Below, one piece after another: positions 1 through 64,000 of a stretch of 64,000 nt of DNA. The first letter of the stretch is position 1, and each line of letters opens with the position of its first letter. This DNA is from Carallia brachiata (Eukaryota > Streptophyta > Magnoliopsida > Malpighiales > Rhizophoraceae): contig JADCRB010000064.1 of the NCBI GenBank assembly GCA_021464245.1, positions 3,527,455 to 3,591,454 on the forward strand, given 5' to 3'. The translations under genes and the position numbers were made by a program. The notes beneath the pieces are model-generated. The model was given only the letters and a program-made list of their open reading frames with translations. It had not been told where the DNA came from and did no database searches.

Positions 1-202
1 AGCTTCCATAGCTCGTTTGGGCGCCTCCCTTGCGAGCTTAACGGCCAAAAAATCCTGATTTGGACCTTTGGGCCGGTTACCGCCTTTTTGGCTTACACAA
101 GACGATGGTGGAAAAGTGCATCGCAGCAGGAACAGTGGCCGCCGATGAATGCAAGCCGATGAGGGGAAGATACTGGAGAATCACTGATGATCTGCGAAAC
201 AT
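1..202 (-). pseudogene. Zinc-finger copy, type II, cut by window edge
   Basis: The 5' part of a minus copy. The CAT at 200-202 is the MFRR start context. The segment for FLAAKLA-like residues lies near the left edge, and the finger-coding part would lie beyond position 1. It faces the plus copy across the CT-rich spacer at 203-361. Confidence 0.7.
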
Positions 203-361
203 ATTTTGTGAAACCCCCTCCCTCTCTCACACACATTCTGAGCTCTCTTTTTCTTTTTTCTCTCCCTCTCTCACTCCCCAAGGCCTCAGAAACCAATAGC
301 ATTCTCAACTTCTCTCTCGTTTGTCTCTCCCCCTCACTCTCCAACACCTCATTCTCACAAA

Positions 362-765
362 AAAAGTTTCGCAGATCATCAGTGATTCTCCGGTGTCTTT
401 CCCTCATCGGCGTGCATTCACCGGCCGCCATTGTTCATGCTGCGATGCACTATTCCACCATTGTCTTGCGTAAGCCGAAAAAGACCAGTAACCGGTCCAA
501 ATCAGGATTTTTTTGGCCGCTAAGCTCGCAACGGAGCCACCCAAACTAGCTATAGAAGCTGACCGCGCAGCCAGGAGCAAGAGCAAGAAGGTTTGCATTT
601 ACTGTGAGAGGCTCTTTGATGAGAAAGTGGAGGCACATGATTGCAAGGTGGATAACGAGCTACTGATGACAGTGCCAAACTGAGGCATTAATGAAGATTC
701 ATGCCAAGAAACGCTGGGTATGCTCTATTTTTTTTTTCCTTATTTTTCTGTCGGTGAACAGGAAC
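362..765 (+). pseudogene. Zinc-finger copy, type II plus (unit 1)
   Basis: The MFRR start codon is lost (AAAAAAAGTTTCGC instead of ATATGTTTCGC); the first available Met is MHYSTIVLRKPKKTSN at 445. A small deletion after CCGGTCCAAATCAGG shifts the frame before the fingers. The first finger (CIYCERLFDEKVEAHDC) is still visible in another frame. The second is removed by a ~30-45 bp deletion that leaves ACAGTGCCAAACTGA. Confidence 0.75.
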
Positions 766-840
766 AGGGACAACCCACAAAACCTACCACACAAAAAGGT
801 CTAAAAAAACAAAAATAAAGAAAAAAGAATAGGGACGTAC

Positions 841-1227
841 CCAGCATTGCGCCATATGAAGCTTCATTATTGTGTCTGTGCTGACGCAATTGCCACATTT
901 GGGGCATGACACGGTCATCAGCAGCTCGTAATCCACCTCACAATCGTGTGCCTCCATTTTCTCGTCAAAAAGCTTCCCACAGTAAATGCAAACCATCTTA
1001 CTCTTGTACCTGGCTGCGCGGTCAGCTTCTATAGCTCGTTTGGGTGCCTCCCTTGCGAGTTTAGCGGCCAAAAAATCCTGATTTGGACCTTTGGGCCGGT
1101 TACTGGCCTTTTTCGGCTTACGCAAGACGATGGTGGAAAAGTGCATCGCAGCAGGAACAACGGCGGCCGGTGAATGCAGGCCGATGAGGGGAAGATACCG
1201 GAGAAACACTGATGATCTGCGAAACAT
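841..1227 (-). CDS. C2HC zinc-finger protein, type I copy, open exon (unit 1)
   Basis: Uninterrupted 129-codon exon beginning MFRRSSVF; the frame is open for a further 15 codons upstream and, read through the intron, down to 784. An alternative start, MHFSTIVLRKPKKASN at 1146, begins the segment best conserved among copies. Two C2HC-like knuckles are visible: CIYC...EAHDC (C-x2-C-x10-H-x-C) and CPKC...LHMAQC (C-x2-C-x12-H-x3-C), preceded by a Lys/Arg-rich stretch. The exon ends TGG followed by GTACGT. This donor position and phase match the two-exon copy at 28.5-29.1 kb, so the full protein would need a second exon, which the array lacks. Family not recognised; nucleic-acid binding is a guess from the fingers and basic residues. 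Expression uncertain. Confidence 0.55.
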
Positions 1228-1392
1228 ATTTTGTGAGAATGAGGCGTTGGAGAGTGAGAGAGGGAGAGACAAAAGGGAGAGAAGTTGAGAATGCTATTGG
1301 TTTCTGAGGCCTTGGGGAGTGAGAGAGGGAGAGAAAAAAAGAAAAAGAGAGCTGAGAATGTGTGTAAGAGAAGGCGGGAGGTCTTCTCAAAG
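1228..1392. promoter_or_regulatory. GA/CT-rich head-to-head spacer (bidirectional leader)
   Basis: About 165 bp of purine-rich sequence on the plus strand (GAGAGAGGGAGAGA repeated) separates the starts of two divergent copies. It matches the 5' leader of the dispersed gene at 29.06-29.21 kb. So the minus copy keeps its own leader and the plus copy borrows it in reverse. Equivalent spacers lie near 203-361, 2258-2423, 3282-3446, 4320-4485, 5334-5497, 6365-6530, 7401-7566 and 8434-8598. Promoter activity is inferred only; no clear TATA box was seen. Confidence 0.5.
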
Positions 1393-1885
1393 TATGTTTC
1401 GCAGATCATCAGTGATTCTTCGGTATCTTCCCCTCATCGGCGTGCATTCACCGGCTGCCACTGTTCCTGCTGCGATACACTTTTTCACCATCGTCTTGCG
1501 TAAGCCGAAAAGGGCTAGCAACCGGCCCAAAGGTCCAAATTAGGATTTTTTTTGCCGCTAAGCTCGCAAGGGAGGCACCGAAGCGAGCTATGGAAGCTGA
1601 CCGCGCAGCCAGGAGCAAGAGCAAGAAGTTTGCATTTACTCTGGGAAGCTTTTTGACGAAAAAGTGGAGGCACACGATTGCGAGGTGCATTACGAGCTGC
1701 TGATGACAGTGTCATGCCCCAAGTGTGGCAATTGCTTCAGTACAGACGCAATAATGAACCTTCATATGACGAAATACTGGGTACGCCCCTATTTTTTTTT
1801 TTCTTTAGTTTTGTTTTTTTATACCTTTTTGTGTGGTAGGCCGTATAGGTTGTGCATGTTCCTGTTCACCGACAGAGAAAGATAA
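1393..1885 (+). pseudogene. Zinc-finger copy, type I plus (unit 1)
   Basis: Starts ATG (MFRR) at 1394 immediately after the GA-rich spacer, with no leader of its own. A 1-3 base loss in AAGAAGTTTGCATTTACTCTGGG shifts the frame and turns the second Cys codon of finger one into TCT. The second finger (CPKCGNCFSTDAIMNLH) remains readable in a different frame from 1664. Confidence 0.75.
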
Positions 1886-1930
1886 AAAAAAAAATAGAGC
1901 ATACTCAACATTTCTTGGTGTGAATCTTCA

Positions 1931-2257
1931 TTAATGCCTCAGTTTGACACTGTCATCAGCAGCTCGTAATCCACCTCGCAATCGTGTGCACTTTCTCGTC
2001 AAAAAGCTTCCCAGAGTAAATGCAAACCTTCTTGCTCTTGTCCCTTGCTGCGCGGTCAGCTTCCATAGCTCGTTTGGGCGCCCTTGCGAGCTTAACGGCC
2101 AAAAAATCCTGATTTGGACCTTTGGGCCGGTTACCGCCTTTTTTGGCTTACACAAGACGATGGTGGAAAAGTGCATCGCAGCAGGAACAGTGGCCGCCGA
2201 TGAATGCAAGCCGATGAGGGGAAGATACTGGAGAATCACTGATGATCTGCGAAACAT
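1931..2257 (-). pseudogene. Zinc-finger copy, type II minus (unit 2)
   Basis: The frame is open from MFRRSSVILQYLPLIGLH but shifts where PKVQIRIFWPLSS replaces PKGPNQDFLAAK. Compared with sister copies it also has small losses in the GGCGCCCTTGCG and CGTGTGCACTTTCTCG segments. Finger two is deleted, as in all type II copies. Confidence 0.72.
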
Positions 2258-2423
2258 ATTTTGTGAAACCCCCTCCCTCTCTCACACACATTCTCAGCTC
2301 TCTTTTTCTTTTTTCTCTCCCTCTCTCACTCCCCAAGGCCTCAGAAACCAATAGCATTCTCAACTTCTCTCTCGTTTGTCTCTCCCCCTCACTCTCCAAC
2401 ACCTCATTCTCACAAAAAAAGTT

Positions 2424-2760
2424 TCGCAGATCATCAGTGATTCTCCGGTGTCTTTCCCTCATCGGCGTGCATTCACCGGCCGCCATTGTTCATGCTGCGA
2501 TGCACTATTCCACCATTGTCTTGCGTAAGCCGAAAAAGACCAGTAACCGGTCCAAATCAGGATTTTTTGGCCGCTAAGCTCGCAACGGAGGCACCCAAAC
2601 TAGCTATAGAAGCTGACCGCGCAGCCAGGAGCAAGAGCAAGAAGGTTTGCATTTACTGTGAGAGGCTCTTTGATGAGAAAGTGGAGGCACATGATTGCAA
2701 GGTGGATAACGAGCTACTGATGACAGTGCCAAACTGAGGCATTAATGAAGATTCATGCCA
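2424..2760 (+). pseudogene. Zinc-finger copy, type II plus (unit 2)
   Basis: Same lesions as the unit 1 plus type II copy: no MFRR ATG, the CCGGTCCAAATCAGG frameshift, and deletion of finger two ending in VDNELLMTVPN then stop. The downstream frame from 2486 still encodes a complete first finger. Confidence 0.72.
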
Positions 2761-2894
2761 AGAAACGCTGGGTATGCTCTATTTTTTTTTTCCTTATTTT
2801 TCTGTCGGTGAACAGGAACAGGGACAACCCACAAAACCTACCACACAAAAAGGTCTAAAAAAACAAAAATAAAGAAAAAAGAATAGGGACGTAC

Positions 2895-3281
2895 CCAGCA
2901 TTGCGCCATATGAAGCTTCATTATTGTGTCTGTGCTGACGCAATTGCCACATTTGGGGCATGACACGGTCATCAGCAGCTCGTAATCCACCTCACAATCG
3001 TGTGCCTCCATTTTCTCGTCAAAAAGCTTCCCACAGTAAATGCAAACCATCTTACTCTTGTACCTGGCTGCGCGGTCAGCTTCTATAGCTCGTTTGGGTG
3101 CCTCCCTTGCGAGTTTAGCGGCCAAAAAATCCTGATTTGGACCTTTGGGCCGGTTACTGGCCTTTTTCGGCTTACGCAAGACGATGGTGGAAAAGTGCAT
3201 CGCAGCAGGAACAACGGCGGCCGGTGAATGCAGGCCGATGAGGGGAAGATACCGGAGAAACACTGATGATCTGCGAAACAT
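2895..3281 (-). CDS. C2HC zinc-finger protein, type I copy, open exon (unit 2)
   Basis: Same structure as the copy at 841-1227, 2054 bp downstream, and with the same protein sequence: 129 codons from MFRR, both finger motifs complete, donor GTACGT after the final Trp codon. It is flanked tail-to-tail by a type II plus copy and head-to-head, across the GA-rich spacer at 3282-3446, by a type I plus copy. Near identity to unit 1 indicates recent copying rather than long independent maintenance. It also lacks a second exon, so a transcript would read into the intron-derived T-rich tail. Confidence 0.5.
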
Positions 3282-3446
3282 ATTTTGTGAGAATGAGGCG
3301 TTGGAGAGTGAGAGAGGGAGAGACAAAAGGGAGAGAAGTTGAGAATGCTATTGGTTTCTGAGGCCTTGGGGAGTGAGAGAGGGAGAGAAAAAAGAAAAAG
3401 AGAGCTGAGAATGTGTGTAAGAGAAGGCGGGAGGTCTTCTCAAAGT

Positions 3447-3938
3447 ATGTTTCGCAGATCATCAGTGATTCTTCGGTATCTTCCCCTCATCGGCGTGCAT
3501 TCACCGGCTGCCACTGTTCCTGCTGCGATACACTTTTTCACCATCGTCTTGCGTAAGCCGAAAAGGGCTAGCAACCGGCCCAAAGGTCCAAATTAGGATT
3601 TTTTTTGCCGCTAAGCTCGCAAGGGAGGCACCGAAGCGAGCTATGGAAGCTGACCGCGCAGCCAGGAGCAAGAGCAAGAAGTTTGCATTTACTCTGGGAA
3701 GCTTTTTGACGAAAAAGTGGAGGCACACGATTGCGAGGTGCATTACGAGCTGCTGATGACAGTGTCATGCCCCAAGTGTGGCAATTGCTTCAGTACAGAC
3801 GCAATAATGAACCTTCATATGACGAAATACTGGGTACGCCCCTATTTTTTTTTTTCTTTAGTTTTGTTTTTTTATACCTTTTTGTGTGGTAGGCCGTATA
3901 GGTTGTGCATGTTCCTGTTCACCGACAGAGAAAGATAA
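3447..3938 (+). pseudogene. Zinc-finger copy, type I plus (unit 2)
   Basis: Carries the same frameshift and Cys-to-Ser change in finger one as the other type I plus copies. Finger two is readable from 3717. The T-rich tail continues to the tail-to-tail junction near 3950. Confidence 0.72.
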
Positions 3939-4010
3939 GGAAAAGAAAATAGAGCATACTCAACATTTCTTGGTGTGAATCTTCATTAATGCCTCAGTTT
4001 GACACTGTCA

Positions 4011-4319
4011 TCAGCAGCTCGTAATCCACCTCGCAATCGTGTGCCTCCACTTTCTCGTCAAAAAGCTTCCCAGAGTAAATGCAAACCTTCTTGCTCTTGT
4101 CCCTTGCTGCGCGGTCAGCTTCCATAGCTCGTTTGGGTGCCTCCCTTGCGAGCTTAACGGCCAAAAAATCCTGATTTGGACCTTTGGGCCGGTTACCGCC
4201 TTTTTTGGCTTACACAAGACGATGGTGGAAAAGTGCATCGCAGCAGGAACAGTGGCCGCCGATGAATGCAAGCCGATGAGGGGAAGATACTGGAGAATCA
4301 CTGATGATCTGCGAAACAT
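4011..4319 (-). pseudogene. Zinc-finger copy, type II minus (unit 3)
   Basis: MFRRSSVILQYLPLIGLH start. The frame then shifts at PKVQIRIFWPLSS, as in 1931-2257, but without that copy's extra small deletions. The finger region is read only out of frame. Confidence 0.72.
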
Positions 4320-4485
4320 ATTTTGTGAAACCCCCTCCCTCTCTCACACACATTCTCAGCTCTCTTTTTCTTTTTTCTCTCCCTCTCTCACTCCCCAAGG
4401 CCTCAGAAACCAATAGCATTCTCAACTTCTCTCTCGTTTGTCTCTCCCCCTCACTCTCCAACACCTCATTCTCACAAAAAAAGTT

Positions 4486-4822
4486 TCGCAGATCATCAGT
4501 GATTCTCCGGTGTCTTTCCCTCATCGGCGTGCATTCACCGGCCGCCATTGTTCATGCTGCGATGCACTTTCCACCATTGTCTTGCGTAAGCCGAAAAAGA
4601 CCAGTAACCGGCCAAAGGTCCAAAGGATTTTTTGGCCGCTAAGCTCGCAACGGAGGCACCCAAACGCTATAGAAGCTGACCGCGCAGCCAGGAGCAAGAG
4701 CAAGAAGGTTTGCATTTACTGTGAGAGGCTCTTTGATGAGAAAGTGGAGGCACATGATTGCAAGGTGGATAACGAGCTACTGATGACAGTGCCAAACTGA
4801 GGCATTAATGAAGATTCATGCC
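4486..4822 (+). pseudogene. Zinc-finger copy, type II plus (unit 3)
   Basis: Type II plus copy with private small deletions (GCACTTTCCACC, AAAGGTCCAAAGGATTTTTT, CCCAAACGCTATAG). The first finger CIYCERLFDEKVEAHDC can be read to the standard type II stop at TVPN. Confidence 0.72.
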
Positions 4823-4954
4823 AAGAAACGCTGGGTATGCTCTATTTTTTTTTTCCTTATTTTTCTTTGTCGGTGAACAGGAACAGGGACAACCCACAAA
4901 ACCTACCACACAAAAAGGTCTAAAAAACAAATAAAGAAAAAAATAGGGACGTAC

Positions 4955-5333
4955 CCAGCATTGCGCCATATGAAGCTTCATTATTGTGTCTGTGCTGACG
5001 CAATTGCCACATTTGGGGCATGACACGGTCATCAGCAGCTCGTAATCCACCTCACAATCGTGTGCCTCCATTTTTCGTCAAAAAGCTTCCCAGTAAATGC
5101 AAACCATCTTACTCTTGTACCTGGTGCGCGGTCAGCTTCTATAGCTCGTTTGGGTGCCTCCTTGCGAGTTTAGCGGCCAAAAAATCCTGATTTGGACCTT
5201 TGGGCCGGTTACTGGCCTTTTTCGGCTTACGCAAGACGATGGTGGAAAAGTGCATCGCAGCAGGAACAACGGCGGCCGGTGAATGCATGCCGATGAGGGG
5301 AAGATACCGGAGAAACACTGATGATCTGCGAAA
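4955..5333 (-). pseudogene. Zinc-finger copy, type I minus, broken (unit 3)
   Basis: The only type I minus copy that is not open. It has lost bases in several places, including the region of the MFRR start (GCGAAATATTTTG), the segment near GGTGCCTCCTTGCG, and finger one (CATTTTTCGTC and TTCCCAGTAAATGC). Finger two (CPKCGNCVSTDTIMKLH) is still readable, and the exon-end donor is present at 4951-4954. Confidence 0.72.
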
Positions 5334-5497
5334 TATTTTGTGAGAATGAGGCGTTGGAGAGTGAGAGAGGGAGAGACAAAAGGGAGAGAAGTTGAGAATG
5401 CTATTGGTTTCTGAGGCCTTGGGGAGTGAGAGAGGGAGAGAAAAAGAAAAAGAGAGCTGAGAATGTGTGTAAGAGAAGGCGGGAGGTCTTCTCAAAA

Positions 5498-5983
5498 TGT
5501 TTCGCAGATCATCAGTGATTCTTCGGTATCTTCCCCTCATCGGCGTGCATTCACCGGCTGCCACTGTTCCTGCTGCGATACACTTTTTCACCATCGTCTT
5601 GCGTAAGCCGAAAAGGGCTAGCAACCGGCCCAAAGGTCCAAATTAGGATTTTTTGGCCGCTAAGCTCGCAAGGGAGCACCGAAGCGAGCTATGGAAGCTG
5701 ACCGCGCAGCCAGGAGCAAGAGCAAGAAGTTTGCATTTACTCTGGGAAGCTTTTTGACGAAAAAGTGGAGGCAAACGATTGCGAGGTGCATTACGAGCTG
5801 CTGATCACAGTGTCATGCCCCAAGTGTGGCAATTGCTTCAGTACAGACGCAATAATGAACCTTCATATGACGAAATACTGGGTACGCCCCTATTTTTTTT
5901 TCTTTAGTTTTGTTTTTTTATACTTTTTGTGTGGTAGGTCGTATAGGTTGTGCAGGTTCCTGTTCACCGACAGAGAAAGATAA
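5498..5983 (+). pseudogene. Zinc-finger copy, type I plus (unit 3)
   Basis: Begins at the MFRR-type ATG just after the GA spacer. It carries the common type I plus frameshift in finger one plus a private loss in GGGAGCACCGAAGC. Finger two is readable from 5765. Confidence 0.7.
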
Positions 5984-6055
5984 GGAAAAGAAAATAGAGC
6001 ATACTCAACATTTCTTGGTGTGAATCTTCATTAATGCCTCAGTTTGACACTGTCA

Positions 6056-6364
6056 TCAGCAGCTCGTAATCCACCTCGCAATCGTGTGCCTCCACTTTCT
6101 CGTCAAAAAGCTTCCCAGAGTAAATGCAAACCTTCTTGCTCTTGTCCCTTGCTGCGCGGTCAGCTTCCATAGCTCGTTTGGGCGCCTCCCTTGCGAGCTT
6201 AACGGCCAAAAAATCCTGATTTGGACCTTTGGGCCGGTTACCGCCTTTTTTGGCTTACACAAGACGATGGTGGAAAAGTGCATCGCAGCAGGAACAGTGG
6301 CCGCCGATGAATGCAAGCCGATGAGGGGAAGATACTGGAGAATCACTGATGATCTGCGAAACAT
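6056..6364 (-). pseudogene. Zinc-finger copy, type II minus (unit 4)
   Basis: Same arrangement and same internal frame shift as 4011-4319, with one R for H difference next to PNELWKL. Finger two is deleted. Confidence 0.72.
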
Positions 6365-6530
6365 ATTTTGTGAAACCCCCTCCCTCTCTCACACACATTC
6401 TCAGCTCTCTTTTTCTTTTTTCTCTCCCTCTCTCTCACTCCCCAAGGCCTCAGAAACCAATAGCATTCTCAACTTCTCTCTCGTTTGTCTCTCCCCCTCA
6501 CTCTCCAACACCACATTCTCACAAAAAAAG

Positions 6531-6870
6531 TTTCGCAGATCATCAGTGATTCTCCGGTATCTTTCCCTCATCGGCGTGCATTCACCGGCCGCCATTGTTC
6601 ATGCTGCGATGCACTTTTCCACCATTGTCTTGCGTAAGCCGAAAAAGACCAGTAACCGGCCCAAAGGTCCAAATCAGGATTTTTTGGCCGCTAAGCTCGC
6701 AACGGAGGCACCCAAACGAGCTATAGAAGCTGACCGCGCAGCCAGGAGCAAGAGCAAGAAGGTTTGCATTTACTGTGAGAGGCTCTTTGATGAGAAAGTG
6801 GAGGCACATGATTGCAAGGTGGATAACGAGCTACTGATGACAGTGCCAAACTGAGGCATTAATGAAGATT
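6531..6870 (+). pseudogene. Zinc-finger copy, type II plus, best preserved (unit 4)
   Basis: From the ATG at 6610 (MHFSTIVLRKPKKTSN) the frame is open through NRPKGPNQDFLAAK and the complete first finger to the type II stop. This copy therefore lacks the CCGGTCCAAATC deletion of units 1-2. It could encode an ~80-residue one-finger protein. Finger two is absent as in all type II copies. Confidence 0.65.
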
Positions 6871-7013
6871 CATGCCAAGAAACGCTGGGTATGCTCTATT
6901 TTTTTTTTCCTTATTTTTCTTTGTCGGTGAACAGGAACAGGGACAACCCACAAAACCTACCACACAAAAAGGTCTAAAAAAACAAATATAAAGAAAAAAG
7001 AATAGGGACGTAC

Positions 7014-7400
7014 CCAGCATTGCGCCATATGAAGCTTCATTATTGTGTCTGTGCTGTCGCAATTGCCACATTTGGGGCATGACACGGGCATCAGCAGCTC
7101 GTAATCCACCTCACAATCGTGTGCCTCCATTTTATCGTCAAAAAGCTTCCCACAGTAAATGCAAACCATCTTACTCTTGTACCTGGCTGCGCGGTCAGCT
7201 TTTATAGCTCGTTTGGGTGCCTCCCTTGCGAGTTTAGCGGCCAAAAAATCCTGATTTGGACCTTTGGGCCGGTTACTGGCCTTTTTCGGCTTACGCAAGA
7301 CGATGGTGGAAAAGTGCATCGCAGCATGAACAACGGCGGCCGGTGAATGCATGCCGATGAGGGGAAGATACCGGAGAAACACTGATGATCTGCGAAACAT
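7014..7400 (-). CDS. C2HC zinc-finger protein, type I copy, open exon (unit 4)
   Basis: Third type I minus copy with an intact frame (129 codons from MFRR). It differs from units 1 and 2 by substitutions such as K for E in APKRAIKAD, a D before the first-finger KMEAHDC, P for T in the MPVSC segment and D for V in CGNCDSTD. The Cys and His residues of both knuckles are kept. The changes are amino-acid replacements without frame loss, but with three open copies I cannot tell purifying selection from recent origin. It ends at the same donor position as its siblings and lacks exon 2. Confidence 0.5.
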
Positions 7401-7566
7401 ATTTTGTGAGAATGAGGCGTTGGAGAGTGAGAGAGGGAGAGACAAAAGGGAGAGAAGTTGAGAATGCTATTGGTTTCTGAGGCCTTGGGGAGTGAGAGAG
7501 GGAGAGAAAAAAGAAAAAGAGAGCTGAGAATGTGTGTAAGAGAGGGCGGGAGGTCTTCTCAAAATA

Positions 7567-8060
7567 TGTTTCGCAGATCATCAGTGATTCTTCGGTATCT
7601 TCCCCTCATCGGCGTGCATTCACCGGCTGCCACTGTTCCTGCTCCGATGCACTTTTTCACCATCGTCTTGCGTATGCCGAAAAAGGCTAGCAACCGGCCC
7701 AAAGGCCCAAATTAGGACTTTTTTGGCCGCTAAGCTCGCAAGGGAGGCACCGAAGCGAGCTATGGAAGCTGACCGCGCAGCCAGGAGCAAGAGCAAGAAG
7801 TTTGCATTTACTCTGGGAAGCTTTTTGACGAAAAAGTGGAGGCACACGATTGCGAGGTGCATTACGAGCTGCTGATGACAGTGTCATGCCCCAAGTGTGG
7901 CAATTGCTTCAGTACAGACGCAATAATGAACCTTCATATGACGAAATACTGGGTACGCCCCTATTTTTTTTTCTTTAGTTTTGTTTTTTTATACTTTTTG
8001 TGTGGTAGGCCGTATAGGTTGTGCATGTTCCTGTTCACCGACAGAAAAAGATAAGGAAAA
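7567..8060 (+). pseudogene. Zinc-finger copy, type I plus (unit 4)
   Basis: ATG (MFRR) directly after the GA spacer. Shared finger-one frameshift and Cys loss. Finger two is readable from 7836. Confidence 0.7.
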
Positions 8061-8109
8061 GAAAATAGAGCATACTCAACATTTCTTGGTGTGAATCTTC
8101 ATTAATGTC

Positions 8110-8418
8110 TCAGTTTGACACTGTCATCAGCAGCTCGTAATCCACCTCGCAATCGTGTGCCTCCACTTTCTCGTCAAAAAGCTTCCCAGAGTAAATGCAA
8201 ACCTTCTTGCTCTTGTCCCTTGCTGCGCGGTCAGCTTCCATAGCTCGTTTGGGTGCCTCCCTTGCGAGTTTAGCGGCCAAAAAATCCTGATTTGGACCTT
8301 TGGGCCGGTTACTGGCCTTTTTCAGCTTACGTAAGACAATGGTGGAAAAGTGTATCGCAGCAGGAACAACGGCGGTCGGTGAATGCACGCCGATGAGGGA
8401 AAGATACCGGAGAATCAC
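8110..8418 (-). pseudogene. Zinc-finger copy, type II minus (partial unit 5)
   Basis: The best preserved minus type II copy: open from MILRYLSLIGVHSPTAV through NRPKGPNQDFLAAK and finger one to the type II end. However, the second Cys of finger one is Ser (CIYSGKLF). Its leader belongs to an atypical GA-orientation spacer (8434-8598). Confidence 0.65.
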
Positions 8419-8598
8419 TGATGATCTGCGAAACTTTTTTTGTGAGAATGAGGTGTTGGAGAGTGAGGGGGAGAGACAAACGAGAGAGAAGTTGAGAATG
8501 CTATTGGTTTCTGAGGCCTTGGGGAGTGAGAGAGGGAGAGAAAAAAGAAAAAGAGAGCTGAGAATGTGTGTAAGAGAGGACTGGAGGTTTTCTCAAAA

Positions 8599-8909
8599 TA
8601 TGTTTTGCAGATCATCAGTGATTCTTCGTTATCTTCCCCTCATCGGCGTGCATTCACCGGCTGCCCTTGTTCCTGCTGCGATGCACTTTTTCACCATCGT
8701 CTTGCGTAAGCCGAAAAAGGCTAGCAACCGGCCCAAAGGTCCAAATTAGGATTTTTTTGGCCGCTAAGCTCGCAAGGGAGGCACCGAAGCGAGCTATGGA
8801 AGCTGACCGCGCAGCCAGGAGGAAGAGCAAGAAGTTTGCATTTACTTTGGGAAGCTTTTTGACGAAAAAGTGGAGGCACACAATTGCGAGGTGTATTACG
8901 AGCTGCTGA
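8599..8909 (+). pseudogene. Zinc-finger copy, type I plus, truncated at array end
   Basis: Last copy of the array. It runs from ATGTTTTGCAG after the spacer to the codons before LLMTV and stops abruptly at TACGAGCTGCTGAT, where unrelated sequence leading into the MORC-bearing duplicate begins. It carries the type I plus frameshift in finger one. Confidence 0.72.
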
Positions 8910-8927
8910 TTCATGTTAATTTAATTA

Positions 8928-11900
8928 AGCTGCAATCTCATAAAAAATTTAATCTCAATGCTATCAAATATAGCTATTATTTGGCGTTTCATGTTAATTC
9001 AATTTTCAGATTAAGTGCTGAGGAATTTTGAATTATTAAAGCAAAATTAGTCCCACTTCTGTTCCGTCAGCTGGAATCATGTTTCCTTCAAGAGATGCAA
9101 AGTGTTGCATATACATAAAAAGAAATAATAATCACCTCGCTATCTCATAAAACCTTGAGGAAAACAGTATCCTTTTCTATACCTCTACTTAATCAACGTT
9201 ATTTGTGCATCAGAATAGACACAAGCAGGAAGCCACTTTTGAGATGCAGTTACTAATACATTGGCAATTCGTATCATATGTATAGAAACAGCTAAAATCT
9301 TTTTCACTTAGACAACTTAATATGCAACCACCAGTTTGTGGTCTGTACTGAATGAATTCGATAATTTAAGGTTGTCTGCAATATTATGCCGTTCAACAAC
9401 TTGTCTGAATTCATGAATTAGTGGAGATAAAGTTGTATGGGAAAATTAATCAAAATATGAAGTTGCACTTACATGAAGTGAGTAACAATAAGCATGAGCT
9501 ATGTGCTGGATGGATGTTGGGCTAATTTCCCCACTGATCCTAACATCCTATATTCATTGTCTCACAAAAAGCAAATGCATCAAGGATAGTTCAAGATATG
9601 GTTCATAATAAAATGAATGCAAAGGGATCAAGACTACCTGGGCATTGGAATCAAAATCCAGTTCCATATTCCCATCATCATTTAACCAAAGATTGAAGAT
9701 GATAATTTTTGTTCCCTGATGCCCTATGTCATAAAACTGATTCTTGGACTAGTAAGAAAGAGAAATGAGTTAACGAAGCTTGAGAATGTCAAAGAATCAA
9801 AAGCTATCACCACAACAGTAACTGCATGTCTCAATATCAAAGTCCTAATAGCCTTTCTTCCATCAGTTCCAATTACGATCAGTGTGAACATTTTAGAACA
9901 CAACAATATATCTGATGTATTCACTTAAGCAATCAGAAATTTCACTCTTTCCGTCCTCAATTTCAATTAAACAAGCCTCCTAACATGTTGTTTAGGACAT
10001 TAGCTGCTTACTACTGTGTGGGTAAATGATGCAACAAGAAGAAGCAAAGGACGAGCTATACCATCTTAACCCTACAAGAAAATTTATAAAACTTTTATCA
10101 ACCTTTTTGCTTTTCATATTTAAAAACCATCACTATTAAGTATATTATTCACATGGGATGTGCAGGCAGATGATCAGTCATAATAATTTTCCTCCTCCTT
10201 TCAGGGTTTCAGTGTTTCAGTGTTCCTCATTCCATACGATGATTAGCCAGCATTCCATGGTTATGTTAATTGAGTTGATTCCTTGATATTTGACCACAAA
10301 ATTGACTTCTTGAGGTTTTTTTTATACATGGCATATGAAATTCTGTTGTCATTTAATGCCCAAACACCCTAAATAATGCAGTCTTATCAATCTTGCACTA
10401 TGCTACCAAATTTGTGCAGCCAAAAGATTCTTCAGGCTTACTTGCTTCAGCAGATCCTCTTCAGTTGAATAAGGAGACCATTGCAGTAGCATGGACAGAT
10501 TTGAACGAAATGCTTCTTTTCCATGAGGTAGAATGGGACTGAGGGTTTCAGTTGATGTGTTAAACTCATAATCCACCTGCATTAATAAGAAAGCTGACAG
10601 TAAGATTGCCGGGGTGTACCCTTGGCCACCAAAGAAAACCTGCAGTTGAGAATCAATCCATGGGAAAAATCCACAATGACCTGAAGATCTGGGAATGGGA
10701 CTTGAGAACATATTAGCTATACAAGGAATGGAAGAAGATGGAATCGCTCAATTTGGAGTAAACATAAAAAGGAGTTTGCTCCCGCTCCCACTGAGAAGCA
10801 ATAAACAAACACTCGTGTTGTTACCAGCCCTTGTTTCCAGGTTTCCTAAACATCCATTTTGGTTGATTTCAACAAAAAAGATACTGAGATTCCACATTAA
10901 ACTGCTTATTCTTAAGCATACGAATGATGCCTAAGTTCGTATTGGCCCTAGCGTGTACGTGCATCCTCAGCAGCTCACAATCATATTCCGCAGAGAGTTC
11001 AAGTAATGTGTGACTACAGAGTGCAAGTACCTGATACAAATATTAATTTCATGGACTAACATGGAAAGTTGAAAACCAGTAACATAAATTAAGAATGAAC
11101 ATTTGAAAGATCCAATGGGTAATACAAGAGTGATCAAAGTTTATACCCACCATTGGTACCACAATCCTGTCACGGCCCATTTGCCTTAAAAATGTATAAG
11201 AGAGAAGACAAATACTTTGAGTCACTAAGCTCGTCTCCACATGGCGGCTGAAGACAATAACATCAGCTCCAAGTCGCATAGTGCTTGTCTTGAAACCATT
11301 TCCATCTAAAAGAGGGGCCGTGAATAAGCAAAACTAGAAAGGAATACATAATAAAGCTATAATCAACAGAATATGGTCCATACACTGTCCAATGGAATGC
11401 TTTGTTTTCTCTGTAAAGCCAAAGCTCATACAGTTCCTTATAGCTTCTGGACCCATTCCCCTACCATTGTCTTCTTGTTGAAAATCATCAAGTTTCAGAT
11501 GCAAAAGATTTAGTTGAGGATCTTGTCAACATATCATAAAGAAATTATAAGCACTGAATGAAAAAGTTACTTTGAATTAGCAAAGCAGGACTCCCATCTC
11601 GGGAATTTGAGACCTCGTTTATGATGACAGATGTGGCCCCACTTTGTATCTGACAAAAAAGCAGCATTAGAGGATGATCACACTAAACCTTCATCAGAAC
11701 AAAACTTCAACAACAATGAGAACAGTTTTCAATTCATTCCATAGCTTTCTTTCTAACACAACATTCTGGCACAGATTATACCCTGTAGGACACAACTGAG
11801 AAAGAAATTCTGTCTTTAAGACTTCACAAAACTATACACATTGCTGCCATACTATTTTTGAAAACACTGTCCTTAATTGCCCAGAAGCTATTCTCTGAAG

Positions 11901-12943
11901 AAAAAAGAAGTCGTACTACTTTGAAAACAGTGTTCTTAGATATCCAGAAGCTAATCTCTGAAAACAAAAGAAGTCCAATCATTAGACTTTACCGCATCAA
12001 TTGCATTATCAACCAGCTCTGCTATCGCTGCAAAGAGAGCGCAACAAACGGAGACAGAGGAGAGGACTACACGTCAGATTAAAAAAAAATAACCAAAAGC
12101 GCAGCGCATTAAAGCAAAGCATATAACTAATATCATCCACAAACCAAACAAACCGCCAAAGACCCACTTATGTGAGGTTGCATTTGAATGAAGAAACATG
12201 GGATGCACATGCAGATGATTTTTGTTGTCTGCAATCAACAAGCAAAATCAATATTTAGATAGATAGCAAAGGTAAAACACTCAAATTCGAGCAAAAATGG
12301 AGAAGTAAATTTTATAATCATGAAATCAAGTTTGGCAGGTTTTCTACTAAGTTCTGAATCCCGGTCAACTGTAAGGCTTCTTCTTGTGAAATTTATTAAT
12401 GAAGACTTGGCTACTTTCCGCGTCAATGATTATTGCAATTTTCTTTTTTTTTTTTTGGCATACCCAGATAAAGTCAGTAAACAAAAAAAATTTTAACCAA
12501 CAAGTGTTGGTTCAGTTGGTTAGTAGGCTGATCTCAAGTAGATTCACCTGCCAAAAAGTAGGGTTTCAAACTTGGAAAAGGGACTTGTTGGGAGGGAAAA
12601 AAAACCCGTAGTGCTCTAACCGATTGGCCACCATTTTTTGCACCAAAGTAAACAACAAGAATTTTGAAATAGCCAATTTCTTACTTAGATTTGAAGCTTT
12701 GCAATCCTGTGTCAGCCCAATTTCATAATTCCCAGCCTTCCAGAATTTCCGACAGACTGGAGCAGGAGAGAGTTGGAGTTCTGAAGAATGGGTTGGCTTA
12801 TCGATTAGTGAAGCACCTCCTTCATCCGAACTACTAGAGCCCCTCAATCTTGTGCTAGAAACATTTGCATTTCCGTTGCCATTCGATTTCCGAAACTCAT
12901 CATCACCACTACTGCGCACTTCTAAAAAACCTGGAGGCCTCAT
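8928..12943 (-). pseudogene. MORC6: MORC6-like GHKL ATPase, 3'-truncated copy A
   Basis: Start codon at 12943 (MRPPGFLEVRSSGDDEF). Exons corresponding to 1-9 of copy B are present down to 9473, with GT-AG borders. They encode FWKAGNYEIG, the N-terminal HPMFLHSNATSHKW block, the GHKL N-box AELVDNAID, the DNGRGMGPEAIRNC loop, FKTSTMRLGADVIVF, VDYEFNTSTE and FNLWLNDDGNMELDFDS. Exon 8 (9736..9638) is in frame here, unlike in copy B. Exon 10 has lost its acceptor and about 80 bp, and exons 11-18 are missing because homology stops near 8928, close to the zinc-finger array. The residue after NAID is Ala where copy B has Glu. No complete ATPase plus coiled coil can be made, so I call it a pseudogene or partial gene. 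Confidence 0.82.
12505..12650 (+). mobile_element. Possible tRNA-derived SINE in MORC intron 1
   Basis: Contains a tRNA-like A-box context (GGTTCAGTTGGTTAG) followed about 40 bp later by a B-box-like GGTTTCAAACT. It is flanked by similar 9-10 bp direct repeats, AACCAACAAG (12495-12504) and AACAACAAG (12651-12659). The same element is at 53160-53310 in copy B, so it predates the duplication. Family not identified. Confidence 0.4.
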
Positions 12944-13019
12944 TTTAATTGCTGCGAAAAATACAACAATCCACATCAATTTTCTTATTAAACAAAAAAA
13001 AAAAAAAAAAAAGGCAACG

Positions 13020-14011
13020 CTAAGGTTGGAACATTGCAGCTAATGAATAATAATCAAAATCAAGAGCACACGAGTAGTAAGACGGCAAAAGCAAACAAAG
13101 ATAGTCGAAATTAGGAAGGAAAACCAGTTAAATGCTTGGGAAACAAATTCAAAATCACTTCAAAACAGCTCGTCACAAGCAAATAATTGAAGGTCAAGAG
13201 GAGATGAATTTTGTCTATACTCTGCAGATTTTCTTGGAGATGAGCGCACGGTGGCTAAAAGAAAAACCTGCTTCTGTAAACTTTGAAGACAAGCCAAGAA
13301 AATGAAGCGTGTTTGGCAAAAACTTTTCCTTCATATTTTTATCGCAAAGAAAAATACGCAAAAATTTGGACACTGAAATATTTATATAAAACGTTAGGTA
13401 GATTCTTAATAATAATTATAAATTTAATATATAAAGATTTATATTATTAAATCTAAAAAATATAATATATTTAAATAAATTATTAAATTAATTAATTATT
13501 TTATTTTATTTTTTTTGGTAAAAAAATTATTGTATATATCTCAGTCATTAAATTAAATTTGTAGGTTAGATCAGAGATTATCTATTTTATATTTGTTTAA
13601 CCCCACTCATTATAAGAGAGTATTACTCAAAAATTATTAAAATTATACGTGAATATTTTAAATTAACTTAATATTGTAAATTGTAAATTAAAGCACCTAC
13701 TATTTAATATTACTGAATTTCTTCTAAAAAAAAGTAAAATTTTAAGCGCAGTTTATAATATTCGAGTTAATATAATGAGTAAGGAAAATATGTCGCTTTT
13801 CTATCATACTATAGTTAATTACTTATTTTAAATTTATTATAAATTTATCGTAAATTTTGTAATTGTATAAGGTGATTAAAAATTTATTGCAGTTGATAAT
13901 ATTGTAAGGAATCCGAAGGATTGAAACGCGTGATACTGACAAGGACGAGCAAGTACGCAAAAGAAGCGGGGGAATGACCACGTGTCATTTTCATTATCTC
14001 TACTCTTGACA
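13020..14011. other. MORC copy A 5' leader and promoter region
   Basis: Upstream of the MORC start. It is AT-rich from 13380 to 13880 with no coding signal. A conserved block at about 13895-14011 contains the G-box/ABRE core CACGTG at 13979-13984 and matches 54703-54821 closely. Position 13405-13415 (TTAATAATAA) is the empty site of the MITE found in copy B at 54053-54574. Confidence 0.6.
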
Positions 14012-14014
14012 TAA

Positions 14015-14727
14015 CACTATGTTTGGAATGCATATAGGGTGAGGATAGAAAGTGGAGAGAAAGAAAGTGGAGGGATATAAAGTAATTTTCTCTCCGATTG
14101 TTTGGAATGATAAAAGAAATAGAAGGAAAGAAAGTGAAGAGAAAAAAATAATTAGTTTAGATATGAGATGAAAGTTAAGAGAAAGAAAAATGTTTACATT
14201 AAAATGATAAATATACCTCCATTTAACTCAGAAATGAATTAATTTTTTTTAACCAATGGTAAATGCCAAATAGTTTGGATGGCTCACGTTGCTAATTATT
14301 TTTTTTTTCCCCAAGATATGTTACTCTACATATATGTGATGGGTATATATATGTGTATACATTACAACCAACTCAAATTACCACCTCATTTGCACGTGGA
14401 ATGGAGATTGGTTTAGTAGAAATGAATAATTTGGAGAGAATGAAAGCACGCCCAATAATGAAATGACATGATTTTGTACAAAAGCAAGTATGCTGGAGTA
14501 GACGAGGGCACAACTATCAATTCACTGTAACTAGTCAACTTTTCTCTACTTTTCTCCCCGATTTGGAGAGAGCTTTTGTATAGTAAAGGCAAGGCATTAC
14601 TTTCACCTCACTTTCGCCCCTGAGTCCTTCCCCACGTTTTCCAAACGAACGAAAAATGCTTCGTTCTGTGTAGCTTTCTTTCCTCTTCTTTTCTTTCCCC
14701 TGCTTTCCTCCCTTTCCAAATATAGTG
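14015..14727. mobile_element. PIF/Harbinger-type MITE with TAA target duplication
   Basis: A 713 bp insertion relative to copy B. Ends are CACTATGTTTGGAA and, reverse-complemented, CACTATATTTGGAA (13 of 14 matching). It is flanked by TAA at 14012-14014 and 14728-14730. The paralogous site at 54824-54826 has a single TAA (ACATAAAAGTG). A 3 bp TWA duplication plus short inverted ends is the known signature of PIF/Harbinger (Tourist-like) elements. No transposase ORF is present, so the element is non-autonomous. Confidence 0.85.
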
Positions 14728-14730
14728 TAA

Positions 14731-15640
14731 AAGTGTCACTTCCATTTGTAAACCTGCTTCCCTATTTTTTCAAATAAAAAACGATAATAATTTTTTTATT
14801 AATACATATTTAAATCATAAGCTATATATAAGACTATTTTCATAAATTCTATGTCGTGGTAACATTTTTTTTTCTTTAGCTATCATGTAATGTAAATAAA
14901 CGAAACAGTATATGCCTGGCTTGCATTAAATCATAGCAACTCATTATATGTAAATTATTATTTTTGGGTATAATTATATATAAAAATTAAAAATTTACAA
15001 TTAAAAATTGGGTGCATTCATTTAATCCCATTCATTTATCTTTTTTCCCTTTCAGAGAGTTGTTTGGTGATCACTCATGTTTTGAATTTTTCTTACTAAA
15101 ATCATTCAATGTTAGGGTTCTCTTGAAGTCTGTCATTCAATTTGAATAAGATAAATAAAAAAAAAAAAAATTACCAACTTCGTCTATCTTTCCAAACTAA
15201 ATGCCCTCGTAAGACTAAAATAAAAGCAAAAAAAGAGTGAATTTCTAAAATTCTTTTTATAATAACGAGCATCTCAGCCAGATATCCGGCCTAGCTTTTG
15301 CTTGGCAACAAATCGGTGGCTTGAAGAAAACGAAATTAACGAGAAAGGCAGACAAATAACTAACACATTAATCTGATTAAAAAAAATTAAATGTTGAAAT
15401 AACGGTAGGAGTGTTTTTGGGTTTGGTTTTGAAATCGGTGGTGATGTTTTTTTTTTATCCAATTGAATCAAGAGTTACGTCATATAAACAAAGGAGGCCC
15501 AAGCGTTAACCGGTTTTCTTAAGCCCCAAATTATAGACGTGCCAGTAGATTTAGTACCAATCTTTGGTATCATATCGGATGGTCAAATGGTCAACGCGTT
15601 TATGCAGTTACACCATAAATGCTGTCAATTTTTATTCCTA
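14731..15640. other. Non-coding upstream part of duplication A
   Basis: AT-rich sequence matching 54827-56022. It contains the empty TAA site (15198-15200) of the copy B MITE. The segment 15260-15600 is better conserved between copies (for example ATCGGTGGCTTGAAGAAAAC) but has no convincing ORF. Confidence 0.55.
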
Positions 15641-15917
15641 ATTGTTGCTCCTATGCAAAGGCTTATAAATTTTGAGCTCATTTTTCCTATATTCCGTTGA
15701 TCCCTCTGACCACAGCCGAATTTGAGCCCATTATGGCTCATCCGGCACGGTAATTACTTCTCAATTGCTGAAGCACACAACGGTGCATACACCGGCAATG
15801 GCAATGATGGTCCAATGCATATATGCTCATGAATTTTTCATTTTCGTTCCAATTGGAAGCTTTTTGAGGAGAATTGAAAGCATATTGTTGTAGAGATATT
15901 TATTATCTATTATAATA

Positions 15918-16165
15918 AAGGGAACCATTACATAGCCACACATTGGTAGTCAAATTTTAATCAAACGGTATTCAGTTCATGCAACAAGATACATATTTTG
16001 TGCAACCTTAGTTAAAAAATATGCAACAAAAAAATATAGTAATATTTTTTCAAATAACTTTTTTATTATTACAGTTATACAAAATATATTAGTTGTTACA
16101 CAAAATATGAATCTGAATAATATTTGACCACCAAATTGTATGGCCATGCAAGTTTTCCCTATAAA
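15918..16165. mobile_element. Probable MITE with ~40 bp diverged inverted ends
   Basis: The left end GGGAACCATTACATAGCCAC and the reverse complement of the right end (GGGAAAACTTGCATGGCCAT) align over ~40 bp at roughly 70%, including TTGGTAGTCAAAT versus TTGGTGGTCAAAT. Flanks TATAATAAA and TATAAAAAG could be a degraded 9 bp duplication, which would suggest a Mutator-like element. No ORF. Confidence 0.5.
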
Positions 16166-16342
16166 AAGGGAAAGTGATCACTCGTCTGGCTTATAATAAT
16201 TTGAAAGTAAACATGATATCCCGATTCTACATCTTTTTTTTTCATTATTTTCCTTTTTTGTTACAAAGCCGAAAGGTAGAAAAAATTAGAGTCATTAGAA
16301 CCCAATATGGAATTAAGTTGTTTTAACAAACGTAAATATTCT

Positions 16343-16980
16343 TTTTGGTCAGGAGTAAGAATCCTTACAAATATTAGAGAACGTCTCTAATGGGGATAAT
16401 TCACGTCCAAGAAGCAGCTTATTAATGGGATGGACTATGCCTCCAAGAGATTGGATCAAGATTAAACACGGATGCAACTGTATAAGGAAATCCAGGGCCT
16501 GTAGGAGTTAGTAGAGTTGTGAGAGATCACTTTGGCACTTGGGTAAGTGGGTTTATACACAATATTGGCCCCACTAGTGTCTTTACGGCAAAATTTTTAG
16601 GTGTTTTTCAAGAGTTACAGCTAGCTAGTTTGAAAGGAGACTTTATAAAAGTGATTTTATAAACTGATTCAAAATTGGCTTGTTAAGTCATTTTAGATGA
16701 TATTTTTCCAACTCATTCATTAGTTAATTTGGTTGTTGCTTACAAAGAGCTAATGTAAAAAGACTGATCGGTTCGTTTAATGCATATTTATAGACAAGCG
16801 AATCGGATTGTGGATTGACTTATTTACTCCGCTATTTTTTAATGCTCGGAACTCTCCGTACATTACAATTCATCTCCTAATTTATTTAGAATTCTCGCTA
16901 AGGATTTGATTGGTATTTTTTTTATAAAAATATTATTTCTTAATTTGGGCTTTGCCCTCCTTGTGAAAAAAAAAAAACAA
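16343..16980 (+). mobile_element. 5'-truncated LINE with RNase H (RVT_3) remnant and poly(A)
   Basis: Reads PPRDWIKINTDATV, then a stop, then GNPGPVGVSRVVRDHFGTW and later TDSKLA-like and HIYRQANRIVD, which is the typical RNase H tail of plant LINE reverse transcriptases. It ends in TTTGCCCTCCTTGTG plus a 12-base A run. It is flanked by a ~32 bp imperfect direct repeat starting AATTAAGTTGTTTTAACAA at 16311-16342 and 16981-17012, read as the target-site duplication. Internal stops and 3 differences between the repeats indicate some age. Confidence 0.85.
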
Positions 16981-17465
16981 AATTAAGTTGTTTTAACAAT
17001 AGTAAGTATTCTAATTAAAGAACAAGACATTATTTTCTAATATTCGGGCGACAAACAAGACAAGACATTATTTTCCAATCTTCGGCAACAAACAAACACA
17101 GCATAGATAAGCCGCCCCGTCAAAGCCCACAAAGGAGGTGGTGATTGGTGGCCTCTAATAAACCAAGCAAATTGTTCCACTTTCTTTCCCGCCAAAGCCC
17201 AAAAGAAGCAATGACCTCCAAGCGCTAACGTTAACAAAGACCCCTTTTTCCTTGTCAATTCCCCGAAGCCCCATTGCTTGCTTTGCTTTTCCTTTTCTTT
17301 TTCTCACTTAAAAACAGCAATCCTTGTCACCCAAAAAATTTTAAAAAAAAAAAAAAATCTTTAAATTCAGACAGCTTTAAACATTTGTAAAGGTTTCTCC
17401 CTTATGTAACCCTTTTGTCTTGTTAGCTTGGCAATTAGGGCTTGATACACGACTAGCTATCTAGC

Positions 17466-19858
17466 ATGGAGAAAGACGCTTTTTACGTTGTACGGAAAGG
17501 GGATATTATAGGTGTTTACAAGAGCCTTTTAGTGATTGCCAAGCCCAGGTTGGATCATCTGTATGTATTTTCCCTTTCATCTTTTAATAGTTCCTTCGTC
17601 GGCTTTTTGCTTCTGCGTGTATCCCTGTACGTGCTTTATTCTTCCTTGTTCGTCAATCTCGGATGCCCAGTTGGAAATTGTAATCTGGGTCCTCTTGATT
17701 TTAAAGAGCCAACCTTCTTTTTGTTTTTTTTGTATTCAGTTTCTGGGTATGGGTTCTTGATTCTTTTTCATTTTTTCTTCTTTCTTTCTTCTTCTTTTGG
17801 GTGGCTAAACATTTGATTCTCAAGAATCGACCTTTTTTTGCTTTGTGAAAAATGACCCGGGGGTCGGCTAAGTTGCAGGGTTTCTTCTTTAGGGAAAAAG
17901 TAGAGGGCCCGATATTTTTGTTGCTCTGCTCGAGAATTGTCCTAATTGCAACAAAATTGTAAGTTTTTTAATAATATTTAAATTTTTTTAATAAAAATAT
18001 AATATAATTTTATTTCTGTTTTCTTTTTTAAAAAAATCGTTATTATTGTACAAAATTAAAGATTTGTTACATTTCAGGTGGGCAAAAAAAATCGGGTGAT
18101 ATACTATGTCCTTCTAGTTTTTCCCTTCTAAAAATGGCTGCAGGTTCTTGTTATTGTTTCTTCTTCTTCTTCTTCTTCTTCTTCTTTTTTAATATAGAAT
18201 TGTCATTCTGCCGAAATGCCACATTCCCGATTTTTTTATATTGCATCTTTATAATTGAAGTTCTTGGCCAAGCGAATGGTCTTGGTTGTATTAGATTGAA
18301 TTAAAAGTATTCAGGTCTCATGAACTGTGTTCTTTTTGCAATTAAATAAACCTATGCCGTGCTAGTTTGAGTAGTTTGGTTCATAATTTCTAGCTGTGCT
18401 CTGTTGCACCTTGCTGTTGACCTTTGATGACATAAGTGTTATGTACTAAGTAGTAAGCATTTCTTGTTTTTATCTTATACCATTACAATATGCTTTGCCT
18501 ATCTCATTGACAATGAGTTGTGATGTGTGCATAGTTGAAATTTGCTATTGATGAATGTTCACTTGCTGGGGAGTTTTTTTTGTTGGTTTTAGGTATGTGA
18601 ACCTCCTGCCAGTGTGTTCAAAGGCTATGGTTTGCCTAAGAAGGCCGAGGAGTATCATGTGTCACACGGGCTCAAGAATGCTGCCTATTATATCAGTGCA
18701 GCTGATGTTCAAAATGATCTTTTTGGCAAACTTATTCCATGCAGTAGTCAGGTTAACCTCTCTCTACACACACACATGCTTGCATATTAAGGGATCGGTG
18801 GCTCGATTTTGGGCTCCTTCTCAGTTTAACTTTAAATTTTATACTCTCTCTCTCTCCCCCCCTAATCCAACAAAAGTTTATCTCCTGGTTGGAAAATGGC
18901 TTTGTTTTGTGAAATGACCTCAGGACCCCGGCCTGACCATGTAAATCATCGATGTGATGTTTTTGAACTGTTTCATTTTGTGGTTGATAATCAAGAATGT
19001 GCCCCATCTTCTTCTATGGCATCCATTTTCCAAGTTTTATACGCCATACCAATACATCTAGTAATATCCATGTGATTTTAGGAACCAGCTTCTTCTGGAG
19101 GAAAGGCATTGGACAAGAATTCACCACCAAAACAACCTGAAGAAGCAGATAAATCCGCTGTAAGTGGAGACTCTGATTTTAATACATATTTCAAAGCAGC
19201 AATTATCTTAACGAATTGAATTTATGTACACAGCATTGATTGTTTCTTTTATGACTACAATATGGTTGGCTTGCCCTGTTGTCAACAAATTAAGATTTTC
19301 ACATAGTCTAGATGTACTGTTGATGGATCATTCACTTGCTATGGTCATTTCTTTTTGGTTTTAGGTGTGTAAGGAGACTGACAAGTACCATGTCAAGCCT
19401 CCAGATTCTCGTCTGTCATATGATGCTCAAAATGATCGATTTTCCTATCACATCGCTTGTGTCTTTTGGGTAACCCATTTTTGTTCTTTTTTCATGTGTG
19501 TGTATGCATGTGGATGGATGGGTGGGTGGTGGTGGTTTTATTCATTGAAACCTCATCTCTTGCTTGGGAAATGCCATCTTGGTGTTAAAAGGTTTTATAA
19601 TAGATGGTTGCAACTTATAATTAGGCCAATCATTTAAATTATCCTTGTGAGATTTATGAACTCTATTTCATTTTGTGATTAATAATCGGGAATGTAACAT
19701 GTTTTTTGTTCTTGAGCATAAGATTCCAAGTGGCTTATGCCATATCAGCGCATCTGATAATATATATGTGCCTCTAGGTGGGTGAACCTTCTTCGAATGG
19801 AAAAGAATCGGATGAGGATTATCCACCAAAGAGATCGAAAAAGGTACTTGAATTAGCT
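17466..19858 (+). pseudogene. RNase H1-type gene, N-terminal viroplasmin-like domain only
   Basis: Exons: 17466-17560, 18593-18751, 19082-19159, 19365-19469, 19778-19858, each with GT-AG borders. Exon 1 reads MEKDAFYVVRKGDIIGVYKS, the start of the hybrid-binding (caulimovirus viroplasmin-like) domain found in RNase H1 proteins. Exon 2 continues VFKGYGLPKKAEEY...HGLKNAAYYISAADVQNDLFG. In exon 1 AGCCTTTTAGTGATTGCC appears to carry two extra T: without them the frame reads SLSDCQAQVGSS and joins exon 2 in phase. Exons 4-5 look like a diverged duplicate of exons 2-3. No RNase H catalytic domain (DGA/GNPG motif) follows; homology ends near 19870. I infer a 3'-truncated, frameshifted relic. An RNA:DNA-hybrid-binding role is family knowledge only. 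Confidence 0.75.
18160..18188 (+). repeat. (TTC)n microsatellite
   Basis: Nine to ten uninterrupted TTC units inside intron 1 of the RNase H1-type gene. Confidence 0.9.
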
Positions 19859-19990
19859 GTAAGTTGACACATTGCATGTAATTCATTTCAAAGTTGCGAG
19901 AACGTTGATAAACCTTTTTTTTTTTTTAATGCAATGAAAATTTTTATTTTTCTTTAAAAATAAAATAATAATAAAGTGATATAAATATTA

Positions 19991-20209
19991 CGATATATGG
20001 TTGAAATTTAAAAAAATTGTTGAGTGAAAGAACGAGCGGAGACTCAGAGCGGAGCTTGAGAATCTGGTTGTAGTGGTTTGCATCATCAAGACCAAAGTCC
20101 CCAAGCAAAACCCCAACAGCAACGCCACCAACACTTTCCTTTTCCATTTGCAATGAGATTTCTGATTGTGTTGCGCAGCCGCCGCCGCCGCCAACTTTCG
20201 GTGCTTCAT
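19991..20209 (-). pseudogene. N-terminal fragment of a signal-anchor membrane protein
   Basis: A 73-codon frame beginning MKHRKLAAAAAAQHNQKSHC, followed by basic residues (KWKRK) and a hydrophobic stretch (VLVALLLGFCLGTLVLMM). This is the layout of a type II signal anchor such as those of Golgi glycosyltransferases. No catalytic domain follows; beyond 20000 the sequence becomes AT-rich. I read it as a first exon or truncated 5' end left at a rearrangement point, next to the truncated 3' end of the RNase H1-type gene. Family not identified. A short divergent frame starts at 20262 (MAEKTGSELYKNKGKTAF) and has no recognisable domain. Confidence 0.4.
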
Positions 20210-20289
20210 TTAGCCGACTTCCTTTTTTTTCTTTTTTTTTCACTCCTATTCTTCCTCCACCATGGCCGAAAAGACTGGAAGTGAGTTAT

Positions 20290-20782
20290 ACAAAAACAAA
20301 GGAAAGACGGCTTTTTGCCCGACTTGTCGGCTCGGTGCAAAAATTGGGAAGTCCGGGCGGTCAGAAACGCGAATCGTCGTTTATTGGAAATAGTAGTGGA
20401 AGGAGCGTGGCTTGACCTGACATGGAAATCAGCTTCTTGCCTTTTTATGTTTTTTTTTTTCTTTTCAAGAAACCTTTTTATGTTTTTCTTTTTTTTTTCT
20501 TTTAAATTATGTTTAAATAAAATTCTTAAAAAAAAAAGAAAAGTGAAAGAGAAGAAAGTAAGAGAAAGAATTATTAGAAAAATATTTTTTATTATTTTTT
20601 ATATTTGAAAAGAGGTGATAGAAGAAATAAAGAAAAATTATAAATTATTTTGTTTAAAAAAGAGTGAAAAGTAATGAGAGAAAACTAAAATATATTAGTA
20701 TAACATTTTCACTTTTTGTAATAAATTATATTTAAATATTTTATTGAAATAAAATTGTAATTATTAGACAAAACTTGCAAGG
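20290..20782. other. AT-rich spacer, no gene seen
   Basis: T- and A-run-rich DNA (20450-20760) with no ORF of interest and no clear repeat ends. Confidence 0.5.
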
Positions 20783-21153
20783 TTCAGGCATATTAGACTG
20801 TATGGGGGAATCTTTCAATGCCAAAAAGTCACACCTCCCCCGCTATCGAAGGCGGGGGAAACCATCGGAGACGCCAACCCGCACCAAGCTCACGAGCACC
20901 AAGGCACTTGATCAAAGAAGACGACCCACACCTTTAGCAATAGCAACCACAGCAACAGAAACGAAACCAGACAATAGGACAAGGTCCCACCCAAACCCAC
21001 AAAGGGTAGAAAGCTCACGGAGAAGTACGAACACTCACACCAACCAAGAGACCAACCGAGTGGCTGGAATAGAAGAAGAAAGCTCTTGACACACATTAAT
21101 AGAAACGTGTGCACAATAGCAAACCTTTGTTAATACATTGTATAACATCATTA
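20783..21153 (-). mobile_element. Partial copy of the retro-insertion at 39742-40587
   Basis: Collinear with 40210-40587 (shared TCAATGCCAAAAAG, CCAACCCGCACCAAGCTCA, ACCCACAAAGGGTAGA, TGGAATAGAAGAAGAAAGCT). It includes the 17 bp ATTGTATAACATCATTA (21137-21153) that flanks the 40 kb element, but lacks the poly(A)-side half. It is therefore a fragment, possibly copied at DNA level together with part of the flank. Confidence 0.7.
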
Positions 21154-23280
21154 AGAATGATTTAGAGTCAATTTAATTAATGAATCCGCAAATATTTTTG
21201 TAGTATTTGTGAATGTAATTACTAGACAATATTCATGTTGGTATGGTCGAAATGTGGACTTTCTTTTGGGTTTCTCTGGATAGGACCATATCAATTATTT
21301 TTATTAATAAATGCATAATAAATAAACTTTTCATTGAAAGAAATTCCTAATTCGGTCCTAGTTATTTTCAAAGAGCTTTCCTATTCCAACTTTATTTTAG
21401 ATAAAGTTTATTTATCTCTTTCATGAGTTCATAAGTGAACAGATAGTTAAACAAGGAAATTATATTTCAAATAAAACATATTTATAGTTTTAAAAATGGG
21501 AAAATTTTGGTTGTTTAACTTCAATAGTTACAAAATAATAATAAAATGTTATAGGCCATTGAACTATTGAATTAAAAAAATAGAAAACAAATAAATTGTC
21601 AGACACCGTTGATTAGACTATGTAACTGCTCTGAAAATAACGAAACGAAGCCATCTAGTGTTATTTCTAAAAATATAGTTGTCTCCAAAATGAAATGTAA
21701 TACGTAATTAAATTTTGATAACAAGTGAGAAACCTGCTCTCAGATGCGTGGTTGTCTAATAAACTGGACAAAAAATTTATGCTAATTATATAAAGTCAAT
21801 TTGTTTGATTCATTTTTCTCTAGATAAGAGCAACGTTTAATTAATAATTAAGAGAAAAATTTTAAAAAATTATATTCAAAAACAAATTCGCATTAAATCC
21901 CAAAAAAAATACTACTTTCCTTTTTAGGGTTCATTTAATTTAGGGTTAATGTAAAAAAAAAAAAGCACAAACTTTTAACTTTTTTCTAATTTTAGCATGA
22001 GCTTTTTTTTTTATCCAATATAACACGAAGTTTATAACTGGGTCTAAACATATCAATTCATCAATATCAGTTAAAAAACTCTATTATTTCAGTGTTGTGA
22101 AATACCAAGTTGGCACAAAAGCCTACGTCACCATGCTATGTAGATGCTTTAATTCTGACTTAATTTTTATAATAAAAAATTAATAAAAATTAGTTGTCAT
22201 CGCAAGCATGTAAAAAAAAATATTTCATTCTTTACATATAAGGTGAATTTATTTAATGGAAACTTAGGGCACATTCACATTAATTTCGGAAAATTCTTCT
22301 TTTGTCAATAGAAGATATGACAAGACTATCATTTAAAAAAAGAGGAGTTAGAAAGAGATTGAGATTTAAACTAAAGTCTTTCAATTGAACGCCACCATCC
22401 AATCACTTCAACGGTTTAACTATTTGTGAGACCTGAATTTGGGAAATTTCTCTGAATGACAACAGAAAACCATGGAACAGGGCCACCTAGCCAGACCGGT
22501 CCATTCTATCAGGCTCAAAAACAAGAAGCGTTCATTTCGCCGCCGTCGGGAATCAATTGTCAAGATTCAAGACCAATAGACTATTAGCCATAAAATGTTC
22601 ATGGGCATGAAAACCCAAATAACCATGCATTAAAGCCTAACCTAAAAGTTCTTAGGAGGCCCAAGTTGAGAATGGACGTATTGTGTCTATCAGCACTGCT
22701 ATTGCCATAATATATTTTTTTTCTGGCTTAATAGTTCTGATCAAAAGCCCTTGCACGGCCCAAACCCAATATATTCAGTTACTCCCATAACGCCAATCTA
22801 ACTTGGGCCCCTTTTTCGGAAAACAATTTTTCAATCGATTATCATTGACAATGCTGTTGACATCCAGTAGATAACCACTTCCCACGGTGTCTGTCTGCGC
22901 AGCATTTCGTCGAAGATTTGGCAAACCAAAACTTGGTTCCCCACGTGTCGTATCCGTGACGATAAGGAATGTTTTTTATTTTTTGTTTGTCTTGAAAGAA
23001 TGGTCACTATCACCGAAGAGTAATCAGAAGTGAGTAGATTCAAACTACGGTTAATTAATCTCCACTCACTGTAGAGGCACGTTCTCATTCCTACTGCTTC
23101 TTGGGACGGTTATTCTAGTTAACAGGGAAGGGGAGGTGTGGAAGAGGCTTCTAATGCATTTTAACTAGCTGTCAGGTGCCAACTATGTTCTCCTATTTCA
23201 ATTTTCCTAGCAGCTAAACAGAGCTCTGAAAAAACAAGGGAAAGAAAAAGGGGTGAAGAATCGGAATAACTGTTTTTAAG
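21154..23280. other. Intergenic, no gene recognised
   Basis: AT-rich DNA. The segment 21930-22240 (TTAGGGTTAATG..., then long A/T runs) resembles degenerate MITE sequence, but I could not define ends. 22440-23100 has scattered short ORFs without domains. Confidence 0.45.
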
Positions 23281-23522
23281 AAGTGAAAATTTCCATTATC
23301 AAAGAACTTAAAATACAAACAAGGACTGTTAAACCACCGACACCGTCAAAGGGATTGGTGGCAAGCTAACCTAAACAAATCAAAACTACATTAATGAAGG
23401 AAAATTCCTTATGTCCTGCAAAAGCCCAAGATTATTTATAACTCCACATTTGACTTCAAACTCAGTAACAGAAGAAAGTCTCAATATTGAGACTTACAAA
23501 AGTGTCTCAATAAATCAACCTC

Positions 23523-23819
23523 TCACGTCCGAGTGGTCTTAACTGCATCGGCCGCCGTGAGCCGCTTGGCTTGCATTGAAGCAGTGGAGCTAAGGTAGTT
23601 TTCAATGGAAGAGTAGGCTTCACTGCGCATCAAGCGCTCACCCACGAATTCGTTGAAGGTGATTTCTGTACAAGGGTACACAAAAGTGAAGATTCTTGGG
23701 GAGTATTTCTCTGTGTAGTGTCTAAGTTCATAAGGGCAATATTGCTTGAACATGGCCCAGATAAACATTAGACCTGCAATAATGGAACCCAGATGAGCAA
23801 ACATGTCTCCTGACTTCAT
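23523..23819 (-). pseudogene. Truncated AAA-ATPase, AAA_assoc N-terminal domain only
   Basis: A 98-codon ORF reading GSIIAGLMFIWAMFKQYCPY, then ELRHYTEKYSPRIFTFVYP, ITFNEF and GERLMRSEAYSSIENYLSS. This is the membrane-anchored N-terminal region of plant AAA-ATPases of the At3g28580/ASD type, which normally have ~500 residues with a Walker-type ATPase core. Here a stop follows AKRLTAADAVKTTRT, and downstream sequence (23280-23520) has no AAA domain. It may be a truncated gene copy. A short standalone membrane peptide is possible but unsupported. Confidence 0.75.
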
Positions 23820-24059
23820 ATTGGAATCTTTAAAAATTGCCTTTTTCTTCCTCTGGAAAATACAATCTGGCTTACTTGCGGGGTGGGGGCTGTTGTATTG
23901 AGAGTTGAGGAGATTTATTGATCCAGATCAAGCCTAGAACACAAGGAGGCAGAATAATTGAAGGAAAAGTAAAAAAGGTTGTGGTCCTGAGGAGAGGAGC
24001 AGAGAAATAACAGGAAGATGTGAAAGAGGACGATTAATTGTTGGAAGTGAAATATTTAA

Positions 24060-27000
24060 TGAAATTTTTTATATGGATTTAAAGTGGCACAAGTTATTTA
24101 ATAGTTGAATTTTAAAATAAAAAAATAAATTATTAGATATTATTATATAAATTAAGTAATTATTATAATATTATATAAATCATAACTATATGTCAGGTTG
24201 TAAAGTATAAAATAAGTGTACTGTGCAACCCAATTTGTCAAAGAAGCAAGAGGGACATCAAAGTCAAGCAGTTATCGGTGCCAGACCATTAGCTTAAGAA
24301 AACTATGGAAGAAGTATTGAAAACATCTAAACATAATTAGTAAATTATTACAATTTCTTTATATTTTTTGCGCTAAATTATATTTTGTATTATTAGTTAT
24401 TACGATATTTGTATTACTATAACTTGGAGAAAGTGGGAGCCCTTCAATCAGTGAGTTGTGCCTCCCACTAAGGAATGCACAAATACGATTTTCAATTGTT
24501 ACACAAGTAAAAAAATATATATATATTATAATGATTTTCTTAAAATTTTCACTGTTAGTAGGCAAGTTTGGTGAATTTTCAGTGTTAGTAGTGTCCTAAC
24601 GATTTATGCAATTATTTTTTCTTCCATATCAATTGTAATAACATGCACCACTATCCACTAATCCTGCCACTTAACGGGCCCACTTTTGGTCTTTTTTTTA
24701 TGTGAATGCCATGAGAAAAGAAATGAGCAATCTGGGGTCGTAGTTTTGATTGGGAGCTTTTTCCACAGAATCGGCAAGGGTAGGCATTGATGAGTAAGTT
24801 AGCAGATGTCACCTGTGATGAAACAAATGATTTATGTTGGAAAATTGAATTGTTTGACACTGGTTGGTGGCATGGCTTTCCGATCGGTATCTGTCCATTT
24901 GACCCAATAAATAACAGAACAAAATTCCATGCGACTGCTATGACAATGCTGTTTGTCTGGTACTGCCTTGCCTTGATCTGCTTTCATACTCGGGCGGCTG
25001 CTACACTGATGAGAGAGCAACGGCATGATTTTATTAAACAATCCTCCACCTCCCCCCCCCCCCCCCCACCCTTTTCTTTTTTTTTTTCTTTATCAGATTT
25101 TATTATAACTTTCTTTGGTTGATACTAACATCCCTTGGATCCCTGACCTAAGAGGGACATGTTTAGACTGATTGCCATTAGGAGAAGCGGGGAGGGACAT
25201 GTTTAGATTTTATTTTATTTTTTGGTTTAACATGTTTAGATTTTATTATAACTTTCTTGGTAATTTGGGCTTAACGTCTGCCGTTGAAATGCCACACATC
25301 CATGAAGAGCCCAATTTAAATGATTAACAAATTGAATTCTACACTTCAGGCCCAATAAACACTGGGGAGGTTTCAGGCCCAACCTCCTCAAATATCCGCA
25401 ATTTGTGGGAATTGGGGGCATAAGGGGCATTCTTCCCTAGAGGGCTAGTGTGCTACGCATTTCATTAGTAGTCTTCCTACACGGCAACGAACTTTTTTTT
25501 TTTTTTTTTTTTGTGTCAATGAGGTTGTCTGTTACTTAGGAATGGGAACACTCTTCCTACCACTAAACAAATTAAGTATTAACCATCCTCGAGCTCAAAG
25601 AAAAAAATTTATTGGGCCGTGCCCCAAAACACCTATGAATTTAAGTCCAATTTTCACTGTGACATCGATTTCAGTAAAATAGTTATTAGCAAATTTATCT
25701 GGGCAGACCCAAGAGGGGTTACTACATTTATGGGAACCTATGCTTGATCGGGGGAAAGCCCAATTGGGTCATCTCAAAAACCCATAATCCTCTACTGTCT
25801 AGCTCAACGCATAAGCGAAACAAAATTTAGAAAAAAAAAAAAAACAAATAAACAAACAAAATTCAGAAAAATTAGCCTAGGAAGGGGTGTTTCTAACTTC
25901 CAACGGAACTCTCATTCGCATACACACTGTCTATAACGAAAACAAGGATAAAAAAAAAAAAAATGTTTAGATTGTATTACGGACCCACTTTTTTTGTTTT
26001 GATGTCATGGACTCACATTTAAATGGCCGTCGTTGTGTCATCCGCAAACGAATCAATGACTCGTATAGAATCCTAGCCAACCCAGTCTGATCCATTTCTC
26101 TTTGGGTATTTATTGGCCTTTTTTGGGCTTGATGAATAATTTTTTTGGTACCGCACGTTGAAAGCTGATTTGGGCCTTAAGCCTTCTGTTGGGATGATAT
26201 CTAAATACCCAAAGAGACAACAAGGGAACAGCAAGAACGGCTTTTGGGTTAGCGACATGATCCATAATTCCTTAACCTTAGGGCCCAAACTGAGGTCCAG
26301 GTGGGGTGGGCAAAGGCACAAGGGCACTGCACACAAGCCCACCAAGAAAGACATTAAATTGTGTTTTTCTGACCCAATTTCTTGGGCTTTTTTACTTTTT
26401 TTAAACGGACAACAATTCTCTTTCTCCAAAATAGTGACTTGTAATAAAAATGCTGGTTGGCCCAGACACGTGTGTTGTCCTTGCCAACGAGGGGCCACCC
26501 AATCACCAATGTTGGATGACTCAAGATCTCGATTCTCGTTTTTTTTTTAATGTATGTTCATGATTAAGTATTAACGAACGGTTTCCATAAGTCTACCATC
26601 TAGCACATTGTTTGAACGCAACATGAGTAGGATTCAAATTAGAGAACTGAGACCTTATCAATCCATATCGAGTTGTTGCTTGTTTCTTATTGTCATCGAT
26701 CTATTTTTTTACGAAGAAAATGTTGAAAGAATATACAGCTACACGTAGCGAATTTATCCCCAAAAAAAAAATCAATATAAAAACTCATAATTTTTAGGTG
26801 AGATGGGTATCTAAAAGGAATAAGTAAAAATTATTGACATGAGGACGAAAAGGAGGGGTTGGAATTATGTTTTTGATCCCATTACTCTTGAAAATTACAA
26901 GGTGAAGAAAATTAATACTAATAAGTAAAACCAGTGACCACTTCATTTTCAATACACAAATATGCCACTCTTAAAAAATACCTAACATGAGGTTAGAGCC

Positions 27001-27100
27001 AAAAAAAAAAAACGCCAAAAAAGAAAAGCAAATTCAAAGCATTAGCGAAACAGTAGCAAAGAACCCTAGAGCAATCTCATATGTCTGTCGTAGAAAAAAA
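24060..27100. other. Intergenic, no gene recognised
   Basis: AT-rich stretches (24060-24190), homopolymer runs (C run near 25052-25068, T runs near 25494-25512, A runs near 25830 and 25960) and several short ORFs without recognisable domains. ORFs on both strands at 26073-26550 overlap and show no motif. Confidence 0.45.
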
Positions 27101-27101
27101 C

Positions 27102-27145
27102 AAACCCCTAACGCCACATCTTGTTATCACCAATGACTTAAACTC
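27102..27145 (-). pseudogene. Fragment resembling exon 2 end of the zinc-finger gene
   Basis: AAACCCCTAACGCCACATCT and the following 24 bases align with 28518-28562, the last codons, stop and start of the 3' UTR of the two-exon zinc-finger gene, with several mismatches. No matching exon 1 is seen nearby. It could be a relic of a third, dispersed copy or a shared repeat. Confidence 0.35.
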
Positions 27146-27407
27146 AAACAAACATAAAGAAAAAATTATCAAATCATCAGCCAAACTATCAACTGGAGTG
27201 TTGATTTACCTCTCCAACTGAAAACACTATGCTTACTAATATTGGCATTGGCCTCGTTGATTTCTACTTAGTATTTATGGCCGTAGATGTCTTTTATCGT
27301 GTTTTATCTAAAATTATCAGAATGGGACCGTTATCGAACTGAAAATATTAGTAGGTCAGGTCAAAGTTCAACTAGTTGAACATTTCAAACCGATATTTGA
27401 ACTAGTA

Positions 27408-27413
<6 letters not shown>

Positions 27414-27453
<40 letters not shown>
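27414..27453. repeat. (AT)n microsatellite
   Basis: About 19 AT units, embedded in AT-rich intergenic DNA. Confidence 0.95.
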
Positions 27454-27457
<4 letters not shown>

Positions 27458-28500
27458 AAAAAATAATACTTATATATTACTTAAATATTAATTTTTTTAT
27501 TTTTAAGGATTAAATTAAAAGTTTCACTTAAATTAAAACTAAATTGAAAATTTTAATTAAATTTAAAATTTAAAATATAATTTAAATAAAATTTGAAATC
27601 AAATTATAATTTATAAATTTTTCATTTAATTTAGATTGATTGGACGATTTGATTTTTTTTACCATTTTTGATCAGTTTTCACCGGTCCAAATCTTGTATA
27701 AATTTTGTCTTGAATCGAACTAAATCGCTAATTCATTACCAATTAAATCAGTCAGACCGACCGGTCCAATTCAAATTTTACAATGAGGGTTTTACCGTGG
27801 TTGACATCCGTCATTGTTTGTCTCTAAGCTAAGAACAGGCAACCGTACGCATCAGGCACTTCACATGCGATGACTGACGCGGGTAACACGAAATAATTGG
27901 GAAAAATGTTTTTTTTTATCATATTATTAATATGACATCATGAATTGCTTAGCATTATGGGAGAGGGGAAGGACGTGTCCTCCGTTCCATTCAAAGGCAA
28001 TGCCCAATTACTGGAATCGGCGGGCGACGTTAGACGCTTCGTAGGCCCAACCCCTTTCCCTGTTGGATCCCCTTGGACTATCTCAATCTCATGTGGGTTT
28101 GGACATGGACAAAATTACGACCCATCTCAAAACATCGAATTCACGACTGTATTTTTGTTTGCGTTGCAGATGGCAAGTGATGTTGGACCATCCTCCTGAT
28201 CATGTGAGACTGCAACTGGCCCAAGATGGCGTTGAGGTACAATAATCTTGGTCGAAATCACCTTTCTCTCCTTAATGTAAAAGCTGTAACCTTCCAAACG
28301 AAACCGAAAAAAAAAAATTGTTGTAACGCCAGTATCTATTGTTGCAAGAGCGCCATTGCATTATTAAAATTTTTATTACACTTTGAGAATTTTAATTGCT
28401 CAATTTTTAATTCAAATATAACGAGTTTTCGAGTTTTTCAAGCACGGTGATATTTTCAATAACAAAATAAGTTCTGAATGCTTGCACAGAAGACAGCTAT
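27454..28500. other. Intergenic, no gene recognised
   Basis: AT-rich to 27780. A moderately GC-richer segment at 27945-28250 has an 84-codon ORF (start MLSIMGEGKDVSSV) without a recognisable domain or codon evidence, so I do not call a gene. Confidence 0.4.
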
Positions 28501-28524
28501 AATAACCAGAAAAAATTAAAATCC

Positions 28525-29059
28525 CTAACGCCACATCTTGTAACAACCGACGAAGTTTGAGTCATTGCCGTGTTTTCCCTTGATATACTCTACTCCCATC
28601 GCATTGATATGCCACCCATTCTGCAAAAATAAGAATTAATTTTTGAACAGGAACAGCACGACTAAAGAAAAATAAGGAAAAAAAAATAAAGCATACATAG
28701 CATTTCTTGGCGTGAATCTCCATTAATGCGTCAGTGCAAAAGCAATTGCCACACTTGGGGCATGATACTCTCATCTCTAGCTCGTAATCCTCCGTGCAAT
28801 CATTTGCCACCACTTTCTCATCAAAAAGCCTCCCACAGTATATGCAAACTTTCTTGCTCTTTTCCCTGGCGGCACAGTCAGTCCTGGCCAGCTTAGCGGC
28901 CAAAAAATCCTGATTTGGACTTTTGTGCTGGTTGCTGGCCTTTTTCAGCTTACGCAAGACGATGGCGAAAAAGTTCATCGTAGCAGAAACAGTAACGGCC
29001 GGTGAACGCACGCCGATGAAAGAAATATATTGGAGAATTAGTGATAATCTGCGAAACAT
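28525..29059 (-). CDS. C2HC zinc-finger protein, dispersed two-exon copy
   Basis: Exon 1: 29059..28697 (121 codons from MFRRLSLILQ; alternative start MNFFAIVLRKLKKASN at 28978). Donor GTATGC, acceptor TTTTTGCAG. Exon 2: 28620..28525 (31 codons and TAG), beginning NGWHINAMGVEYIKGKHGND and in phase. Predicted length 152 or 125 residues. Both finger motifs are recognisable, CIYC...NDC and CPKC...IHAKKC, but the His of finger one is Asn here (VVANDC versus VEAHDC in the array). It also lacks the 8-residue APKRA-containing segment of array copies. It shares the GA-rich leader (29060-29215) with the array and shows the gene structure from which array copies derive. Family not recognised. It is a relative, not necessarily the direct parent, of the array. 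Confidence 0.65.
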
Positions 29060-29236
29060 ATTTTGTGAGAATGAGGCGTTGGAGAGTGAGTGAGTGAGTG
29101 AGAGAGAGAGACAAAAGAGAGAGAGGTTGAGAACGCTATTGATTTCTGAGGCCGTGGGGAAGGAGAGAGTTGAGAATACGTGGAAGAGGCGGAGGGGGAG
29201 GGTTTTCTTTGTTCAAAAATAACACAAAAATAAAAA

Positions 29237-29238
<2 letters not shown>

Positions 29239-29282
<44 letters not shown>
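29239..29282. repeat. (TA)n microsatellite
   Basis: Uninterrupted TA repeat at the left edge of the tandem-duplicated region. Confidence 0.95.
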
Positions 29283-29287
<5 letters not shown>

Positions 29288-29332
29288 TATGGTTTTAAAA
29301 CAAAAATCTGAAAGAATTTTTTAAAGAAAAAT

Positions 29333-32300
29333 TTAGATTTTAATATCTTGGATTTTTGATCTAGCGGATCCAACTCAGTGGCAGCTAGAGAGCATACACC
29401 CAAAATATTTAGAGAGAGAAAAGAAAGAATGCAAAGCTTTAGAAGAGAGGATTTTGCTTTGCATGGGATGGATTGAAAGGCTTTGAGGGGTGCCTATTTA
29501 TAAGGTTTTGGGGGAGGATAGAGCCAAAATTGTATGACTTGGATCATACATGACAAGGGCCCTTTTAGGTGGTTGATGTTGATATCTTGCATGGCTATCA
29601 ACTTTGCCAACTTTGAATGATGTGGATCTTACATGGCAAGGGTCCTCTTTGGTGGTTGGATTTTGACATTTTTCTTTTCTTTTTTTTTTTTAATGTATAA
29701 TGAATATTGTTAGATTGATGGACATAATGTATTGATTATTTTGGAGACAATTATATTTTTAAAAGTAGTATTGAATACGAGTTAAAATATATCTTTAGAG
29801 TGTAACCGAAATAAAAAAAAAGAAAAAACACAAAAGAGGAAAAAAGAAAATAGAAAAAAAAAATACAAAGCCTCCAACATGTGATGAATATACAAGAGCT
29901 CCAATAATGTCACCCACTTTTGTCAACCCATGGTCCGAAACTTGATACTTGATGCAGGATGAAGACATGTCAATAAATTATGGGACATTGAAGCCTTATA
30001 GCTTCATTTACAACAAATTGGAAAATCTATAGAAAAAAAAAACTTAATACAAGAAATTTTAATTAGAAAAAGTTGTGAAAATGAAGGTAGCCTCTTTGGA
30101 ACTGTCAAATTAGAACTCAAATCAGAGTTAGAAAAACATGTTGCCAAACAAAAAAGAGGACAAGGTGATCAAGATGCACAGAGGTGGAAGTTGTAGCGAA
30201 AGAGGCCCGAATTCATACATGAACAAAGAGTGGAAGAGGCGCCAATTTAGTTGCAAGCCTCCGGTTATTAGTGTAAAGTATTCATCAACATATGGATTCC
30301 CGCCAACAAAGGCACTTCATTTAATTATAAAATTAAATTCTATATAAGAAAGACACCCCCACCCCACATCTTTAGACCACCTTCTCTATAGGGTTTGATT
30401 TACCTTGCCAACTGAACAAATAAAATTAGCAAACAGGGATAAAAGAAGAGCCAAAAAAGAAGAAAAAAGGACAGATAAGAAAATTTGGAAACAAAATGCT
30501 TCAAATCAACGTAGCAAAAAGTTTAAAAATGGGAGTATGGATATCGATTGGTTTTATTTAGTTAATCAAACGAACACACAATTATGCCACGTCAGTCTGG
30601 ATTAGCTGCTCAACTTTCGTTCCTTGCTGGCGTGTCAAGTAATAAAACTGATACTACTTTTATTGAAACAACATTTTCTTTAAGCTACATTACCCTTTAT
30701 CTTTTTAAGAAAAAGTTTGGGGGCTAAAGGCCCCTAATCAAAGAGTCCATAGCCCTCAGAGGAGAGAGAAGAGGGGCCTATGGACCCCTATTGCTAGGGG
30801 TGAGAGCCCCCTAGTCCCCTTTTGTTTTTTATTTTTGTTGTGGATCCCAAAAGTATTCTTGTTACATTTTTTTTTTCCAACTGTTAATTGTGTTTTTTTT
30901 TTTATTTTATTTATAAAAGCAAAGTTCTGTGGGTTGTTATTTTTTGTAAAATATTAACAAGATATATGCCAAAATTAATCTTTGCTTTTAAATTTCTGTT
31001 TTATGACTAAGGAATTGATTTTTTTTTTCTTTAATCTCTATTTTTTTTTTTATTGCTCTTAATACTTATTATGTGAAAGAGAACAAATTCCTGTCAGAGG
31101 AAAAAAATTAACCAAGTCGAAAAACTTCAATAAAAGAAAATTTTTTTTGAAATGTAATTAATGGATACGTAGTAGACAAGTAGAAATTTGAACTATTAAA
31201 TAGTAAAAGGTATATTAAATAAATAAAAATAAATTGTAAATATCATTAAATTGAGTACATAATTAATGCATGTTTTACTAAATTTGTCAAAATAGTTTTG
31301 ATCATACATTGCATCCCCTTTATATTTGAATACTGCAGCATTAATTTTTGAGCACTAATTTTAATTCATGGAGAACATGTTGCTTTTTCAACTGGTAACA
31401 GAATATGAATTTGAAAAGATTGGCACCTTTTTTTAACTGAACAAGTAAAAAGGTTGTACTGGTAATATGACTTATTCGAAACATTAGTGACATAAGTTAC
31501 TTTTATTAGAGCATTTTGCTAGTGAAATAAATTGGATTGAAAGCAGCAATCCCCATGTAAAACTCTTAGATGTTTAGATATGCCTTTCTTTTGATTTGGC
31601 TTTCCAATGTCCATCGCTCTAATTACAATCCTTGTAGATTTGGAGGACATAAATCGTGCATCATATTTGCTGCAAAAGTTTTAAATCTATTTAATTTTGT
31701 TTTCTATCTTTCCCTTGTCTAAATGATATAAATTGAAGAACTTACGGCGGCTGTGCATGCATTGCAAAGCTGCACACATTGTAGTTGAAAAAATGCGTGA
31801 CACCTGGCTATTGATGGTGCTATGCCCATTACCCAGGAAAATGGGGCTGCATGGGTAACATCACAATCATTAATGCAAGCATTTTTCAGCTCTAAAAAAA
31901 AAATAGAATTTTTATCCCATTTAATAAAAATAAACAAAAATATACCTATTATTAAATTTCAATAAATAGTATATGGTAAATGGTAGAGCTGCTCCTGCTT
32001 CAACGACCAGTTGATCTAAAAATATATTTATGGATCAGCAAATCAGTTTGGCAAGTAAATTTCCATGGTCAAATATCAGTATATCACGTGTACCAAAAAC
32101 AACCAATAGTAAGAATTAGGCTAACAAAAAAATGGTTGGTCCCGTTGGTCACTAGTGGTTAAATATAGGTAATTAAATTTGTCACGGAACCGGCTGACAG
32201 CTTCTTTTCAAAAACATAGATTTACTGGTAATTTCACTCATTTTCTTTTTCTCAGGACTAAATAAGTACGGTTCACATAACCTCTTTCTCTATGTGTATA

Positions 32301-32703
32301 AGGCTCTATGCTTCAAATTTTTTGTTCTAAACTTCAGTATATGAAAAGTTTATTAGATTTTAATTAATCCGATTTAAGTTAAGAATGACTCATTGAAGAG
32401 TAAAGGTCTTTTAACGTTTATTTTTCTTTATATATAAGACTAGAACACAAGATCTTATTTAAAAAAATTAAATTGTAATCACTTGAACCAATAAATATTA
32501 TTTTATAGTTTAGATTGCTTCTTTCTCTCTCACCGTAAAAATCTAATTTGGTTTGATCAGACCGAAAAAAAAAGACCCATCTCCTACTTAAACAATTCCC
32601 TACTCATTTGGATAAAAAAATCGTAATAATTTTATCCTAATGACCGTTAGTTTAGAGGATAATTTATTGGTTTCTTAATTTGGATAATTCACCCTGAACG
32701 TCG
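29333..32703. repeat. Tandem duplication, left copy (X)
   Basis: Collinear with 34375-37124. Shared sequence begins GATTTTAATATCTTGGATTT and ends TTGAACGTCG. It contains the right half of one TATA-bearing unit (29333-29690), A-rich DNA, then 30766-32703. The block 30208-30765 is present only here. No gene is supported: the minus ORF at 31719-31937 shows no domain. A G/C palindrome (CTAGGGG...CCCCTAG) lies near 30796-30816. Confidence 0.88.
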
Positions 32704-32803
32704 TGTTACGAGTAAATTTCGAGCCGGTAACAGTTAGACTAAAAAATACAAAAATAAATTACAGAAAAAAATTTAAAATTTATGCGGGTTCGATCTCTGA
32801 GTA

Positions 32804-34690
32804 GATCCTCCGATTAATGCTCCTGTGTAATTTAGTCAAGGACCGTGAAGGGTTAATCTCGACCGAGAGATGTTGAATTTCCACAGCGTGAACTTGAACT
32901 GTAGGAAATGGATCCCACTGAGGGCCGAGGCTTGATCTCAAGTGGATTAGTTGAACTCCGGTGAGGGCCGTAGGAGGCTTGATCCCACTCGGACTGGATG
33001 GACTTCGGTGAGGGCCATAAGAGGCTTGATCCTACTCGAATTGATTGGATTCCGGTGAGGGCCGTAAGAGGCTTGATCCCACTCGAACTGGATGGACTCC
33101 GGTGAGAGCCGTATGAGACTTGATCCCACTCAGATATTTATGATTTTAATATCTTGGATTTTTGATCTAGCGGATCCAACTCAGTGGCAGCTAGAGAGCA
33201 TACACCCAAAATATTTAGAGAGAGAAAGAAAGAATGCAAAACTTTAGAAGAGAGGATTTTGCTTTGCATGGGATGGATTGAAAGGCTTTGAGGGGTGCCT
33301 ATTTATAAGGTTTTGGGGGAGGATAGAGCCAAAATTGTATGACTTGGATCATACATGACAAGGGCCCTTTTAGGTGGTTGATGTTGATATCTTGCATGGC
33401 TATCAACTTTGCCAACTTTGAATGATGTGGATCTTACATGGCAAGGATCCTCCGATTAATGCTCCTGTGTAATTTAGTCAAGGGCCGTGAAGGCTTAATC
33501 TTGACCGAGAGATGTTGAATTTCCACAGCGTGAACTTGAACTGTAGGAAATGGATCCCACTGAGGGCCGAGGCTTGATCTCAAGTGGATTAGTTGAACTC
33601 CGGTGAGGGCCGTAGGAGGCTTGATCCCACTCGGACTGGATGGACTTCGGTGAGGGCCATAAGAGGCTTGATCCCACTCGAATTGATTGGACTCTGGTGA
33701 GGGCCGTAAGAGGCTTGATCTCACTCAGATATTTAAGATTTTAATATCTTGGATTTTTGATCTAGCAGATCCAACTCAGTGGCAATTAGAGAGCATACAC
33801 CCAAAATATTTAGAAAGAGAAAGAAAGAATGCAAAGCTTTAGAAGAGATGATTTTGCTTTGCATGGGATGGATTGAAAGGCTTTGAGGGGTGCCTGTTTA
33901 TAAGGTTTTGGGGAAGGATAGAGCCAAAATTGTATGACTTGGATCATACATGACAAGGGCCCTTTTAGGTGGTTGATGTTGATATCTTGCATGGCTATCA
34001 ACTTTGCCAACTTTGAATGATGTGGATCTTACATGGCAAGGATCCTCCAATTAATACTCCTGTGTAATTTAGTCAAGGGCCGTGAAGGCTTAATCTTGAT
34101 CGAGAGATGTTGAATTTCCACAGCGTGAACTTGAACTGTAGGAAATGGATCCCACTAAGGGCCGAGGCTTGATCTCAAGTGGATTAGTTAAACTCCGGTA
34201 AGGGCCGTAGGAAGCTTGATCCCACTCGGACTAGATGGACTTCGGTGAGGGCCATAAGAGGTTTGATCCCACTCGAATTGATCGGACTCCGGTGAGGGCC
34301 GTAAGAGGCTTGATCCCACTCGAACTGAATGGACTCCGGTGAGAGCCGTAGGAGGATTGATCCCACTCAGATATTTAAGATTTTAATATCTTGGATTTTT
34401 GATTTAGCGGATCCAACTCAGTGGCAGCTAGAGAGCATACACCCAAAATATTTAGAGAGAGAAAGAAAGAATGCAAAGCTTTAGAAGAGAGGATTTTGCT
34501 TTGCATGGGATGGATTGAAATGCTTTGAGGGGTGCCTATTTATAGGGTTTTGGGGGAGGATAGAGCCAAAATTGTATGACTTGGATCATACATGACAAGG
34601 GCTCTTTTAGGTGGTTGATGTTGATATCTTGCATGGCTATCAACTTTGCCAACTTTGAATGATGTGGATCTTACATGACAAGGGTCCTCT
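32804..34690. repeat. Three ~0.6 kb tandem units with 46 bp sub-repeats
   Basis: Units 32804-33444 (641 bp), 33445-34040 (596 bp) and 34041-~34690. Each starts GATCCTCC(G/A)AATTAAT-like and contains 3-4 copies of a ~46 bp motif (CCGGTGAGGGCCGTAAGAGG, then CTTGATCCCACTCG), followed by a conserved 320 bp part. The 45 bp size difference of the middle unit equals one sub-repeat. On the minus strand each unit has CTTATAAATAGGCACC, a good TATA context, upstream of the sub-repeats. This looks like LTR or promoter-derived sequence, but I found no protein domain to classify it. Confidence 0.8.
33293..33312 (-). promoter_or_regulatory. TATA-box-like element of the 0.6 kb unit
   Basis: CTTATAAATAGGCACC on the minus strand. 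The same element recurs in the other units (near 33890, 34535) and in the half-unit at 29490. It would direct transcription leftwards across the 46 bp sub-repeats. Activity is inferred from the motif alone. Confidence 0.4.
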
Positions 34691-37124
34691 TTGGTGGTTG
34701 GATTTTGACATTTTCTTTTCTTTTTTTTTTTAATGTATAATGAATATTGTTAGATTGATGGACATAATGTATTGATTATTTTGGAGACAATTATATTTTT
34801 AAAAGTAGTATTGAATACGAGTTAAAATATATCTTTAGAGTGTAACCGAAATAAAAAAAAGAAAAAACACAAAAGAGGAAAAAAGAAAATAGAAAAAAAA
34901 AATACAAAGCCTCCAACATGTGATGAATATACAAGAGCTCCAATAATGTCACCCACTTTTGTCAACCCATGGTCCGAAACTTGATACTTGATGCAGGATG
35001 AAGACATGTCAATAAATTATGGGACATTGAAGCCTTATAGCTTCATTTACAACAAATTGGAAAATCTATAGAAAAAAAAAATTTAATACAAGAAATTTTA
35101 ATTAGAAAAAGTTGTGAAAATGAAGGTAGCCTCTTTGGAACTGTCAAATTAGAACTCAAATCAGAGTTAGAAAAACATATTGCCAAACAAAAAAGAGGAC
35201 AAGGTGATCAAGATGCACAGAGGTGGAAGTTGTAGCGAAAGAGGGGCCTATGGACCCCTATTGCTAGGGGTGAGAGCCCCCTAGTCCCACTTTGTTTTTT
35301 ATTTTTGTTGTGGATCCCAAAAGTATTCTTGTTACATTTTTTTTTTCTCCAACTGTTAATTGTTGTTTTTTTATTTTATTTTATTAAAAGCAAAGTTCTG
35401 TGGTTTGTTATTTTTTGCAAAATATTAACAAGATATATGCCAAAATTAATCTTTGCTTGTAAATTTATATTTTATGACTAAGGAATTGATTTTTTTTTCT
35501 TTAATCTCTATTTTTTTTATTGCTCTTAATACTTATTATGTGAAAGAGAACAAATTCCGACCCATCTCTTCTGTCAGAGGAAAAAAATTAATCAAGTCGA
35601 AAAACTTCAATAAAAGAAATTTTTTTTTGAAATGTAATTAATGGATACGTAGTAGACAAGTAGAAATTTGAACTATTAAATAGTAAAAGATATATTAAAT
35701 AAATAAAAATAAATTGTAAATATCATTAAATTGAGTACATAATTAATGCATGTTTTATTAAATTTGTCAAAATAGTTTTGATCATACATTGCATCCCCTT
35801 TATATTTGAATACTGCAGCATTAATTTTTGAGCACTAATCTTAATTCATGGAGAACATGTTGCTTTTTCAACTGGTAATAGAATATGAATTTGAAAAGAT
35901 TGGCACCTTTTTTTAACTGAACAAATAAAAAGATTGTATAGGTAATATGACTTGTTCGAAACATTAGTGACATAAGTTACTTTTATTAGAGCATTTTGCT
36001 AGTGAAATAAATTGGATTGAAAGCAGCAATCCCCATGTAAAACTCTTAGATGTTTAGATATGTCTTTCTTTTGATTTGGCTTTCCAATGTCCATCGCTCT
36101 AATTACAATCCTTGTAGATTTGGAGGACATAAATCGTGCATCATATTTGCTGCAAAGGTTTTAAATCTATTTAATTTTGTTTTCTATCTTTCCCTTGTCT
36201 AAATGATATAAATTGAAGAGAACTTACGGGCGGCTGTGCATTGCAAAGCTGCACACATTGTAGTTGAAAAAAATGCGTGACACCTGGCTATTGATGGTGC
36301 TATGCCCATTACTCAGGAAAATGGGGCTGCATGGGTAACATCACAATCATTAATGCAAGCATTTTTCAGCTCTAAAAAAAAAATAGAATTTTTATCCCAT
36401 TTAATAAAAATAAACAAAAATATACCTATTATTAAATTTCAATAAATAGTATATGGTAAATGGTAGAGCTACTCCTGCTTCAACGACCAGTTGATTTAAA
36501 TATATATTTATGGATCAGCAAATCAGTTTGGCAAGTAAATTTTCATGGTCAAATATCAGTATATCACGTGCAGTGGTTAAATATAGGTAATTAAATTTGT
36601 TAAGGGACCGGCTGACCGTTTCTTTTCAAAAATATAGATTTAATGGTAATTTCACCTGTTTCCCTTTTCTGGGGACTAAATAAGTACGGTTCACATAGCC
36701 TCTTTCTTTATATGCATAAGGCTCTATAGTTCAGATTTTTTGTTCTAAAGTTCAGTATCTGAAAATTTTATTAGATTTTAATTAATTCGGTTTAACTTAA
36801 AAATGACTCATTGAAGAGTAAAGTCCTTTTAACGTTTATATATATATATATATATAAGACTAGAACACAAAATCTTATTTAAAAAAATTAAATTGTAGTC
36901 ACTTGAACCAATAAATATTATTTTATAATTCAGATTGCTTCTTTCTCTTTCACCGTAAAAATCTAATTTGGTTGGATCAGACTGAAAAAAAGAGATCCAT
37001 CTCCTACTTAAACAATTCCCTACTCATTTGGATAAAAAAAAACGTAATAATTTTATCTTAATGACCGTTAGTTTAGAGGATAGGTTATTGGTTTTTTAAT
37101 TTAGATAATTCACCTTGAACGTCG
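34375..37124. repeat. Tandem duplication, right copy (X')
   Basis: Second copy of 29333-32703. It differs by a ~558 bp absence at 35243 (joining GCGAAAGAGG to GGCCTATGG), a ~65 bp absence near 36571, a TA expansion near 36837-36856 and scattered substitutions. No gene is supported in it. Confidence 0.88.
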
Positions 37125-38192
37125 ACTTTCACGGTATAAAGTATGTGAGTTGGCAAATGTAGTCAATCAAGTCAAGCTCTTTTTTTTTTTTTTCTCAAAA
37201 GCAAAAGTCAAACCTTTTAAAGCAATCCATCAAAGCAGGACGCATGGCTGTCCAATAATAGGATTTGACTAAAAAAAAAATATAGAAATATAATAATAAA
37301 TATAAAATTAATATATAAAAATTTGGACTATTAAATAATAAAATTATATAAAAATTTTTTAAAAAATCATCAAATTAGTTCTATATCTTCCGAATAATAA
37401 AAATTGTATATCTGGGTCCTTTACAAGCAACTTGCGCTATCTTGTCAGGAAAATTAATAATAATCATTGGACACTTAAATTACTTTTTAATTATCCAAAA
37501 TAAACAAAATAAAAATAATTATATTATGCAGACACGTAATATATGTCATATAAAAAATATGTAATTAATTTAATAATTTATTTTTTAAAAAATTTAATGT
37601 ATTTTAAATTATCTAGTAATTTAAATTTTTATATACTAATTTTATATTTATTATTTAATGCCTACGTAGCTTTATTCAAATAAAAATAACCAACTACGTT
37701 GCAACGAAGTCTTAAATGCTTCGTGTCAGATAGGCAAAACCATGACCACTCTGTGTTTAGTTTTTTCATTGTTAATTTTTGATATTGCTTTTTAATTATT
37801 ATTATTATTGTTATTGTTAATTATTATTATTTTTGCTGTTGTTTGGGTATCAAATAAATTATAATATTTAATTAAATAAATATTATTAATTATTGATTCA
37901 ATAAATAAAATAATTATTTTATTATAATAAATAATTTTTTAAATTGTCATTAATATTAACTAACCTCGTACCATATTTATAAGTAAAAATTTGTAGGACT
38001 TAAAGAACAACTATAATTTAAAATAAATATATTAAAAATCATGGTTATTATTTATACATTAAAAAATATTATTATTGTGTTTGAAAAAATAATAATATTT
38101 TTATTACGTTAAGTTGTTGTTTGCATGGTAACTAAGAAAAAAAATCTTACTCCTTTTGGGCAAGAGAAATTGATACGTCTTAATAACATTTA
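37125..38192. other. AT-rich intergenic, no gene seen
   Basis: Long A/T-rich stretches and short (ATT)n tracts near 37796. No ORF with coding character. Confidence 0.5.
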
Positions 38193-38416
38193 TGGTGTGT
38201 TTGGATTTGTGAGAAATTGTGAGAAAGAAAGTTGTGAAAAAATAAAATTATTTAGAATAATGAATAATAATTTGTGAGAAAAAAATTATGAGAAAAAATT
38301 TGTTTGAATTAATGCAAAAGTTGTGAAAAAAATGTGAAAAGATAATATATAATGATTATGTTTTATTTTTTGATGTTTTTATTTTTTAATGATTTTCTGA
38401 CAAACCAAACAAAGTA
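38193..38416. mobile_element. PIF/Harbinger-like MITE with TTA target duplication
   Basis: 224 bp. Left end TGGTGTGTTTGGATTTGTGA; right end reverse-complemented TACTTTGTTTGGTTTGTCAG. Flanked by TTA at 38190-38192 and 38417-38419. The ends resemble those of the MITE at 55330-55587 (TGTGTTtGGATT core). No coding capacity. Confidence 0.65.
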
Positions 38417-38419
38417 TTA

Positions 38420-39724
38420 AGATTGATATTTTTTTATTATTAAAATAAATAAAATGTTATTTTTAATAAAAAATTATTTTTTAACAGTGAACCACCTTAT
38501 TTTTTCTTCCCTCACATTCTCCTACATTTTCCCGTAGTCCTATGTATTTATTACTTTCAATGGTGGGTGAACAGTAAAAATCTTTATGCCTGTATTGAAG
38601 ACAGTTTTCTCAAAAAAAAAAAAAAACCCATCGATAGTTTCTAAAACGGAAAAGGTTAGGAGCCAAATAATATGGTCAAAATATGGCGAAATTAAAATAA
38701 GATCGAAAAGAAAAGTTGGAATTTTTTAAAAAATAAAATTTATAAGTAATATTAAGTGTATTTAAAGTAATATTAAATATATTTAAAATATATTTTTAAA
38801 AATAATATGACCAAAATATGACCATATTGAATAACCAATAATGAAGCCATTTCATGGGTTTGAGTTGCTTGTTTCAATAGCTATTAATGAGAGAAAAAAG
38901 TTAGCTCAATTGCAACAAAAATTTTTTAACTAAATACTTCAACTCTTATTTTTTAGAAAAGCAACAACGGCAACACTCATCAACAAGACTGAACATCCCC
39001 TGAGCATCTATATCTCTAATTATTCACAAAACGTTCTCCTAATTATTTGCTGTTTTTTTTTTTCAGCTGCTAATTTTTTATTAACATATTATTTTGTGAT
39101 AGAATATTCATAATCTTGACGAGAAAAATAAATCGGTATAAAGGGTGTCCAATTCAATGCTCAAGTTCACAACCACATGCCATATTATATTCATTTCCAC
39201 GGAGAAATTTTCTTTTTTTTACAATTATTTACAAAAAAATTTTAGAAACTTCAAATAAGAAATTTAAAAAGTTTTAAAATGATATGAATCGTTAAATAAT
39301 TAAATTCAGAATAATAAAAAAATAAATAAATTATTAGTTATTATCAGATGAGATTGTGTAATTATTTTAATATCACTTAAATGAAATTTCTTAATGATGC
39401 TCATATATAAATATAGAACTCATTTTCAACTTGAAAGAATTTCCATCGGATTAACTAAGAAAGATTGTCCATGTTGAGGAGGAAGTTAGAGAATCCTAGA
39501 GTGGGCGGGGAGTTATGAAAATCCAACATCAAAATTTGGTGGTAATTAGATATTTAATTAAAATTTTTTAATTTTATATTTAAATTTTAATGACTACATT
39601 ATTTTTTTTGGCGTTAGGGGGAGATTTTTTTTTATGAATATGCTGTTAGTTTGGCCAGCTGTTTTTTTATTTATATAGATGACTATTATTTTAAACATTT
39701 TTTTGGATAGTATTCATGTCATTT
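38420..39724. other. AT-rich intergenic, no gene seen
   Basis: No ORF with domain evidence. Includes an A run near 38613-38626 and low-complexity segments at 39190-39400. Confidence 0.5.
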
Positions 39725-39741
39725 ATTGTATAACATCATTA

Positions 39742-40570
39742 TATTTTTTTTTTTTAACTAAGAGGAAAGCCTTCCATATAGAACAGGCCAAATCATATTA
39801 TAAACAGAGTCAACTAAAAGAGTCAACATCACATTTACAAAGGAAAACAATTCAATCACATAAACCAACAAGGCACAGGCCACCACTAAAACAGACCAAC
39901 CCAAGTATCCCACAGCTACCGTGGGCCCAATGAAGCCCATACCCAAGCCCATAGGCAGGGTAAGAAACAGGCATGCATAAGGGAAGAAACGGGAAGCTAG
40001 AGACCAACAGTCCTAAGCCAGCTAATGCCACCGACCGCAAAACCCCAAGGTGGGGAAAAGGCCGAGCTCCAAAGGAGCCGTTGGTAGAAAAAGCCCAGCA
40101 TCAATCAGGAGCACGCCAAACTTGCCCAGGCCCCTAAACAAAGCTCAAACCACAAACACCCGTTGCGGAGAATAGGGTTGCCAAACAAAGGAAGGCTGAA
40201 CAAAAGCTGTAACTGAGAAAGCAAAAGACCTACGGGACTCAGGCACGTTAGACTATACAGGGGAACCCTCCAATGCCAAAAAGCCACCCCTCCCCGCTAT
40301 TGGAGGCGGGAGAGACCACGGGAGATGCCAACCCGCACCAAGCTCATGAGCTCAAAGGCAGTTGATCAAAGAAGATGACCCACACCTCCAGCAATAGCAA
40401 CCGAAACGAAACCAGATAAGAGGACAAAGCCCCACACAAACCCACAAAGGGTAGAGAGCTCAAGAAGGAGTACAAACACTGAGGCCAACCGAGTGATTGG
40501 AATAGAAGAAGAAAGCTCTCAACACACGTTAACTGAAATGTGCACACGATAACAAACCCCTATTTAGTAC
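39742..40570 (-). mobile_element. Non-LTR-type retro-insertion with poly(A) and 17 bp TSD
   Basis: The left border is a T run (39743-39755 region), which is a poly(A) tail on the minus strand. Both sides carry the 17 bp direct repeat ATTGTATAACATCATTA (39725-39741 and 40571-40587). The 829 bp body is distinctly GC-richer than its surroundings and holds only short minus-strand ORFs (for example one ending WPVLYGRLSS) without reverse-transcriptase motifs. So it is a 5'-truncated LINE, a SINE-like element or a processed transcript. Its right-hand ~370 bp recur at 20783-21153. Confidence 0.75.
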
Positions 40571-40587
40571 ATTGTATAACATCATTA

Positions 40588-40672
40588 AGAAGAAAAAAGG
40601 ACAGATAGGAAAATTTGGAAACAAGATGCTTCAAATCAACTCAACAGAAAGCTAAAAGTGGAGAGTAGGAAA
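40588..40672. repeat. 85 bp segment shared with 30457-30540
   Basis: GAAAAAAGGACAGATAGGAA and following bases, through CAAGATGCTTCAAATCAAC, match 30457-30540 with few changes. The similarity ends abruptly on the right. It sits directly beside the retro-insertion's target duplication. Confidence 0.65.
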
Positions 40673-41191
40673 AAGAAAGTGCACTTAAAATAGGGATCTT
40701 TTCTGCTACAGAAATCCAAAGTTTTTTCCAGCCAAGATCAAGGCCAAAACAAGTTTTTCTTTTTTCCACATTTCCTAAGTAGCCAAACGGTTATATGGAA
40801 AATAAAAAAAGATAAGGTGCAAAAGATTTGTTTGTTGCTAAATTGGATGATAATAAGGTAAAAAAAAGGACTGCAAACATCCATGGAGAAACATATTTCA
40901 CCAGAATATAACAAAAGACATCGGTTTGAAGGGCTGTTGCTCAGATATCACTGACTAATGATTGCTCAACTGCCTCAGCCTAACCTAAAATAGACAGTGC
41001 ACGGAAGGCATTTCCAATAACTCAAAGATATGAAGGCTCACACTTCAGTTAAGCATGCATAAACTGCTCACCGCACTACATAGAACTTGTGAAAGTTATT
41101 GTATCTTCTCCACCAAAAATGTCTGCCTCAAGTCAAATTTTACACATGAATATTATAGCTGCATATCTAAATTCTATTGTAATACCTGCAG

Positions 41192-41972
41192 GCAATTGAT
41201 AGGAGAAGAACTTGCTGGCTTGAGCATCAAAGTTCTGCAGAGTTTGGAAAGCAAACTGGAGATGAGTTTAAAAGGTATCCAAAACAGAAAGGTATGAAAC
41301 CCAAGAAGGCACTGCAGCAAAATTTAACCTATATCATTATTGTGCGTGTGTTTATTGATTCAGGATTCTTCCTTTTTGCAGGAACAAATTTTATCCGAGG
41401 AAATTAAAGAACTAAACCGAAAGGTTTTCCTGAAATACTGATCTCAATACTTCCAAAACTGTCATAGAGAGATAATCATCTTGACTGATGTTCCTGGACT
41501 GTGTTGCAGGGAAATATGATTTACCTAGAAAACCTTGAACTGCACAAAAAGGTAGTACCTCATCCATCAAGAAAATGCAGAATTGCGAAAGGTATTTATC
41601 TAGAGATAATATGCATCAATATATAAATCCCTATCATCTCCTAGGCAGTGGCAATGTATTTTCATGCATAACCTGCCTAGAAATATATACCTACCAACTC
41701 CTAGATCCAGCCAATAAGACACACGGACATGAAATCAGCCTCTAGATTCGAAAAAGAAAACAATTGTTCCGCAGCTAGAAGCCTAAACAGAAGTTTTCAA
41801 AACTCAGGTCTATGGAGAAAAAAGATTTTACCGAAGCAACAACTAGTTCCTATCCACAATACCTTTTGAGTGACAAGTATGACTTGCAACCCCCAAGTCA
41901 CCTTCAAGTAAGCCAGCTACAACTTCGTGACAATGAGCAGCCAGAAGGAGCAATAAATCTGGGGCAAGTTGC
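41192..41972 (+). pseudogene. MADS-box K-domain and C-terminus fragment, AGL17-clade-like
   Basis: Exons 41192-41291 (QLIGEELAGLSIKVLQSLES, then KLEMSLKGIQNRK), 41382-41423 (EQILSEEIKELNRK), 41510-41551 (GNMIYLENLELHKK) and from 41808 (VYGE, then ATTSSYPQYLLSDKYDLQPP). This is the second half of the keratin-like K domain and the C-terminal region of type II MADS transcription factors of the ANR1/AGL21/AGL16 group. Exon sizes of 42 bp are typical of such genes. The DNA-binding MADS domain and the first K exons are not found upstream in the window; a retro-insertion and a shared 85 bp repeat lie there instead. The last exon needs one A removed from the AGAAAAAAGAT run to stay in frame. I infer a 5'-truncated relic. 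Confidence 0.8.
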
Positions 41973-44068
41973 TTCCACGCTGTCAAAAAATACAATTATC
42001 ATGGCAACTTTCAATTGGATAAAGTTTTGTTCAACATATATTACAGCCTACAACTGCAATAGAGCAAATAACAGCTGGGGATGGTTATCAGTTACAAGGT
42101 CAGGAAACTGATCCATAGTTCAAAAGCCCAAGCTTCTAGACAGCATCCAAATGCAGCCACTGCATATATGTTCAGCAACAGAATCATATTTGGTATGATA
42201 TGTTCGATAAAACAGACTTCATAATTCTTGCAAAATGATTGCCAGATAATTATCTCTATGATTTAGGCAAATAATGAGCATGTGCAATATCAGCCATTTG
42301 TTTTCTTGTTCTGCGACAAAAGGACAGGGGAAGCTAGGTGTTACTTCAACTGTACCTTAGTTTGGAAAACTGAACTGCTTGTGGAATATGTAGTATCAAT
42401 TTGTGTGTAGTGAAAATTCATGGGCTTTTTAAGAAATGTCTCAATTCGATTTTTTCCCCTTAGATCTAGAATAACAAATTATTCAACTCTACCCCTCTGA
42501 TATGCTTACGAAATCAAAATGTAAATACAAGTACAACCCAAAATACTCAATGAACCACATTGCATCTTCAAAGGTATACACAATGCCCAGCACAACAAAA
42601 CAACATAACGCAACTAGACTTTATGTTTCGAACTGCTAAGCAAAATACTATCACAGACAAACTCCCATGTTATGCCAGTTAGTCTATCACAGTATAACCT
42701 GGGACTGGAGATAAGCATGATAAGAATAGAACCGGTTCTGTATTCAACAAAACATGAGAATGTAAACCGAGCACGAAAACAGGTAAACAGCATACATTAT
42801 GCAACAATATTGCACCATGAGAAAAATGAAATGTACCAAGAATGTGCAACTAAAAACGCCGAAAAAATCTGAAACCGACTGATGCGCAACAGGTAACCAA
42901 AATGAAAATAATGTAAACAATTAAAATTCTTCTTGTAGATTCTTCATCACTGACTAGCAATGATTTATAGATTTTTCATATGATTTTCATACCCAGTTGC
43001 CTTTTGCCAGGTCTCGCAACAAACTCAGTGACCGTAACTATGCAGACAAGGAACTTCAACACATGCAGGGGACAAAGGCTGATAATTGAGCTTCAGCATC
43101 GTATCGGCATTCCAAGAAGTAAGTAAACCTGGATGGCATTATAGTTGTGCTTACCGGGAAGCCAGTAACTAAAGAGAAAAATGAACGTGACATGTACCTT
43201 CTTCAAGACCTACATTACACTGATGTTTCCGAATAAAAAATGATTAGTCAAGCAAATCGCTTTCAAATGTTAAATTTGGCCCACAAAACAAATAAAAAAC
43301 TACTGAACCGGAACCAAACGCATCAAATTAACTGTTGTAACTTTCATCAAAACCCAACGTGACACCATTTATACTTTAGCACGAGAATAAATACCTTAAC
43401 TTAATAAGATGGTCTGCTTTTGATTGAAATGGCCATGAAAAATGAGAGAAGCTTTAGGTTCACAGAATTGGTGAATTGGAAGTGTTGACATCTCCTCCAC
43501 TCCGCTAATCCGTAAACTTTTGGAGTTCCTGACTTCCGATAAATTTTTATTAGACGAGGCAAAGATATTTTTCTCGATAAACCCATAAAAAACGTACGCT
43601 TTCCTTTAATTAGTATTTGGTACACTTACTTTCTTATTGGTATTTTTATTAAAAATATTCTTAAAGTAATATTAATGTATCCTTAAAAAAAAGACTAATA
43701 TTAATGTCAATAAGGACTACGGCATCAATTGCGATCCTCCGCTTTTCACGTTATTAATTAGAATTTCATTACATTACTTTATTTTAAATTATACTAAAAT
43801 AATTACATTAACATTTAAAAATTAATATTATTTTTATTAATTTATATTATTTAATTTTACTTTAATCTCATAAAAAAAAATAACATCAAATATTTTCTTA
43901 TCAATTTAACATGATTTGTTTAGTGTAAAAAATTAATTTTTTTAATATTTTAAAACATATCATAAATCTTGAGAAGAAAATAGAAAAGACACAAATAAGC
44001 GCGCTTCCGCTGCAAATTCTCGTCAACTAAACCGAAGCACTTTGAATTACCTATTTCCTCGTAACTAA
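41973..44068. other. Intergenic; PPR upstream region
   Basis: No domain-bearing ORF. 43640-43960 is AT-rich and directly precedes the PPR start. A run of moderately complex sequence at 42100-43400 could include 3' UTR or intron of the broken MADS gene, but nothing recognisable. Confidence 0.45.
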
Positions 44069-46315
44069 ATGAGATTCAATGTCCTTAAAACTCTGTTGCC
44101 CTTAAACCCAGCAACGAATTTCAAAGGTTACATAGATTCATGTGTTTCTTTATTGAAAAGCCTCACCAACCAAGACTTAATTAGGGAAGGGAGTGCCCTC
44201 CACGCCCACTTAATCAAAATGGGTACATCATCACATAGATATATAGCCGTTAAGCTCTTGATCATGTACCTGAATTCTCGTAAAACAACCGAATATAAGG
44301 AGATTCTGAAGGATTTTAATGGGTTTGATCTTGTCGCTCACAACTGTTTGATTAGCGCCCATGTACAGTGGGGAAATCTGGAGGAAGCTCGAAAATTGTT
44401 TGATGAAATGCCTGAAAGAAACGAGGTTTCTTGGACTGCGTTGATCTCGGGTTTTATGAGATACGGAAGAGTGAAGGAATCAATGTTGTACTTTGAAAGA
44501 AACCCGTTTCATGACGTGATTACGTGGACCGCGGCTATTAGCGGACATGTTAGAAACGGGTTCTGTTTCGAAGCTTTGAAGCTGTTCTTGAGATTTCTTG
44601 AATCTGGCCTAAAGCCAAATGAAGTTACTTTTACCTCTGTTTCCAGAGCTTGTGCAGAGATGGGTAATTTCGAGTTTGGAATGAGCATCTTGGGTTTAAT
44701 AGTTAAAGCCGGTTTTGAAGGTTATGTATCAGTTTCAAATGCTTTGATTACATTATGCTTGAGAATGGGGGAAGTAACATTGGCTAGGAGGGTGTTTGAT
44801 AGGATGGAGAAGAGAGATGTTGTTTCTTGGACAGCGATCTTAGACACGCATGCAGAAATGGGTGATTTGAGAGAAGCTAGAAAGATATTTGATGAGATGC
44901 CAGAAAGGAATGAGGTTTCTTGGAGTGCAATGATTTCAAGGTACAGTCAGAGTGGTTGTCCAGAGGAGTCACTGAAACTTTTTCGAAGAATGGTTAAAGA
45001 AGGGTTCAAGCTCAACATTTCCGGTTTCGCTAGCATTCTAAGCGCATTGGCTGGCATGAAGGCCTTGCAGGTAGGAATGAGCATTCATGGAAATGTTATC
45101 AAAAGTGGGATGGCAAGAGATATTTTTATCGGTAGCTCTCTTATAGATTTGTACTCAAAATGTGGACAAATAAAGAATGGACGCACAGTGTTTGACTCCA
45201 TTTTGGAGAAAAATGTGGTTTCATGGAATGCCATGATCGGTGGCTATAGTCTGAATAGCAGAATGGAAGAAGCTCAGAAGTTGTTCGATACAATGCCATT
45301 GCGTGATAAAATCTCTTGGAATACTATCATTGCTGGTTTTTTAGATTGTGAACAGTTTGATGAAGTATTCGAGATATTCAATACAATGTTGTTGGTTGGG
45401 GAAACTCCAAATAAATCCACCTTATCCAGTTTGCTTTCTGCGTCTGCAAGAATGGCCTCTTTACAAAAAGGCAAGGACCTGCATGGGAAGGCAGTTAAAC
45501 TTGGCATTCAATATGATGTCTTCGTGGGCACTGCTCTTGTTGATATGTATGCAAAATCTGGTGATATTAGAAGCTCTAGGCAGGTCTTTAATAGAATGCC
45601 CGAGAAGAATGAAATTTCCTGGACGGTGATGATACAAGGGCTTGCAGAAGGTGGTTTTGCCAAGCAATCGCTTAATCTGTTTGAAGAAATGAAAAAATCT
45701 TCGTCCATCTCTCCTAATGGGCTAATGCTATCGTCAGTTCTGTTTGCATGTTCTCACGCTGGATTAGTTGATAAAGGGCTCATGTATTTTAATTCTATGG
45801 AGATTGTTTATGGAGTAAAGCCGAAGGGAAGACATTACACCTGCGTGGTGGATATGCTGTCTCGTGCAGGTCGCCTCTCTGAAGCTAGAGACTTCATTGA
45901 GTCCACGCCTTTTCAACTAGAAACTAATGCATGGGGAGCTTTATTAAGCGGCTGTAAGAAGTACAAAAACGAAATGTTAGCCGAGGAAACTGCTATGAAG
46001 CTGTGGGAAATGGCGGAGAAAAACTCTGCAGGATACTTACTCTTGTCAAATATGTATGCTTCCGCCGGGAGATGGAAGGACGTTTTGAAGGTTAGGAAAC
46101 TGATGAACGCGAAGGGGTTGAAGAAGAGGCCCGGGTGTAGTTGGATTGAAGTCAGAAATCAAGTTCATTCTTTTTATTCCGAGGATGGAACTAATTCTCA
46201 ATCAACTGATATTTATTGGATTTTGGAGCTCTTGAGATGTGTAATGTGCACAACTAAGTTGTTGCAGTGCGAAAATAACGCACTCTGTGCTAGGCTGGCA
46301 GCAGCCCCTGGCTGA
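44069..46315 (+). CDS. PLS-class pentatricopeptide repeat protein (E/E+ subgroup)
   Basis: A single uninterrupted 748-codon ORF, intron-free as usual for this family. It has many tandem ~31-36 residue repeats, with cores such as LEEARKLFDEMPERNEVSWT, LIDLYSKCGQIKNG, VVSWNAMIGGYSLNSRM and VVDMLSRAGRLSEARDFIES. After about residue 630 come the E and E+ motifs (NAWGALLSGCKKY, YLLLSNMYASAGRWKDV, CSWIEVRNQVHSFYSED). No DYW deaminase domain follows. PLS-E proteins are organelle RNA-binding factors, mostly for C-to-U editing with a partner deaminase. Targeting to mitochondria or plastid is expected, but the N-terminus (MRFNVLKTLLPLNPATNF) does not decide which. Start chosen as first ATG of the frame after AT-rich DNA. 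The RNA target cannot be stated. This is the only large intact gene in the window. Confidence 0.93.
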   Translation: MRFNVLKTLLPLNPATNFKGYIDSCVSLLKSLTNQDLIREGSALHAHLIKMGTSSHRYIAVKLLIMYLNSRKTTEYKEILKDFNGFDLVAHNCLISAHVQWGNLEEARKLFDEMPERNEVSWTALISGFMRYGRVKESMLYFERNPFHDVITWTAAISGHVRNGFCFEALKLFLRFLESGLKPNEVTFTSVSRACAEMGNFEFGMSILGLIVKAGFEGYVSVSNALITLCLRMGEVTLARRVFDRMEKRDVVSWTAILDTHAEMGDLREARKIFDEMPERNEVSWSAMISRYSQSGCPEESLKLFRRMVKEGFKLNISGFASILSALAGMKALQVGMSIHGNVIKSGMARDIFIGSSLIDLYSKCGQIKNGRTVFDSILEKNVVSWNAMIGGYSLNSRMEEAQKLFDTMPLRDKISWNTIIAGFLDCEQFDEVFEIFNTMLLVGETPNKSTLSSLLSASARMASLQKGKDLHGKAVKLGIQYDVFVGTALVDMYAKSGDIRSSRQVFNRMPEKNEISWTVMIQGLAEGGFAKQSLNLFEEMKKSSSISPNGLMLSSVLFACSHAGLVDKGLMYFNSMEIVYGVKPKGRHYTCVVDMLSRAGRLSEARDFIESTPFQLETNAWGALLSGCKKYKNEMLAEETAMKLWEMAEKNSAGYLLLSNMYASAGRWKDVLKVRKLMNAKGLKKRPGCSWIEVRNQVHSFYSEDGTNSQSTDIYWILELLRCVMCTTKLLQCENNALCARLAAAPG

Positions 46316-47004
46316 TGTGGTTAAATTGATGCTTGACGTACTCAAAAGAACTTTCCTTTCTACCTGCAAGGTGCGGTGTTCTTCGGGGTCAGGAGATGGT
46401 TGGATGGACTTGCCTTGTGTTTCAAAGTTCAGACAGAAGCGACATTTTGGCGGTCCCACAACAGTATTAGCATGAAGCTTTAAGGCATGTTAAAATGCAG
46501 AGACAAGTGATTTTTTTGCGCTGATCTGATCCAAGTAACCATTGGGTAATTCTTCAAAAAACAGTCCTAGAAAAGCCAGTATTCTGACTGATCGACTTTC
46601 CTAGCTCTTTGCGGAGTTCAGAAACTTCATGTTGCTGATGAGGTTGCTTCAAAATGATCTGTTAAAGAATCGGATTTACAAATCCCCCATCCACACCCCC
46701 ACCCTACAAAAGAAAGAAAGTAAACCTAGTACAGAACAATCTTAGGAGGCGAGAGGGCGAGATATTTTACTAGTTAGTACGCCAAACAGTCTATCATGAC
46801 AAAATTTAATAGATTCTCTCATTTCAAATGACACCAACATATGGCACCACTGCCCATGGGACAAAAAATCTTGCTTCATGCTGCTTCAATGTTACCTCTA
46901 ACTCTGTAGTCTATAGCCCTCCAAAATGGGTTGGCAGCTCCTGATTCACTTATGCACAAGTTCCTCGAAATATTAGTATAATAAGGTGTCTTTTGTGATT
47001 CTAG
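46316..47004. other. Convergent intergenic region between PPR and MORC genes
   Basis: 3' flanks of two convergent genes. No additional gene recognised; short ORFs here are without domains. Confidence 0.5.
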
Positions 47005-50000
47005 CTAGAAGCAGAAGCCCATCATAAGTCTCTGTTCATCAATCCAGTCCATTGATCTTGATTCGGCCAATAATCTTGTATACTCGGACTGGACTTCGCT
47101 TAGCTCACTTTGAAGCTGTTGCACCTGTAACAAAACCAAAAATGCTGCTATAGAAAAGAGCCTACCAGATGGACTTGATGTCGCCAGTTCAGGTGCAAAA
47201 AACCAGATTTGGCATCTTACCACCTGTTCTCATTCTTGCCCTTTAGGTGCAATTAAGGGCTAGTTTTACTGTAATGTAATTGGACAATGGCACGTCCTTT
47301 TAGGAAAATGTGTAACTGCAGAAGGAACTACATACCTTCAATTGTAGCATTCCACGTTCTTCTCTAGCTCTGATAGCCTGGAAGACAAGTGATAGTGATA
47401 GCATAAATAGATAAATGCTTTTGAAAGTCTACGAGAGAAGTGCAAGTCAATGCAGTCATTTCTTTTAAAAGTAAAAAATAAAAATAAAAATAAAAATAAA
47501 AAAAAAAACCAAAACAAAACATAGATGCCATGGCATGCTTAGGAATCACGTTTAGAATTGCTTCAGAGCAACTGTAAGAGCACAATAATGGCAAAACGGT
47601 CTTTTTGCTGGAATCCATTAGTCACAGCTCGCCAGAAGCAGAATTGAGATATAGCCAACAATGTGAATACTCACTGTAAGTGGAGCCTTTTGTTTTCTTT
47701 CATGATAATCGCTGCCTCTTGATCTTTCATGAGATTCTTAGTTCTACAATTAGGCTATAAACAAAAAATATGGAGAAGAAGGATCAGCAACGAATGCTTA
47801 AGAAAACTGACCATAGAGCGAAGCAAATATAATGAAGTTTGGTTGGTTAGATTTTAAAACTTTATAAAATAGTAATATTTTGTTCAGCACAGTCTACACA
47901 TCAAGCCAACTTTGCGACTGCTTAAATCAACACAGATTTCAAACATTATATGGCAAGTGGCAACAAGATTGGCTAACCAGTGGACGATGTAGTAAAAAAA
48001 AGATTCCGCTGTTATCAGAAATCATTTTGTTGCACTTCGAATTTAAGAATGTACTCAAATCACTCAACTATTGCTTTAACTAGGCCGATCAACGTAGGGA
48101 CATTAGAAATGTAATTGTTATAAAATTATGCTTAACAGTATAACAACATTGCTAACTTGCATATCAGACCCTTACCTGTGCTTCTACATAATGCGTATTA
48201 GCAGCATAGTCCTCTGCATTTTCTAATCTCGCTGGAGCATCAAGTTCCTTTCGTTTTGTACCCACTCCTGGTTGCATCAGCCACAAAATATCAAAATTTA
48301 TTAAGTTTTAACTCACAGTCTTTTTGGAAACTAGTTGGTGTCAACGACAAAACGTTTAAGCAATTCCTAAATCATGACTAGTTTGGAATTCTAGTGACAA
48401 ACCTTTCCGTATCCTGGTTTGATTTGATTCTGCCGAACTTGCCTGCATTGTTGCTGACCTACATCCTATAATGGTGACCACATCCTCCAATGCATCAACT
48501 ATGGAAGCATCTCCTTGACAATCAGTCACGGTGGAAGTACAATTTGATGGCATGGGTTGTTCCAGGGAACCATGAGATCTTGAAGCAAGAGCCTCCCGAT
48601 AAGGCAATGTAGCAGGAGGATGCTTTTTAATTTTATAACCAAGCAATTCACAGTGTAAACGCCTGGAAACATATAATTGAATTATTCACTGAGCATTGAA
48701 ACTAAAGAATGATTTCAAGGATACACACAAGATTTAAAAGCATTAACTAAAAGGGAAAGGTTCACCTAATACAGATATTAGTAGGCATAAAGTACAATAA
48801 TATTTTCATTGCTCAAGTCTTCAGCAAGTTGAAGTTTTGAAAGCAATAGATTCGTGTAAAAATGCTGTAAGATTCACTGTATCCGAAATTTACCCAGACA
48901 AACACTCTAGAAAATAAAGCAATAATGAGGCAACAGCTATTTAATAAATTAGTTTTATATTACCGTAAAGATAAAATTTGCAAACTTGCAACTAGCTTAC
49001 CAATATTCAAGAGTCATTTGCTTCAAACGGTCTTCAAGTTTTTGAAAAAGTGTTGTCTTCTCAAAATCTTGCTTGTTGTGAGTGGGCTGAATGAAATTTG
49101 CTTCCAAAACACCTACAAGTAGTGTTATGTATTTGCTTCAAATATAAATTTTTCTCTTTCCAATAATAATTCCAGTCAGCAATTCTCACCTACAACTCCC
49201 CTGCCATTGCTGTTTGTCGTATTCTTAAGTACACGCCAAAATGGCTGCCCAAGGGGAAAACGCATGGATGTATGAAAATTATGAAGATAACTAATAGAAG
49301 CAATAAGTACCAAGGATCCCATAGAAGGCCTTACCAGTATTAGACGGTTTCGATGGTAGACGGAGAAACCATGGATATTTAATTTTGGAGCCTCCTTCAG
49401 GAATCCTATTGTAGTAACGACTACAGCCTAAGCAACAAAATCATCAGCAATGGATGACAGCTTGCTAAATGCTGCTATAAATGCTCAAGCACAAAATGAT
49501 ATCGCAATTTACAAAGACAAAGTGTCAAATTTTTATTGTAAAAGCATCCCAAAGTAATCAACAATTCTTAGTAGTTCTAGTCAAGCTGCAATCTCATAAA
49601 AAATTCAATCCAAATGCTGCCAAATATAGTTATTATTTGATGTTTCGTGTTAATTCAATTTTCAGATTAAGTGCTGAGGAATTTTGAATTATTAAAGCAA
49701 ATTTAGCCCCACTTCTGTTCAGTCAGCTGGAATCATGTTTCCTTCAAGAGATGCAAAGTGTTGCATATACATAAAAAGAAATAATAATGACCTCGCTGTC
49801 TCATAAAACCTTGAGGAAAACGGTATGCTTTCTATACCTCTACTTAATCAACATTATTTGTGCATCAGAATAGACACAAACACGAAGCCATTTATGAGAT
49901 GCAGTTACTACTACATTGGCAATTCGTATCATATGTATAGAAAAAGCTAAAATCTTTTTTACTTAGACAACTTAATATGCACCTCATCACTTCCACCGGT

Positions 50001-53000
50001 TTGTGGTCTGTACTGGATGAATTCATGAAATTTAAGGTCGTCTGCAATATTATGCCGTTCAACAACTTGTCCTCTCAATATTATTTTAAAAGACTCAGGC
50101 AGTCGTAGATATAAGATGGATAAGTATACCTGTCATCATTAGCATGACGTGAATTAGTGGAGATAAAGTTGTATGGGAAAATTAATCAAAATATGAAGCT
50201 GCACTTACATGAAGTGAGTAACAATAAGCATGAGCCATGTGCTGGATGGCTGTTGGGCTAATTTCCCCACTGATCCTAATATCCTATATTCATTGTCTCA
50301 CAAAAAGCAAATGCATCAAGGATAGTTCAAGATATGGCTCATAATAAAATGAATGCAGGGGATGAAGACTACCTGGGCATTGGAATCAAAATCCAGTTCC
50401 ATATTCCCATCATCATTTAACCAAAGATTGAAGATAATAATTTTGTTCCCTGATGCCCTATGTCAAAACTGATTCTTGGACTAGTAAGAACGAGAAATGA
50501 GGTAATGAAGCTTGAGAATGTCAAAGAATCAAAAGCCATCACCACAACAGTAACTGCATGTCTCAAATTCAAAGTCCTAATAGCCTTTCTTCCATCAGTG
50601 CCAATTACGATCAGCGTGAACATTTTAGAAGATAACAATATATCTAATGCATTCACCTAAGCAATCAGAAATTTCACTCTTTCCATCCTCAATTTCAATA
50701 AACAAACCTCCTAGCATGTTGTTTAGGACATTAGCTGCTTACTACTGTGTGGGTAAATGATGCAACAAGAAGAAGCAAAGGATGAGCTATACCATCTTAA
50801 CCCTACAAGAAAAATTACAAAACTTCTATCAACCTTTTTGCTTTTCATATTTAAAAACCATCACTATTAAGTATATTATTCACATGGGATGTGCAGGCAG
50901 ATGATCAGTAATAATAATTTTCCTCCTCCTTTCAGGGTTTCAGTGTTCCTCATTCCATACGATGATTAGCCAGCATTCCATGGTTGTGTTAATTGAGTTG
51001 ATTCCTTGATATTTGACCACAAAATTGACTTCTTGAGTGTTTTTTTATACATGGCATATGAAATTCTGTTGTCATTTAATGCCCAAACACCCTAACTAGT
51101 GCAGTCTTATCAATCTTGCACTATTCCACCAAATGTGTGCAGCCAAAAGATTCTGCAGGCTTACTTGCTTCAGCAGCTCCTGTTCAGTTGAATAAGGAGA
51201 CCATTGCAGTAGCATGGACAGATTTGAACGAAATGCTCCTTTTCCATGAGGTAGAATGGGACTGAGCATTTCAGTTGATGTGTTAAACTCATAATCCACC
51301 TGCATTAATAAGAAAGCTGACAGTAAGATTGCAGGAGTGTACCCTTGGCCACCAAAGAAAACCTGCAGGTGAGAATCAATCCATGGGAAAAATCCACAAT
51401 GACCTGAAGATCTGGGAATGGGACTTGAGAACATATTAGCTATACAAGGAATGGAAGAAGATGGAATCGCTCAATTTGGAGTAAAACATAAAAAGGAGTT
51501 TGCTCCCGCTCCCACTGAGAAGCAATAAACAAACACTCATGTGTTGTTACCAGCCCTTGTTTCTGGGTTTCTTAAACATCCATTTTGGTCAATTTCAAAA
51601 AATAAGGTACTGAGATTCCACATTAAACTGCTTATTCTTAAGCATATGAATGATGCCTAAGTTTGTATTGACACTAGCGCGTACATGCATCCTCAGCAGC
51701 TCACAATCATGTTCCGCGGAGATTTCAAGTAACGTGTGACTACAGAGTGCAAGTACCTGATACATATATTAACTTCATGAACTAACTTGGAAAGTTGAAA
51801 ACTAGCAACATAAATTAAGAATGAACATTTGAAAGATCCAATGGGTAATACAATAGTGATCAAAGTTTATACCCACCATTGGTACCGCAATCCTGTCATG
51901 GCCTGTTTGCCTTAAAAATGTATAAGAGAGAAGACCAACACTTTGAGTCACTGAGCTCGTCTCCACATGGCAGCTGAAGACGATAACATCAGCTCCAAGT
52001 CGCATAGTGCTCGTCTTGAAACCATTTCCATCTAAAAGAGGGGCTGTGAATAAGCAAAACTAGAAAGGAATACATAATAAAGCTACAATCAACAGAATCT
52101 GGTCCATACACTGTCCAATGGAATGCTTTGTGTTCTCTGTAAAGCCAAAGCTCATACAGTTCCTTATAGCTTCTGGACCCATTCCCCTACCATTGTCTTC
52201 TTGTTGAAAATCATCGAGTTTCAGACGCAAAAGCTTTAGTTGAGGATCTTGTCAGCAACTCGGCATATAATAAAGCAATTATAAACACTGAATGAAAAAG
52301 ATACCTTGAATTAGCAAAGCGGGACTCCCATCTCGGGAATTTGAGACCTTGTTTATGATGATAGATGTGGCCCCATTTTGTATCTGACAAAAGAGCAGCA
52401 TTAGAGGATGATCACGCTAAACCTTCATCAGAACCAAACTTTAACAACAATGAGAACAGTTTTCAATTCATTCCATAGCTTTCTTTCTAACACAACATTC
52501 TGGCACAGATTATTCCCTGTAGGACACAACTAAGAAAGAAATTTTGTCTTTAAGACTTCACAAAACTATACAAATTGCTGCCATACTATTTTTGAAAATG
52601 CTGTTCTTAATTGCCCAGAAGCTATTCTCTGAAAACAAAAGAAGTCCAATCATTAGACTTTACCTCATCAACTGCATTGTCAACCAGCTCTGCTATCGCT
52701 GCAAACAGAGCTCAACAAAAGGAGACAGAGGAGAGGACTACACGTTAGATTCAAAAAAACAAAAGCGCAGCACATTAAAGCAAAGCATATTAACTAATAT
52801 CATCCACAAACCCAAACATACCGCCAAAGACCCACTTATGTGAGGTTGCATTTGAATGAAGAAACATGGGATGCACATGCAGGTGATTTTTGTTGTCTGC
52901 AATCAACAAGCAAAATCAATATTTAGATAGATAGCGAAGGTAAAACACTCAAATTTGAGCAAAAATGGAGAACTGTAATCACGAAATCAAGTTTCGCAGG

Positions 53001-53575
53001 TTTTCTACTAAGTTCTGAATCCCGGTCAACAGTAAGGCTTCTTCTTGTGAAATTTTTTAATCAAGACTTGGCTACTTTCCGCGTCAATCATTATTGCAAT
53101 TTTTTTTTTTTGGGCATACCCAGATAAAGTCAGTAAACAAAAAGAATTTTGAACCAACAAGTATATTGGTTCAGTTGGTTAGTAGGCTGATCTCAAGCGG
53201 ATTCACCTGCCAATACGTAGGGTTTCAAACTTGGAAAAGGGACTTGTTGGGAGGGAAAAAAAACCCGTAGTGCTCTAATCGATTGGCCACCATTTTTTGC
53301 ACCAAAGTAAACAACAAGAATTTTGAAATAGCCAATTTCTTACTTAGATTTGAAGCTTTGCAATCCTGTGTCAGCCCAACTTCATAGTTCCCAGCTTTCC
53401 AGAATTTCCGACAGATTGGAGCAGTAGATAGTTGGAGTCCTGAAGCACCGCCTTTATCTGAAACATTAGAGTCCCTCAAGCTAGTGCTAGAAACATTTGC
53501 ATTTCCGTTGCCATTCAATTCCCGAAACTCATCATCACCACTACTGCACATTTCTAAAAAACCTGGAGGCCTCAT
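47005..53575 (-). CDS. MORC6: MORC6-like GHKL ATPase, copy B (all exons, with lesions)
   Basis: Start ATG at 53575; stop TAG at 47005-47007. Exons: 53575..53344, 52896..52822, 52698..52664, 52383..52305, 52199..52110, 52031..51877, 51299..51165, 50468..50373, 50283..50209, 50129..49983, 49427..49335, 49244..49190, 49112..49002, 48662..48403, 48267..48176, 47754..47675, 47377..47336, 47124..47005. Domains: GHKL ATPase (AELVDNAVDE; EDNGRGM; GQYGNGFKTSTMRLGADVIV), S5-like part (FNLWLNDDGNMELDFDS; RLPESFKIILRGQVVERHNI; VYHRNRLIL; GVLEANFIQPTHNKQDFEKT), C-terminal coiled coil (VQQLQSELSEVQSEYTRLL). In Arabidopsis MORC6 acts with MORC1/2 in heterochromatin compaction and gene silencing. Odd: exon 8 reads TTTTGACATAGGG where copy A has TTTTATGACATAGGG, giving an in-frame stop. 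The exon 16 donor reads ACAGTGAGT and puts exon 17 out of phase. It may be disabled or mis-sequenced. MORC6 rather than MORC1 is my judgement. Confidence 0.8.
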
Positions 53576-54052
53576 TTTAATTGCTGCGGAAAATACAACA
53601 ATCCACATCATTTTTCTTATTAAACCAAAAAAAAATAATAATAATAAAGTAACGCTGAGGTTGGAACACTGCAGCTAATGAATAATAATCAAAATCAAGA
53701 GCACACGAGTAGTAAGACAGCAACAGCAAACAAAGATAGTCAAAATTAGGAAGGAAAACCAGTCAAATGCTTGGGAAACAAGTTCAAAATCACTTCAAAA
53801 CAGCTCTTCACAAGCAAATAATTGAAGATCAAGAGGAGATGAATTTTGTCTATACTCTGCAGGTTTTCTTGGAGATGAGCGGACGGTGGCTAAAAGGAAA
53901 AACCTGCTTCTGTAAACTTTGAAGGCAAGGCAAGAAAATGAAGCTTGTTCGGCAAAAACTTTTCCTTTATATTTTTTATCGCAAAGAAAAATACGCAAAA
54001 ATTTAGACACAGAAAATTTTATATAAAAAGTTACGTAGAATTTTAATAATAA

Positions 54053-54574
54053 GGGTTAAATATATTTATTATCTAATGATTTAGTTGTTTTACGTTTTAT
54101 TTTTTATAATTTTAATTTAAGTAATAAATTTTTTTATATTTTTTAATTTTAGTAATTAATTTCTGAACAGTAATTTATTAAATTGATTAATAAAAATTGA
54201 CCATAATTATATTATTTTATGATTATAGGAACTTTATTATTTTTATATAAATTAATTATAAAATTATCTCAGATACTTTTATATTAATATGTGAAGTATA
54301 TTGAAAATAACAAAAACTGTGAAGTAAATAATATAAAATGTAGTTAAAATACATACCGAAATTTAATTTAAGAAATAAGTAACATATTTTTTAATAGAGA
54401 TAAAAAAATTACAAAATAATATAATTTTAACTAATTTACCTTAATTGATTTAACAAATTACTGTCAATTGGTTAGTTGATAAAATTAAAAAGTGTAGGGA
54501 ATTTATTATTTAAATTAAAACCACACGAGTAAAATGTAAAATAATTAAATTGTAAGGGGTTAAATGTATTTAAC
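54053..54574. mobile_element. Long-TIR MITE, probably Mutator-like
   Basis: 522 bp absent from copy A. The ends form ~80 bp imperfect inverted repeats (GGGTTAAATATATTTATTAT left; GTTAAATACATTTAACCCC from the right, later both with TTTTAATTTAA(G/A)TAATAAA). Flanked by TTTAATAATAA at 54042-54052 and 54575-54585. Copy A has one such site (13405-13415). A 9-11 bp duplication plus long TIRs fits Mutator-like MITEs. Confidence 0.8.
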
Positions 54575-54702
54575 TTTAATAATAATTATGAATTTGATAT
54601 ATAAAAATTTATATTAAAATTTAAAAAATATATTATATTTTAAAAATAAATAAATTATTAAATTATTTATTTATTTTAAGTGCACCGTAAATTTCGCACT
54701 GC

Positions 54703-54823
54703 GGTTGACGATACTGTAAGGAATCCGAAGGATTGAAACGCGTGATCCTGACAAGGACGAGCAAGTACGCAAAAGAAGCGAGGGAATGACCACGTGTCAT
54801 TTTCATTATCCCTATTCTTGACA
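54703..54823. promoter_or_regulatory. Conserved upstream block with G-box
   Basis: A ~120 bp island of high identity to 13895-14011 between diverged AT-rich segments. It includes GGAATCCGAAGGATTGAAAC and ACCACGTGTCATTTTC; CACGTG at 54791-54796 is a G-box/ABRE core. It lies ~1.2 kb upstream of the MORC start. Conservation in both duplicates suggests a regulatory element, but a chance slow-evolving stretch is possible. Confidence 0.45.
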
Positions 54824-55329
54824 TAAAAGTGTCACTTCCATTTATAAACCTGCTTCGCTAATTTTTTTTGGTTGAATAAAAAACGATAATAATTTTTTTA
54901 TTAAGATATATTTCGATCATGAGTTATATAAATTTATTTTTATAAATTTTACATCTTTATAATATTATTTTCTTTAGCTATCATGTAATGTAAATAAATG
55001 AAATAGCAAGCATTAAATTATAGTGAACCCTTATTTGTAATTATTATTTTTGAGTATAATTATATATAAAAATTAAAAATTTACAATTAAGCATTGGCTG
55101 CATTCATTTAATCTCGTTCATTCATCTTTTTTCCCGTCCAAAGAGTTGTTTGGTGCTTACTCATGTTTTTGAATTTTTCTCGCTAAAGTCATTCAATCCT
55201 AGAATTCTCATGGAATCCGTCATTCATGATTCAACTCGAATAAGATAAACGGAGGAAAAAAAAAAGTAATTATTAGCAGTCATATGAATGGCCACCTAAT
55301 CAAAAGCTTCATCTATCTTTCCAAACTAA

Positions 55330-55587
55330 TGCTGTGTTAGATTGAAGGAATTTGGATGAAAAAAAAAAAAAAAAGAAAATTAAAAATTAAAAAATATCAT
55401 TATTATTGTATTATTTTTTCATAAATTTTTTATTTATTTTTTATTAATTTAAACAACTAACATTTACTTTTTCTCTTATAAATTACTGTTCATTTTATTT
55501 CTCACAAATTCCTAATCATTTTCTTTCTCACAACTTATTTTTTATTCATTTTCTTTCTCTCTACTTTTTATCAATCCAAACACATTA
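55330..55587. mobile_element. PIF/Harbinger-like MITE with TAA target duplication
   Basis: 258 bp, absent from copy A. Ends TGCTGTGTTAGATTG and, reverse-complemented, TAATGTGTTTGGATTG. Flanked by TAA at 55327-55329 and 55588-55590. The empty site in copy A is CCAAACTAAATGCCC (TAA at 15198-15200). No ORF. Confidence 0.8.
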
Positions 55588-56221
55588 TAAATGCCCTCAT
55601 AAGACTTAAAAAAAAAACAAAAAAGTGAATTTATAAAATTCTTTTTGTAATAACTAGCATCTCAGCCAGATATCCTGGCCTAGCTTGTGCTTGGCAATAA
55701 ATCGGTGGCTTGAAGAAAACGAAATTAACGAGAAAGGCGGACAAATGACTAACACATTAATCTGATTAAAAAAAATTAAATGTTGAAATAACGGTAGGAG
55801 TGTTTTTTGGTTTGGTTTTGAAATCGGTGGTGCTCTTGTTTTTTTTTATCCAATTGAATCGAGGGTTACGTCATATAAACAAGGAGACCCGAGCGTTAAC
55901 CGGTTTTCTTAAGCCCCAAATTATCGACGTACCAGTAGATTCAGTCCCAGTCTTTGGCACCATATGGGATGGTCAAATGGTCAACGCGTTTATGCAATTA
56001 CACCATAAATGTTGTCAATTCTTTTCAATTATGCATATTTTAATTTAATTGTTTGTATTTTTGTATTTTTACTCAACGATTCCCATATTTTTACTTGAAA
56101 AATGTGTGAATCTCACACAAAATCCTCTTCTTCTTCTCAGTCTCTCACGCTGGATCCCCACCATTTCCGGAGTTTGTTTAAACAAAAAATTAATAAACAA
56201 CAACAACAACATCCAATGTGC

Positions 56222-56248
56222 TTTCCCGCCAAAAATGGCACTATAAAT
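56222..56248 (+). promoter_or_regulatory. E2F site plus TATA box upstream of the MER3 locus
   Basis: TTTCCCGCC at 56222-56230 is a consensus E2F site, common in plant S-phase and DNA-replication/repair genes. TATAAAT at 56242-56248 lies 11 bp downstream. A pyrimidine-rich leader (CTCTCTCTTTCTCTCTC) and an ATG at 56403 follow. Confidence 0.7.
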
Positions 56249-56402
56249 ACCGCTTAGTTCATTTCATTCTCTATTTCAAACGCCGAAGTGCCTCTCCGTA
56301 TCTCCACCGAGCTGATCGAAAGCTTCCATTTCTCTCTCGAAGGTCTCTCTCTTTCTCTCTCTTTCTGTGTCTCTGCTTTCTTTCCCCTAACTTTTTAACT
56401 GA

Positions 56403-59400
56403 ATGGAGCCCCAGATTTTGCTCCGTGACGCTGCTACTTTGAGCAAAATCGCAGTTGTTTTCGCAGAAACTGAAAAGAAATTTGCATTTGAAGAGAAATT
56501 GGCGCAAGAGTGAGATTGTTCTGTTTATGAAACCCTAACTTGGATTTGAACTTTGTTAGCGATTCTGCTCCAGTCACGAGTTGCTTACTGCTCTTTTCTT
56601 TAACTGATCATATCTGAAACTTATTCTGCATTATATTTGTCTTCTGTTTTCAAATTTTACCACATGACTTCCGTTCTAACGGCTATGGCTTGTGCGCACT
56701 AACTCATAGTAACTATAATGGAGGAATAGCTGCTTGGTGGCCTTTTTATTATTTAATATTCTCTTATTTATATATATTTTTTTAACGAAGATATGGTGTT
56801 AAAATTAAATCGGATTCGGATATGGATAAACAAGCCTCGGCAGGCTTATGGAATGTTTGTATTTTCTGGATGTCTAAAGGCAGTTTCTAGGTAATGGAAA
56901 ATAAATTGCACTTATCTCAACTGATCGTTTCAACTACTTAAATATGTCGTTCATTTTTAGGTTATTCGTCTTACTAATAGATTGTTTCCTTGTCTTGTCT
57001 TTCTTTATGTGCTTCCTCCAGTCTGTTAGGAAACAAGCTTATAATGGATTCATACACTCTAAAGCCTGTTTCAGATTTACCCCTGGCATTTCGTTCAGTT
57101 TTCAGCTTCAGGTAATATCATCTGGAAGGGTTCGTCGATACGATGTGGAAATTCGTTCGTTGGTATAACTTATAGCTTGCATGTTGGATTGGGTTCATTT
57201 TTTATGCTGTTCTGCCAATAATTTTATAGCACTTCTAGAGCTATTACTGTTTGTTACTGCACTTTCTCTCCCTCAGCTGCAAAGACAACTTGCTTCTGAC
57301 TGAACAATTGCCTAGGCTCGATACATAGCACAAATGTTTCCCTTTTGTTAATAGGTTTAAGTGAGCAGTGATCTGAAATAATTGCTTCTCCTTATGCTCA
57401 GTGCTATTAGCTTCCAGCTGAAAACTATTTGGTATTGCGTGTAGACAGTATGTTAACATTCTTACGCTTGTAGGTACTTTAACTCACTGCAAAGTGAATG
57501 CTTTCCTGTTGCTTCCATTCTGATGCAAACAGGTCATCTCAGCACCAACTGGAAGTGGTAAAACAGTGCTGTTTGAGCTTTGCATACTGAGGCTTCTCTA
57601 AGGTTCTTTTGAGGGGGGTTTTACCCATTTAGGGGAACACTGAAAACGGTATTTCTGCAACTAATTACTACAAGGTAACAAGTTTGCTAATGCTTGTATT
57701 CAGTAAGTGCAACAATTAGGATGCCACCTTGGTCATGTACATCAGTGGCTTAGCCACCAATTCTTTCTTTTCCTGTTGGTTTTTTTGTATAAGCAATAGT
57801 GCACTTAACAATTGATGATTAGTGTTGACTCAGAAAGGAGGACATCATGTTCCTCCTGGTTCAATAAATCAGGCTAGAATTTTGCATTTCTACTTTGCAG
57901 CCATTAGTTATTGCTTCCATTTACATCATTTTCATGTTGTTTGAAGATCTACATAGCACCTTCTAAGGCTTTAGTACAGGGGACAATGAATTCTACAGCA
58001 TAAGGACAATACAAGAAGCAGATATTATCCTAACTACTCCTGAGGTCAGCATTCAACGTTATGAAAATTCCTTAACTTCCTATTATAGAAGACACAATTG
58101 GAAAATGAAACACGTGCAAGTACTCATTATGCAAAATCAATGACAGAGGATGTAACTTTACATGAAGAAATTTACATGTAAGCACACCTTAAACTAGCAA
58201 ATGCCATCTCACAACTGTTTGTTAAGCTTACTTCTTTCAATCGCGCATCAGATTCAGCAGCTTATCTATGATTACATTGTTATTGTAGCCTTCATGTCAC
58301 ATTAAGACAAAATAAAGTCAACAAACACAGGCATACGTTTCTTTTTCCACTCTGTCTTTTGTCCTGTTTTACATGTGGGTTTATATCTGTCCATTTTGAC
58401 TTTTTGGAAAAACTTGATTGATAGCATGAGGGAGCAACTAGACGGATACATTCTTACTTTCTGCAGAAATTTGATGCTGTGACTCGTTCTCGCATAAAGG
58501 ATGGTGGCCTGAGCTTTTTCAGTGACATTGGTCTCCTACTCATTGATGAAGTTCATTTACTGAATGATCCACGTGGAGCAGCTTTGGAGGCAATAGTTAG
58601 TAGGACAAAGATGCTCGCAGCCCACCCTGAAATGAAATCGAGCCCTCTATCTTGCATCCGTTTTCTGGCAGTTTCTGCAACAATTCCCAATGTTGAGGAC
58701 CTTGGTAAAGTGCATTTCTTTAATTTTGTTAGATGGTTATGGCAGATAATAGCATCATTCTAAATTATCTTCAAAAACTGTGATGATGAATGGCATGGTT
58801 AACAATTTTCTCATGGCACCCCATCAACTGCAGCCGAATGGCTTAATGTTCCAGCCCATGGAGTTAAGAGGTGCATCTAGTGCTATTTCCATGAGTGGTG
58901 TAACTCTTCAGTCCCTATGTGTGATTATTAGAATTAGCTTTCCAATGGTTTTCACAGGTTTGGAGAAGAAATGAGGCCTGTAAAGCTGACAACTAAGGTT
59001 TTCGGTATACTAATCTTCCTTAAATGTCTCATTTTTCTTATCAAGTGCATTATTGTGCTAATTCCAATAGATGTAGCTGACAGAGATACATAGTACACGA
59101 TGTTCTCCTTTTATCATTTTTTCATCTCACTTCACGTCATTTTGTCCGCATGGCATTTTTTGAATGGCATCAAGGAGAATGGGCTGGGCTACATGTCCCT
59201 TCAGGAGTTCATTCTTTTACTTTGGCCACTCTTTTGCAGGCTATGCCCCAGCGAAAAATGACTTCCTATTTGAAAAGGTAAGAATTCAGCAAAGTTTCTT
59301 TGCTTTGTTTTGATGCTGCTATTGATTTGAGAGGCAAATTTCTAATTGGAATATTCTCAACTTCTTCTGATGCCTCGCTTTTATTGCATATCCAGCGACT

Positions 59401-62400
59401 ACAAAATTATGTTTTCGGTAAGCATACATTTGCTAGTCACTCTACTTCGAGGAAAAGCCCTTTTGTTTGCTTCTACATTGTTTTTACTCCTGGCTTTAGC
59501 ATTCTCAATTGCTTAGATTTGCACTTACAACCTGATATACAGATCTTCTGATGCAATACTCGAGAGGGAAATCGGCTCTGGTTTTTTGTTCAACTAGAAA
59601 AGGAGCACAAGAAACAGCCAGCAACTGTCTCAGATGGCAATGAGATTTGGTTATTCAAATCCATTCATTAAAGACGGAGAACAGCAGGAAAGGCTAAGGG
59701 AAGCTTCACATCATGCAGTGACAAACAAATGCAATCCTACATTCTTTATGGTGGTATGGAGCTAACTTGCTCTGCTAAGAAACATCAAATGCTGCTATGT
59801 CCTTAACTCGTCCCCCATGCCCATCAAAAGTGCTTTATATGGCTCGTAATGAGTGTTTTGTTTCCAGTTGGCTATCACAATGGTGGGCTTTGCCTGAAGG
59901 ATCGCAATCTTGTTGAGGGTCTCTTTCTTAAGGGTGATATTCAAATTCTGTGCACCACCAATACCCTTGCACACGGAATCAACTTACCAGCACATACAGT
60001 GGTTATTAAGTCAACACAGCACTTGTACGTCAAATTGTTTCTCAGAGTCTTTCTCGCAGAAACTTGAGAGATTGAGAAGAAATATGTTGTTATTAAACCA
60101 CAAAATTTAATTTTTATTCCAGCAACAAGGAAAAAGGTCTTTACATGGAATACGATCGATCCATGGTATTACAGGTTTGACTTCTCTTTTCACAATTTTA
60201 GCAACTGATTTCACTACGTTACCTTTTTTTTTCCCTTTTTTTTATTTATGTATGCCAAAGCTATAACCTGCATATTCAAGTATTCCAAGCTACCATATGC
60301 GCTAATCCGTATTTTTCCTATTTCGTAAATCACTTTTCTATTACAATCCATTCGTGGTCTTAATTTGAATGAGAATTTTCAAGGCAGATCTCCCTACATT
60401 TTATCATGAAGTGAGCACAAAAACTTGAATGGCTTTCTTTTCATTTTACTTCTCTATCCTTATCTACCAAGTAAGTAAACTATAAACTTTTGCAGATGTG
60501 TGGGAGGGCAGGTCGACCACCATTTGATGATACTGGGATGGTTATAATCATGACAAGAAGAGAAACAGTAATTCAATAGACTGTTCTTTCTTTACATTAT
60601 GTGCATCTAGTAGTCCCCTCTTTCTGGATTTGGCTCATCCGATGTCATTACCCATCCTTTTAACTTTTCTGTAAATTGATACATGGTCTCAGGTCTATCT
60701 GTATGAGAATCTCTTAAATGGATGTGAAATGGTGGAATCACAGTATGTAGCCAATCCACTTTTTTATGGATTTGTTTACCTAGACAGTGGCGTGTAATGC
60801 CCAAGAGAATTTTGCTTTACTTGTAAAGAGGTTACCAAAATTTCCTTGTTCCTTTAGGTTGCTTTCGTGTCTAACGGAGCACTTGACTGCAGAGATAGTT
60901 CAGCTTACTGTTCCTGACATTGCAAGGGCAATTGAATGGATGAAGTGCTCATACTTGTATGTGAGAATGAAAAAAGTATGTATTCCTGGGCATTTTTATA
61001 GCATACCACCTGAATTAGATATTCTCCTCATTTTTTTTTTCTTTTTTAATCATTGATCCTCATTTGATCTCTTTGAAATTTTCACGCATAGCTAGAACCC
61101 TGAGAATTATTCAGTTGGAAAAGGAATTTCTAAAGACCGCATAGAGAAGCATGTGCAAGGTATTATTTTTGTGCACTTTCTTCGCTTTTCGTTTATTTTC
61201 CTTTCCCACTGCTCATTGATGCGATGTCATACCAGAGATCTCCGTGCGAAAAGTTAATGAGTTATCACGACACCAAATGATCTGGACTGATGCAGATGGT
61301 TTCCTCCTGAAGCCGCTAGGTATCGTAGGCTCATATGTCATAACATGTTTATGATAAATACTCCTCAAAGTCTAATTTCTACTCTGTTTATGCCATTAGA
61401 GCCTGGAAGGCTGATGACCAAATACTATCTGAAATTTGATACAATGAAGCACATCATGCAAAGCCCAGAACACTGCTCGTTGGAAGATGCACTCAATATT
61501 GTATGCCATGCAGAGGAAATTGCTTGTAAGCGTGCATGTGTAATAATAAAATGTTCAACCTCTGTTTCAGTGGTTAACCAGAAGAATGATGTATTCACTT
61601 GCTGATATACAAGGGATACAAGCTAAGACGGAATGAGAAGAAACTCCTAAATGAAATCAATGTCGATAAAGATGGTCGGCTTCGGTTTCATGTTGATGGT
61701 GATAAGGCAAAGAGGAAGAAGCGTATTCAAACTAGAGAAGAGAAGATATTTGTCTTGGCAAATGACTGCTTGACTGGGGATCCTTCAGCTCATGATTTGT
61801 CCCTAACCCAGGTTTCAGTCCCTCGTTGTTTTTGTTGCATTATGCTGTGCTTGAAGTTCTACTGATCAAATTATAAACTGTCTGTGGCTAGGACATGAAC
61901 TCTATATGTTCAAATGGGTGTAGAATTGCAAAATGCATGAAAGAATATTTTACCTTCAGAAAGAATTATAAAGGAGCAGTGAACTCAGCTCTTCTGGCCA
62001 AATCATTATATCAGAAACTCTGGGATGACAGTCCATACTTGCTGAAACAATTACCAGGCATTGGGATGGTAACAGCAAAGGTTCAATTTGCTCTCCTGCT
62101 ATTTGTGAAGTTTTGTGTTTTCTTTTTGGGAGAATGAAACATCAAAGTTCCTTATATTTCTTCGAGCTGGTCTTTACCTTGTGCCTCCCCATTTTTCTGT
62201 TTCCAGGCTTTACACTCAATGGGAATTAACTCGTTTGATGCACTAGCTGAGGCTGACCCAAGAAGAATAGAGATAGTCACAAGTCGAAAATTCCCATTTG
62301 GGAACCATATTAAGGAGTCTCTGCTGTCATTACCACCAAAAGTCAATATCAGAATCGAGGAAATTGATTGGCAGAGGCAAGGAAAGTCCAAGCTGGCAGT

Positions 62401-64000
62401 GACATTAACTAGGCTGTCACAGCCCATTCAATCGGCTAAACGACATTATGCTGATATGGTATGTTGTCTAAATGAATCCTCTGTGTTCTCTTCAATCCTT
62501 GCTCGGCTAGTGGCATATCTGATACCATATGGCACCTGAATTTTTTCCCTACAGATTGTTGGCACAGAAGAAGATAACCTGATTCATTTTCATGAGAAAA
62601 TAAGGTGATGGATGGTCATTAGATTTGCTAGTGGGACATAAATTCAGTAAATAAATCCCAATTATGGAAAACAATCCAAAACAGATCTTTTACATGCTTA
62701 TATTCTAGTAAAAAATTTCTTAGCATCATTATAAGGGATGTTTTTCGCTCATCACTTACTGTTCTTTTTCATTTAAATTTGTTGCAGCAGAGTAGATGAC
62801 TTCTCCAGGTATGCCATAAATCCAATAATGATTGAAGCAGTTGTATACTGTTCCGTTGTTGATCCATTGCATCAATTGAACAAAATCTTCTTCCTTAATG
62901 ACTCTTAGGAAGAGAGTTTATTTCTTGCACCAAACTAGGTTCTGGTGGTTGGTTTTTCTTGCAGTCCCTATAGCACAACAATTCTCCTCTCGGTCCCACA
63001 ACAGCAGAAACTCACGGTCAAGGCTGATCTTATTTTTGATGAATACAGTAAAGATCCTATCACATTATGTATAATATGTAACAACTTGAATTTTTTTATT
63101 ATGCTATTAACTGCTAAAACATTGATGCAGTCGGTGTTGATATCCACCAAAAACTTGCATTAATGAAGGACAGCAACTTGGGCAAGAAGAGTAAACGTGG
63201 ATACAAGGGACCTTCCTTTTTACCCCCACCGGAAGAAATCTGTGTCATAGAAGACGACAATGAAGCTGCAACTTATGCTCCAGCTCAAAAGTTTTGCAAT
63301 TTGAATAAATCTGAAACAGAAAACAATGCAGCGTGAGTTCTTTCTTCCAATGTCATCATTGCATCGTTTTACATTAGCTCTCATTCTCCCCCTCTCCCAT
63401 CTTCACTCTTAAAGTGAACATTTTAATTACTGGGTGCAGGCCCAGTTTCAACCTGATTGAAGAAGATCTGGGAGAAGGTATACCCTCTAATTAAACATTA
63501 ATGTGCATTCTATGAGATTTCCTTTACCTTCTCCCCTTCTAACAAACTATTCTGCCTTGAAATACGAAGGTGATCCTGGTGCTGAGATTAAGATAGACAA
63601 TACTAATGTCTTGTCTGAACAAACAATATTTGATCACATACGTAAGAAAGCCAAGAACTTCCCCACCTTGACTACCACAAACAATGCCTTTTCTCCAGCA
63701 TCAGAGGCACCTTTTCTCCCTAAAAGTTTGCTGCGGAGGACCTTGATGTTGAGCCTGAACTTTATGTAATAGAAGATATAGAGGGAAGCAAAATTCCACA
63801 GCTGCCAAATCTAAGTTCACAAACCAGGGAGGGAGAACAAACTGGGCATAATTTCAAGTACTTTCCAACTCCAAAGCATCACTGTGGTGCTGGAAAGCTG
63901 GTTACGGTCAACCTTGGAAATGATGCAGGTGAACTCTGGTCATATTATTGTACATTATTCTCTTTTTGAATTTTCAATATTCAATTTAGCCTTTTATCCG
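56403..64000 (+). pseudogene. MER3: MER3/HFM1-type meiotic DNA helicase locus with several indels
   Basis: Superfamily 2 Ski2-like helicase for ZMM-dependent meiotic crossovers (MER3/RCK in Arabidopsis, HFM1 in mammals). Exons in order: 56403-56509 (MEPQILLRDAATLSK); 57022-57111 (MDSYTLKPVSDLPLAFRSVF); from 57474 with Walker A (ISAPTGSGKTVLFELC); 57960-58045 (APSKALVQ, RTIQEADIILTTPE); 58468-58704 with LLLIDEVHLLNDPRGAALEA and FLAVSATIPNVEDL; 58832; 58959; 59240; 59396; 59543-59753; 59869-60025 (CTTNTLAHGINLPAH); 60122; 60496 (MCGRAGRPPFDD); 60692; 60858; 61095; Sec63-domain exons 61400-62460 (LKQLPGIGMVTAK); C-terminal exons to the window end. Joining exon 1 to exon 2 is in frame. Lesions: single-base losses before Walker A; stop after CILRLL; missing segment after KALVQ; two frameshifts in 59543-59753; one near 61620 and one near 63730. 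It is a decayed copy or an error-rich read. Confidence 0.85.

Follow-up and report, generated by a model that had tools for sequence, protein, structure and literature searches.

At the left edge of a 64,000-nucleotide stretch of the Carallia brachiata genome (contig JADCRB010000064.1; here called the window) lies an array of 37 first-exon copies of a small zinc-finger-like gene which, in an exon-by-exon scan, strictly alternate in orientation. We suggest that recombination gave rise to this array, an inverted repeat built from exon-1 fragments of a small CCHC zinc-finger-like gene and then amplified in tandem, and that it most likely serves as a natural hairpin-RNA locus, a reading whose chance of being right we put at just short of even. 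It has a serious rival in inert recombination debris.

Layout of the alternating exon array

The array spans about -9872 (L009:128) to 8910 (window coordinates, negative numbers lying left of the window), has a length of ~18.8 kb and thus starts 9.9 kb outside the window (Table 1). The first-pass annotation had claimed about 18 alternating copies with a period of 2.05-2.07 kb in positions 1-8909. This holds, since 17 copies are located within 1-8910 and copy c20 (-116 to 202), which begins left of the window, is the eighteenth, with no break in alternation and with exactly this spacing of like-oriented copies of the same class (e.g., + copies at 1394, 3447, 5497 and 7566); the complete array is in fact longer. 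The scan itself yields 38 array segments, and alternation is perfect across the whole array only if two neighbouring + pieces (-4597 to -4548 and -4553 to -4351) are counted, as here, as one copy without its middle.

Most of the array consists of 2.05 kb palindromic quadruplets. In copies c12-c35 (24 copies) the regular order -II, +II, -I, +I is followed, which gives six complete tandem hairpin units, and irregular ones are found at the left. There, c02, c03 and c04 each look like a class of opposite orientation (+I, -I and +II) and represent a block that was turned round. Copies c10-c12 are irregular in order and the right-edge copy c36 is of mixed type. The description as a palindrome of palindromes is confirmed by the quadruplet 4000-5815 that matches its own reverse complement at 84.6% over 1,874 columns; in a separate alignment its arms are identical at 771 of 868 aligned bases, with 80 additional gap columns, and the head-to-head spacers II and I are reverse complements of each other at 92.8%. 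Within a class the identity is 0.969-1.0 over hundreds of bases, so that chance is excluded as origin of the pattern, and a difference of 9-15% separates the four positional classes, which carry class-specific mutations. A tRNA search and a tandem-repeat scan for periods up to 500 returned nothing for the array.

Table 1. Features of the window (negative coordinates lie to its left)
Feature	Position	Strand	Remarks
Right-hand half of alternating exon-1 array; continues left of window	1-8910	.	
Example palindromic quadruplet (-II, +II, -I, +I)	4000-5815	.	arms 771/868
Class -I copy with complete exon and both fingers	4952-5336	-	not open to splice donor
Further -I copies in window	838-1227, 2892-3281, 7011-7400	-	all three open to splice donor
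Class +I copies	5497-5884, 1394-1783, 3447-3836, 7566-7955	+	stop follows codon 49 (CAG to TAG) in each of the four
Class +II copies	4483-4794, 366-677, 2421-2731, 6530-6848	+	finger 2 deleted, without start codon
Class -II copies	4000-4319, -116 to 202, 1945-2257, 6045-6364	-	finger 2 deleted, frame shifted
Right-edge copy of mixed type	8116-8434	-	
Head-to-head spacer II, leader of +II copy	4329-4471	.	
Head-to-head spacer I, leader of -I copy	5347-5493	.	
Last copy, nearest class +I, ends mid exon at right edge of array	8600-8910	+	
Lone intact relative, 152 aa, best candidate target	28525-29059	-	exon 1 28697-29059, exon 2 28528-28620, stop 28525-28527
MORC-like gene copy B, 3' part missing, points at array	8927-13441	-	direction from ORFs
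MORC-like copy A, paralogue of copy B; only the matching part is given	49583-54083	-	
Right member of left-flank duplication	20030-25928	.	20030-20462 and 23151-25928 match -19719 to -19274 and -15611 to -12931

Two other explanations of this layout both appear very improbable. Mis-assembled fold-back or repeat reads could have created both copy number and alternation, and in this respect it is relevant that c12-c16, c24 and c29-c31 each show 2-7 small deletions if compared to their own class, most of them together with 0-2 substitutions. Such clustering suggests long-read sequence that was not polished, and this leaves the exact copy number and the fine detail of the reading frames uncertain. 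Fold-back reads would, however, yield near-identical arms, whereas the divergence between the classes and their private mutations argue against reading the inversions as such artefacts; moreover, divergence is higher in the edge copies, and these adjoin dissimilar flanking sequence, though copy number may still be off. Capture of the exon by a transposable element, of the foldback or another type, and its later multiplication would fit the richness in inverted repeats and a captured gene fragment without exon 2, but inspection of the edges reveals different parts of the monomer (leader at the left, mid exon at the right) and no matching terminal inverted repeats, and no second array was found in 230 kb left of the window or elsewhere within it.

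Coding capacity and the lone relative

The array copies look dead as proteins, and the sequences support the earlier view that this is no maintained protein-coding cluster, because exon 2 (NGWH...) is absent from the array, only 5 of 37 copies (c03, c08, c22, c26 and c34) are open from ATG to splice donor and dN/dS among these is 0.56-1.4. Intact frames and purifying selection, the marks of a functional zinc-finger cluster, were thus not found. That the open copies encode a two-finger protein of 129 aa or longer is likewise very improbable; this view could point to these five frames and to c14, c18 and c30, whose frames may be broken by assembly deletions only, but it has to face the selection values and the missing exon, which is present both in a lone gene within the window and in a distant relative (L027:6762-7221).

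This lone two-exon relative is intact and encoded on the minus strand, its splice sites being placed by eye. Two CxxC...H..C motifs were likewise recognized by eye, and the Pfam matches seen were below the cut-off, the cut-offs in one of the searches being given for the first member only. Protein searches started from its 152 aa product (12 candidates) or from a four-row alignment (3,120 candidates) revealed no relative at E 0.001 or 0.01, although a PPR control in the same protein database gave 4,712 matches; 120 of these were listed, and those with a name were from plants. The small gene therefore looks lineage-restricted, or it is too short and diverged to be found. A genome search with a generic C2H2 finger pattern was discarded as too unspecific (128 matches vs 42 with the reversed pattern as control).

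The exon of the lone gene is 78-83% identical to the array copies. Of the 641 21-mers of the lone locus, 60 match the array exactly and 258 with up to two mismatches, compared with 0 in three controls. By this sharing of 21-mers the array matches a separate gene well enough for action in trans. Of the 60 exact matches 23 are found within exon 1, 32 in or across the leader and five in the intron; leader and intron 21-mers may fall outside the mature target RNA. Divergence of the lone gene from the array (dS 0.37-0.42) exceeds that seen in the flanking duplicates, whose long pieces differ by 5-12% (short ones by up to 21%), and so the lone gene may not be the direct parent. Between the left flank of the array and the region 25.9-28.5 kb the longer matches reach only 59-67% and are mostly in an A+T-rich stretch near 27.4-27.7 kb.

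Fold-back potential and putative origin

Transcripts of either strand had been predicted to fold into long hairpins, and this prediction stands computationally. All four neighbouring pairs that were folded gave very stable hairpins on both strands, with minimum free energies of -569 to -711 far below those of shuffled sequences (-226 to -300) and a longest uninterrupted helix of 25-68 bp. The inverted gene copies are thus able to form long dsRNA. With an identity of 0.881-0.904, hairpin partners do not stand out from non-partners (0.866 and 0.897), and the duplex thus shows no sign of having been selected. The array is not poor in CpG (O/E 0.74 vs 0.55 in the rest of the window), and of 19 derived C>T/G>A changes only 4 fall in CpG, which gives no sign of long-standing dense methylation.

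Here the reading as inert debris has to be considered, according to which an untranscribed palindromic pseudogene array arose from inverted duplication and unequal crossing-over, was homogenised by recombination and is kept by drift. We regard it as quite possible, yet clearly short of an even chance. Recombination and drift alone would produce the decayed frames and the dN/dS values, the hybrid copy at -4597, the near-identical quadruplets and the turned left block, and both the lack of excess arm similarity and the missing methylation footprint fit as well. Against it stand the inverted gene repeats PAI, CHS and ARR17 of other plants that make siRNAs (a biased sample, found because they silence) and the fact that the array sits behind a gene pointing into it.

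This gene is MORC-like copy B on the minus strand, which loses homology to its paralogue 17 bases from the array edge. Copy A, judged by eye, runs on leftward past the point where the array cuts copy B. A PDB sequence search with the MORC pieces gave nine matches, every one of them named MORC, and Pfam gave no match with the exon pieces. Members of the MORC family are known for the silencing of repeats.

For the hairpin-RNA locus that we favour, the following order of events is inferred. A tail-to-tail inverted pair (+II / -I), both members with leader, would have formed first, and a leaderless inverted copy of this pair (+I / -II) would then have been joined head-to-head to give the palindromic quadruplet. 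Unequal exchange probably accounts for most of its later amplification, and one or more blocks at the left edge would have been turned round. Transcripts may enter the array, most plausibly by read-through from the 3'-truncated MORC-like gene at the right, and would fold back into long duplexes to be diced into 21-24 nt siRNAs, which could target both the array and genes related to it, for example the lone copy at 28.5-29.1 kb. As this order predicts, in the regular part a leader homologous to the upstream region of the lone gene belongs to 6/6 +II and 6/6 -I copies but to 0/6 +I and 0/6 -II copies, and type I copies group together in the tree (support 0.73). The turned-round copies at the left edge count against a simple history, which does not predict them. 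The leftmost pair was also considered as the founder kind and was dropped, c02-c04 being turned round.

Known hairpin-RNA loci

That no described system has this architecture, as the first-pass annotation had stated, is too strong, since tandem hairpin-RNA arrays occur in Drosophila (PMC10317233). There, hp-CG4068 (formerly esi-2) comprises 20 copies in tandem (PMC10317233), and the gene-derived hp-tHMG cluster of D. simulans contains 13 hairpins in about 27 kb (PMC10317233, PMC8127995). Like the Carallia array, these have many tandem hairpin units at one locus, and their copy number is unstable (PMC10317233, PMC8127995). In contrast with it, they use the animal Dcr-2/AGO2 pathway and their siRNAs are demonstrated, whereas the plant array has a doubly palindromic quadruplet as its unit, and its hairpin RNAs are predicted. 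Among the matches listed in the literature searched, no plant tandem hairpin array was present.

In plants the Arabidopsis Ws PAI1-PAI4 locus shares tail-to-tail inverted copies behind a foreign upstream promoter and has unlinked related genes as targets (PMC3203196). The MORC-like gene ending at the array edge can be likened to this fused promoter, which drives PAI1-PAI4 (PMC3203196). It differs in being one inverted gene pair, not a 37-copy exon array, with small RNAs and methylation demonstrated. The soybean I locus (CHS1-3-4 / CHS4-3-1) is likewise an inverted gene-copy cluster of about 27 kb that is altered by recombination (PMC6710647), though a single large inverted repeat with two 10.9 kb arms. 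Its silenced relatives CHS7/CHS8 share 81% similarity with CHS4 from the repeat that makes the siRNAs (PMC6710647), a value comparable with that between the lone exon and the array. The ARR17 duplicates of poplar also are partial, inverted gene fragments under relaxed selection (PMC9636151). They differ in being few and sex-linked, with 24-nt siRNAs reported. Poplar also belongs to the Malpighiales.

If siRNAs are made, the array would show that tandem amplification of hairpin-RNA loci occurs in plants as it does in flies, and would provide a natural example of long hairpins with mismatches; hairpin transgenes that are more densely mismatched than its arms escape self-silencing (PMC9263138). 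In addition, it offers a readable record of a possible origin from inverted pair via inverted copy of the pair to tandem amplification. A bolder proposal, which we consider rather unlikely in its entirety, would make it the plant counterpart of the Drosophila tandem clusters, a recently expanded palindrome of palindromes with read-through from a truncated MORC-family gene, whose siRNA pool with ~10% built-in mismatches would silence a lineage-restricted zinc-finger family, as in intragenomic conflict. In our best reading the array belongs with PAI, soybean CHS and poplar ARR17 as a putative hairpin-RNA locus, tandemly amplified like hp-CG4068 and hp-tHMG.

Extent and palindromic anatomy of the exon array

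The alternating inverted exon array proposed in the first-pass annotation was confirmed by a scan with one exon and proved to be longer: in the genome holding it (337.5 Mb) it comprises 37 copies (c01-c37, from left to right) over ~18.8 kb and, as 30 kb fetched leftward revealed, starts left of window base 1. The scan returned 38 array segments and a lone relative at 28.7-29.06 kb; with two of the segments taken together as a single copy bearing an internal deletion, orientation alternates strictly between + and - across all 37 copies.

Positions of the features discussed (values of zero or below lie left of the window; L027 is another stretch fetched left of it)
Feature	Position	Remark
Array	~-9872 to 8910	
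Left-edge block c02-c04	-9714 to -7818	
Two segments counted as one copy	-4597 to -4351	
Deletion-rich copies	-4193 to -1850; 1945-2257; 4483-5884	
Quadruplet analyzed	4000-5815	
Lone gene	28525-29059	minus strand
Relative in L027, aligned part	L027:6762-7221	
Relative in L027, two exons	L027:6590-7230	proline-rich stretch near N-terminus
Segmental duplication, left part	-19719..-19274 and 20030-20462	85%
Segmental duplication, left part	-15611..-12931 and 23151-25928	88%
Segmental duplication, right part	8927-15633 and 49583-56023	pieces of 79-95%
Non-matching stretch with array	-12931..8927	
Opposing stretch	25928..49583	lone gene, local repeats, PPR gene
Left MORC-like copy	8927-13441	minus strand, heading towards array
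Right MORC-like copy	49583-54083	
Presumed further MORC exon	~49000-49070	right copy
PPR gene	44069-46312	
Second local repeat cluster	29331-37124	
Repeat pair in this cluster	29332-30205 and 34375-35244	98.6%
47-bp tandem arrays	32927-34368	
Helicase-like ORFs	58425-63766	Pfam DEAD 2.8e-06 (one piece)

Two types of copies are present, type I (~390 bp) with both fingers and type II (~320 bp) with finger 2 deleted. The regular part, c12-c35, contains 24 copies, six of each class in the positional order -II, +II, -I, +I; identity, computed on these copies only and thus without the truncated c37, amounts to 0.969-1.0 within classes versus 0.849-0.911 between them. The quadruplet analyzed is a single palindrome (84.6% over 1,874 columns), and in a separate alignment of its arms 771 of 868 aligned bases agree. 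Its two head-to-head spacers are mutual reverse complements (92.8%), as are the two tail-to-tail spacers (84.5%). A leader homologous to ~108 bp upstream of the ATG of the lone gene is owned by 19/37 copies, in the regular part by all six +II and all six -I copies and by none of the six +I or six -II copies. In the tree type I copies cluster with c37 (support 0.73).

The left edge departs from the simple quadruplet scheme. Here the nearest class is +I for c02 (-) (0.936), -I for c03 (+) (0.936) and +II for c04 (-) (0.945). Since these copies resemble classes of opposite orientation, and the leaders of c03 and c04 match those classes, the block is turned round. Copy c01 is nearly equally distant from both II classes (0.902, 0.893). 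At the right edge c36 (-) is nearest to -II (0.942) yet possesses a leader, and c37, nearest to +I (0.959), is cut in mid exon.

Spacers, leaders and tree suggest an order of events in which a tail-to-tail pair (+II and -I), both with leaders, would have arisen first; an inverted, leaderless copy of it (+I and -II) would then have joined head-to-head, and the resulting quadruplet would have been amplified. Template switching, described as giving inverted amplifications in yeast (PMC11790251), is a possible first step.

Coding state and the lone gene

The frame from ATG to splice donor is open in c03, c08, c22, c26 and c34 only (5/37), and 12 of the 37 copies had no ATG in the expected position in a scripted check. 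Five of the six regular +I copies have a stop after 49 codons (c15 an earlier one), and one frame shift is common to all six regular -II copies. No sequence within or next to the array convincingly corresponds to exon 2 of the lone gene (apart from that gene itself the best match had E 0.47). For four open copies (c26, identical with c22 in exon columns, was omitted) pairwise dN/dS is 0.56-1.37 in five pairs and undefined in the sixth (dS 0), with very few changes; versus the lone gene each gives 0.50-0.55. Given the few open frames, the exon 2 result and these ratios, the copies do not form a maintained cluster of protein genes, and the first-pass annotation was right in this respect. Assembly errors probably account for some of the broken frames: c12-c16, c24 and c29-c31 carry 2-7 small deletions each compared to their own class but mostly 0-2 substitutions (c15: 6 substitutions, 5 deletions; c31: 3 and 2). 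Such clusters of deletions with few substitutions suggest an unpolished long-read consensus inside the array.

The two exons of the lone gene, joined by eye, encode a protein of 152 aa. Further leftward, ~63 kb beyond the left edge of the array, lies a distant relative (31% over 98 residues); it shares the intron position and NGWH as the start of the second exon, and the two therefore appear to belong to a genuine small gene family, whose two CxxC...H..C motifs were identified by eye. Among the matches listed in a Pfam search of the family none was above cut-off, and protein database searches found no relative. The dS between the lone gene and the array is 0.37-0.42, whereas the flanking duplicates differ by 5-12% in their long pieces (up to 21% in shorter ones); being more distant, the lone gene may be an older relative rather than the direct parent.

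Genomic surroundings

The array sits in a non-matching stretch of a large segmental duplication (~35 kb per member). Homology of the left MORC-like copy to the other copy ends 17 bases from the array edge. Peptides of two of its exons, selected and concatenated by eye, match MORC3, MORC2 and MORC4 in PDB (9/9 matches MORC, E 3.9e-08 to 7.2e-06); by eye, a segment of the right copy resembles what we take to be a further MORC exon. Plant MORC proteins have a role in the silencing of repeats. Among the matches listed, the closest named relatives of the PPR protein are from Hevea (73%) and Manihot (72%), which points to a plant, probably of the Malpighiales; a Hibiscus protein matched in this search carries the name HFM1-like helicase. 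Exon-like ORFs of a DEAD/DEAH-type helicase gene and a second local repeat cluster are also present.

Hairpin potential and known inverted-repeat loci

Predicted folding of four neighbouring pairs bears out the proposal that transcripts of either strand would form long hairpins: on both strands energies are -569 to -711 kcal/mol versus shuffle means of -226 to -300 (8 shuffles each), with longest uninterrupted helices of 25-68 bp. The lone locus (660 nt including leader and intron) yields 641 21-mers, of which 60 have exact matches in the array and 258 match with up to two mismatches; three control stretches gave 0 matches. The 60 exact ones comprise 32 located wholly or partly in the leader, 23 confined to exon 1 and 5 from the intron. 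Within c12-c35 hairpin partners (-I/+I 0.904, -II/+II 0.897, +II/-I 0.881, +I/-II 0.893) show no extra similarity versus non-partner class pairs (-I/-II 0.897, +I/+II 0.866). The array has a CpG O/E of 0.74, compared to 0.55 for the remainder of the window, where G+C content is lower, and CpG sites hold 4 of the 19 derived changes of the C>T or G>A kind. Both tests speak against an siRNA locus under selection or with long-standing methylation. A natural hairpin/siRNA locus is plausible but unproven, at slightly under even chances; inert recombination debris, the main rival, is a serious possibility of somewhat lower weight.

In the excerpts of the literature cited here, the soybean CHS inverted cluster spans 27 kb with targets 81% similar to CHS4 (PMC6710647), and small RNAs of the poplar ARR17 fragments are confined to the two inverted segments (PMC9636151). 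Mismatched hairpin transgenes avoid self-silencing (PMC9263138), and duplication of targets is the presumed origin of hpRNAs (PMC10292708). Tandem hairpins of hp-CG4068 (CG4068 was formerly esi-2; PMC8127995) number 20 in Drosophila melanogaster and 9 in D. simulans, and hp-tHMG comprises 13 hairpins in ~27 kb (PMC10317233). The tandem form is known from flies, and among the entries listed in literature searches for plant tandem hairpin arrays there was no plant example. Both the array, known here from its sequence, and these Drosophila loci consist of tandem hairpin units. From this comparison the array would, on paper, function like known inverted-repeat siRNA loci.
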